From the NCBI GenBank assembly GCA_035236585.1, contig CP141133.1:42921729-42985728 (forward strand): a DNA stretch of 64,000 bases. Reading direction: 5' to 3'. The number at the start of each line of letters is the position of its first letter. Within the stretch, counting starts at the first letter, position 1. Below, piece after piece: positions 1-64,000 of this stretch. The position numbers and the translations under genes are program-made. Below the pieces are notes generated by a model. That model was not told the origin of the DNA, ran no database searches, and worked only from the letters and a program-made list of their open reading frames with translations. The stretch is from Warburgia ugandensis (lineage: Eukaryota > Streptophyta > Magnoliopsida > Canellales > Canellaceae).

Positions 1-3000
1 TCTATTACCAGAGAGGGGTGTTCCAGCACATACACAATGGTGATGTGGCGCTGACACAATGTTGGAGGGAAGGTCTGTCATTATCAAAATGACCCCCAAC
101 ATTTTAAATTGCTTCTTCTTTGTCTTTTTCCTTTTTTTACTAGAGATTGGTAGCACCAACCATTTTCAGCATAGACATGGCTGTAATGCAGTGGTGATGT
201 GGTGCTGATGTTGTGTCAGAGGGAGGGGTGTCATTATCAAAATTACCCGTGTTTTGAATCTCTTCTTCTCTATCTTAGTTTTTTCTTATGATAGACGAGG
301 GGCATTGCCTACCCTTTTCTAGTTCAGGCATGATGGTGATGCAATTCTAACATAGCATTAGAGGGAGGTGGTCACATTACCAAAATGACCCCCTGCATTT
401 TGAATCTCTTCACTTCTCTCTCTCTCTCTCTCTCTCTCAATCTCTATTTAACTAGAGAGGAGCAATGCCTACCCTTTTTCAGAGTAAACACGGTGGTGAT
501 GCAGTGCTAATACAGTGTCGAAGGGAAGGGATGTCATTATCAAAATGATCCCCTACATTTTCAATCTCTTCTTTTCTCTCTATTTTTTTTAATAGAGAAG
601 GGTAGCGCCTACCCTTTTCCGGTGCAGACACAGTAGTGATGGGGTGTCAATGCAGTGTAGGGGGTAGGGGGTGTCGCTATCAATATGAACCCCTAGCATT
701 TTGAATCTCTTGTTCCCTCCCTTTTTCTTTTTTCCATAGAGGAACAGCGCCTACCCTCTTTCGACACAGACACAGGGGTGACATAGCACTGACGCAGCCT
801 CAAAGGGAGGGCATGTTGTTATCAAAACAACCCCCTGCATTTTGAATCCCTGCTTCTCTCTGCCTTTCTTTTTTTTTCTGACTAGAGTGGGGCTACGCCT
901 AACCTTTTCCAATGTAGACACGATTGTGATGCAGTGCTGACTCAGTGTTAGAGGGAAGGGGTGTTGTTATCAAAACGACTGCCTGCATTTTGAATCTTTT
1001 CTTCTCTCTCTACTTTTTTTTTTTTTCTGGAAGAAGGACAGTACCTACCCTTTTCTGATGCAAACACAATGGCGATGGGGCGCTGATGTAGTGGCGAATG
1101 GAGGGGTGTCGTTATCAAACTGACCCACTTTCTTTTGAATCGCTCGTGCTCCCTCTTTTTTCATTTTTTTTAACTAGAGTTGGGTGTTGCCCACCCTTTT
1201 CCGGTGCAGACATAGTGGTGATGTGGTGGTGACACAGTGTCGGAGGGAAGGTGTTTCATTATCGAAACGACCCCTTATGATTTGAATCTCTTCTTCTCTC
1301 CATTTTAATTTTTTTATCAACAAGGGAAGCCCCTGTCCTTTGGACGCAAACAAGGTGCTGACATGGCATTAACACAGTGTTGGAAGGAGGCGGTATAATT
1401 ATCAAAATAATCCCCTACGTTTTGAATCTCATCTTCTCTCTCTTTTTTCCTTTTGGCTGGAGAGGTGCTGTAGTGCTAAGCAGGTTTAGAGGGAAGGGGT
1501 GCCATTATCAAAATGAACCCTTGCATTTTCAGTCACTTCTTCTCTCTGTTTTTTTTTTTACCAAAGAGGAGCAATGTCAACCCTTTTCCAATGCAGACAC
1601 AATGCTGATGCAGTGTCGGAGGTTGGGGGTACAGTTATCAAAATGACCACCTGCGTTTTGAATCTCTTCTTCTTCTCTCTCTCTCTCTCCTTTTATCAGA
1701 GAGGGGCAGCGTCTACCCTTTTTTGCTACAAACACAGAGGTGATGTGACGTTAATGCTGTGTAGGAGGGAAGGGGTGTCGTTGTCAAAACTACCGACTAC
1801 ATTTTGAATCTCTTGTTCTCTCTTTTTTTGTTTACTAGAGATGGGCGACACCGCTCTTTCCTAGAGTAGGCACGATGGTGATGCGACACTAATGCATTGT
1901 CGGAGGGAGGGGTGTCATTATTAGACTAACCCCTTATGTTTTGAATGTCTTCTACTCTCTATCTCTATCTTTTGATAGGAGAGGGATGGTGCCCACACTA
2001 TTTCGGCACAATCGTAGTGGTGATGTGGTGTTAAAGGAGTGTTGGAGGGAGGGCATGTTGTTATCAACATGACCCCTGCATTTTTAATCACTTCTTCTCT
2101 CTCTCTCTCTCTCTTTTTGACCAGAGTGGGGCAGTGCCTACCCGTTTCCTGCACATACACGGTGGTGAAGTGATGCTAGCACAATGTCAGAGGGAAGGGG
2201 TGTCATTATCAAAATGACCCCCTGCATTTTCTATCTCTTCTTCTCTCTCTCTCTCTCTCTATTTTTTTTTTTTTTTTGAATGGAGAGGGGTAGGCCCTAC
2301 CAATTTTCGGTGCAGACATTATGGTGACAAGGCATTGATGTAGTGTCAGAGCGAGGGGTGTTGTTATCAAAATGACCCCCTGCATTTTGAATTGCTTGTT
2401 CTACCTCTCTCTTTTCTTTTCTTTTTTCAACCGAAGATGTGCAATACGTACCCTTTTTCGGCCCCAGACATGGTGGTGACGCGGCATCAAAGGGAGGGCA
2501 TGTTGCTATCAAAATGGCCCCCTACATTTTGAATTAGTTCTTCTCTCTCTCTTTATTTAACCAGAGTGGGACAACGCCTAACCTTTTCCGCCATAGACAT
2601 AGTGGTGACATGGCACTGACACAGTGTTAGAGGGAAGGGGTGTCGTTATCAAAACCACACCTATATTTTTAATTTCTTCTTCTCTCTCTATTTTTTTTAA
2701 TGGAGATGGGCAGTGCCTACCCTCTTCTAGTGCAGACATGGTGGTGATGTGGCGCTGAAATACTGTCAAATGGAGGGGGTGTAATTATACAAACGACCCT
2801 CTACATTTTGAATCTCTTCTTCTCTCTTTCATTTTTTTTTAATGGAGAGGAGTGGCACCTACGCTTTTATGGCGCAGACATAGTGATGATGCAGTGCTAA
2901 CACAACATCGGAGGGAGGGGGTGACGTTACCATAACAACCCCCTGCATTTTAAATCTCTTCTTTTCTCTCTCTCTCTCTCTCTTTCATTAGAGAGGGCTA

Positions 3001-3622
3001 GGGTAGTGTCGGAGGTAGGGGTGTTGTTATAAAAAAAAACCCTGTGTTTTGAATCTCTTCTGCTCTCTCTTTTTTTTCTTTTGGCTGGAGAGGGGCGGCA
3101 CCTACCCTTATTCAGTGCAAACACGGTGGTGACGTTGCACTGAGCAGTGGCAGAGGGATGGGTTTCCATTATGAAAATGAATCCCTGCATTTTGAATCTC
3201 TTCTTCTCTCTTTCTTTTTCTACACAAAAGAGGGACGACACCTAGCCATTTTCGGCAAAGACAAGGTGTTGACACGGCACTGATGAAGTGTCTGAAGGAG
3301 GGGGTGTCATTATCAAAATGACCCCCTGAATTTTGGATATCTTCTTCTCTCTTTCTTTTTCTTTTGACCCAAAAGGGACGGTACCTACCCTTTCTCGTAT
3401 AAACACTTTGTTGGAATGGCATTGAGTAGTGTCCGAGGGAGGGGTGACGTTATCAAAATAACCCCCTATGCTTTGAATATCTTCTTCTCTCTTTTTTTTT
3501 ATTGGAAAGGGGCAGCACCTACCCTTTTTTTAGGAAAACATGATAGTGACACGGTGCTGATGCAGTGATGGAGGTAGGTGGTGTCATTATCAAAATGACC
3601 CCCTACATTTTGAATCTCTTTT

Positions 3623-3658
<36 letters not shown>

Positions 3659-4142
3659 GTCTTTTCTTTTAGTAGAGAAGGGTGGTGCCTACCCTTTTCC
3701 ACCATAGACACGGTGGTGATGTAACATTGACGCAGTTTTAGAGGGAGGGGGTGTCATTATCAAAACCACCCCCTGAGTTTTGGATATCTTCATCTCTTTT
3801 TTTTTTTTACTAGAGAGGGGTGATGCCTACCCTTTTTTAGCATAGATAAGGTATTGACACGGCACTGAAGCAATATTAGAGGGAGGGGTGCCGTTATCAA
3901 AATGATGCCTTGCATTTTGAATCACTTCTTCTCTCTATTTTTTTCTTTTGACTAGAGCGGGGCGGTGTCTACCCTTTTTCAGCACAGACATGATGATGAT
4001 GTAGTGGTGATGGGGTGTTGATCAGTGTCAGAGGGACGTGATGCCGTTATCAAAATGAACCCCTGTGTTTTTAATCTCTTCTTCTCTTTTTTTTTAAACA
4101 AGGGAGGGGCAGCACCTACCCTTTTTTGCCACAGACACAATG
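1..4142 (+). repeat. Satellite block A: about 29 diverged ~143-bp monomers
   Basis: Head-to-tail monomers, recognisable by the recurring GAGAGGGG..GCCTACCC box, a GACA..GGTGGTGATG box, GGAGGGAGGGG, then TTATCAAAATGACCCC, TTTTGAATCTCTTCTTCTC and a CT/T tract. Successive GCCTACCC boxes at about 605, 749, 892, 1036 and 1180 give spacings near 143-147 bp. Monomers differ from each other at many sites, so this looks like an older part of the array. Nothing else was seen here; short open frames are by-products of the repeat. The block ends abruptly within a monomer at the truncated LTR of element 1. Confidence 0.93.
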
Positions 4143-4947
4143 GTTTGTAATTTTGATATGTGATTGCATACTTGCATTTCAAGAATATGTTTTTGTATTG
4201 ATGCATTGATATTTCTTCCATTTTGGCATGAATTCATGATTTTGATGAATGTTGAATTATTTCAAGCTAAATGATAATTCAATGTTAGTTGCAAGTTTCA
4301 GCATGGACAAATTAATTTATATAGAAATATCATGAGTTTGTTTATATACAACTACTTCTTATTCCACCTACATAAGTGCAAGTTTGTTGAGATATTGTAT
4401 TTTTTTACAATATCTCAGAGTAGAGGACTCCTAAGAAATAGGAGCGACTGACAAGAGTACGCCGGCGAAAGCTTTTGACTTAGACAGGTAACAATTCGTT
4501 TATGTTTGAAGTGATTTTACCAGAAATGGGAAAGAGACTGCTATACATGTAATTTTGGGGAGTTTGGATAACTTAGGTGATTGGGTTGTGACATGGAGTT
4601 TCTGGGTGTGTTTTGTTGGATTTGATTTGTCTTTATTTGGTTAGACGTATGAAAAGGAGACAGTCTCCATTTATGTTTCGAAATTTCAATGAATGTTTAT
4701 CAGGTACTTCGCAATGACATGCATTAAATGTCATATATTCAAAAAACAGAGGAAACTCTGCTCATTTCACTAAGGGTCCTTGTTTTTTAGAAAATAAAAA
4801 TGATACTCGGGGTTTTCCATAAGGAATTTAAAAGCAAAGATTTTTTCATAGTTTTTTTCACTTTACAAATGATTTTATTAGAAATCGAGCTAGCTAGGTC
4901 AATGTCTTTTATATTTAAAAGGTGTTATGAAAACCCATGTCGTGATA
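4143..4947 (+). repeat. Element 1, 5' LTR remnant (3' ~805 bp only)
   Basis: This stretch aligns with about 11496-12324 of the 3' LTR over its full length, with roughly one difference per 15 bases by eye and one gap of about 25 bp (the 3' copy has extra sequence near 12113-12145). The first ~1.96 kb of the LTR is missing; satellite sequence ends at about 4142 and joins directly to the LTR interior. The right end GTCGTGATA corresponds to GTCATCACA at the end of the 3' LTR, so the terminal CA is mutated. It includes the 12-bp-arm hairpin at 4388-4417. Confidence 0.9.
4388..4417 (+). other. Perfect stem-loop in element 1 5' LTR
   Basis: TGAGATATTGTA (4388-4399), a six-base T loop, then TACAATATCTCA (4406-4417): 12-bp perfect arms. 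The same arms occur in the 3' LTR (11740-11769) and in element 2 (12886-12923). Confidence 0.9.
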
Positions 4948-4949
4948 GT

Positions 4950-4962
4950 TGGTATTAGAGCC
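4950..4962 (+). other. Primer-binding site of element 1 (initiator tRNA-Met type)
   Basis: TGGTATTAGAGCC begins two bases after the LTR end. The plant initiator tRNA-Met primer site is TGGTATCAGAGCC, so there is one mismatch. This position marks the start of minus-strand DNA synthesis in reverse transcription and fixes the 5' LTR boundary. Confidence 0.9.
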
Positions 4963-5049
4963 TATGTCACATTGAGTAAGTCTTAAGTAGTCTCTAAAGA
5001 AAGATATTGAAATTGATGTGTAGAGAGTAACTCATAAAAGGTTCTTGTG

Positions 5050-6124
5050 ATGAAGGGAAGGATGCCACTTAAGAGGACGAGTCAGTGGACAACAAACCTC
5101 TCTGTTGAGCCATCTGACTAGGGGAGTTAAATGATGAATGTCATGGCCAATATGATGCAAAAACTTAATTAGCTGATGCAGCAGCAACAATAGATGCTAC
5201 TACAACTACAAGAACAATTACAACAACAACAACAGCAGCAGCAGCAGCAGCAGCATCAACAACCCCAAGCACAGCCCCAGACCTCGTCTATGCATAATAT
5301 GGGTGAGGGAAGTTTGGGTGGGGATAAGATTAAGGTGGATAACCTACTAGAGAGGTTTAAGAAGATTGCACTTGTATTTGCTAGCAATGGTGAGCCAGAA
5401 GCTGCAAAGGGGTGGATACATGAGATAGAAAAGATATTTGAGGCCATGGATATTCTAGATGATCGAAAGGTGAAGGTGGCAACATTTGTTTTGATAGGAT
5501 CAGCTTCTTTTTGGTGGCCATTTGCAAGGAGAACATTTTTCGAGGACCGAGGTAATGTTCCTTGTGAAGAATTAAAGAATGTCTTCTACAACAAATATTT
5601 TCCTCCCCACATTAAGGCAAAGAAAGAGCAAGAATTCCTAGCATTCAAGCAAGGAAGCATGACTGTTCTCAAGTTTAAGTTCACTCAATTTAGGAGAATT
5701 GTGCCAGATGTGTGCATGACAGAGGAAAAAGCAACACATGTTTGTAGAAGGGCTGAACCCCAGATTGAGGAGTAAGGTTCAAATGACACAACCTACTAGT
5801 GTAGCTAAGGTAGTGGAGATGGCTTCCATTGCGGTGGAGGAATAAGTGAAGATGCAAACTTCCATGAAAGGCAAGGAAAAAGGAAGGTTTTGGCACAGTG
5901 GCAGCAAAGGATACAGTGGGGAAAGGAAGAGCTCAAGTTTCTCTTCAGGACCTCAAAAGCCCTTGAAAGGACAATTTCATAGGCCAGACAGAAAAAGGGG
6001 CTTCAAACAGTGTCCTCATTACAATAGAATCCATGATGGCACGATGTCTTATTATTGTAATCAAAGATGTTGTAACTGTGGCAAGCAGGGGCACATGGTT
6101 AAGGACTACCCTAAAAGACCGCAT
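5050..6124 (+). pseudogene. Element 1 gag remnant with zinc knuckle
   Basis: Gag would form the retroelement's cytoplasmic particle. A start at ATG 5050 (MKGRMPLKRT, a basic N terminus typical of this Gag family) is followed in the same frame by stops at 5119, 5128, about 5170 and 5191, then a glutamine-rich stretch encoded by a CAA/CAG run (5215-5280). The Gag core follows: LLERFKKIA, GWIHEIEKIFEAMDI, the KVATFVLIGSASFWW region and KYFPPHIKAKKEQEFLAFKQGSM. The frame breaks near 5765, and a stop (TAA) ends the next stretch near 5843. A CX2CX4HX4 zinc knuckle lies at 6068-6109, with its last cysteine replaced by tyrosine (KDYP). Stops, a frameshift and the lost zinc ligand make it a pseudogene. 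Confidence 0.9.
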
Positions 6125-6610
6125 CATACAGATTCAGGTGCTAGAGCAGAGCAGTTACCCAAGAGTCAGGGGAGAGTTTTTGCTTTGACTACCAATCAGA
6201 CCTGCACATCTAATGCTGCAGTTGAAGGTACATTGTTGATATTTGACAAGCATGCACATATTTTGATTGATCATGGTTCTACTCATTCATTCATGTCATG
6301 TGACTCTGCATCGTGTATGGATATTATTGTACATAGATTGGGATTTTGTCTGGAAGTTAGTACTGCGGTGGGTGAAATGGTTGTTGCACAAGAGTTCTTA
6401 CGAGATGTACCTATGGTGATTTTGGGCAGAGAACTTGGTGCTGATTTAATCCTCTTGAGTGTGACCGATTTTGACATCATTTTAGGCATGGATTGGTTGG
6501 CAGAACTTGGGGCACTAGTAGATTGCACAAAGAAACAAGTAATATTATTGGGCTCAAATGGGGACCCTTTGTATTTTAGGGATGATTGGACACATCAGGT
6601 GTTAAAATAA
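6125..6610 (+). pseudogene. Element 1 aspartic protease remnant
   Basis: This continues the frame of the zinc knuckle. The retropepsin active-site motif appears as ILIDHGSTHSFMS with the aspartate codon at 6269; the family normally has D-S/T-G, so DHG is a changed active site. Downstream are DVPMVILG and DFDIILGMDWLAELGA, the ILGMDWL signature that ends plant Ty3/gypsy proteases. The frame closes at TAA 6608-6610, before reverse transcriptase resumes in another frame, so Gag-Pol is broken here. In a live element this domain would cut the polyprotein within the particle. Confidence 0.9.
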
Positions 6611-6639
6611 TTTCTACTATTCAAGAAATGCGTCTGATG

Positions 6640-7490
6640 TCTAAAGGATGTTAGGCATACTTGGCTACTATTGTGGCTCAGGAAAGTTCAGGACCTCAAA
6701 TTGAGGAAATAGAGGTGGTAAGTGATTTTAAGAAAGTCTTTCCTGAAGAACTACCCGGATTGCCTCCAAGGCAGGATATAGAATTTACCATCAAGTTGTT
6801 ACTTGGAACATCTCCCATTTCTAAAGCACCGTATCACATGCCTCCTATAGAATTAAAGGGGTTGAAGGTCCAGTTGCAGGAACTATTGGACTAAGGTTTT
6901 ATTCGCCTAAGTGTATCACAATGGGGAGCTCTGGTTTTGTTCGTGAAGAAGAAGGATGGCTCTATGCAATTATGCATTGATTACAGACTATTAAATGGGG
7001 TCACTGTGAAGAACAAGTATCCATTATCCCGTATTGATGACCTATTTGATCAATTATAATCAGCAAAAGTATTCTATAAGATTGATTTAAGATCAGGCCA
7101 TCACCAACTTAGAATTCGAGACGAAGATGTTCCTAAGATTGCATTTTGAACATGCTATGGACATTATGAATTTCTGGTGATGCCATTTGGGTTCACAAAT
7201 GCACCTGCAACATTTATGGACTTTATGAACAATGTTTAGAGAATATCCTAATAAATTTGTTATTTTCTTTGTTGATGAGATCCTTATTTACTCCAATAGT
7301 GTGAAAGATAATAAAGAACACCTGAGCATCGTGTTAGTCACTCTTCAGACTCACCAGTTATATGCCAAATTCTGAAAGTGTGAGTTTTGGCTGGAACAGG
7401 TTCAATTTCTTAATCATGTTATATCTAAAGATGATGTTATAGTTGATCCCAAGAAGATCGAAGCAATTACAAACTGGAAAAACCAAAGAC
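6640..7490 (+). pseudogene. Element 1 reverse transcriptase remnant
   Basis: The RT fingers and palm are recognisable: FPEELPGLPPRQDIEFTI (from about 6738), [49 protein letters not shown] and MPFGFTNAPATFMDFMNNV. In-frame stops occur at 6892-6894, 7057-7059, 7147-7149 and 7237-7239, then the frame shifts by one base. The catalytic Y/F-x-D-D box lies at 7268-7279 and reads FVDE: the second aspartate is glutamate (GAG). The tail ([22 protein letters not shown]) follows with a further stop. Enzymatic activity can be excluded. Confidence 0.92.
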
Positions 7491-7491
7491 T

Positions 7492-8030
7492 GTGACCATG
7501 ATACACAGTTTTCTTGGTTTAGCTAGATACTATCTACATTTTATCAAAGGTTTCTCCCATATTACAAAACCATTGATGAGATTGACTAAGAAGGAGAAGA
7601 AATTCTTGTGGACAGAGGACTGTGAGAGGAGTTTTCAAGAGTTGAAGAAAAGACTCACTTCTGCACCTATTTTATCTTTGCTTGAAGGGAATGGAGTATT
7701 CATTGTGTTTAGAGATGCTTCTAGAAAGGGACTGGGATGTGTACTTATGTATAATGGCAAGGTAATAGCTTATGCATGTAGACATTTGAAAAATCATGAG
7801 CAGAACTATTCCACACATGATCTGGAGCTTGTCGCTATAGTTTTTACCTTAAAGATATGGAGACACTACTTATATGGAGAGAAATTTGAAGTGTTTACGG
7901 ACCATAAAAGCCTTAAATATATTTTCTCTCAAAGTGACCTCAACATGAGACAAAGACGTTGGCTTGAGTACCTAAAGACTTTGACTTTATTATCCAATAT
8001 CATCTGGGCAAAGCTAATGTAGTTGCGGAT
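7492..8030 (+). pseudogene. Element 1 RNase H domain (longest intact stretch, no independent start)
   Basis: About 176 codons are open (7492-8022). They include [18 protein letters not shown] (RT connection), then the Ty3/gypsy RNase [15 protein letters not shown] with Asp at 7714, [19 protein letters not shown] with Glu at 7825, and [13 protein letters not shown] with Asp at 7900. These three catalytic acidic residues are all present. The next segment (…IIWAKLM) shifts frame around 7985-8030, where the family's [13 protein letters not shown] motif is split (GCAAAGCTAATGTAGTTGCGGATGC). It is part of a polyprotein and would not be made alone. Confidence 0.88.
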
Positions 8031-8219
8031 GCACTTAGTAGAAAATCAAAAGGGATAATTGTCAATATCTCTATTAGATCAACTTTCCTGGGTCGAGTTT
8101 TGCAAGCACAACAGTTCTGTGAGGAGACTCAAACTTTAAGTGGAAAGAAAGGGTTTTATAAAGGGTCTGATGGTTGTGTGAGATTTCATGCGAGACTTGT
8201 TGTACCAGCAAATTCAAAG

Positions 8220-8929
8220 TTGAAATAGTAATTGTTGAAGGAAGCACATGATTCCAAGTTTACCATCAACCCAAGTGGTACGAAGATGTATTAGGATCTA
8301 AAATGGAACTTTTGGTGGCCAGGAATGAAGCGGGATGTTGGAGAGTGTGTTGTACGATGCCTCACTTGCCAGAAAGTGAAAGCAAAACACCAGAGGCCAG
8401 TAGGTTTGCTGAAAACTTTGAAGCTTCCAAAGTGGAAATGGGATCACATAACCATGGATTTTATGGTTGGGTTGCCTAGAACTTCCAGTGGGCATGATAT
8501 GATATGAATTATTGTGGATCGGTTGACCAAGTGAGCTCATTTTCTTCCAATATGGCAAAAGCAGTCACTAGAGAGCTTGACCAAATTATACATCAAGGAA
8601 ATAGTGAGTCTCCATGGTGTGCCAATTTCTATTATATTGAATAGAGATATCAGATTCACATCTCACTTTTGGAAGAATGTACAGAAGGGATTAGGTACTT
8701 CTCCATGTTTTAGCACAGCATTCCATCCTCAAACAAATGGACAATCAAAGAGTACCATCCAAATAGCTGAGGATCTGTTGAGGGCTTGTACACTCGAGTG
8801 GAAGGGTAGTTGGGACGAGCACCATCCTTTAGTGGAGTTCGCATACAATAACAATTATCATTCCAGCAATGGTATGGCACCTTATGAGGCGTTGTATGAT
8901 AGACCATGTTGCACCCCTACTTGCTAGAG
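8220..8929 (+). pseudogene. Element 1 integrase remnant (zinc domain and DDE core)
   Basis: The HHCC zinc-binding domain reads LKEAHDSKFTINPSG..RCLTCQK: the second histidine (IHPG in relatives) is asparagine. Stops interrupt at TAG 8291, 8505-8507 and about 8532. In the DDE core the first aspartate is kept (TMDFMVGLP, 8457-8459). The second, normally in SDRD, is Asn in LNRDIRFTSHFW (8640-8642), and the glutamate normally in GQSERT is Lys in GQSKST (8748-8750). Two of three catalytic residues are gone, so integrase could not act. It ends in LVEFAYNNNYHSSNGMAPYEALY, a strong family signature. Confidence 0.92.
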
Positions 8930-9069
8930 TGATGTAAGAGAATGATAGTTTGCCAAATCAGAATTAATTGAGCAATGCGCTGAAAAGGTCATATTGATTA
9001 AAAAACGACTAGTGGCAACACACAGTAGACAGAAGTACTATGCAGATCAAAGGCATAGGGACCTTGAGT

Positions 9070-9491
9070 TTTAGGTTGTTGATTATGTTTTCCCTGTAAA
9101 TCTCACCCGCAATAGTGATGAGGTTTGAATTGAAAGGAAAGTTGAGTCCAAGGTATGTGGGACCCTTTGAGATATTGGAGAGGGTGGGCAGAGTTGTTTA
9201 CCGACTTGGTTTACCTTAGCTATCTGAGGTTCACAATGTCTTCCATGTATCAATGCTGAGGAAATATATCCCAAACCCCACACACATTCTTGAGTAGGTA
9301 CTAGTAGAACTACAAGCCAATTTAATGTTCCAAGTGTGTGCCATACGTATTATAGACAAGAAGCAACAGAAGCTGAGAATGAAGACCAGTCCATTGGTCA
9401 AATACTTTGGCAACATCATTCATTGGAAGAGGCCACTTGGGAAATTGAGGAGGAGATGAGGAAAACATACCCAGAGCTGTTCGATAAATGA
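9070..9491 (+). pseudogene. Element 1 integrase C terminus: GPY/F module and chromodomain-like tail
   Basis: RYVGPFEILERVGRVVYRLG (GPF at 9160-9168) is the GPY/F module, followed after a stop by VHNVFHVSMLRKYIPNP. A second stop (TAG near 9295) precedes a degraded chromodomain-like stretch (IRIIDKKQQKLRMKTSPLV), which after a frameshift ends HSLEEATWEIEEEMRKTYPE and stops at TGA 9489-9491. This tail is typical of plant chromoviruses, whose chromodomain is thought to direct insertion towards heterochromatin. That fits an insertion inside a satellite, but the targeting role here is inference. Confidence 0.85.
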
Positions 9492-9521
9492 TATTAAGGT
9501 AATTTCGACGATAAAATTTTC

Positions 9522-9533
9522 TTTAAGGGGGAA
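9522..9533 (+). other. Polypurine tract of element 1
   Basis: TTAAGGGGGAA lies immediately before the TGTAACA that opens the 3' LTR. Its position is correct for the plus-strand primer of reverse transcription and it fixes the 3' LTR start. Confidence 0.85.
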
Positions 9534-9763
9534 TGTAACAACAGAAAAATAAAATAAAATAAAACAACTTAAACAAAGGGGGGCCAGAATTGATACTAGC
9601 AGCCCCCCATGTAAGAGGACCATTAGGTCTGTCTCCTCCCAAACCCGAAGGATAGACCAAAAGAACAAGAAAAACCCGACGAAGGAGGGAAGAGGAGAAG
9701 AAGAAAGAAGAAGAGGAAGGAGAAAAAGAAGAGAGAAAGGTAAAAGGAAGGAGAAGTGGAGAT

Positions 9764-9764
<1 letters not shown>

Positions 9765-9799
<35 letters not shown>
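9765..9799 (+). repeat. (GA)n microsatellite in element 1 3' LTR
   Basis: An uninterrupted GA dinucleotide run of about 17 repeats, preceded by an AAG/GGA-rich purine stretch from about 9660. This is the only long purine-rich run on the + strand; the satellite puts its pyrimidines on this strand. Confidence 0.9.
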
Positions 9800-9801
<2 letters not shown>

Positions 9802-11739
9802 CCACACCCCAGCAAACTATCATGCCAGTGAAGGAGGGTTTGACAGTCATCAGAGAAACTGTGTTCGCTGGGGACAATGGCAGCTCTGATCAGAGATCCT
9901 GCCGTTCAATCAAATCTCCAGGAGCTGGGGAACAAAACCCCTCAGGTTCCATCACTATAGGAGGAGGAATGATGCCAAATTGGAGGGAGGAAATGATGAG
10001 CAGAGATAGTTGCCAGAAAACCCTCAACTGACATCTTCTCCAGCTACGACAAAAGATTGTGGACACCTATAGAGGTGAGGCCCTGCATGATTTCCACAAT
10101 TTATTGTTCAATTTGTTTGTAGAAGGTAGAAAAAGTAGGTTTTGGCTGCAATGTAAATGATCCAGGCCAAAAGGCAGGATCAGAAGGTTGATCACACCCT
10201 AGATTGAAGGACGAAATTGTCAGGAGCGTTGATCCACCTATCTGAGGCACTGCCCGTCTGATTAGAACTCAAACATGGATGATCCGATTCTTGAGCCCCA
10301 ATCCACTAAATCCAATTAACCAAAATCATCGTTTATGCCTAAAAATAGTTGAATACATGCCTACTGTGATTGGGATTTGATAAATTAGTGATCCGTGCTA
10401 CAAATAGATTGGGCAATCTGGATCATTCAATTTGTTACTGTGTCAACAATAAGGTTAAATGTCTGATCAATGATCAGATGCTACTAGTATGTTTTCCAGC
10501 CCTCAAATTTATTGGAAACTCAAAAAGAATGGGTGACATGAACTATTCATGATGTTTCTAATACCAATTAGACCAAAGAATATAACTATGAAATGTATTG
10601 AGGACTGTATTATGAAAATATTATCTAACTTCAAACCAAGATTTGATCCAATTAAGGATCAAGAGTTTAAGGCCAATGAACAATGAGAGTAACTTGCAGT
10701 CACTCAAGAAAAGGGGTGAATAGCTAGTCTAGGACCAATGGTGTGGATTTGCAATCCAGTAACTATAGGCATTCAACTAGCTATCAATTAATAGCTAATG
10801 AAACACCCTTAGCATGAAAATAAGTACTGTCACCTCGCTTTATGATGACTAGTGTCAGGGACTAACTTAAAGGGAGCTTTCATACTGGAAAAGCTAAGAG
10901 AAGTTCTAAAGTTTTATATCTGAATATGTTTTCTTGGATTTTACAGAGGCATGATTGATTGGGAACTCATACGCGAACTGAGAAAAGTATTCGTGTTAGT
11001 GAACCAGAAGAGCACCATTTGAGGTAGGTGGAATTCAAATTGCAAAGATTTTTGCTATATACGTATTTGTATATGAATTTTGAGCATTGAAACAAGTCTT
11101 TTCAATTTATACGAAAGGCAAGATCAATGTGCATGCTGAAAATTGACCATCATTAAACTGTTCATGCAAGAGCTATACATTATTATGAATTATGTAAGAA
11201 AATATAAGACTGATACTAGGAAATTGTGAGTTGACTCGTATGAGTGAAAGGGGTCATTATGATGTGGGTGGGCCTTTGGGTTGGGCAAGCTACCGATTCC
11301 TAGCTGGACAAGCTACTAGTCTCTCAGAAGTAAAGCCTTGAAGTGTGTCTTCAGGTTTAACCCATTGCGCTAACTCACTGCGGCAAAGAGGATAATATTG
11401 TCTACTGTGTACATGATACACATGACAACGCATTGGTATGTAGTAATGTGAAATGGCTCGTATGAGCGAAGGCTAGTATCAGGAAATGAAAATGATTTGT
11501 AAGTTTGACATGTGATTGCATACTTGCATTTCAAGAATATGTTTTAGTACTGATGCATTGATATTTCTTCCATTTTGGCATGAATTCATGATTTTGATGA
11601 ATGTTGAATTATTTCAAGCTAAATGGTAATTGAATGTTAGTTGCAAGCTTCAACATGGAAAAATTAATTTATATAGAAATATTATGATATTGTTTATATA
11701 CAACTACTTCTTATTCCACCTACATAAGCGCAAGTTTGT

Positions 11740-11769
11740 TGAGATATTGTATTTGTTTACAATATCTCA
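11740..11769 (+). other. Perfect stem-loop in element 1 3' LTR
   Basis: TGAGATATTGTA (11740-11751) and TACAATATCTCA (11758-11769) flank a 6-base loop. Both arms are unchanged from the 5' LTR copy although surrounding bases differ. Confidence 0.9.
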
Positions 11770-12324
11770 TAGCAGAGGATTCCTAAGAAATAGGAGCTTA
11801 CTGATAGGAGTACGTCGACGAAAGCTTTTGACTTAGACAGGTAACAATTGGTTTATGTTTGAAGTTATTTTACCAGAAATGGGAAAGAGACTGTTATACA
11901 TGTAATTTTGGGGAGTTTGAATAACTTATGTGATTGGGTTATGACGTGGAGTTTCTAGGTGTGTTTTGTTGGATTTGATTTGTCTTTATTTGGTTAGATG
12001 TATGAAAAGGAGACAATCTCCATATATGTTTTGAATTTTCAATGAATGTTTATCAGGTACTTCGCAATGACATACGTTAAATGTCATATGTCAGAAAAAT
12101 AGAGGAAACTTTGCTGGATTTTCAGTAAAAATGAGCTCTCATTTCATCGAGAATCCTTGTTTTTGAGAAAAGAAAAATTACAGTCGTGGTTTTTGGAAGG
12201 GAATTTAAAAGAAAATATTCTTCCACAGTTGCTTACACTTTAAAATTGATTTTATTAGCAATCGAGCATGCTAAGTCAACGTCTTTTGTACTTAAAAAGT
12301 GTTACGAAAACCCAGGTCATCACA

Positions 12325-12509
12325 CTTCTTTTATCTATTGTTTTTTTACCGAAGAGGGGCACACCTGCCCTTTTCCCTCATAAACAAGCTGGTGCCACAG
12401 CACTGATGCTGTTCAGAGTATGAGGGTGTCGTTATCAAAACAACCCCCTATTCTTTGAATCTCTTCTTCTTCTCTCCCTCTTATTTTCTTTTTTTTTTTA
12501 CTAGAGATG
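12325..12509 (+). repeat. Satellite block B: about 1.3 monomers between two retroelements
   Basis: ACCGAAGAGGGGCACACCTGCCC, GTCGTTATCAAAACAACCCC and TTTGAATCTCTTCTTCTTCTC mark one monomer and part of a second. It resembles the variant near 25500 and 43815 (GACAAG..GGTGC...GTATGGGGGTG). The last five bases (AGATG) are the target duplication of element 2. Confidence 0.88.
12505..12509. other. Target-site duplication of element 2, left copy (AGATG)
   Basis: AGATG here is repeated exactly at 17322-17326, immediately outside the other end of element 2. Five-base duplications are standard for Ty3/gypsy integration. Confidence 0.85.
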
Positions 12510-12885
12510 TGTGACGATGCTGGTTTTTTTTTTTTTACACATTTTGTAAAACATTTTTCAAAGACTAGGTCCTTAATGGTAAAATTTTTTGCAAACAATG
12601 CAGTAGAAATTCTTTTATTTTTAATTCATTTGTAGCAAAACCCAAGTTCTCGAGGTACATAATACACATAGACATTTTGTATAAAATAAATTTTTATTGA
12701 GTACCAGGAATTAGCTAGTAGTTCACTCTTACACCACCCTTGTATAACAATTACAATCCATTGTCCAAATACAATCCAAATTACAAAGTATATAACCAAA
12801 TTACACAATCTTGAAGGGAAATACTCTGATCAGTCTTGCAGCTTCTGAGTCAAGCTTTACTTCCTTAAGTCTCCTTCCATGTATC

Positions 12886-12923
12886 TGAGATATTGTAAAC
12901 ATTCAAACATTTACAATATCTCA
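12886..12923 (-). other. Perfect 14-bp-arm stem-loop in element 2
   Basis: TGAGATATTGTAAA (12886-12899) and TTTACAATATCTCA (12910-12923) flank a 10-base loop. The inner 12 bases equal the hairpin arms of element 1, in matching orientation relative to each LTR end. Confidence 0.88.
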
Positions 12924-13654
12924 ACGGGCTATGCTTGGTAAGGGATACAAAAGTATACTACTTTACTAATATAAGAATACATACCTCAGTCATTATTCCA
13001 TCATGGTTATCTACTCATGAGTTACCTCAACATAGAGTATATACGTTATTTATGTAGTATAGGTTAAATCTATTAAAATAGTAAAAATTTCTCAAAACGT
13101 GTTCCTTCCCCTAGCTATACTTCCACTTAGGAGATCAATATTCAGCCAATTCTCATACAAGGATTTTCTTTCTAGGAACTCATGCAGTGGCATCTCATCA
13201 TGCCATGGAATTATACTAGGCCTATTATATGTGCATCATAATGCAAAATACTCAAGGACTACTATGCCGCAGTCTAAATCTGTATAGTGCTCAGATAATT
13301 GTATAATAATCAACTGATACCAATTGTGAAAATAACAAAATCCATGTCCGCATAGGGGGACCATGGCTCTCACAATGGTGGCCTTTCCATGACTGCCCCA
13401 CCTAACATTTAGCCTCTCTTTAGGCATGGTATCCAGCATATAACTTTTAGGAAGCAAGTGGCCAACCCTCATAACTTCCCTAGCATAGCATCCTCAGTCC
13501 TAAGACTGTGTAAAATGAAATCACAAGCCACCATGCTTGTATGTAAAATACATTGTACATATCAGACAATGTGTTTATTTAACTAAGGTTGGAATATTTT
13601 CTATGCCCTGTTCTTATTATTTCCTTAGTCTACACATCTCATTAATTTCTCATC

Positions 13655-13720
13655 ATTTGATTAGATCATTGGATCATTTGAATTGGATCATTCAGTTGGA
13701 TCATGTGATTGGATCATTAT
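13655..13720. repeat. Short degenerate TTGGATCAT repeat inside element 2
   Basis: TCATTGGATCATTTGAATTGGATCATTC... repeats a GGATCAT core about four times within roughly 65 bp. This looks like local slippage within the LTR. Confidence 0.55.
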
Positions 13721-15851
13721 TATGCTAAGGTACCAAGTATACTTATATCATGAACGTCTATAATTTCAAATAGAAGATCATGTGTGTACACATGAATCCT
13801 TAATATATTCTTGTACATCTACCTACTTCAAAGTGGTATTATGGTCTTCATTCTTACATCTGAAGTGGTATTCACTCCACATTGCCTATCATGGTCGGGA
13901 TTCATATATCTATCAAACCATATGTATAAAGTTATTCCTCTTTACAAGTATTCTTATAAGGGATGCCCTAATTTTCCTTGAATCATGTTTGATCAAGGGT
14001 TTGGTTTCTTTATCTATACTTTTCTACATACATAATAAAATACGACATTAGTATTCTTATTATTTTTTATGATTCAAAATCCTATAAATCTTGTTTGATC
14101 ATCCTTATCTTACTTATAATTTTTATTAGGATTAGATAATTTACTAACCTTTTATGCTCTTATTATTATTACGTAACTAGTTAATGTTTTACTAGTTGAG
14201 GATAGCTTATTCCATCCTATGTCTAGACAGCTCCTCTTATGTCAAATTGGCTAAGGCTTACTAGTTGAATGGTTAACACAAAGTGGTTACTTCAATCCTC
14301 ATATAAGGAGGCGTTTAGACCTCACAAACATCAATGGAAGGTAGGGGAAGAGAGAGGCTCTATTAGAGAGCCCCCTTGACCCTCATGTTCATCAGTCACT
14401 AGAGTGGCCTTAGCTTAACATTTCATAAGGTTCCTATGAGCATTTTAATCCTAAGTACTCTTTCTAATTGATTTTAATTAATTCCATGAACATTTAAAAT
14501 CTCATTCATGGAGTTTCATTTTTCTCCTAATTTGGGCCAAGGAAATGATATTCATTATATTATCCTACTAACTATGGCCCTTACTATCCTTAAGTTCTTG
14601 TCATTGATTCCATGTAATTGTCCTTCAACTATATTTTTTATTTAATTACATTTTCAATATAATTTTCATATCATAAGCATTAGAGCATAAATAAAAAATC
14701 AAACAATTAAATCTACTAAGCAATGAAAAGATAATCATAACATTCAATAATTCAAATGAAAATTTAACATGCCATAACTATTCCTTATGATCCAATGGTC
14801 ATAGTTGATTTTTATTTATTTCTCATCTCTTTTAGGATTTAGATCTTTTCATTTTCCATTGGATTTAATCTTTTTCATAATATGATTATATCACTAGATC
14901 ATTAATGCATCTCATTAAATGATCTGATCCTTCTTGATCCAACCGATCAAGAAGATCTTAATTCATTTTTCCAACATTAAGGGCATAGAGCTTAATCTAT
15001 ACCAAATTATCATCATCAAGTGCATCAATCCCTATGATATTAACTTTATGTCATTATCCAATTACATCCATATTGCTCAATCCTCCTTGATCAAATTAAT
15101 CAAGGAGACTTCCATTCATTTTTTCTTATGGATTATACTACTTTAAGGCTAAATCTCTTAAGATCTGCTAATTCAATTACATCTAACCCATTTATTTAAG
15201 TTAATATATTATTAGATCATCATCCAGCATGGTTTGAATGGTCTGATCATCGTAGATCGTGTAGATCAAGGATGTTAGTACCCTTATCTACTTAAATACA
15301 GAAATTTTCATTAATTGAATTTATGATTTTGTTGGCTAAATCCAACTCAACTTTTCAATCTCAATTTGGAGTTAAATTGAGATCAAAATTTATATTTTAA
15401 GATTTCAGCATGTTTTAAGGGCTGATATTGAATCTTACTGTTTTTGTTTAATTTCTTGATATGGATATACAGAAATTTTACTATGATCATGATCCATAGG
15501 TTTTTGAGACCTCTTGAACCTATCTATCGGTTCAGATTTTCATTTTAAAGTCATTTAGATCATGATCCACTACCTTTGGTACAAATTTTACTAATTATCA
15601 CAAGTTAATACAATTGAAAACAAAGATCTTATGAGTTCAGTAAGTTCTAAAAGTGACAAGAAATCTATAGATACTTTCAGATCTGAAATCAAAGTGCAAT
15701 TGAGCTCTTAATTGTAGAAATGAGCTCCTATTTCAAAAATTGGATGGCCCAAATCAAGTATGGGCTTACGGGTGTAGGGACGACCAGTGGTACCCACCCG
15801 TTACCACCTATTACAGGTGGTAGGATGGAGGTGACCAGCTATGGGTGAGAC

Positions 15852-15867
15852 GGTCCAGATCTGGACC
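15852..15867. repeat. 16-bp perfect palindrome in element 2
   Basis: GGTCCAGATCTGGACC reads the same on both strands. No function is evident; it may be chance or an LTR regulatory dyad. Confidence 0.6.
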
Positions 15868-16722
15868 ATCGAATGACCCCTCACCAGATCTCCTCCATCC
15901 TTGACATTCAACTACTCATATTTCATCTCCTAGGGTTTTTAGGCCCCCGAAATCCATCCAATGGCTTAGAAGTTTCATCTGAGCCATCCAAGATGGTGAA
16001 TCTCAACCCTATTGCTAGATCCATCATTCCTGATGGATCAACGGCCGAGGAGGTCTCCTGGAGACAGAAAAACCCAAGCTAAATGCCAGAATGGAAAGAG
16101 GGGAGAAAGGTGCACCTACCTGTGCTGGTCCGGTAAAGAGAGAGTCACCGGAGAAGAAGAAATTACACCAGAGAAGATATAAGAAACCCTAGACGTCGGA
16201 AAATATATAGAGGTTGATTCTTCCATCACCGTTGCCAAAGGTGGAGTGAGACCTTGGGGCTTTTGTAGATCACCCCTCCCTGAAGTGTGTCAATGGCTCC
16301 AAATCAAGTTTTAATAGCCAAGTTGGCTGGAATCACTGAGATTGACTGCTAGAGATACTACCTAGTACTGTTCTTGTTTTCGTTTTTATTTTCCCGTCTA
16401 TCTAAGAGGTGGATCATCCAAATCTCTTAGGGCTTTTGTAGATCTCCTCAGTCCGAACAGATCCAACAGTTAAGATTGAAATTTAATGGCTGAAAATGGA
16501 TGGGTAATTCAAATAGGGTTTTCTAGGTGGAAACCTTGGTTCATTGAGGACAACGCGTCCTTAGATGCGCCTCAATAACAGAGATGAATTGTCTATTGGG
16601 TGTGTCTATGGACACTCTCCCAAGGAAAGAAGAAAATTTTGGGGAAGAATGGGGAGGATTTTGGAGCTAGGATTTTAAGGCATGGTAGGGACCTCGTGAA
16701 GAATATTAGGAAAATTTTTTGT

Positions 16723-16733
16723 GCTATTTATAG
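16723..16733 (-). promoter_or_regulatory. Putative TATA box of element 2 LTR
   Basis: On the minus strand the sequence is CCCTATAAATAGCAC, about 590 bases inside the LTR start. That position suits an LTR promoter at the U3/R border. It is called from motif and position only. Confidence 0.5.
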
Positions 16734-17321
16734 GGATTTTTGAAAATTTTCATGATTACATGTAATTATCATGTTCAATTCTTTGTATTATTAAATGATC
16801 ATTGGATTCCCACTACTACCTCCTTCTCCACTAGTAGGGGGTAGTGGTTTGACTCATGATTATATGTTTTCTGGTCATTGGATTCCTTTGTGGGCCCCTT
16901 GTGGGCCCCATGGAGGTGTGAAAGGACAATTTTGCCCTTTTAATTCCAAAAATGAAGAAAAATAGGGTTTACTCCCATGAACTCGGAATTGAGCGTACTT
17001 AGTGGCGTTGGAATCATATTTCAAAGTACATTCCAAATATTTATGTCTTAGGTCTCAATTTTGAGAAAATTTTCCATTTTATCCTTTTATTCATAAAAAT
17101 GGAGAAAAATAAGGAATTTTCATTCGAACTTCGAATTTTATGTACTTATAGTCATTCTGAAGGGTTCGTCGAGTATGTTTTCAATTATACATGTCTTATA
17201 TCTTGATTCTACTCCTATGAGAAGTGCATTTTTAATAACCCTAATATTCGAGCCTAATTCTCCCTGAAAATTTTAATTTCATTATTTATTCAATCTCTTT
17301 ACAAAAGTTAGGGGTGTTATA

Positions 17322-17326
17322 AGATG
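17322..17326. other. Target-site duplication of element 2, right copy (AGATG)
   Basis: It matches 12505-12509 exactly. Removing the element and one copy rejoins a normal satellite box (CTAGAGATGGGTGATGCCTAACC). Confidence 0.88.
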
Positions 17327-19287
17327 GGTGATGCCTAACCTTTTTCCAGAGCAGACATGGTGGTAATATGGCATTGACTCAGTGTCGGAGGGAGGGGTTG
17401 GATCATCAAAAGTACCCCATGCATCTTGAATCTCTTCTTCTCTCTCATTTGTTTCTTTTGACCGAAGAGGGAGAGGGCCTACATTTTTCTAGGGAAGATA
17501 GGTGGTGAGGATCCACCGAAGCAGTGTCGGAGGGAGGAGTTGTCGTTATCAAAATGATACCTGCCTTTCAATCACTTCTTCTCACTATTTTTTTTTTCTT
17601 TTAACCAGAGAGGGGCGGTGCTTACCCTTTTCCATCGCAAAGATAGTGCTGATGTAGCATTGATGTCATCTCACAGGGAGGGGGGTCATTATCAAAATGA
17701 CCTCCTGCATTTTGAATCTCTTCTTCTCGTTCTTTTTTTCTTTTTTCTTTTTTTCTTAACTGTAGAGGGGCAACACCTACCCTTTTCGACATAGACACAG
17801 TGGTGGCACAATGGTGATGTAGCATTGACACAGTGCTAGTGTGAGGGGGTGTCGTGATCAAAATGACCACCCCCTACATTTTGAAACTCTTCTTCTTCTC
17901 TCTCTCTCCTTTTATTTATGACCAAATAGGTGTGGTGCTTACCCTTTTCTAGTGCAAATACAGTGGCGACAGGGGGCTACTGCATTGTTAGAGTGTGGGG
18001 TGTTATTGTCAAAACGACTGCATGCATTTTGAATCTCTTCTTCTCTCCTTTTTTTTTGACCAGATAGGGACGGTGCCTTCCCTTTGCCAGTGCAGGCACA
18101 GTGGTGACGGAGTGTTGAAGCGAGGGGGTGTTGCTATCAAAATGACCCGCTTCATTTTGAAGCTCTTCTTCTCTGTATGTTTTCTTTACAGGAGAGGAGT
18201 GGCGCCTACCCTTTTTCAGCATAAACAAGATGTGGACATAGCGCTAACATAGTGTCAGAGTTAGGGGTTGTTGTTATCAAAACAACCCCTACATTTTGAA
18301 TCTCTTCCTCTCCCCCTTTCTTTTTCTTTTAACCAAAGAGGCGTGGCACCTACCCTTTATCTGGTAGACACGGTGGTGAAGCGGCACTCAGCAGTGTCAG
18401 CGGGAGGGGGTGCCATTATCAAAATGACCACTCGTGTTTTGAATCTCTTCTTCTGCATTTCTTTTTTTTTACTAGAGAGGTGGTGCCGTTATCAAAACGA
18501 CCCTATATTTTGAATCTCTTATTCTATCTTTTTATTTTATTTTATTGATTTGAGGGGGGTGCCGCCTACCCTTTTTTGCCACAGACACAGTGGTGACATG
18601 GCATTGACATGTTGGAGAGGGGGGGTGTCATTATCAAAACCCTCGTTTTGAATCTCTTCTTCTCTCTCTTTTCCTTTTTTCATTTTTCACCGAAGGGAGG
18701 CGGTGGCCAGTTTTTGGCACAGACACGGTGGTGATGCAGCAGTGTTGCAGTGACGAAGGGAGGTGGTGCCGTTATCAAAATGACCTCCTGATCTCTTTCT
18801 CTCTCTCTCTACTTGAGAGGGGTGACACCAACCCTTTTTCGGCGCAGCATGATGGTGACACAGCACTGACGCAACGTAGGAGGGTGGGGGTGTCTTTATA
18901 AAAACTACCCCTATGTTTTGAATCTTTACTTATCTCTCTATATCTTTTTTGATCAGAGAGGGGCATCGCCTACCATTTTTCAGCCAAGACACAATGGTGA
19001 TCCGGCGCTGATGCCATGTCGGAGGGAGGGGGTTTGGTTTTCAAAACGACCCCCTTCCTTTTAATTCTCTTCTTCTCTCTCTTTCTCTTTTGACTAGAGA
19101 GGGGCGATGCCTACCCTTTTCTATTATAGGCAAAGTGGCGACATGACACTTATGCAGCGTTAGAGGGAGGGGGTGTCATCATCAAAATGACCTCCTTCAT
19201 TTTGAATCTCCTCTTCTATCTCTTTTTACTCTTATTTTTTTTAACTGAATAGGGGCTCTGCCAACCCATTTTTGACGCGTCTACGGT

Positions 19288-19615
19288 GATGGCACAATGG
19301 TTACGCGGCACAGATTAGTTTTGGATTGAGGGGGTGTCATTATCAAAATGACCCCCTATGTTTTAAATATCTTCTTCTCTCTCTCTTCCTTTTATTTTTT
19401 TGACCAGTGAGGGGCAACACCTACCCTTTTCTGGCACAGGCATGATGGTGTGATGGCACAATGGTTACGCGGCACAGATTAGTTTTGGATTGAGGGGGTG
19501 TCGTTATCAAAATGACCCCCTATGTTTTAAATCTCTTCTTCTCTCTCTCTTCCTTTTATTTTTTTGACCGGTGAGGGGCAGCACCTACCCTTTTCTAGCA
19601 CAGGCATGATGGTGA
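19288..19615 (+). repeat. Recent local tandem duplication, 2 x 164 bp
   Basis: GATGGCACAATGGTTACGCGG begins at 19288 and again at 19452, and the two 164-bp copies differ at only a few positions (for example TCATT/TCGTT and AAATATC/AAATCTC). They are far more alike than typical neighbouring monomers here, so this is a single-monomer duplication younger than its surroundings. Confidence 0.88.
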
Positions 19616-21540
19616 TCCAATGCTGCCTCAGTGCCAGAGGGAGGGGATGTCATTATCAAAACGACTACCTGCACATTGAATCTCTTCTTCTTAGTCTATT
19701 TTTCTCTTCTTTTTTTTCTTACCAGAGAAGGGTGGTACCTACCCTTTTTGGTGAGGCATTGATGTAGTGTCAGAGGGAGGTTGTGTCATTATCAAAATGA
19801 CCACTTCCATTTTAAATCTCACCTTCTCTCTCTTTTGTTTTATTTTTTTACTGGAGAGGGGCAGTGACTATCCTTTTTCAGCGCACACAGTGGTGACGCA
19901 ACACTAATGCAGTGTCCGAGGGAAGGGGTGTCTTAATCAAAACACCCCCTACATTTTGAATCTCTTATTTTGTTTATTTATTTTTTATTTTTACTAGAGA
20001 GGGGTGTTGCCTACCCTTTTCCCTCCTGGACAAAGTGTTAACACAACACTGACACAATGTCGAAGTATGGGGGTGTCGTTATAAAAATGACCCTTGCATT
20101 TTTAATCTCTTATTCACTCACTTTTTTTTTTTGCCCAGAGAGGGGTGGTGCCTACCCATTTTCAGCATAGACATAGGGGTGACGTGGTTCTGCCACAGTG
20201 TCAGAGGGAGGGGGTGTCGTTATCCAAATGACCGGCTGCATTTGGATTATCTTCTTCTTCTTCTTTGATAGGAGATAGGCGACGCCTAACCTTTTCCATT
20301 GCAAACATGATGGTGATGCATCGTTGACCTAGTGTTGGAGGGAGGGGCTGGCATCATCAAAAAGGCCACCTGCTTTTTGAATCTCTTTTCTCCCACTCAT
20401 TTTTTTTTTTATTTGGCTAGAGATGGGCTATAGCTACCCTTTTCCAGCATAGGCATGGAGGAGACACATCACTGGTGTAGTGTCAGATGTAGGGAGTGTC
20501 ATTATTAAAATGACCGCCTACTTTTTGACTCTCTTCACCTTTCTCTTTTTTTTCACTAGAGAGGGGCGTCGCCTTCCCTTTTTTGGCATACACACTATGG
20601 TAATGCAGTGCTAATGCAATGTTGGTGGGAGGTGGTGTCATTATCAAAACAACCGCCTTGGTCTTGAATCTCTTCTTCTAGCTTCTTTTTTTTTTTTATG
20701 ACCGGAGAGAGGCGGTGCCTACCGTTTTTAGGCATAGTCAAGGTGGTGATGAAGTGTTGACACATTGTCAGTGTGAGGGGGTGTTGCTATCAAAATAAGC
20801 CCCTACGTTTTGAATCTCCTCTGCTCTCTCTCTCTCTCTATTTTTTTTCTTTTGACAAGAGAGGGGCGACGCCTACCATTTTCCAAGGTAGACACTATGG
20901 TGAGGCAGCATCGAAGCAGTGTCAGAGGGAGGGGGTGTAATTATCAAAATGACACCCTGCCATTGAATCTCTTCTTCTCTCTCTTTTATTTCTTTTGAGT
21001 AAAGTGGAGCATCACCTACTCTTTTCCGTCAAAAAGATGGTGCTGACGCAAAATTGCTACCATGTCGGTGGGAGGTGTTGTTATCAAAATGACCTCGTGC
21101 ATTTTAAATCTCTTCTTTTCACCCCTTTTTTTCTTATCTTTTTTACCATAGAGGGGCGGCTCCTACCGTTTTTGGCTACATGGTAGTTTCGCAGTGGTGA
21201 TGCAGGGCTAACGCAATGCCCGTGTGAGGGGGTGTTGTTATCAAAATGACCCCTTACATTTTCAAACTCTTCTTCTCTCCCTCCTTTTATTTATGATCGA
21301 AGAGGTGCGACACCTACCCTTTTCCTGTGCAGACACAATGGTGAAGCAAGGCTGACACAATGTCGGACTGTGGGGGTGTTCTTATTAAAATGACCACATG
21401 CATTTTGCATCCCTTCTTCTCTCCCATTTTTTTACCTGAGAGGGGCAGGCTGCACCTACCCTTTTCCAGCGCAAACATAGTGGTGATGCAATATCGAAGG
21501 GAGGGGGCCTGTTATCAAAATGACCCCCTTCATTTTGAAT

Positions 21541-21544
<4 letters not shown>

Positions 21545-21590
<46 letters not shown>
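21545..21590 (+). repeat. (CT)n microsatellite in a satellite monomer
   Basis: About 23 CT repeats expand the pyrimidine tract that every monomer carries after its GAATCTCTTCT box. Neighbouring monomers have only 4-8 repeats. Confidence 0.9.
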
Positions 21591-21594
<4 letters not shown>

Positions 21595-23120
21595 TAGTGA
21601 GGAGCAGCGCCTACCCTTTTTTGGCATAGACAAGATGTGGACCCAACGCTAACATAGTGTTGAAGTAAAGGGTTGTCGTTGTCAAAACAGGCCCCTGCAT
21701 TTTGAATCACTTCTTCTCCCCCTTTTTTTCTTTTCATTGGAGAGCCATGGCCCCTACCCTTTTCGACATAGACATGGTGGTGACATGGCAGTCATGTGGC
21801 ACTGAGCAGTGTTGGAGGGAGGGGTGCCATTATCAAAATAATCCCCTACATTTTGAATCTCTTTTTCTCTCTCTCCCCCCCCCTTTTTTTTTTACTGGAG
21901 AGTGGCAGTGCTTATCCTTTCCTGCCATAGACATAATGGTAACGCTATGTTGATGTATTGTCAGAGGGAGTGGGCATCATTATCAAAATGATCCCCTACA
22001 TTTTAAATATCTTCTCACTTTTTTTCTTTTTTTTTTTGACCGAATATGGGAAGCGAGTACCCCTTTCTAACACAGACACAGTGGTGGCGTGGTACTAACA
22101 AAGTGTCCAAGTGAGGAGGTGTCGTTATCAAAATGACCAGCAGTGTTTTGAATTTCTTCTTCTCTCTTTTTTTCATTTCTTTTCGGGCAGAAACGTAGTG
22201 GTGACACTTTGCTCGGAGGGAGGCGGTGTCATTATCAAAATGATCCCCTCGTTTTGAATCTCTTCTCTCTCTCTCTCTCTATTTTTTTTTACTAGAAAGG
22301 GGTGGTGCCTACCCTTTTTCAATGCAAACATGGTGGTGATGTGGCATTGATGCAATGTCAGAGGGAGGGCGTGCTGTAATCAAAATGACCCTTTGTGTTT
22401 GCATCTCTTCTTCTCTCTCTCTTATTTTTTTATTTGAGAGGGGTGATGCCTAACCTTTTTCGATGCAACACAATGGTGATATAGCACTGGCGCAGTGTCA
22501 GAGGGTGGGGGTATCTTTATCAAAACTACCCCCTGTGTTTTGAGTCTCTTCTTGTCTCTCTATCCTTTGTGATCAAAGAGGGGCGGCATCAACCCTTTCA
22601 ACGAAGGCACAATGGCAACGCGGTACTGATGCAATGTTAAAGGGAGGGGTTGTCGTTTTCAAAATGACCTCCTATGTTTTGATTCTCTTCCTCTCTCTCT
22701 CTCTAATTTTTTTTTTATTGGAGATGGGCGACACCTACCCCCTTCCGTCATAGACATGGTGGTGATGCGGCACTGATGTAGTGTTAGAGGGAGGGGGTGT
22801 CTTTATCAAAATGACCCCATGCATTTTGAATCCCCTCTTCTTTCTTTTCTTTTTTTCATTTTTGTTAATGGAAGAGGGGCGGCGCCTACCCTTTTTTGAT
22901 GCAAACATGGTGGCTGTGCGGTCGTCATGTGGTGCTAATGCAATTTCGAATTGAGGTGGTGTCACTATCAAAATGACTCCATCTATTTTAAATCTCTTCT
23001 TCTCTCTCACTCTCACTCTCTCTCTCTTATTTTTTTTGGTTGGTGACGGTCGGTGCCTAACCTTTTCCAGCGTAGGCACGGTGGTGATGTGGCACTGCCT
23101 CAATGTTGGAGGGAGGGGGT

Positions 23121-23984
23121 GTCATTATCAAAACAACCCCTTACATATTGAATCTCTTCTTCTCACTCCCTTTTTTTCTTTTTTCTTTTCACTAGAGAGG
23201 GGCAACACCTGCCCTTTTCCAGCGCAGACATAGTGGTGACGCAGCCTTAACGTAGCGTCAAAGGGAGGGGGTGTGATTATCAAATGACCCCCTTCATTTT
23301 GAACCTCTTCTTCTCTCTATTATTTTTTTTTATAGGAGAGGAGCAGTGCCTACACTTTTTCTGCATAGACAAGATGTGCACATATTGTTGACTTAGTGTC
23401 AGAGTAAGGGTTTGGCGGAGTGGCAGCTACCCTTTTTCAGCATAGACATAGTGGTGACATGGCAGTGAAGCGGCGTTGAGCTGTGTCGGAGGGAGAGGAT
23501 GCCATTACCAAAATGACCCCCTACATTTTGAATCTGTTCTTCTCTCTTTTTTTATTGACTAGGGAGGGGCGACACCTACCCTTTTCTAGTGCAGACACTA
23601 TAATGACTCGGTGCTGACGTAGTGTCGAAGGGAGGGGTGCCATTATCAAAATGACCCCCTGCATTTCGAATCTCTTCTTCTCTCCCTTTTTTTCTTTTTT
23701 TCTTTTGACTGGATATGGGAAGTGACTACCCCTTTCCGGCATGGGCATAGTGGTGGTGCGGCACTAACACAGCATCCGAGTGAGGGGGTGTCGTTATCAA
23801 AATGACCCTCTGTGTTTTGAATATGTTTTTCTCTCTCTTTTTTAGTTTTTTTACCTGACCGGGGCGGCGCCTACCCTTTTCTAGTGTATATGTGGTGGTG
23901 ACACTGCACTAACGAAGTGTCAGAGGGTGGGGGTGTCATTATCAAAACGATCTCGTCGTTTTGAATCTCTTCTTCTTCTTCTCT

Positions 23985-24018
<34 letters not shown>

Positions 24019-24331
24019 ATTAGAGAGGGGTGGTGCCTACACTTTTTGGAACTGACATGATGGTGACGCGACATTGATGCATTGTCAGGAGGGGGTGTTG
24101 TTATCAAAATGACTCCTTGTGTTTGCATCTCTTCTTCTTTCTCACTGTTTTTTTACTTGAGTGGGGCAGTGCCTACCCTCTTCTTCTTTTTTTCATAGAA
24201 GAGGGGCAGCACCAATCCTTTTCAAGTAAAGATGCAATGGTGATGTGGCATTGAAGCAGTGTTAGAGGGAGGGCATGACATTTTCAAAATGACCCCCTAT
24301 TCTTTGATTCTCTTCTTCCTCTCCTTCTTCT

Positions 24332-24362
<31 letters not shown>

Positions 24363-25259
24363 GCTTTTTTTTGTTTTTTGTTTTCACCAGAGAGGGGCGA
24401 CACATACCCTTTTCCATCGGAGACATGGTGCAGGCGCGATACTGATGTAGTGTGAAAGGGAGGGGTTGTCGTTATCAAAATGATCCCCTGCAGTTTGAAT
24501 CTCCTATTCTCTCTCTTGTTTTCAGGTTTTCTTAATTGAAGAGGGGCAACGCCAGTGCTGATGTAGTTTCAGATTGAAGGGTTGTTATTATCAAAATGAC
24601 GCCTTGTGTTTTCAAACTCTTCTTCTCTCTCTCTTTTATTTTTTTTGACCAGTGAGGGGTGGCACCTACCCTTTTCTGGTGCAGGTACAGTGGTGATGCA
24701 GTGCTTCTTCAATGTCAGAGGGAGGGGTGTCATTACCAAAATGACCCCCTGCGTAATGAATCTCTTCTTCCCACTCCCTTTTTCTACCTTTTTTTTTTTA
24801 AGAGAGAGGGGCAGTGCCTACCCTTTTCCTGCACAGACATAGTGGTGATGCAGCCATGACACAGTGTCGGAGGGAGGCGGTGTCATTATCAAAATGACCC
24901 CCTTGGTTTTGAACCTCTTCATCAATCTAATTTTTTTTTTTTTTTACCCAGAGAGGAGTAGTGCCTACCTTTTTCAGCATAGACAAGATGTCGACATAGC
25001 ATTAACATAGTGTCGGAGTAAGGGGAGCCATGGTGCCTACCCTTTTTTGGTGTAATGGCGTGATGCAGAGCTGAGCAGTGTTAGAAGGGGGGTGCCATTA
25101 TCAGAAGGACCCCCTATATTTTGAATCTCTTCTTCTCTCTTTTCTTTTCTTTTGACTAGAGAGGGGTGGTGCCTACCCTTTTTCAGCGTAGACATGGTGG
25201 TGACATATGTTGGAGGGAGGGGATGTCATTATAAAATGACCCCTTGCATTTTGAATCTC

Positions 25260-25322
<63 letters not shown>

Positions 25323-26512
25323 CCAGAGAGGGGCAGCACCTACTCTTTTCGTTGCACACATGGTGGTGACGTGACATTGATGCAATGTCAGAGGGAGTGG
25401 TGTCATTATCAAAGTGACCCAGTGCTTATTTAATCTCTTCTTCTGTCTATTTTTTTTATTTGACCAGAGAGGGGTGGCATGGGGCCTGCCCTTTTCCCTC
25501 ATAGACAAGGTGCTACCACAGTGTTGATGTTGTGTTGGAGTATGGGGGTGTCATTATCAAAATGACTCATTGCATTTTGAATATCTTATTCGCACAATTG
25601 ATTTTTTCTTTGAGTAGAGTGGGGCGGTGCTTACCCTTTTTCGGCACAAACATGGAGGAGATGCGATGTTGATGTAGTGTTGGAGGTAGGAGGTGTCATT
25701 ATCTAAACGATCCCCTCCATTTTGAATCTCTTCTCCTCCTTTCTTTTTTTACCATAGAGGGGCGGTGCCTACCCTTTCTCAATGCAGTCATGGTGGTGAT
25801 ATGGTGCTGAGGCAGTATCGGTGTGAGGGGGTGTTGTTATCAAAACAAGCCCCTGCATTTTGAATCTCTTCTTCTCTCTCATTTTTTTCTTTTGACTGGA
25901 GAGGAGCGGCACCTACCCTTTTCAAGGGCAGACATGGTGGTGAGGCACCATTGAAGCAGTATCGGAGGGAGGGGCTGTCGTTATCAAAATGACACCATCC
26001 CTTTGAATCTCTTCTTCTCTCTCTATATTCTCTTTTCCGGTGTAGGCATGGTGGTGATGTAGCGTTGCCTCAATGTTGGAGGGAGGGGGTGTCATTATCA
26101 AAACAACCCCCTGCATATTGAATCTCTTTTTCTCACTCCCTTTTTCTATTTTTCGGTTATCAGAGAGGGGTAGCACCCGACGCTATTCTAGCACAGACAT
26201 AGTGGTGACGCAGCCCTAACGTAGTGTCAGAGGGAGGAACCTTTGTTTTGAATCTCTTATTCTCTCTTCTTCTTTTTTAACCGGAGAGGAGTGGCACTTA
26301 CCCTTTTTCGGCATAGACAAGATGTGGACACAGCACTGACATAATGTCAAAATAAGGAGTTGTCGTTGTGAAAAAGAGCCCCTGCATTTTGAATCTCTTC
26401 TTCTCTCCCTTTTTGTCTTTTGGTGAAGAGGCATGGCACCTACCCTTTTCCAGCATAGACACAGTCGTGACATGGCAGTGATGCAACGCTAAGCAGTGTT
26501 GGAGGGAGGGGT
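23121..26512 (+). repeat. Higher-order repeat unit 1 (3392 bp)
   Basis: First of five tandem copies. Boundaries are set at GTCATTATCAAAACAACCCC followed by TTACATATTGAATC, the point where similarity to later copies starts. It contains about 22-24 monomers, several shortened in a fixed way (about 23400, 24180, 25020, 26030, 26225), and the shortened monomers recur in all copies. It carries the GAAAAAGAGCCCC variant at about 26368 and a private TTTTGGTGAAGAGG at about 26419. Confidence 0.95.
25264..25321 (+). repeat. (CT)n tract of unit 1, ~58 bp
   Basis: A CT run follows GAATCTCACCTT and precedes TGCCAGAGAGG. The equivalent tract occurs once per higher-order unit with a different length each time. 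Confidence 0.9.
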
Positions 26513-28651
26513 GTCATTATCAAAACAACCCCTTACATATTGAATCTCTTCTTCTCACTCCCTTTTTTTCTTTTTTCTTTTCACTAGAGAGGGGCAACAC
26601 CTGCCCTTTTCCAGCGCAGACATAGTGGTGACGCAGCCTTAACGTAGCGTCAAAGGGAGGGGGTGTGATTATCAAATGACCCCCTTCATTTTGAACCTCT
26701 TCTTCTCTCTATTTTTTTTTTTTATAGGAGAGGAGTAGTGCCTACACTTTTTCTGCATAGACAAGATGTGCACATATTGTTGACTTAGTGTCAGAGTAAG
26801 GGTTTGGCGGAGTGGCAGCTACCCTTTTTCAGCATAGACATAGTGGTGACATGGCAGTGAAGCGGCGTTGAGCTGTGTCGGAGGGAGAGGATGCCATTAC
26901 CAAAATGACCCCCTACATTTTGAATCTGTTCTTCTCTCTTTTTTTATTGACTAGGGAGGGGCGACACCTACCCTTTTCTAGTGCAGACACTATAATGACT
27001 CGGTGCTGACGTAGTGTCGAAGGGAGGGGTGCCATTATCAAAATGACCCCCTGCATTTCGAATCTCTTCTTCTCTCCCTTTTTTTCTTTTTTTCTTTTGA
27101 CTGGATATGGGAAGTGCCTACCCCTTTCCGGCATGGGCATAGTGGTGGTGCGGCATTAACACAGCATCCGAGTGAGGGGGTGTCGTTATCAAAATGACCC
27201 TCTGTGTTTTGAATATGTTTTTCTCTCTCTTTTTTAGTTTTTTTACCTGACCGGGGCGGCGCCTACCCTTTTCTAGTGTATATGTGGTGGTGACACTGCA
27301 CTAACGAAGTGTCAGAGGGTGGGGGTGTCATTATCAAAACGATCTCGTCGTTTTGAATCTCTTCTTCTTCTTCTCTTTATCTCTCTCTCTCTCTCTCTCT
27401 CTCTCTTGATTAGAGAGGGGTGGTGCCTACACTTTTTGGAACTGACATGATGGTGACGCGACATTGATGCATTGTCAGGAGGGGGTGTTGTTATCAAAAT
27501 GACTCCTTGTGTTTGCATCTCTTCTTCTTTCTCACTGTTTTTTTACTTGAGTGGGGCAGTGCCTACCCTCTTCTTCTTTTTTTCATAGAAGAGGGGCAGC
27601 ACCTATCCTTTTCAAGTAAAGATGCAATGGTGATGTGGCATTGAAGCAGTGTTAGAGGGAGGGCATGACATTTTCAAAATGACCCCCTATTCTTTGATTC
27701 TCTTCTTCCTCTCCTTCTTCTTCTTCTTCTCTCCCTCTCTCTCTCTCTCTCTCTGCTTTTTTTTATTTTTTTTTTTCACCAGAGAGGGGCGACACATACC
27801 CTTTTCCATCGGAGACATGGTGCAGGCGCGATACTGATGTAGTGTGAAAGGGAGGGGTTGTCGTTATCAAAATGATCCCCTGCAGTTTGAATCTCCTATT
27901 CTCTCTCTTGTTTTCAGGTTTTCTTAATTGAAGAGGGGCAACGCCAGTGCTGATGTAGTTTCAGATTGAAGGGTTGTTATTATCAAAATGACGCCTTGTG
28001 TTTTCAAACTCTTCTTCTCTCTCTCTTTTATTTTTTTTGACCAGTGAGGGGTGGCACCTACCCTTTTCTGGTGCAGGTACAGTGGTGATGCAGTGCTTCT
28101 TCAATGTCAGAGGGAGGGGTGTCATTACCAAAATGACCCCCTGCGTAATGAATCTCTTCTTCCCACTCCCTTTTTCTACCTTTTTTTTTTTAAGAGAGAG
28201 GGGCAGTGCCTACCCTTTTCCTGCACAGACATAGTGGTGATGCAGCCATGACACAGTGTCGGAGGGAGGCGGTGTCATTATCAAAATGACCCCCTTGGTT
28301 TTGAACCTCTTCATCAATCTAATTTTTTTTTTTTTTTACCCAGAGAGGAGTAGTGCCTACCTTTTTCAGCATAGACAAGATGTCGACATAGCATTAACAT
28401 AGTGTCGGAGTAAGGGGAGCCATGGTGCCTACCCTTTTTTGGTGTAATGGCGTGATGCAGAGCTGAGCAGTGTTAGAAGGGGGGTGCCATTATCAGAAGG
28501 ACCCCCTATATTTTGAATCTCTTCTTCTCTCTTTTCTTTTCTTTTGACTAGAGAGGGGTGGTGCCTACCCTTTTTCAGCGTAGACATGGTGGTGACATAT
28601 GTTGGAGGGAGGGGATGTCATTATAAAATGACCCCTTGCATTTTGAATCTC

Positions 28652-28696
<45 letters not shown>

Positions 28697-29887
28697 CCAG
28701 AGAGGGGCAGCACCTACTCTTTTCGTTGCACACATGGTGGTGACGTGACATTGATGCAATGTCAGAGGGAGTGGTGTCATTATCAAAGTGACCCAGTGCT
28801 TATTTAATCTCTTCTTCTGTCTATTTTTTTTATTTGACCAGAGAGGGGTGGCATGGGGCCTGCCCTTTTCCCTCATAGACAAGGTGCTACCACAGTGTTG
28901 ATGTTGTGTTGGAGTATGGGGGTGTCATTATCAAAATGACTCATTGCATTTTGAATATCTTATTCGCACAATTTATTTTTTCTTTGAGTAGAGTGGGGCG
29001 GTGCTTACCCTTTTTCGGCACAAACATGGAGGAGATGCGATGTTGATGTAGTGTTGGAGGTAGGAGGTGTCATTATCTAAACGATCCCCTCCATTTTGAA
29101 TCTCTTCTCCTCCTTTCTTTTTTTATCATAGAGGGGCGGTGCCTACCCTTTCTCAATGCAGTCATGGTGGTGATATGGTGCTGAGGCAGTATCGGTGTGA
29201 GGGGGTGTTGTTATCAAAACAAGCCCCTGCATTTTGAATCTCTTCTTCTCTCTCATTTTTTTCTTTTGAATGGAGAGGAGCGGCACCTACCCTTTTCAAG
29301 GGCAGACATGGTGGTGAGGCACCATTGAAGCAGTATCGGAGGGAGGGGCTGTCGTTATCAAAATGACACCATCCCTTTGAATCTCTTCTTCTCTCTCTAT
29401 ATTCTCTTTTCCGGTGTAGGCATGGTGGTGATGTAGCGTTGCCTCAATGTTGGAGGGAGGGGGTGTCATTATCAAAACAACCCCCTGCATATTGAATCTC
29501 TTTTTCTCACTCCCTTTTTCTATTTTTCGGTTATCAGAGAGGGGTAGCACCCGACGCTATTCTAGCACAGACATAGTGGTGACGCAGCCCTAACGTAGTG
29601 TCAGAGGGAGGAACCTTTGTTTTGAATCTCTTATTCTCTCTTCTTCTTTTTTTAACCGGAGAGGAGTGGCACTTACCCTTTTTCGGCATAGACAAGATGT
29701 GGACACAGCACTGACATAATGTCAAAATAAGGAGTTGTCGTTGTGAAAACAGCCCCTGCATTTTGAATCTCTTCTTCTCTCCCTTTTTGTCTTTTGACTG
29801 AAGAGGCATGGCACCTACCCTTTTCCAGCATAGACACAGTCGTGACATGGCAGTGATGCAACGCTAAGCAGTGTTGGAGGGAGGGGT
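26513..29887 (+). repeat. Higher-order repeat unit 2 (3375 bp)
   Basis: Second tandem copy, almost base-for-base the same as unit 1. Differences include GAAGTGCCTACC (about 27114, shared with unit 5), CGGCATTAAC (about 27150), a CT tract of only ~40 bp at 28655-28694, TTTATCATAG (about 29122, shared with unit 3) and GAAAACAGCCCC (about 29744). Confidence 0.95.
28655..28694 (+). repeat. (CT)n tract of unit 2, ~40 bp
   Basis: Equivalent of 25264-25321, shorter by about nine dinucleotides. This accounts for most of the length difference between units 1 and 2. Confidence 0.88.
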
Positions 29888-32025
29888 GTCATTATCAAAA
29901 CAACCCCTTACATATTGAATCTCTTCTTCTCACTCCCTTTTTTTCTTTTTTCTTTTCACTAGAGAGGGGCAACACCTGCCCTTTTCAGTAAGCAGACATA
30001 GTGGTGACGCAGCCTTAACGTAGCGTCAAAGGGAGGGGGTGTGATTATCAAATGACCCCCTTCATTTTGAACCTCTTCTTCTCTCTATTTTTTTTTTTAT
30101 AGGAGAGGAGCAATGCCTACACTTTTTCTGCATAGACAAGATGTGCACATATTGTTGACTTAGTGTCAGAGTAAGGGTTTGGCGGAGTGGCAGCTACCCT
30201 TTTTCAGCATAGACATAGTGGTGACATGGCAGTGAAGCGGCGTTGAGCTGTGTCGGAGGGAGAGGATGCCATTACCAAAATGACCCCCTACATTTTGAAT
30301 CTGTTCTTCTCTCTTTTTTTATTGACTAGGGAGGGGCGACACCTACCCTTTTCTAGTGCAGACACTATAATGACTCGGTGCTGACGTAGTGTCGAAGGGA
30401 GGGGTGCCATTATCAAAATGACCCCCTGCATTTCGAATCTCTTCTTCTCTCCCTTTTTTTCTTTTTTTCTTTTGACTGGATATGGGAAGTGACTACCCCT
30501 TTCCGGCATGGGCATAGTGGTGGTGCGGCACTAACACAGCATCCGAGTGAGGGGGTGTCGTTATCAAAATGACCCTCTGTGTTTTGAATATGTTTTTCTC
30601 TCTCTTTTTTAGTTTTTTTACCTGACCGGGGCGGCGCCTACCCTTTTCTAGTGTATATGTGGTGGTGACACTGCACTAACGAAGTGTCAGAGGGTGGGGG
30701 TGTCATTATCAAAACGATCTCGTCGTTTTGAATCTCTTCTTCTTCTTCTCTTTATCTCTCTCTCTCTCTCTCTCTCTCTTGATTAGAGAGGGGTGGTGCC
30801 TACACTTTTTGGAACTGACATGATGGTGACGCGACATTGATGCATTGTCAGGAGGGGGTGTTGTTATCAAAATGACTCCTTGTGTTTGCATCTCTTCTTC
30901 TTTCTCACTGTTTTTTTACTTGAGTGGGGCAGTGCCTACCCTCTTCTTCTTTTTTTCATAGAAGAGGGGCAGCACCTATCCTTTTCAAGTAAAGATGCAA
31001 TGGTGATGTGGCATTGAAGCAGTGTTAGAGGGAGGGCATGACATTTTCAAAATGACCCCCTATTCTTTGATTCTCTTCTTCCTCTCCTTCTTCTTCTTCT
31101 TCTTCTCTCCCTCTCTCTCTCTCTCTCTCTGCTTTTTTTTGTTTTTTTTTTTCACCAGAGAGGGGCGACACATACCCTTTTCCATCGGAGACATGGTGCA
31201 GGCGCGATACTGATGTAGTGTGAAAGGGAGGGGTTGTCGTTATCAAAATGATCCCCTGCAGTTTGAATCTCCTATTCTCTCTCTTGTTTTCAGGTTTTCT
31301 TAATTGAAGAGGGGCAACGCCAGTGCTGATGTAGTTTCAGATTGAAGGGTTGTTATTATCAAAATGACGCCTTGTGTTTTCAAACTCTTCTTCTCTCTCT
31401 CTCTTTTATTTTTTTTGACCAGTGAGGGGTGGCACCTACCCTTTTCTGGTGCAGGTACAGTGGTGATGCAGTGCTTCTTCAATGTCAGAGGTAGGGGTGT
31501 CATTACCAAAATGACCCCCTGCGTAATGAATCTCTTCTTCCCACTCCCTTTTTCTACCTTTTTTTTTTAAGAGAGAGGGGCAGTGCCTACCCTTTTCCTG
31601 CACAGACATAGTGGTGATGCAGCCATGACACAGTGTCGGAGGGAGGCAGTGTCATTATCAAAATGACCCCCTTGGTTTTGAACCTCTTCATCAATCTAAT
31701 TTTTTTTTTTTTTTACCCAGAGAGGAGTAGTGCCTACCTTTTTCAGCATAGACAAGATGTCGACATAGCATTAACATAGTGTCGGAGTAAGGGGAGCCAT
31801 GGTGCCTACCCTTTTATGGTGTAATGGCGTGATGCGAGTGAGCAAGGTGTTAGAAGGGGGTGCCATTATCGAAGGACCCCTATATTTTGAATCTCTTCTT
31901 CTCTCTTTTCTTTTCTTTTGACTAGAGAGGGGTGGTGCCTACCCTTTTTCAGCGTAGACATGGTGGTGACATATGTTGGAGGGAGGGGATGTCATTATAA
32001 AATGACCCCTTGCATTTTGAATCTC

Positions 32026-32062
<37 letters not shown>

Positions 32063-33254
32063 CCAGAGAGGGGCAGCACCTACTCTTTTCGTTGCACACA
32101 TGGTGGTGACGTGACATTGATGCAATGTCAGAGGGAGTGGTGTCATTATCAAAGTGACCCAGTGCTTATTTAATCTCTTCTTCTGTCTATTTTTTTTATT
32201 TGACCAGAGAGGGGTGGCATGGGCCCTGCCCTTTTCCCTCATAGACAAGGTGCTACCACAGTGTTGATGTTGTGTTGGAGTATGGGGGTGTCATTATCAA
32301 AATGACTCATTGCATTTTGAATATCTTATTCGCACAATTTATTTTTTCTTTGAGTAGAGTGGGGCGGTGCTTACCCTTTTTCGGCACAAACATGGAGGAG
32401 ATGCGATGTTGATGTAGTGTTGGAGGTAGGAGGTGTCATTATCTAAACGATCCCCTCCATTTTGAATCTCTTCTCCTCCTTTCTTTTTTTATCATAGAGG
32501 GGCGGTGCCTACCCTTTCTCAATGCAGTCATGGTGGTGATATGGTGCTGAGGCAGTATCGGTGTGAGGGGGTGTTGTTATCAAAACAAGCCCCTGCATTT
32601 TGAATCTCTTCTTCTCTCTCATTTTTTTCTTTTGACTGGAGAGGAGCGGCACCTACCCTTTTCAAGGGCAGACATGGTGGTGAGGCACCATTGAAGCAGT
32701 ATCGGAGGGAGGGGCTGTCGTTATCAAAATGACACCATCCCTTTGAATCTCTTCTTCTCTCTCTATATTCTCTTTTCCGGTGTAGGCATGGTGGTGATGT
32801 AGCGTTGCCTCAATGTTGGAGGGAGGGGGTGTCATTATCAAAACAACCCCCTGCATATTGAATCTCTTTTTCTCACTCCCTTTTTCTATTTTTCGGTTAT
32901 CAGAGAGGGGTAGCACCCGACGCTATTCTAGCACAGACATAGTGGTGACGCAGCCCTAACGTAGTGTCAGAGGGAGGAACCTTTGTTTTGAATCTCTTAT
33001 TCTCTCTTCTTCTTTTTTTAACCGGAGAGGAGTGGCACTTACCCTTTTTCGGCATAGACAAGATGTGGACACAGCACTGACATAATGTCAAAATAAGGAG
33101 TTGTCGTTGTGAAAAAGAGCCCCTGCATTTTGAATCTCTTCTTCTCTCCCTTTTTGTCTTTTGACTGAAGAGGCATGGCACCTACCCTTTTCCAGCATAG
33201 ACACAGTCGTGACATGGCAGTGATGCAACGCTAAGCAGTGTTGGAGGGAGGGGT
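29888..33254 (+). repeat. Higher-order repeat unit 3 (3367 bp)
   Basis: Third copy. Private changes include CTTTTCAGTAAGCAGAC (about 29980) and a cluster at 31835-31875 (GATGCGAGTGAGCAAGGTG and lost bases in G/C runs). It shares TTTTATGGTG with unit 4, GAAAAAGAGCCCC with unit 1 and TTTATCATAG with unit 2. Its CT tract is the shortest, ~33 bp at 32029-32061. Confidence 0.95.
32029..32061 (+). repeat. (CT)n tract of unit 3, ~33 bp
   Basis: Shortest of the five equivalent CT tracts. Confidence 0.88.
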
Positions 33255-35377
33255 GTCATTATCAAAACAACCCCTTACATATTGAATCTCTTCTTCTCAC
33301 TCCCTTTTTTTCTTTTTTCTTTTCACTAGAGAGGGGCAACACCTGCCCTTTTCCAGCGCAGACATAGTGGTGACGCAGCCTTAACGTAGCGTCAAAGGGA
33401 GGGGGTGTGATTATCAAATGACCCCCTTCATTTTGAACCTCTTCTTCTCTCTATTTTTTTTTTTTATAGGAGAGGAGCAGTGCCTACACTTTTTCTGCAT
33501 AGACAAGATGTGCACATATTGTTGACTTAGTGTCAGAGTAAGGGTTTGGCGGAGTGGCAGCTACCCTTTTTCAGCATAGACATAGTGGTGACATGGCAGT
33601 GAAGCGGCGTTGAGCTGTGTCGGAGGGAGAGGATGCCATTACCAAAATGACCCCCTACATTTTGAATCTGTTCTTCTCTCTTTTTTTATTGACTAGGGAG
33701 GGGCGACACCTACCCTTTTCTAGTGCAGACACTATAATGACTCGGTGCTGACGTAGTGTCGAAGGGAGGGGTGCCATTATCAAAATGACCCCCTGCATTT
33801 CGAATCTCTTCTTCTCTCCCTTTTTTTCTTTTTTTCTTTTGACTGGATATGGGAAGTGACTACCCTTTTCCGGCATGGGCATAGTGGTGGTGCGGCACTA
33901 ACACAGCATCCGAGTGAGGGGGTGTCATTATCAAAATCACCCTCTGTGTTTTGAATATGTTTTTCTCTCTCTTTTTTAGTTTTTTTACCTGACCGGGGCG
34001 GCGCCTACCCTTTTCTAGTGTATATGTGGTGGTGACACTGCACTAACGAAGTGTCAGAGGGTGGGGGTGTCATTATCAAAACGATCTCGTCGTTTTGAAT
34101 CTCTTCTTCTTCTTCTCTTTATCTCTCTCTCTCTCTCTCTCTCTTGATTAGAGAGGGGTGGTGCCTACACTTTTTGGAACTGACATGATGGTGACGCGAC
34201 ATTGATGCATTGTCAGGAGGGGGTGTTGTTATCAAAATGACTCCTTGTGTTTGCATCTCTTCTTCTTTCTCACTGTTTTTTTACTTGAGTGGGGCAGTGC
34301 CTACCCTCTTCTTCTTTTTTTCATAGAAGAGGGGCAGCACCTATCCTTTTCAAGTAAAGATGCAATGGTGATGTGGCATTGAAGCAGTGTTAGAGGGAGG
34401 GCATGACATTTTCAAAATGACCCCCTATTCTTTGATTCTCTTCTTCCTCTCCTTCTTCTTCTTCTTCTTCTCTCTCTCTCTCTCTCTCGCTTTTTTTGTT
34501 TTTTTTTTCACCGAGAGAGGGCGACACATACCCTTTTCCATCGGAGACATGGTGCAAGCGCGATACTGATGTAGTGTGAAAGGGAGGGGTTGTCGTTATC
34601 AAAATGATCCCCTGCAGTTTGAATCTCCTATTCTCTCTCTTGTTTTCAGGTTTTCTTAATTGAAGAGGGGCAACGCCCGATCTTGATGTAGTTTCAGATT
34701 GAAGGGTTGTTATTATCAAAATGACACCTTGTGTTTTCAAACTCTTCTTCTCTCTCTCTTTTATTTTTTTTGACCAGTGAGGGGTGGCACCTACCCTTTT
34801 CTGGTGCAGGTACAGTGGTGATGCAGTGCTTCTTCAATGTCAGAGGGAGGGGTGTCATTACCAAAATGACCCCCTGCGTAATGAATCTCTTCTTCCCACT
34901 CCCTTTTTCTACCTTTTTTTTTTAAGAGAGAGGGGCAGTGCCTACCCTTTTCCTGCACAGACATAGTGGTGATGCAGCCATGACACAGTGTCGGAGGGAG
35001 GCGGTGTCATTATCAAAATGACCCCCTTGGTTTTGAACCTCTTCATCAATCTAATTTTTTTTTTTTTTTACCCAGAGAGGAGTAGTGCCTACCTTTTTCA
35101 GCATAGACAAGATGTCGACATAGCATTAACATAGTGTCGGAGTAAGGGGAGCCATGGTGCCTACCCTTTTATGGTGTAATGGCGTGATGCAGAGCTGAGC
35201 AGTGTTAGAAGGGGGGTGCCATTATCAGAAGGACCCCCTATATTTTGAATCTCTTCTTCTCTCTTTTCTTTTCTTTTGACTAGAGAGGGGTGGTGCCTAC
35301 CCTTTTTCAGCGTAGACATGGTGGTGACATATGTTGGAGGGAGGGGATGTCATTATAAAATGACCCCTTGCATTTTG

Positions 35378-35444
<67 letters not shown>

Positions 35445-36636
35445 CCAGAGAGGGGCAGCACCTACTCTTTTCGTTGCACACATGGTGGTGACGTGACATT
35501 GATGCAATGTCAGAGGGAGCGGTGTCATTATCAAAGTGACCCAGTGCTTATTTAATCTCTTCTTCTGTCTATTTTTTTTATTTGACCAGAGAGGGGTGGC
35601 ATGGGGCCTGCCCTTTTCCCTCATAGACAAGGTGCTACCACAGTGTTGATGTTGTGTTGGAGTATGGGGGTGTCATTATCAAAATGACTCATTGCATTTT
35701 GAATATCTTATTCGCACAATTTATTTTTTCTTTGAGTAGAGTGGGGCGGTGCTTACCCTTTTTCGGCACAAACATGGAGGAGATGCGATGTTGATGTAGT
35801 GTTGGAGGTAGGAGGTGTCATTATCTATACGATCCCCTCCATTTTGAATCTCTTCTCCTCCTTTCTTTTTTTACCATAGAGGGGCGGTGCCTACCCTTTC
35901 TCAATGCAGTCATGGTGGTGATATGGTGCTGAGGCAGTATCGGTGTGAGGGGGTGTTGTTATCAAAACAAGCCCCTGCATTTTGAATCTCTTCTTCTCTC
36001 TCATTTTTTTCTTTTGACTGGAGAGGAGCGGCACCTACCCTTTTCAAGGGCAGACATGGTGGTGAGGCACCATTGAAGCAGTATCGGAGGGAGGGGCTGT
36101 CGTTATCAAAATGACACCATCCCTTTGAATCTCTTCTTCTCTCTCTATATTCTCTTTTCCGGTGTAGGCATGGTGGTGATGTAGCGTTGCCTCAATGTTG
36201 GAGGGAGGGGGTGTCATTATCAAAACAACCCCCTGGATATTGAATCTCTTTTTCTCACTCCCTTTTTCTATTTTTCGGTTATCAGAGAGGGGTAGCACCT
36301 GACGCTATTCTAGCACAGACATAGTGGTGACGCAGCCCTAACGTAGTGTCAGAGGGAGGAACCTTTGTTTTGAATCTCTTATTCTCTCTTCTTCTTTTTT
36401 TAACCGGAGAGGAGTGGCACTTACCCTTTTTCGGCATAGACAAGATGTGGACACAAAGATCGACATAATGTCAAAATAAGGAGTTGTCGTTGTGAAAACA
36501 GCCCCTGCATTTTGAATCTCTTCTTCTCTCCCTTTTTGTCTTTTGACTGAAGAGGCATGGCACCTACCCTTTTCCAGCATAGACACAGTCGTGACATGGC
36601 AGTGATGCAACGCTAAGCAGTGTTGGAGGGAGGGGT
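33255..36636 (+). repeat. Higher-order repeat unit 4 (3382 bp)
   Basis: Fourth copy. Private changes include GCCCGATCTTGATG (about 34675), CACCGAGAGAGGGCG (about 34510) and ACACAAAGATCGACAT (about 36452). Its long CT tract starts directly after GAATCT, lacking the ACCTT seen in the other units. Confidence 0.95.
35381..35442 (+). repeat. (CT)n tract of unit 4, ~62 bp
   Basis: Longest of the five equivalent CT tracts; it appears to have absorbed the adjacent ACCTT. Confidence 0.88.
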
Positions 36637-37500
36637 GTCATTATCAAAACAACCCCTTACATATTGAATCTCTTCTTCTCACTCCCTTTTTTTCTTTTTT
36701 CTTTTCACTAGAGAGGGGCAACACCTGCCCTTTTCCAGCGCAGACATAGTGGTGACGCAGCCTTAACGTAGCGTCAAAGGGAGGGGGTGTGATTATCAAA
36801 TGACCCCCTTCATTTTGAACCTCTTCTTCTCTCTATTTTTTTTTTTTATAGGAGAGGAGCAGTGCCTACACTTTTTCTGCATAGACAAGATGTGCACATA
36901 TTGTTGACTTAGTGTCAGAGTAAGGGTTTGGCGGAGTGGCAGCTACCCTTTTTCAGCATAGACATAGTGGTGACATGGCAGTGAAGCGGCGTTGAGCTGT
37001 GTCGGAGGGAGAGGATGCCATTACCAAAATGACCCCCTACATTTTGAATCTGTTCTTCTCTCTTTTTTTATTGACTAGGGAGGGGCGACACCTACCCTTT
37101 TCTAGTGCAGACACTATAATGACTCGGTGCTGACGTAGTGTCGAAGGGAGGGGTGCCATTATCAAAATGACCCCCTGCATTTCGAATCTCTTCTTCTCTC
37201 CCTTTTTTTCTTTTTTTCTTTTGACTGGATATGGGAAGTGCCTACCCCTTTCCGGCATGGGCATAGTGGTGGTGCGGCATTAACACAGCATCCGAGTGAG
37301 GGGGTGTCGTTATCAAAATGACCCTCTGTGTTTTGAATATGTTTTTCTCTCTCTTTTTTAGTTTTTTTACCTGCCCGGGGCGGCGCCTACCCTTTTCTAG
37401 TGTATATGTGGTGGTGACACTGCGCTAACGAAGTGTCAGAGGGTGGGGGTGTCATTATCAAAACGATCTCGTCGTTTTGAATCTCTTCTTCTTCTTCTCT

Positions 37501-37534
<34 letters not shown>

Positions 37535-38768
37535 ATTAGAGAGGGGTGGTGCCTACACTTTTTGGAACTGACATGATGGTGACGCGACATTGATGCATTG
37601 TCAGGAGGGGGTGTTGTTATCAAAATGACTCGTGTTTGCATCTCTTCTTCTTTCTCACTGTTTTTTTACTTGAGTGGGGCAGTGCCTACCCTCTTCTTCT
37701 TTTTTTCATAGAAGAGGGGCAGCACCTATCCTTTTCAAGTAAAGATGCAATGGTGATGTGGCATTGAAGCAGTGTTAGAGGGAGGGCATGACATTTTCAA
37801 AATGACCCCCTATTCTTTGATTCTCTTCTTCCTCTCCTTCTTCTTCTCTCCCTCTCTCTCTCTCTCTCTCTGCTTTTTTTTGTTTTTTTTTTTCACCAGA
37901 GAGGGGCGACACATACCCTTTTCCATCGGAGACATGGTGCAGGCGCGATACTGATGTAGTGTGAAAGGGAGGGGTTGTCGTTATCAAAATGATCCCCTGC
38001 AGTTTGAATCTCCTATTCTCTCTCTTGTTTTCAGGTTTTCTTAATTGAAGAGGGGCAACGCCAGTGCTGATGTAGTTTCAGATTGAAGGGTTGTTATTAT
38101 CAAAATGACGCCTTGTGTTTTCAAACTCTTCTTCTCTCTCTCTTTTATTTTTTTTGACCAGTGAGGGGTGGCACCTACCCTTTTCTGGTGCAGGTACAGT
38201 GGTGATGCAGTGCTTCTTCAATGTCAGAGGGAGGGGTGTCATTACCAAAATGACCCCCTGCGTAATGAATCTCTTCTTCCCACTCCCTTTTTCTACCTTT
38301 TTTTTTTTAAGAGAGAGGGACAGTGCCTACCCTTTTCCTGCACAGACATAGTGGTGATGCAGCCATGACACAGTGTCGGAGGGAGGCGGTGTCATTATCA
38401 AAATGACCCCCTTGGTTTTGAACCTCTTCATCAATCTAATTTTTTGTTTTTTTTACCCAGAGAGGAGTAGTGCCTACCTTTTTCAGCATAGACAAGATGT
38501 CGACATAGCATTAACATAGTGTCGGAGTAAGGGGAGCCATGGTGCCTACCCTTTTTTGGTGTAATGGCGTGATGCAGAGCTGAGCAGTGTTAGAAGGGGG
38601 GTGCCATTATCAGAAGGACCCCCTATATTTTGAATCTCTTCTTCTCTCTTTTCTTTTCTTTTGACTAGAGAGGGGTGGTGCCTACCCTTTTTCAGCGTAG
38701 ACATGGTGGTGACATATGTTGGAGGGAGGGGATGTCATTATAAAATGACCCCTTGCATTTTGAATCTC

Positions 38769-38827
<59 letters not shown>

Positions 38828-40018
38828 CCAGAGAGGGGCAGCACCTACTCTTTTCGTTGCACACATGGTGGTGACGTGACATTGATGCAATGTCAGAGGG
38901 AGCGGTGTCATTATCAAAGTGACCCAGTGCTTATTTAATCTCTTCTTCTGTCTATTTTTTTTATTTGACCAGAGAGGTGTGGCATGGGGCCTGCCCTTTT
39001 CCCTCATAGACAAGGTGCTACCACAGTGTTGATGTTGTGTTAGAGTATGGGGGTGTCATTATCAAAATGACTCATTGCATTTTGAATATCTTATTCGCAC
39101 AATTTATTTTTTCTTTGAGTAGAGTGGGGCGGTGCTTACCCTTTTTCGGCACAAACATGGAGGAGATGCGATGTTGATGTAGTGTTGGAGGTAGGAAGTG
39201 TCATTATCTAAACGATCCCCTCCATTTTGAATCTCTTCTCCTCCTTTCTTTTTTTACCATAGAGGGGCGGTGCCTACCCTTTCTCAATGTAGTCATGGTG
39301 GTGATATGGTGCTGAGGCAGTATCGGTGTGAGGGGGTGTTGTTATCAAAACAAGCCCCTGCATTTTGAATCTCTTCTTCTCTCTCATTTTTTTCTTTTGA
39401 CTGGAGAGGAGCGGCACCTACCCTTTTCAAGGGCAGACATGGTGGTGAGGCACCATTGAAGCAGTATCGGAGGGAGGGGCTGTCGTTATCAAAATGACAC
39501 CATCCCTTTGAATCTCTTCTTCTCTCTCTATATTCTCTTTTCCGGTGTAGGCATGGTGGTGATGTAGCGTTGCCTCAATGTTGGAGGGAGGGGGTGTCAT
39601 TATCAAAACAACCCCCTGCATATTGAATCTCTTTTTCTCACTCCCTTTTTCTATTTTTCGGTTATCAGAGAGGGGTAGCACCCGACGCTATTCTAGCACA
39701 GACATAGTGGTGACGCAGCCCTAACGTAGTGTCAGAGGGAGGATCCTTTGTTTTGAATCTCTTATTCTCCCTTCTTCTTTTTTTAACCGGAGAGGAGTGG
39801 CACTTACCCTTTTTCGGCATAGACAAGATGTGGACACAGCACTGACATAATGTCAAAATAAGGAGTTGTCGTTGTGAAAACAGCCCCTGCATTTTGAATC
39901 TCTTCTTCTCTCCCTTTTTGTCTTTTGACTGAAGAGGCATGGCACCTACCCTTTTCCAGCATAGACACAGTCGTGACATGGCAGTGATGCAACGCTAAGC
40001 AGTGTTGGAGGGAGGGGT
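36637..40018 (+). repeat. Higher-order repeat unit 5 (3382 bp)
   Basis: Fifth and last copy. It shares GAAGTGCCTACC and CGGCATTAAC with unit 2, and GAGCGGTGTC with unit 4. Similarity to the unit start continues only through the shared GTCATTATCAAAACAA and stops at about 40034, where a diverged monomer (TTCCCTACATTTTTAATTTC) follows. The array therefore ends at a whole number of units. Confidence 0.95.
38772..38825 (+). repeat. (CT)n tract of unit 5, ~54 bp
   Basis: Equivalent of the CT tracts in units 1-4. Confidence 0.88.
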
Positions 40019-40872
40019 GTCATTATCAAAACAATTCCCTACATTTTTAATTTCTTTTTCTCTCTCTTTTTGTTTTTTATTGGACGGGGGGCACCTACTC
40101 TTTCCTGGCGTAAACAAAATCGTGATGCGATGTTGATGCAGTGTCGGATGGAGTGGGTGTCATTATCAAAATGACCCCTTGCATTTTGAATGGATGGATA
40201 TGGGAAGCGACTACCCATTTCCAACATAGACATGGTGGTGGCGTGGCGCTAACATAGTGTTTGAGTGAGGGAGTGTCATTATCAAAATGACCACCTATGT
40301 TATGAATCTCTTCTTCTCTCCTTTTTTTCATTTCTTTTCTGGCACAAACGTGGTGGTGACACTACATTTACGAAGTGTTGGAGGGAGGGGGTGTCATTAT
40401 CAAAACAATCAACTCGTTTTGAATGTCTTCTTCTTCTTCTCTCTCTCTCTTAGATTTTTTGATCAGAGAGGGGTGGTGCTTACCCTTTTTTAGCACAGAC
40501 ACGGTGGTGATGTGGCATTGACACAGTGCTAGAGGGAGGGGGTACTGTTATCAAAATGACCCCCTATGTTTGCATATCTTCTTCTTCTTCTTCTTCTTCT
40601 CTCTCTCTCTCTCTCTTATTTTTTGATTTGAGAGGGGCAGTGACTACCCATTTCTAGCACAGCATGATGGTGATGCAACACTGATGCAATGTGGGAGGGT
40701 GGGGGCATATTTATCAAAATTACCACATGTGTTTTGAATCTCTTCTTGTCTCTCTATTTTTTTTATTGAAGAGGGGAGGAACCAATCCTTTTCAGCGAAG
40801 ACGCAATGGTGATGCCATGCTGATGCAGTGTTGAGGGAGGGTTTTTCGTTTTCAAAACGACCTCTGCGTTTT

Positions 40873-40916
40873 GATTCTCTTCTTCTTCTTCTTCTTCTTC
40901 TTCTTCTTCTTCTTCT

Positions 40917-40953
<37 letters not shown>
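40873..40953 (+). repeat. Compound (CTT)n(CT)n microsatellite
   Basis: About 16 CTT repeats run into about 15 CT repeats within one monomer's pyrimidine tract. All 80 bases are pyrimidine on the + strand. Confidence 0.9.
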
Positions 40954-40956
<3 letters not shown>

Positions 40957-41128
40957 TTGAATCTCCTCTCCTTTCTCTTTTTGCTTTCATTTTTTTAAGG
41001 GAAGATGGGTGATGCCTACCTTTTTTTCGTTGCAAACACAATGGTGGGGCAGTGGCCATGTGGTGCTAATGCAGTTTTGCATTGAGGGGGTGTAGTTATC
41101 AAAATGACCCCCATTATTTTAAATCTTT

Positions 41129-41130
<2 letters not shown>

Positions 41131-41177
<47 letters not shown>
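41131..41177 (+). repeat. (CT)n microsatellite
   Basis: About 23 CT repeats in the pyrimidine tract of a monomer, directly downstream of the compound run at 40873. Confidence 0.9.
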
Positions 41178-41180
<3 letters not shown>

Positions 41181-44100
41181 TTTATGTTTTTTGACCTATG
41201 AGGGGGGCTGACTACCCTTTTCCGGCGTAGGGAAGGTGGTGATGCAGCACTACCTCAATATTGGAGGGAGGGGGTGTCATTATCAAAACAACCCGCTATG
41301 TATTGAATCACTTCTTCTCACTCCCTTTTTTCTTTCCTTTTTTACTAGAGAGGGTTGGCACCTGCTCTTTTCTAGTGCAAACATAGTGGTGATGCAGCCC
41401 TAACGTTGCGTCGAAGGGAGGGGGTGTGGTTATCAAATGACCCCTTCATTTTCAACCTCTTCTTCCCTCTCTCTCTCTCTCTCTCTATTTTTTTTTTTTA
41501 CTAGAGAGGAGCAGCACCTACACTTTTTTGTCATAGATAAGATGTGGACACAACACTGACTTGGTGTTGGAGTAAGGGTGTGTCATTGTCAAAATAACCC
41601 CCTACGTTTTCAATCTCTTCTTCTCCCCCTTTTTTTTCTTTTGACTGGAGAGACATGGTGGGGCCTACCCTTTTTCGGCATAGACATAGTGGTGACATGG
41701 TGATGAAGTGGCATTGAGCAGTGTCGAAGGGAGGGGGTGCCATTACAAAAATGACCCCCTATGTTTTGAATCTCTTCTTCTCTCTCTCTTTTTCTTTTGA
41801 TTGGAGAGGGGCGGCACCTACCCCTTTCTGGCATAAACACTATGGTAATGCAGTGTGGATGCAGTGTCGAAGGGAGGGGTGTCATTATCAAAATGAGGCC
41901 CTGTATTTTGAATCTCTTCTTCACTCCCTTTTTTTCCTTTTCCTTTTAATCAGATATGGGAACTGAGTACCTCGTTCTTGCGTGGACATGGTGGTGGTGC
42001 TGCACTAGCACAGTATCTGAGTAAGGGGGTGTTGTTATCGAAATGACCCCTGTGTTTTGAATCTATTTTTCTCTCCTTTTCTTTTCTTACCCAATTGGGG
42101 CAGCACTTACCCTTTTCTAGTGCAAATGTGGTGGTGACATTGTGCTAATAAAGTGTCAGAGGGAGGGGGTGTCATTATCAAAACGATCCCCTCATGTTGA
42201 ATCTCTTCTTCTTCTTGGCTCTCTCTCTCTCTTGACTAGAGAGGGATGGTGCCTGCCCTTTTTTGGCACAAACACAGCGGTGACGCGACGCTGACGCATT
42301 GTCAGAGGGGGCTACCATTATCAAAATGACCCCCTGTGTTTGCATTTCTTCCTTTCTCTCTCTTCTTTTTTTTACTTGAGTGGGGCAGTGGCTACCCTTT
42401 TCCAGCGTTGCACGATGGTGACATGACACTAGCGCAGTGTCGAAGGGTGGGGGTGTCTTTGTCAAAACTACCTCCGATGTTTTGAAACTCTACTTGTCTC
42501 TCTATCTTTTTTTTTTATCGAAGAGGGGCAGCACCTATCCTTTTCAGCAAAGGCTCAACGGTAACGCAGTGCTAATGCAGTGTTAGAGGGAGGGTGTGTC
42601 GATTTCAAAATGACCCCCTATGCTTTGATTCTCTTCTTCTCTCTTCTCCTTTTTTTTTACCAAAGAGGGGCAATGCATACCCTTTTCCGTTAGAGACACG
42701 GTGCTGACGCGACTTTGATGTAGTGCTAGAGGGAGGGGGTGTCATTATCAAAATGACCCCCTGCATTTTGAATCTCCCCTTCTCTCTCTTTTTTTCTCCT
42801 TTTTTTAAGTGAAGAGGGGGCAATCTCCCCCTTTTGGATGCAAACACAGTGGTGATGCAGTGTTGATGCAGTTTCGGATTGAGGGGGTGTCGTTATCAAA
42901 ATGACCCCTTATGTTTTCAATCTCTTCTTCTCTCTCTCTTTTATTTTTTTGGACCACTGATGAGTGACACCTACCCTTTTCCAGCGCAGGCATGGTGGTG
43001 ATACGGTGCTACCTTAGTGTCAGATAGAGGGTGTCATTATCAAAACGACCCCCTATGTATTGAATCTCTTCTTCTCGCTCCCTTTTTCTCTCTTTTTGTT
43101 TTTTTGATGAGAGAGGGGTAGTGCCTACCCTTTTCCAGCACAAATACATTGGGGATGCAATATCAGAGGAAGGGGGTGTCATTATTAAAGTGACCACCTT
43201 CGTTTTGAACATCTTCTTCTGTCTATTTCTTTTACTAGAGAGGAGGGATGCCTACTCTTTTTTGGCACAGCCAAGATGTGGACACAACGCTGACGTGGTG
43301 ATTGTCAAAACAACCCCTGCATTTTGAATCTCTTCTTCTACCCCAATTTTTTTGTTTGATCGAAGAGGACCCTTTTTTAGCATAGACAAGATGGTGACAT
43401 GGCAGTGACGTGACATTTAGTAGTGTCGGAGGGAGGAGTGCCATTATCAAATGGCCCCCTATATTTTGAATCTCTTCTTCTCTCTTTTCTTTTCTTTTTG
43501 ACCAAAGAGGCAGTGCCTACCCTTTTTCAGCACAGACACGGTGGTGATGTGGCACTGACGTAGTGTTGGAGGGAGGGAGTGTCATTATAAAGTGACCCCT
43601 TGCATTTTAAATCTCTCACTCTCTCTCTCTTTTGTTTTTTTTTTTTTTTACTAGACAGAGGCGCACACTCTTTTCCGTTGACACGACTTTGATGCAGTGT
43701 CAGAGGGAGGTGTGTCAGTATAAAAATGACCATGTGTTTTTTGAATCCCTTCTTTTGTCTAATTTTTTTTCTACTAGAGAGGGTCGGCGCCTACCCTTTT
43801 CCCTTGTAGACAAGGTGATGCCACAACGCTGACGTTGGGTGGAAGTATGGGTATGTCGTTATCAAAATGACTCGATGCATTTTGAATCTCTTATTCGCAG
43901 ACTTCTTTTATTTTACCAGAGAGGGGCAATGCCTACCCTTTTTTAGTGCAAGCATGGAGGAGACACGACACTGTTGCAATGCTGGATGTAGAGGGTGTCA
44001 ATATCTAAATGACCTCCTCTTTTTTTAATCCCTTCTCTATTCTTTTTTTTTTACCAGAGAGGGGTAATGCCTACCCTTCTTAGTGCAATCATGTTGGTGA

Positions 44101-44304
44101 CGTGGTGTTGATGCAACGTCGATGTGAGGGGGTGTTGTTATCAAAATTACCACCTGCTTTTTGAATCTCTTCTTCTCTCTCCCTGTTTTTTTTCTCTTGA
44201 TCGGAGAGGGGCAGCGCCTACCCCTTGCTAGGGTAAACATGGTGATAAGGCACCACCGAAGTAGTATCTAAGGGAGGGGTTGTCATTATCAAAATGACAC
44301 CCTC

Positions 44305-45816
44305 CCTTTGAATCTCTTCTTCTCTCTCTCTTTCCTCTTTTGAGTAGAGAGTGGCATCACCTACTCTTTTTCGTCGCAAGATGGTACTGATGCGGCACTG
44401 ATGCCATGGCAAAGGGAGAGGGTGTCGTTATCAAAATGACCTAGTGCCTTTTGAATGTCTTCTTCTCCCCTTTTTTTCTTTTCTTTTTTTTTTTACCGTA
44501 GAGAGGAGACGTATACCCTTTTTAGCACAGACAAGTGGTGGAGTGGTGGTGATGCAGTGCTGATGATATGCCAATGTGAGGGGGTGTCATTTTTAAAATG
44601 ATCCCTTGTCTTCTGAAACTCTTCTTCTATCAATCCTTTTATTTATGAATGAAGATGTGCGGCCCCCACTCTTTTCTGGCTCAAACACAGTGATGTGGGG
44701 TTAATGCGGTGTCAAAGTGTGGGGGTTCTATTATCAAAATGATTGCATGCATTTTGCATCTCTTCTTCTCTCCTTTTTTTTTTACCAGAGAGGGGCACCT
44801 ACCCTTTTCCATTGTAGCCACACTAGTGACACAGCCCCAACGTAGTGTCGGAGCAAGGAGGTGTCATTATCAAAATGACCCTCCTTGTTTTGAAACTCTT
44901 CTCTTTATTTTTTTTCATTTTGACTAGAGAGGAGCAGCGCCTACCCTTTTCAACAATGACTAGATGCGAACATAGCCCTGAGGTAGGGTCAAGGTAAGGG
45001 GTTGTCATTGTCAAAACAAACCCCTATGTTTCGAATCTCTTCCCATCCTCATGTTTTTTCTTTCGATTAAAGAGGTGTGGTTCTTACCCTTTTTTGGTGT
45101 AGCCACAGTGATGACATGGTAGCGATGTAGCACTGAGTAGTGTCGGAGGTAGGGCGTGTCATTATCAAAATGACTCCTTACATTTTGAATCTCTTCTTCG
45201 CTCTTTTTCCTTCCAGGAGAGAGGTGGCACCTGCCCTTTTCTGGTGCAGTCACAATGTTGATGTGGTGTTGAGGTAGTGTCAGAGAAAGGGGGTGTCATT
45301 ATCAAAATGCCTCCTGCATTTTGAATCTCTTCTTCTCTCCCTTGTTTTGTTCTTTTTTTTTTGGCCCTATGTGGTAAGCGACCACCCCCTTCCGGCACAG
45401 ATAAGGTGGTGGCACAGCGCTAACATAGTCTTCGAGTGAGGGGATGCTGTTATCAAAATGATCCCCTGTGTTTTCAATCTCTTTTTCTCTCTTTTTATTA
45501 TTTTTTTAACCCAAGAGGAGAGGCGCCTACCCTTTTCTGGTGCAGACATGGTGGTAACACTATGTTGACAAAGTATCGGAGGGAAGGGTGTCATTATGAA
45601 AATGATCCCTTCATTTTGAATCTTTTCTTCTTCTTCTTCTTCTCTCTCTCCCTCTTAACTAGAAAGGGGCAGTGCCTACCTTTTCTTGGTGTAAACATGA
45701 TGGTGATGCAGTGCTGATGCAGTGTCGGAGGGAGGGGGTGTCATTATCAAAATAATGCCCTGTGTTTACATGTCTTCTTATCTCTCTATTTTTTTTTTTT
45801 ATTGGAGACGGGTAGC
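44305..45816 (+). repeat. 2.3 kb duplication, copy A, left part
   Basis: Aligns with 53140-54622 in order and with roughly 90% identity by eye. Examples are GGCATCACCTACTC (44345/53185), GACTAGATGCGAACATAGCC (44949/53787), and the AACCCAAGAGGAG box (about 45510/54330). The copy is cut by element 3 in mid-monomer and continues at 52395. Confidence 0.85.
45812..45816. other. Target-site duplication of element 3, left copy (GTAGC)
   Basis: GTAGC here and GCAGC at 52390-52394 flank element 3 with one mismatch. The uninterrupted sister sequence at about 54625 reads GGGGTAGCACCAACCC, which fits one GTAGC at the empty site. Confidence 0.8.
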
Positions 45817-46233
45817 TGTAATGACTCCATTTTTGTACCCTTGAAATCCCATGAAATCCCACTTTTTGAGATAAGGGTATTTTGGTTATTTCACTGTTCA
45901 CCCTTACTAGACCCAGAAATTTGGTCCTAAGAATGGTACCCTTAGGTGTGTCTCGAAAAAGGAATCCAACAAGACTAGAATCACCCAAAACGGAGTTAAA
46001 ATGAGCAAGTTATGCCCCTTTGAAGTTCAAGGGCAAAATTGTAATTTAATTTAAAAACGAATGTGGCCTGAGAAAATAGGGACCCGTTTTGATATCGGCA
46101 CCCCCCTTCTTCCCAAACCTAATGGAGGTTTCAAGAATGGCGGTGTGTAGGGGAGAAGCCACAACCATTCTGGAGGTTTCTCCACCGCCACTCCATGGCG
46201 GTAGAAACCCCCCACCAGAACCCTAGTAAGCTC

Positions 46234-46241
46234 TATAAATA
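46234..46241 (+). promoter_or_regulatory. TATA box of element 3 5' LTR
   Basis: TATAAATA lies inside the dyad AGCTCTAT-AA-ATAGAGCT and is repeated in the 3' LTR at 49972-49979. It is about 420 bp from the LTR start, a suitable site for the retroelement promoter. Confidence 0.65.
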
Positions 46242-48181
46242 GAGCTCTTGGTTGCCTCCAATGGCAGCCCAAAACCCTGAGAAAAACCCATCTTCGAGAA
46301 GCAGGCAAGAGGAGAAAATGTGGAAAATACCGAGCCACGAACGAGGTACGCCTTAAACCACTCCAAACCCATCTCCCCCTCAGTCTTAGGATGAATTTCC
46401 CTAAGTTTTTGCATAAGAAACCATGCAAAACGGGGCTCTAGGAACCACAACAGACCCAGGGAAGGTGCCTGGGGCGTACTAGTTCGACAGGGTCGAACCA
46501 GGGCATCTCGAGGATACCTAGGTCACCACGGAACCAAAAGGCGCCACGTGCGTTAAGGAGAACCTGATGGGCGCGTCCATGGACACGCCCACAAACAAGA
46601 ACAGCGAGCGGAGGCTCGGTGCATCGACAGACGAGCCAGGTGGGGCGCGCGCCGCTGACGCGGGATGCGTTACCGTCCCGGGCTTCCGTCTCGTATGGGC
46701 TGTCTATGTACTCTTAATACAAAAATGCCCATAACTTGAGTTCTACGACTCCGATTGAGGCGCCGCGAATGGCATTGTGACCGTACCGATGGCATGGACA
46801 CACCTAAACCATAAAATACCTTATCAAGCCCCTATCTAAGGCTAGAATGACCTTTAAACCATGATTGTGATGTAGGGCCACTAAACTTTTGCAAACGTGA
46901 CTATACCAAGGCCTAGTGAGGGACCATAGGAAGCCCTTAGGCATGGGAATGAATACTTAATGCCTAAGTAGTGAGGTAAATTGGTCTAAAACCTATAGAA
47001 ATAGCCCAAGCTAACCTTTTTCTCCTAAACCATATCCAGGAATGTACGAGGACAAGGGGACTAGCGCAATCAAACCAGGTAGGTGTTCTATCGCTACTAA
47101 ACTTTTAAAAAGAACCTATGATGCTTTGAGAATGCATGTTTTAAGTTTTTAAGTTACATGTCCTATCTTTATGACATATAAACTTATGTTACATCCTTAT
47201 GTACATGACCTGTATAGCATAAATTGATTTCATAAATGAACTTAGCATGCATATGAAAAATACATTGCACATATATTGCCAAGACATGTGTTACATGCAT
47301 AGACATTTTTTGAAAAAGGATTCTTGTCTGCAAGATAAGTGTGGCCTTGGTCGATGAGGGCAGGCTGATGAGGGCAGGCCAGAGATAGTTGACAGGCTTC
47401 TAGGCAAGGTTATGACATTGAATGCAATACTAGCATGAGCAGATTTTATGCATTGCATGCATGTTTTGCAACCGATTGCATAAATTGCATGATTTACAAT
47501 AAATAAGTGCATAAATTGCATGATTTGTGATTATTGAGTTTTGAAAAAAGGACATATCCTTGAGGGTTACCAAAAGACGCTGGGTAGGCAGTTGTGAGGG
47601 ACCCAAAGAGGACATGTTTTGAAAAAGAGGTTTTTTGCCTGCTTGATCGTATATGATTTGGGCTAGTAAGCTCGTGGGTACTATGCCGAGAGGTTCAAGG
47701 TGGCCTCCCAGCCTCTACCACTATAGGTGGAAAGGGTACCATGCCAAAAAGGCTTGTCCTTACTTCGATTGCTGAGTGGTAACGAGGACTACCACTAGTG
47801 TCACGACACCTCATCAAAGTGTCATATGCCCCGTGGAGGCTATGACCGAGTGTCACTAGGTACCTGGGGACCACATGGCAATGAGGTCATGGGCATAGTG
47901 GGCCCTATGTTTTTGAGGATTTACTTGCATTGCATATGGCATATCATGAGGATGGTCGACCATACCATAGATCCATGAGTTGGATTCAGCTGAGCATCTT
48001 ATGCATATCATATATGATATCTATGCTACTTTCGACTTGGATTATGCGATTCTTGAAGTTATCAGTATTCTATTTTGATAATGGCTTTTGAACATGAATG
48101 TCCAAACATGCACATGGTTTAAAGAACATATGGTTTTAAAATATAGCATGCTTTGTAAAACTAGTAGTGATAGACTCCTAC

Positions 48182-48200
48182 TGAGTATAGTGTATACTCA
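48182..48200 (+). other. Stem-loop in element 3 5' LTR
   Basis: TGAGTATA-GTG-TATACTCA: 8-bp perfect arms, followed by CCCAATCC. It is repeated unchanged at 51994-52012 in the 3' LTR and sits in the same part of the LTR as the longer hairpins of elements 1 and 2. Confidence 0.85.
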
Positions 48201-48309
48201 CCCAATCCTTAACATTTTTCAGATACAAGTAAACACTCAGGGATGCATCCCGCTTTAGGAAGTAGATATTGCATTTAAAAATGCATGGGAAAACCCAGGT
48301 CGTCACAGT

Positions 48310-48321
48310 TGGTATCAAAGC
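48310..48321 (+). other. Primer-binding site of element 3 (initiator tRNA-Met type)
   Basis: TGGTATCAAAGC starts two bases after the 5' LTR end and differs at one base from the plant initiator tRNA-Met complement TGGTATCAGAGC. The spacing is the same as in element 1. Confidence 0.88.
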
Positions 48322-48495
48322 GTGGTTTGACATTACTCACAACCCAGTTATGAGGAGAATAACTTATTATCAAGTTTCATCCATGAAAGATTAAGGGGTA
48401 ATAGGATAACACATACTAAGGTCTTGTGAATTACCTTGTGATTTACGGAAGCCTAGAAAGAAAGTAAGCAATGCTCCAAGATCTAAAGCCCACTA

Positions 48496-49400
48496 GTGGA
48501 CTCCACTGGGTCAGGCAATGGGATGGCTAAATTATTCCAGCAATTCCTACAGCATATGGGACAATACATGAGTAATCAACAAACCCAAGCCCCTACCACA
48601 CGAGATCCTTCCCCTGACAAAGCAATTGATAGGACTGAGGTTCAGTTAGAAAGGTTTCAGAAATTAGCTCCCTCATTCACAGGAGAAGATGAAGCATCTA
48701 TAGTTGAAAAATGGTTAATTTATATTGAAAAGATATTTAAAGCCATAAACATAGTTGAAGGAAGAAAGAAAGGTACCCATGGCCACGCTTGTGTTTAGGG
48801 GAGAGGCTACCTTTCGGTGGGAAACAACGAAAAGGACTTATTTTGACCAGCAAGAAACAATAGGATGGGAGAGTTTAAAAAGGTCTTAAATGACAAATAT
48901 TATCCTAAACACGTAAGAAAACAGAAGGAAAAGGAATTTATGGACTTAGAACAAGGAAACATGACTGTCCAACAGTATGCAAAATAGATTCATTAGCCTC
49001 CGAAGATTTGCGCCACATGCTTGTGCTGATGATGAAGACGTGGTGGAAAGATTTGTAGATGGGCTCAAACCAGGACTCAGGAACAGAGTTCTAGGTTTCC
49101 AACATTCCACCGTAGCCAAAGCCGTAGAGATGGCCTCCCTATACGAAAAAGATTATCAAAGGAATCAAGCGATAAAGGAAACTAAGAACACCAACACCAT
49201 GAGAAATTAAGGAAAGAGACCATTTTAGTCATCTGAACCCAGGCCACCTTTCAAGAAGCCATTTGAAAATGAAGGAAGAAGACCAGACTGGAAGACAACC
49301 CCTAGGTGTAATAGGAATCATTTAGGCAAACCATGTCCCACTTTTAACATCATTTGCTATGCTTATGGAGAATTAGCACATCTTGCTAGGAATTGTCCTA
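48496..49400 (+). pseudogene. Element 3 gag remnant
   Basis: No ATG start is seen in the main frame, which is open from 48496. Gag motifs run LERFQKLAPSFTGEDEASIV, EKWLIYIEKIFKAINIVEG, then a frameshift near 48770, TLVFRGEATFRWE, KVLNDKYYPKHVRKQKEKEF and LEQGNMTVQQYAK. A further frameshift at about 48985 leads to FVDGLKPGLRNRVLGF and KAVEMASLYEKDYQ. A stop at 49208 precedes the zinc knuckle (49355-49396), which reads CYAYGELAHLARNC: the second cysteine is tyrosine. Frameshifts, a stop and the lost ligand make it non-functional. Confidence 0.88.
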
Positions 49401-49500
49401 AAGGGAAAGTTGGAAACTGGAGTAAAAAATGCGCACATGGAAGAAGAGACTTGGGAACTGGAGTCAAAAATGCGAGAAAAGTACCCCGAGATCTTTTGAC
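49401..49500 (+). pseudogene. Element 3 deletion junction and pol C-terminal stub
   Basis: The zinc knuckle runs within a few codons into HMEEETWELESKMREKYPEI and a stop (TGA near 49498). That is the usual last segment of a chromovirus Pol protein, as in element 1 at 9417-9491. The ~3.3 kb that should lie between is missing. A 19-bp near-repeat, AACTGGAGT(A/C)AAAAATGCG, occurs at 49415-49433 and 49456-49474, close to the presumed breakpoint. Confidence 0.85.
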
Positions 49501-51137
49501 TGTATATATTATAGAATTTCAAGGGTGAAATTCCTGTAAGTGGGTAAGAATGTAATGACTCCATTTTTGTACCCTTGAAATCCCGTGAAAAGTCCAATTT
49601 TTAAGATAAGGGTATTTTGGTCATTTCACTGATCACCCTGACTAGACCCAGAAATTTGTTCTTAAGAATGGTATCCTTAGGTGCGTCTCCAAAAAAGGAA
49701 TCCAACAAGACCAGAATCACCCAAAACAGAGTTAAAATGAGCAAGTTATGGCCCTTTGGAATTCAAGAGCAAAATTATAATTTAATTTAAAAAGGAATTT
49801 GGCCTGAGAAAACAGGGACTCATTTTGATACGGGCACCCCCCCTTCTTCCCAAACCTACTGGAGGTTTCTAGAATGGCAGTGTGCAGGGGAGAAACCACA
49901 GCCATTCTGGAGGTTTCTCCACCACCACTCCATGGCAGTAGAAACCCCCCTCCAGAACCCTCTGTAAGCTCTATAAATAGAGCTCTTGGGCACCTCCAAT
50001 GACAGCCCAAAACCCTGGGAAAAACCCATCTTAGAGAAGCAGGCAAGAGGAGAAAATGTTGAAAATACCCAGCCACGAACCAGGTACGCCTTAAATCACT
50101 CCAAACCCATCTCCCCCTCAGTCTTAGGATGAATTTCCCTAAGTTTTTGCATGAGAAACCATGCAAAACGGGGCTCTAGGGAGCCACAACGGACCCAGGG
50201 AAGGTACCTGGGGTGTACTGGTTCGATAGGGTCTAACCAAGGTGTCCCAAGGACACCCAGGTCACCACGGAATGAAAATGCGCCACGTACGTTAAGGAGA
50301 ACCCGACGGGCGCGTCCGTCGATGCGTCCACGAATGAGAACAGTGGGCAGAGACCCAGTGCGTCTGCAGACGTGCCAGGTGGGGCGCACAGCACTGACGC
50401 GTGTCCCAGGCTCCCATCTCGTATGGGCCGTCTATGTACTCTTAATACAAAAACGCCCATAACATGAGTTCTAGGACTCCGATTGAGGTGCTCCAAAAGG
50501 CATTGTGACAGGATCGACGGTGAGACACACTCAAATGATAAAATACCTGATCAAGTCCCTATCTAAGGCTGGCATGACCCTTAAACCATGATAGTGGTGC
50601 GGGGCCACTAAACCTTTGCAACACTGACTATACCAAGGCCCAGTTAGGGACCTTAGGAGGCCCTTAGGCATGGGAATGAACCCTCAATGCCTATGTAGTG
50701 AGGTAAACTAGTTTAGAACCTATAGAAATAGGCCAAGCTAACCTTTTTTCCCTAAACCATATTCAGGAATGTATGAGGATAAGGGGACTAGTGCGATCAA
50801 AGCAGGTAGGTGTTCTGTCGCTAGTAGACTTTTAAAAAGAACCCATGATGCTTTGAGAATGCATGTTTTGAGTCATGGTTGCTTTTCTAATGCATGTTTT
50901 AAGTTTTTAAGTTACATGTCCTATCTTTATGACACATAAACTTATGTTACGTCCTTATGCACAATACCTATATAGCAAAAATTGATTTCATAAATGAACT
51001 TAGCATGCATATGAAAAATACGTTGCGCATATATTGCCAAGACATGTGTTACATGCATAGACATGTTTTGAAAAAGGATTCTTGTCTGCATGATAAGTGT
51101 AGCCTTGGCCGATGAGGGCGGGGCCAGAGAGAGCTGA

Positions 51138-51185
51138 TAGGCTTCTAAGCTGGTAGGCTTCCAGGTTGTTAGGCTTCTAGGTAGG
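51138..51185 (+). repeat. 3 x 16-bp tandem repeat in element 3 3' LTR
   Basis: TAGGCTTC starts at 51138, 51154 and 51170. The 5' LTR has a single copy at the corresponding place (about 47393), so the expansion followed or accompanied insertion of this copy. Confidence 0.8.
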
Positions 51186-51993
51186 GTTATGACTTTGAAT
51201 GTGATACTAGCATGAGCAGATTTTATGCATTGCATGCATGTTTTGCAACCGATTGCATAAATTGCATGATTTACAATAAATAAGTGCATAAATTGCATGA
51301 TTTGTGATTATTGAGTTTTGAAAAAATCCATATCCTTGAGGGTTACCAAAAGATGCTAGAGTGCCCAAAAGACGCTGGGTAGGTAGTTGTGAGGGCCAAG
51401 CAATTGTGAGGAACCCAAAGAGGACATGTTTTGAAAAAGTGGTTTTTTGCCTGCTTGATCGTATATGATTTGGGCTAGTAAGCTCGTGGGTGCTATGCCG
51501 AGAGGTTCGGGGTGGCCTCCTAGCCTTTACCACTATAGGTGGAAAGGGTACCATGCCAAAAGGGCTTGTCCTTACTTCGATTGTTGAGTGGTAATGAGGA
51601 CTACCACTGGTGTCACGGCACTCGATCCAAGTGTCATATGCCCCATGGAGGATATGACCGAGTGTCCCTAGGTACTCGGGGACCACACGGCGATGAGGTC
51701 GTGGGCATAGTGGGCCCTATGTTTTTGAGGATTTACTTGCATTGCATATGGCATGTCATGAGGATGGTCGACCATACCATAGATCCATGAGTTGGATTCA
51801 GTTGAGCATCTTATGCATATCATATATGATATCTATGCTACTTTTGACTTGGATTATGCGATTCTTGAAGTTGTCAGTATTCTATTTTGACAATGGCTTT
51901 TGAACATGAGTGTCCAAACATGCACATGGTTTAAAGAACATATGGTTTTAAAACATAGCATGCATTGTAAAACTAGTAATGATAGACTCCTAC

Positions 51994-52012
51994 TGAGTAT
52001 AGTGTATACTCA
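51994..52012 (+). other. Stem-loop in element 3 3' LTR
   Basis: TGAGTATA-GTG-TATACTCA, identical to 48182-48200. Confidence 0.85.
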
Positions 52013-52389
52013 CCCAATCCTTAACATTTTTCAGATACAAATAAACACTTAAGGAGAGGATATACACGTGACAGCGAACATCCAAATTAAGTACAAGTAA
52101 GTAAACCCCTACCTTATCTTTCAGTGAATGTTACTTGATTGTAGTTACTCTCTATAGCTGGGGATGTGACTAAGACTTTCTTGGGAATAGAGTTGATTTA
52201 AAACTATACCATGGCTATATGATTTGAAAATGTGTTTTGATACTCGGGGTTTTTAAAATGAGTTTAAATGAAAACATTTTTTCGCTGCATTGCATTGTTT
52301 TTATAAAATGGTTTTCAAATAGGGATGCATCCCACCTTAGGAAGTAGATATTGCATTTAAAAATGCATGGTAAAACCCAGGTCATCACA

Positions 52390-52394
52390 GCAGC
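52390..52394. other. Target-site duplication of element 3, right copy (GCAGC)
   Basis: Pairs with GTAGC at 45812-45816, one mismatch (T/C). Confidence 0.78.
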
Positions 52395-53139
52395 TCCAAC
52401 CCATTTTCAATGAAGATGCGGTGGTGACACAATACTGATGCATTGTCAAAGGGAAGTGGTGTAATTTTTAAAATGACCCCTCCATTTTGATTCTTTTCTT
52501 CTCTCACTCTCTCTTTTTTTTGTTGGAGAGGGGCGACGCCTGCCCTTTTTCGTAGCAGATACGCAAGTGACGCTACATTAATGCAGTGTTAGAGTGAGTG
52601 GATGTCGTCATCAAAATGAACCCCTACATTTTGAATCTCGTCTTATCTTTTTTTTTTTAACCAAAGAAGGGCATCTCCTACCCTTTTTCGATGCAAACAT
52701 GGTGGTGGCACAGTGGAGATGCGGTGCTGATGCAGTTTCATATTAAGGGGTGTTGTTAGCAAAATGACCCCTATGTTTTAAATCTTTTCTTCTCTCTCTT
52801 TTATTTTTTTTGATAGGTGAGGGGCAGCACCAACTCTTTTCCAACGCAGGCCTAGTGGTGATGTGGTGGAGGGAGAGGGCATCATTATCAAAATAGCCCC
52901 CCTGTGTATGGAATCTCTTCTTCTCACACCCTTTTTTTCTTTCTTTTTTTCACTAGAGAAGGGCGGTGCCTACCCTTTTCAATGAAGACACGATGGTGAT
53001 GCGACATTGATGTAGTGTTTGGTGTGCAAACTGTGATGACACAATGCTGAAACAGTGTTAGAGGGAGGGTGCTAACACAACGCTAATGCTATGTCAGAGT
53101 ATGGAGGTGTCATTATCAAAATGACTCCCTTCATTTTGA
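52395..53139 (+). repeat. 2.3 kb duplication, copy A, right part
   Basis: Continues copy A after element 3 and aligns with about 54628-55510: CCAACCCATTTTCAA, GTGTAATTTTTAAAA, CTGCCCTTTTTCGTAGCA and TGTTTGGTGTGCAAA all recur in order. One monomer present in copy B (about 55310-55430) is missing here. Confidence 0.85.
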
Positions 53140-55510
53140 ATCTCTTTTTCTCTCTCTCTTTTCTCTTTTGAATAGAGCAGGGCATCACCTACTCTTTTTC
53201 GTAACTAAGATGGTACTATGCGGCACTAATGCCATGGCAGAGGGAGGGGGTGTCGTTATCAAAATGACCTAGTGGCTTGTGAATATCTTCTTCTCGCCTT
53301 ATTTCTTTTCTTTTTTTTTACCATACAGAGGCGACACATACCCTTTTCAGCGCAGACAAGTGGTGGAGTGGTGGTGATGTAGTGCTGATGCAATGCCAAT
53401 GTGAGGGGGTGTCATTTTTAAAATGATCCCTTGCCTTCTGAAACTCTTCTTCTCTCTCTCCTTTTATTTATGAATGAAGATGTGCGACACCTACTCTTTT
53501 CTGGCTCAAACATAGTGACGTGGGGCTAATGCGGTGTCGAAGTATGGGGGTTCTATTATCAAAATGATTGCATGCATTTTGCATCTCTTCTTCTCTCCTT
53601 TTTTTCTTTTACCAGAGAGGCGCGACACCAACTCTTTTCCAGTGCAGACACACTAGTGACACAGCCCCAACATAGTGTCGGAGCAAGGAGGTGTCATTAT
53701 CAGAATGACCCTCCTTGTTTTGAAACTCTTCTCTTTATTTTTTCTTTTTGATCGGAGAGGAGCAGTGCCTACCCTTTTCAGCAATGACTAGATGCGAACA
53801 TAGCCTTGAGGTAGGGTCAAGGTAAGGGGTTGTCATTGTCACAACAAGCCCCTATGTTTTGAATCTCTTCCTATCCCCATGTTTTTTCTTTTGATCAGAG
53901 AGGTGTGGTTCTTACCCTTTTTTGGACACAATGATGACATGGCAGTGATGCAGCACTGAGAAGTGTCGGAGGTAGGGGCTGTCATTATCAAAATGACCCC
54001 TTACATTTTGAATCTCTTCACCTGTCTTTTTCCTTACAGGAGAGCGGTGACACCTACCACTTTCTGGCGTGGACACAATGGTGATGTGGTGTTGATGCAG
54101 TGTCGGAGGAAAGGGGTGTCATTATCAAAATGAACCCCTGCATTTTGAATCTCTTCTTCTCTCCCTTTCTTCTTTTTTTTTTTGGTCCTCTATGGTAAGC
54201 GACTACCCCCTTCAGCACAAATACGGTGGTGGCACAGCGCTAACACAATCTTCGAGTGAGGGGATGCTGTTATCGAAATGATCCCCTGTGTTTTCAATAC
54301 CTTTTTCTCTCTTTTTATTATTTTTTTAACCCAAGAGGAGCGGTGCCTACCCTTTTTTAGTGCAGACATGGTGGTAACACTGTGTTGACAGTATCGGAGG
54401 GAAGGGATGTCATTATTAAAACGATCCCTTCATTTTGAATCTTTTCTTCTTCTTCTTCTTCTTCTCTCTCTCCCTCTTAAGTAGAAAGGGCAGTGCTTAC
54501 CCTTTTTTGGTGCAAACATGATGGTGATGCGGTGCTGATGTAGTATCGGAGGGAGAGGGTGTCGTTATCAAAACAACGCCCTGTGTTTACATGTCTTCTT
54601 GTCTCTCTATTTCTTTTATTGGAGAGGGGTAGCACCAACCCATTTTCAACAAAGATGCAATGGTGACACAACGCTGATGCATTGTCAAAGGGAGGTGGTG
54701 TAATTTTTAAAACAACCCCTACATTTTGATTCTCTTCTTCTCTCACTCTCTCTTTTTTTTTACTGGAGAGGGGTGACGCCTGCCCTTTTTCGTAGCAAAT
54801 ATGCTAGTGACGTGGCACTAATGTAGTGTCAGAGTGAGGGGATGTCATTATCAAAATGAACCCCTACATTTTGAATCTCCACTTCTGTCTTTGTTTTTTT
54901 CTTTTTTTTTAACCAAAGAAGGGAGTCTCCAACCCTTTGTCGATGCAAACATGGTGGTGGCACGGTGGAGGCGCGGTGCTTATGCAGTTTCATATTGAGG
55001 GAGTGTTGTTATCAAAATGACCCATGTGTTTTAAATCTTTTCTTCTCTCTCTTTTATTTTTTTTGACCGGTGAGGGGCAGCACCTACCCTTTTCCAATGC
55101 AGGCCTAGTGGTGATGTGGCGGAGGGAGAGGGTGTCATTATCAAAACAGCCCCCCTGCGTATGGAATCTCTTCTTCTCACACCCTTTTTGCTTTTTTTTT
55201 TTTTATCACCTGAGAAGGGCGGTGCCTACCCTTTTCAATGAAAACACGATGGTGACGCAGCCTTGACGTAGTGTTTGGTGTGCAAATGGTGATGACACAA
55301 TGCTGACGCAGTGTCGAAGGGAGGGGGTGTCATTATCAAAATGACCCTCTGCTTTGTGATTCTCTTCTTCTGTCTTTTTTCTTATTTTTTAACTGAGAGG
55401 GGTCGCGCCTACCCTTTTCGTTCATAGACAAGATGCTAACACAACGTTGATGCTATGTCAGAGTATGGAGGTGTCATTATCAAAATGACTCCCTTCGTTT
55501 TGAATCTCTT
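53140..55510 (+). repeat. 2.3 kb duplication, copy B
   Basis: Uninterrupted sister of copy A (44305-45816 plus 52395-53139). After subtracting element 3 and its duplication, the offset between matching monomers is about 2257 bp. It preserves the empty insertion site near 54625. In front of it several monomers seen at 43990-44300 are absent, so a monomer like that at 43815 is fused directly to the next variant. Confidence 0.85.
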
Positions 55511-56796
55511 ATTCACTGACTTTTTTTTTTACCAGAGAGGGGTACTGCCTACCCTTTTTCGCCACAGACATAGGGTTGACATGGTGCTACCTCAATGTAG
55601 GAGGGAGGAGGTGTCGTTACCAAAATGACCCCCTGCATTTTGAATCTCCTCCTCTGTCTCTCTTTTTCTTTTTCTTTTACCAGAGATGGGCAACGCCTAA
55701 CCTTTTCCTGCTCGACATGGTGTTGATGCAGTGTTGACCAAGTGTCAGAGGGAGGGGGTGCCGTAATGAAAACAACCACATGCATTTTTAATCACTTCTT
55801 CTCCTTCTCATTTTTTGTTTATTTGATGGAGAGGGGTTGGGACTACCTTTTTCAACTCATACACGGAGGAGATGCAGTGCTGATGCTTTGTCAAATGTAG
55901 GGGTTGTATTATCAAAACAACCCCCTACGTTTTGAATCTCTTCTCCTCTCTCTTTTTTTTTATCGGAGAGGGACGTCGGCTTCCCTTTTTTGACATAGGC
56001 ATTATGGTAACCCAATGCCAATGCAGTGTTGGTGGGAGGGGTGTCATTATGAAAACAACCCCCTTAGTTTTAAATCTCTTCTTCTAGCTATTTTTTTTCT
56101 TTTATGACTAGAGAGTGGTGGCAGCTACCCTTTTTCGGCATAATCACGGTGGTGACATGGCACTTACGCAGTGTCAGTGTGAGGTGTTGTTATCAAAACG
56201 ACCCTTTGCATTTTGAATCTCTTCTTCTCTCTCTCTCTCTTCAACTGGAGAGGTGTGTGATTCCTACCTTGGTGATGCGATGCTGACATAGTGGTGGAGT
56301 GTAGGGGTGTCGTTATCAAAATGACCCTCTACATTTTGAATTGCTTCTTCTCTTTCTCTCCCTTTTTTGTATTGACTAGAGAGGGAAGGTGCCAACCCTT
56401 TTCCTATGTAGACAAGGTACTAACATGGCACTGACATAGTGTCGGAGGGAGGGGTTGTCGTCATTAGAATGACGGCCTTCATTTTGATCTATTCTTCTCT
56501 CTCATTTCTTTTTCTTTTGACCAGCGAGGAGCGACACCTACCCCTTTTTGATGTAGACACGGCAGTAATGGGTGATGACGCAGTGTTGGAGGGAGGGGTG
56601 CCATTATCAAAATGACCCCCTACATTTTGAATCTCTTCTTCTCTCTCTCTCTCTCTCTCTTTGACTAGAGAGGGGCGGCGCCAACCCTTTTCTAATGCAG
56701 ACATGGTGGCGATGTGGTGGTGACATAACACAAACTTAGTGTCAGAGGGAGGGGGTGTCGTTATCAAAATGGCTCCCTACATATTGAATCTCTTCT

Positions 56797-56836
<40 letters not shown>

Positions 56837-59800
56837 TGATAGGAAAGGGGTAATCCCTACCCATTTTTGGCCCCGACAAGGTGGTGACGTAATGGTGATG
56901 AAGCACTGACGGAGTTTCATAAGGAGACCCCTTGCATTTTGAATCTCTTCTTCTATCTCTCACGTTTTGTTTTTTTATCGGAGAGCGGCGATGCCTACCC
57001 CTTTCCTACATAAACACAATGATGATGCAGGGCTATTGTAGTGTTAAAGGAGGGGGTGTCATTATCAAATTGACCCCCTTCATTTTGAAAGTCTTCTTCA
57101 CTCCCTCTCTTCTTTTTTTTAATTGGAATAGGAAGGCGCCAACCTTTTTCGGTGCTGACACTGTGCTGACGCTATGTCAGAGGGAGGGTGTGCTTTTATT
57201 AAAATGACCCTCTGCGTTTTGAATTTGTTCTTCTCTCTCTCTCTCGTTTTTACCAGAGAGGGGCTGCGCTAGGCCTTTTCCAGTGCAGACATGGTGGTGA
57301 CGCAGCACTAATGTAGGGTCGGAAGGAGGGGTTGTCATTATCAAAACAACCCCATTCATTTTCAATCTCTTCTTTGCCCCCTCTTTCTTTCTCTTTAGAA
57401 GGAGAGGGGTGCGCCTACCCTTTTTCGGCATAGACATGGTGGTGATGCCACACTGAGACAATGTCGGAGGGAAGGGTACCATTATCAAAATGACACCCTA
57501 CTTTTTGAATCTCTTCTTCTCTCTCTTTTCTTTTAATGGGAGAGGGGCAGCCCCGACCCTTTTCCGAAGCAGACACGAGGGTGATGCGGAACTAATGCAA
57601 TGTTGGATGGAGGGGGTGTTGTTATCAAAACAACCCCTCCATTTTTAATCTCTTCTTGTCTCTTTTTTATCTTTTGACTAGAGAGGGTTAGTGCCTACCC
57701 ATTTTAGGCATAGGCATGGTGGTGATGCTGCGCTGAACAGTTTTGTAGTGAGTAGGTGTCGTTATCAAAATGACCCCCTGCACTATGAATCTCTCCTTCT
57801 CTCTCTTTTTTTCTTTTTTTGTTTGATATGAGAGGGGTAGTGCCTACCCTTTTCCTACGCAGCAATGGTGGTGGCATGGGTGGTGATGCAATGCTAACGT
57901 AGTCTCAGAGTAGGGAGGTGTTCTTATCAAAATGACCCCCTGCATTTTGAATCTCTCCTTTTGTCTCTTGGTTTTTTTTTTCTTTGGTAGAGAGTGTCGA
58001 CTCCTACCCTTTTTCGATGCAAACACAGTGGTGATGCAACATTGACGCAATGCCAGAGGGAGTAGGTGTTGTTACCTAAATGACCACCTGCCTTTTGAAT
58101 AATTTCTTCTCTCTCTCCTTTTTTCTTTTTGATCGCAAAGGGGCAGTGCATACTCTTTTCTAGGGAAGATGCGGTGGTGCATGGCAATGACGCAATGTTG
58201 GATGGAGGGGTGTTATTATCAAAATGACCCCTTGCATTTTTATTCTCTTCTTCTTCTCTCTCTCTCTCTCTCTCTTCTTTTTTATTTTCTCACTAGAGAG
58301 GGGTAGTGCCTACCCGTTTTTGGCATTGACGCGGTGGTGACACGGCACTGACATAGTGTCAGAGTGAGGAGGTGTTGCTGTCAAAATGACCCCCTATGTT
58401 TTAAATATCTTCTTCTCTCTCTTTTATCTCTTTTGACCAGAGACGGGCAGCACCGATGCTTTTTCAGCATAGACATCGTGGTGATGTGGTGCTAATGCAG
58501 TGTTAAAGGGAGGCAGTGTCATTATCAAAACGATCCCCTATGTTTTGTATCTCATCTTCTCTCTCTCTAATTTTTTTTACCAGAGAGGGGCGGTGCCTAC
58601 CCTTTCTAGCACAGACATGGTGGTGATGCGGCTCTGTTGCAGTGTCAGAGGGAGGGGAGTTGTTATCAAAATGACCCCCTACATTTTGAATCTCTCTCTC
58701 TCTCTTTTAGACTAGAGAGGATCGGCACCAACCCTTTTTTGGTGCAGACATGGTGGTAACGTAGTGTTGGAGGGATGGGTGTCATTATCAAAATGACCAC
58801 ATGCATTTGGTGTCTCTTCTTCCCTCTCTTTTTCTTTTTTTCTCTAGAGAGGGGTGGCGCCTACCCTTTTTTGGCACAGACATTGCGGTGATGTGGCACT
58901 AATGCAGTGTCAGAGGGTGGTGGTGTCATTATCAAAATGTCCCCCCTACATTTTTAATCTCTTCTTCTCTCTCACTCTTTTTTTCTTTTTTTTGACCGAG
59001 GACAAGGTGCTGACTTAATGTTGAAGGGAGGGGGCGTCATCATCAAAATGACCCCCTCCTTTTTGAATCTCTTCTTCTCTCTCTTTTTCTTTTCTTTGGC
59101 AGGAGAGGTGAGGCACTTACCCTTTTGGGCGCAGACACGATGGTGATGCAGAGGTGACAAGGCACAGACGTAATGTTGGAGGGAGGGGAAGCGCTTACCC
59201 TTTCCAAGCATAGACATGATGGTGATGCAATGCTGATGCAGTGTTTGAGTGAGGCAGTGTCGTTATGAAAATGACCCCCTATGTTTTGAATATCTTCTTC
59301 TCTTTTGTTTTTTATGACATGGTCATGACAAAGCACTCATGCAATGTCGAAGCGTTGGGTGTTGTTATCAAAATGAAGCCCTACGTTTTGAATCCCTTCT
59401 TCTTCCGTCTTTCTTTTTTTTTTTTTTTTGACCAAAGATGGGCAACTCCTTCCCTTTTTTTGCACAGACATGGTCATGACATGGCACTGATGAAGTGTTG
59501 GAGGGAGGAGTTGTCGTTGTCAAAATGACCCCCTACATTTTGGATATATTCTTTTGTCGCTCTCTTTTTCCTTTCTGATTGAAGAAGGGTAGCGCCTACG
59601 CTTTTTCAATGTAGACATGGTGGTGATGCAATGGTGACCTGTGCTGATGTAGTGTCAGTGCCATTATCAAAACGACCAACTGCATTTTGAATCTCTTCTT
59701 CTCTCTCTCTCTCTTCTTTTCAACCGAAATGGGGTGGGCCATACCCGTTTTTGCCACAAACACAGTGGTGATGTAGCACTAACGCAGTGTCAGATGGAGG

Positions 59801-62203
59801 GGTTGTCATTATCAAAATCACCCTGTGCATTTTAAATCTCTTCTTTTCTCTCTCTTTTTTTATGACCGAAGAAGGGTGGAGGCTACCCTTTTTGAGTGCA
59901 AACACGGTGGTGATGTGGCATTGACGTGGTGTCGAAGGGAGGGGGTTGCTATCAAAATGAACCCTGCATTATGAATCTCTTCTTCTGTATCTCTCTCTCT
60001 CCCCCTTTTTTTATAGGAGAGGGGCAACACTTACCCCTTTTCGGTGCAAACACAATGGTGACCCTGTAATAACACAATGTTAGAGGGAGGGGCGTCGTTA
60101 TCAAAATGACCAACTGCATTTTAAATCAATTCCTCTTTCTCTTTTTTTTTAACAGAGAGTGGGTACACCTAGCCTTTTTTGGTGCAAACACGATGGTGAA
60201 GTAGCATTGACGCAGTGTCAGAGGGAGGGGTTATCATTTTCAAAATGACCTCCTATGTTTTCAATCTCTTCCTCTCTCTCTCTCTCTCTCACTTTACTAG
60301 AGAGGGGTGGTGCTACCCTTTTCTTGTCTAGACATGGTGGTGACTTGGCACTGATGCAATGTCAAAGGGAGGGGGTGTCATTATCTTAAGGACTACTTGT
60401 GTTTTAAATCTCTTCTTCTCCCTCTCTCTATTTTTTTTTATCGATTAGGAGTAGTGCCTACCCTTTTCCGGGGTGGCATGGTGGAGATGTAGCACTGATG
60501 CAATGTTAGAGGGAGGTGGTGTCGTTATCAAAACGACCTTCTACATTTTGAATCTCTTTTTCTCCCTCTACCTCTCTCTTCTTTTTTTTTACCGGTGAGG
60601 GGCAATGCCTACTCTTTTCTGGTGTAGACATAGTGGTAATGTGGCACTGATGCAAAATGACCCATATGTTTTGAATCTCTTCTTCTCTCTCTCTACTTTG
60701 TTTTTTTGACCAAAGACAGGCACCAACCCTTCTTTGGCATAAACATGGTGGTGATGCGGCACTGACACGGTGGTATGCGACGCTGACACAACGTCGGCAG
60801 GAGGGGTGTTGGTATCAAAACAACCCCCTGTGTAGTGAATCCTTCTTCTCTCTCTCTTTCCTTTTTTTTACGAGGCTGATGTAGTGTCAAAGGGAGGGGT
60901 GATCGTTATCAAAACAACCCTTGGCATTTTTTAATTCCTTCTTATCTCTCTCTTTTATTTTCTTGACCAGAGAGGGCCTACGCCTACACTTTTTCAATGC
61001 AAACACTGTGGTGAAGTGACGGTGATGTAGTGTCAGTGGGAGGGGGGTCGTTATCAAAACAACCCCCTATGATTTGAATATCTTTGTCTCTCTCTCTCTC
61101 TCTTACCGGAGAGTGGTAGCCTACCCTTTTTTGGTTTAGACACATTGGTGACATGGCAGTGACGCAGTGTCAGAGGGAGCGGTTGTCATTATCAAAATGA
61201 CCCCTGTATTTGGAATCTCTTCTTCTGTCTTTGTCTATCTTTTTTTTTATAGGATCAGGCCGACACATACCCTTTTCCAGCGTAGACAACAGTGGTGATG
61301 CAGCATTGATGCTGGGTCAGAGGGAGGGATTTCATTATCAAAACAACCACCTGCATTTTAAATCTCTTCTTCTCTCTCTCTCTCTCTGTCTCTCTTTTCA
61401 CTAGAGAGGGTGGCACCTACCATTTTCCATCACAAACACTGATGGTGTAGTGATGAAGCAGTATCGCAGGGAGGGGTTGTCATTATCAATACAACTATCT
61501 GCATTTTGAATCTCTTCTTCTTCTTCTTCTCTCTCTCTCTCTCACTCTCTCTCTCTCTCTCTCTTGTTGGCTAGAGAGGGGTGGCACCTACCCTTTTCTG
61601 ACGTAGACACGATAGTGGCATCGTGCAATGCACTGTCAGAGGGAGGGGTGTCATTATTAAAATGAACCCCCCATTTTAAATCTCTTCTTCTCTCTCTCCT
61701 TTTTTTTTTTTATTGTAAAGCAGTGCCAAACTTTTCCAATGCAGACATGGTGGTGATGAGCCATTGATGTAGTGTTGAGGTGGGGTTGTCATTATGAAAA
61801 TGACCCCTTGCATTTTGAATCTCTTCTTTTCTCTCTCTCTCTCTTCTTTTTTACGGAGTTGATGCAGTGTCAAAGGAAGGGGGTATTGTTATCAAAATGA
61901 ACCCCTACATTTTGAATTTCTACTACTTTCTCACTTTTTTTTTTAGTCCAGAGGGGTGGTAGCTACACTTTTGTTGCGTAGACACAATGGTGACAAGGCG
62001 TTGCTGCAGTGTCGTAGGGAGGGGTGTTGTTACCAAAATGACCTTATATTTTGAATCTCCTCTTCTTCTTCTCTCTCTCTCTTCCCCCTTTTTTTAGACC
62101 TAAGAGGGGTAGTGGCAACCCTTTTCTGGCACAAACGTGGTGGTGACACAGTGTTGAGGCAGTGTTGGAGGGAGGAGATGTCATGATCAAAACAACCCTC
62201 TAC

Positions 62204-62204
<1 letters not shown>

Positions 62205-62246
<42 letters not shown>
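62205..62246 (+). repeat. (CT)n microsatellite
   Basis: About 21 CT repeats replace the usual TTTTGAATCTCTTCTTCTC box of this monomer, going directly from CCCTCTACGT into the CT run. Confidence 0.88.
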
Positions 62247-62248
<2 letters not shown>

Positions 62249-64000
62249 TAGAGAGGGCCGGCACCTACCCTTTTTCGAAACAAACAGGGTGGTGATGCGA
62301 CGTTGTTCTAGTATTGAAGGTAGGGGGTGCGTTATCAAAATGACCCTCTGCATGTTGAATCTCTTCTTCTCTCTCTATTTTTTCATGCAAAGAAGGGTGA
62401 TGCCTACCCTTTTTCAGTGCAGACATTGTGGTGATGCAGCATTGATGTAGTGTTCGAGGGAAGGGGTGTTGTTATCATAAAAACCTCTTGAGTTTTCAAT
62501 ATCTCCTTTTGTCACTTTTTTTGTGACAGGAGAGGGGCAGCGCCTACCAATTTTTGGTGGCAACATGGTGGTGCTCATTGTCAGAGTGAGGGGGTGTTGT
62601 TATCAAAATGATCAACTGTATTTTGAATCTCTTCTTCTTCTTCTTCCTCTTCTCTCTGTCTCTCTCTTTATCAGGACGGGGCAGTACCAACCCTTTTTCG
62701 ACCCAGACATGGTGGTGATGCGACGCTAATGCACTGTCGAAAGGACGGAGTGTTGTTATCAAAATGACCCCCTATGTTTTGAATATCTTCTTTTCTCTTT
62801 CTCTCTCTTTTTCTTTTGATCGGACTGGGGCAATGCCTACCCTTTTCTAATGCAGACACGGTGGTAATGCGACACTAATACAGTGTGGAGGGAGGGGTGT
62901 CTGCTCTCTCTCTCTCTCTCACTCTCTTTGACCAGAGAGGGGTGATGCCTACCCTTTTCTAGCACAAACAGAATGGTGACACATGTTGAAGTACTGTCAA
63001 AGGGATTGGGTGTCATTATTTAAACAACCCCCTGCATTTTGAATCTCTTCCACTCTCTCTCTCTTTCTCTCTCTTATTTCTTTTTATGACCAGAGAGGGC
63101 CAGCACCTACCCTTTTCCAGCACAGACACAATGGTGAAGTTGCATTGAAGCGGTGTCGAAGTGAAGGGGTGTTGAAATAAAAAGGATCCTCTGCATTTTG
63201 AAACACCTCTCTCTCTCTTTGACCAAAGAGGAGAAGCCCCGACACTTTTTCGACACAAACATGGTGATGATGAGGCGCTAATGCAATGTTGAAGGGGGTG
63301 TCATTATCTAAATTACCCCGTATGTTTTGAATTTCTTTTTCTCTCTCTCTCATTTTGACTGAAGAGGAGTGGCGCCTAAGTTTTTTCGGCATAGAAATGG
63401 TGGTGATGTTGTGCTGACATAGTGTTGAAGGGAGGGTTGTCACTATCAAAACAATCTCCTGGATTTTGAATCTCTTTTTGTCTCACTCTCTTTTTTTTTC
63501 TAACCGAAGAGGGGTCACACCTACCCTTTTCTAGTGCAGACATGGTCATGACGCGGCATTGATGCAGTGCCAAAAGGGAGGGGTGTCATTACCAAAACTA
63601 CCCCACTGCATTTTAAGTCTCTTCTTCTTTCTCTCTCTCTCTCTCTCTCTTTACTGGAGAGGGTCGAAGCCTACCGTTTGTTGGCGCAAACATGGTGGTG
63701 ACTCGATGCTGACGTAGCATCAGAGGGAGGGGTGTCCTTATCAAAAGGACCACCTACATTTTGAATCTCTTCTTCTCTCTCATTTTTATTTTTTGATCAG
63801 AGAGGGGCGACCCCTACCCTTTTCAAGTGCAAACATAGTGGTAACATAGCGCTGATGCAGTGTCGAAGGGAGGGGTTGTTATCAAAACGACCCCCTGCAA
63901 TTTGTATCTCTTCTTCTCTCTCTCTCATTTTTTTGTTGATTGGAGAGGGACAGCACGGCGTCTACCCTTTTCCAACGTAGACATGGTGGTGACGTGGCAT

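Follow-up and report, generated by a model that had tools for sequence, protein, structure and literature searches.

The human higher-order repeats (HORs) described include a unit of 34 monomers on the Y chromosome (PMC8997354) and one of 52 on chromosome 21 (PMC12385485), together with a 23/25-mer. Unequal exchange and break-induced replication (BIR) are both treated as models for satellite arrays, and BIR is described as strongly mutagenic, giving frameshifts as well as substitutions (PMC8997354). HORs are also formed by poplar arrays situated away from CENH3 (PMC12046899), so that a HOR alone does not imply a centromere. The origins of HORs are usually hidden by later homogenisation. In the array described here, the founding junction is still legible along with both parental sequences, because the array is young, with a mean of 0.43% between its units.

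The window, i.e. the whole stretch of 64,000 bases of Warburgia DNA that was analyzed, consists mostly of one satellite. All 325 profile matches lie on the plus strand, together covering 43,606 of the 64,000 bases, and the median monomer length is 143 bp (192 near-full matches outside units 2-5). Within this one-strand array of a roughly 143-bp satellite, five adjoining units of 3.37-3.39 kb occupy positions 23121-40018, a region that is probably a young HOR in an old methylated plant satellite block, and as such a product of DNA turnover. The units, all on the plus strand, are located at 23121-26512 (unit 1, 3392 bp), 26513-29887 (unit 2, 3375 bp), 29888-33254 (unit 3, 3367 bp), 33255-36636 (unit 4, 3382 bp) and 36637-40018 (unit 5, 3382 bp), the copy number of five being that of the assembly. 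A 30-base junction string has exactly five matches, at 23121, 26513, 29888, 33255 and 36637; these are the positions that an earlier note on this DNA had given for it, and the spacings reported there (3392, 3375, 3367 and 3382, with a final unit of 3382) agree with the unit lengths. The 20-base string without TTACATATTG has 11 matches, and only the 30-base form is specific to the units. In a self-BLAST comparison, the unit diagonals reach over 23101-40078 at 98.0-98.6%, while the identity between units with gaps left out is 98.4-99.6% for all ten pairs. The enzyme ApaLI has a single site in every one of the five units, and one further site in the rest of the window.

The profile found 26, 25, 24, 26 and 25 matches in units 1 to 5, respectively, corresponding to 24-25 monomer segments each, of which every unit has 20 close to full length. 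In units 1 and 4 the TC-rich monomer appears as two matches, in unit 3 the profile missed one short segment, and the pair at 24095-24273 could count as one or two segments. This count corrects the earlier figure of about 22-24 monomers per unit. The accompanying view that so many monomers are unusual is not supported, as human units reach 34 (PMC8997354) and 52 monomers (PMC12385485); next to these and the 23/25-mer, about 25 is unexceptional. When all 282 near-full monomers were compared with each other, those at equivalent positions in different units had a mean identity of 99.5% (194 pairs out of 200; six pairs of the TC-rich monomer, whose start was called differently, were filed with the remaining cross-unit pairs by the offset rule). 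The mean was 80.3% for the other cross-unit pairs (n = 3806), 80.3% for pairs inside one unit (n = 950) and 79.7% for pairs outside the units (n = 16471). The region thus has what defines a HOR, i.e. more than two copies (five in the assembly) of adjoining units built from distinct monomers in one orientation (325 of 325 matches on the plus strand), with an identity between units far above that within them. This agrees with the earlier description of near-identical units with divergent inner monomers; the opposite outcome, units no more alike than random monomers, did not hold in the monomer alignment (99.5% against about 80%). The placement of a young HOR within older, diverged satellite is likewise upheld by the unit and monomer identities and the site variants.

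No sign of a coding or RNA function emerged from the analysis. Six-frame translation gave three reading frames of at least 120 amino acids within the units, all on the minus strand, and the one that was searched was without a relative at E ≤ 0.01. Neither a tRNA nor an Rfam family at gathering score was detected across the window. None of four exact monomer strings was found in the main text of the published papers searched, nor was one exact 20-base string found in viral contigs.

Both ends of the array were aligned with its four inner junctions to obtain the anatomy of the boundaries. On the left side of the exchange, each inner junction equals the right end of the array (Z), and on the right side it equals the left end (A), so that the boundaries along the array read L/A, four times Z/A, and Z/R. 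The left edge of unit 1 and the right edge of unit 5 carry the parental L/A and Z/R sequences, respectively. Position 23121, which had been listed as a unit junction, is therefore a parental end, as is 40018, and the chimeric sites are the four inner ones only. These four are one identical chimera, save for private changes of units 1 and 3 some way off the tract, which argues that one event made the unit and that later units were copied from it. In this one founding exchange, the end of Z became linked to the start of A, about 3.38 kb away, in register with the monomer. The tract in which it fell is 21 bp long, with a left parental copy at 23116-23136 (plus strand) that is identical to the right parental copy at 40014-40034 (plus strand) and is present also at the four inner junctions; it starts with the end bases of one monomer and runs about 17 bases into the following one. 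Around it, the two parental stretches agree at 211 of 278 aligned bases (75.9%). For comparison, 3000 in-register pairs were sampled at random from 146 dimers: exact runs of at least 21 bases took up only 0.63% of their aligned positions and were present in 7.9% of the pairs. For random pairs ignoring the monomer boundary, the corresponding values were 0.7% of positions and 4.2% of pairs. Such low frequencies mark the tract used by the exchange as an unusually long stretch of identity.

Given a similarity of only 76% between the parental stretches over the 278 aligned bases, the founding step would best be read as a short-identity event, be it a template switch, microhomology-type repair or illegitimate unequal exchange. 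Exchange acting on a multi-monomer block, as had been proposed earlier, is well supported for the founding step by the one chimeric junction seen four times and by the parental ends, although with parents of such low similarity it was no exchange between near-identical repeats; for the step to five copies, the data do not discriminate between unequal exchange and rolling-circle or break-induced amplification. Pairs of closer similarity existed about 2.97 kb apart, i.e. 23119-23270 versus 26089-26237 (90.3%) and 22959-23118 versus 25976-26088 (88.5%). A purely homology-driven exchange would not predict that these were left unused, which counts against such an exchange. The two adjoining monomers at 22959-23270, at the left edge of the array, and their counterparts at 25976-26237, near the end of unit 1, look like the trace of a duplication preceding the present unit.

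From two near-identical 3.4-kb copies, out-of-register recombination or BIR could have produced five in a short time, after which some exchange between the units would have taken place. A quick rise followed by such exchange fits the pattern of private and shared substitutions and the failed four-gamete pairs. Outside microsatellites and clusters, isolated private substitutions number 4, 2, 4, 6 and 10 in units 1 to 5 (26 in total), and 7 of the 26 are of C-to-T type at CG or CHG sites. Six sites are common to two units, in five pairings (2+5 twice, 3+4, 4+5, 2+3 and 1+3). With 26 private substitutions against six shared sites in five groupings, the hierarchy among the units is slight, and the four-gamete test fails for eight pairs of these six sites. 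These conflicting groupings suggest later exchange between units, although they could instead reflect haplotype switches in the assembly or repeat mutation, six sites being few. The length of a TC tract (alignment columns 2154-2179) differs from unit to unit. The mean divergence of 0.43% was obtained with clusters and microsatellites removed, whereas with the clusters kept the values reach up to 1.6%. At rates of 7e-9 and 1.5e-8 per site per year, the mean translates into an age of about 0.14-0.31 My, which is no more than an order of magnitude, given the bias introduced by methylation and by exchange among the units.

Besides the isolated changes, there are 11 clusters of at least three linked private changes, with units 3 and 4 having five each and unit 5 one. 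Six of them, three each in units 3 and 4, stand away from microsatellites, four lie at microsatellite or short-indel sites, and one in unit 4 (columns 1249-1260) adjoins a CT tract and was masked as microsatellite zone in the divergence and private-substitution counts. With their shifted bases and shortened homopolymers, the clusters of units 3 and 4 suggest uncorrected long-read errors in inner copies, where short reads map poorly. They hold much of the surplus divergence of these two units, and part of the apparent difference between units is thus probably sequencing error. It is doubtful, to the point of being improbable, that the six clusters and the one by the CT tract are real and constitute the scar of error-prone BIR that made those two units. 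If this were true, the array would record both a short-identity founding event and a mutagenic mode of amplification. The trinucleotide CAG/CTG is present in all six microsatellite-free clusters and in the CT-tract one. We do not regard this as significant (7 of 11 clusters against 3.3 expected, p 0.02, for one of 32 trinucleotide pairs, with AGC/GCT at p 0.015), and keep it as a lead for methylation-linked base-calling error.

The HOR is flanked by older, diverged satellite of about 143 bp on the plus strand, at 17321-23115 on the left and 40035-45816 on the right, as identified by profile matches and monomer identities. Relative to a strict-majority consensus, transitions affect 39% of the cells at CG, 28% at CHG, 11% at CHH and 9% at A/T, while transversions amount to 6-8% across the three C contexts. 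An undecayed consensus, which favors decay by construction, gave the same order (40, 28 and 8% for CG, CHG and CHH). The order CG > CHG > CHH is that expected from plant cytosine methylation. This pattern suggests long-standing methylated heterochromatin, in which the background monomers would have diverged largely through C-to-T loss at CG and CHG sites, and it is from this kind of divergence that the array appears to have been methylated for long. Of the changes counted, 3243 of 6328 with the undecayed consensus and 1868 of 6098 with the strict one are transitions at CG or CHG, so that methylation decay accounts for about a third to half of the difference between monomers and consensus. Half-monomers ending at consensus columns 72-86 were seen at 1396-1470, 2921-3001, 18410-18484, 24467-24554, 60806-60875 and 61787-61858, and matching ones beginning at columns 73-79 at e.g. 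23417, 25031 and 59183. These ends lie near G-rich boxes, which suggests deletions between boxes.

Two LTR elements interrupt the satellite. The Ty3/gypsy-type element around 4139-12318 has LTRs about 90% alike and broken gag, protease and RNase H frames, these families having been identified on three of four separately searched pieces. The RNase H piece matches plant retroelement proteins: among the 120 matches listed of at least 7997 scored, none is above 74% identity, and the organism is given for 16, i.e. 15 flowering plants and one bacterium. By the indirect evidence of these relatives and of the order of decay in the satellite, the host is very probably a flowering plant. The satellite flanking this element resumes out of register (monomer column 113, then 37), so the site has been rearranged or the edges are misplaced. 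The second element, at 45817-52389 (strand not assigned), also has LTRs about 90% alike, and is flanked by a 5-bp target duplication with one mismatch, as judged by eye; the two pieces of it that were searched gave no protein family. In addition, 12517-17320 is a 4.8-kb AT-rich (34% GC) non-satellite stretch whose right edge by eye resembles an LTR end, and no partner LTR was found among the self-comparison matches listed.

The second LTR element splits copy A of an older 2.2-kb duplication, which must therefore predate the insertion. Copy A, with its first part at 44281-45816 in the right flank and its remainder at 52390-53106, and copy B at 53107-55326 (probably extending to 55468, according to the junction alignment), all on the plus strand, are 90.5% alike (1982 of 2190 aligned bases). 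By eye, the exchange in this repeat lies at about monomer columns 28-44, where conservation over a 17-column stretch is highest. The two halves of a 164-bp doublet at 19286-19614 agree at 159 of 164 positions (97%), and a diagonal of 71% connects 21274-24179 with 41168-44077, most other long satellite diagonals being at 65-68% among the best 45 of 3056. Given these layers, amplification of the satellite has been repeated and local. A tract of about 21 bp of identity within DNA about 76% similar was the site of a founding exchange, and the same array holds an older, decayed example. A common recombination hotspot box was considered and ruled out, as the three junctions examined differ: by eye, the junction of the young array coincides with the start of the monomer, that of the 2.2-kb repeat probably lies at columns 28-44, and that of the 164-bp doublet is elsewhere, with hardly any identity.

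Much of the above would also be expected if a 3.38-kb circle had been excised by the same Z-to-A exchange, copied by rolling-circle replication and reinserted at its origin by homology as a multi-unit product. The same L/A, four times Z/A, Z/R anatomy would result, as would a star-like relation between units, which the isolated private changes resemble, and circles of satellite DNA from hundreds of bases to more than 8 kb are reported for all nine plant satellite families in one survey (PMC2543021). We nevertheless hold this route to be unlikely, as it requires a return to the exact site of origin and no feature of the sequence demands a circle; rolling-circle intermediates were not seen, by the account of that same survey (PMC2543021).

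Far less probable still is that there are fewer real units, one of which was repeated by the assembler. The five copies do rest on the assembly, and the clusters of units 3 and 4 (six without a microsatellite and the one by the CT tract) resemble raw long-read errors, but every unit has isolated substitutions (2-10) and a TC-tract length of its own, and the outer ends are unlike the inner junctions, which is what a genuine duplication calls for. We give just as little credence to amplification of the unit through better binding of the centromere machinery, as has been proposed for human alpha satellite, which would be compatible with the other mechanisms. The layering of young in old is like that described for centromere arrays (PMC8997354), but the window has no more than five units, the satellite around them is old and decayed at CHG too, with LTR elements whose LTRs have diverged by about 10%, and non-centromeric arrays of Salicaceae are described as forming HORs as well (PMC12046899). 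Our preferred reading remains a HOR founded by one short-identity exchange and amplified locally.

With human alpha-satellite HORs, as described in PMC8997354, the array shares near-identical multi-monomer units, divergent inner monomers and disordered older satellite alongside. It differs in having five copies in the window and a monomer of about 143 bp, against 171 bp in alpha satellite; judged by its monomer length (median 143 bp rather than the approximately 171 bp of primates) and its plant host, the Warburgia array works like alpha satellite but is not alpha satellite. The plant HORs of Arabidopsis (CEN178) and poplar (Palv156 and the non-centromeric Palv148) are likewise described as mostly one-strand arrays with block duplications (PMC12046899, PMC10199239). 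Those HORs were called pairwise by software with a short minimum (three monomers by default, two in the poplar paper), whereas the present array, compared by description, is one long unit in five tandem copies. In Meloidogyne nematodes, monomers that are otherwise divergent are also described to exchange within a tract of about 20 bp, with the junctions in conserved boxes of about 20 bp (PMC3694981). The three junctions here are, in contrast, without a common box, so no single recombinogenic motif can be claimed. The kind of satellite turnover is ordinary, and what stands out here is that the founding exchange is legible to within 21 bases.
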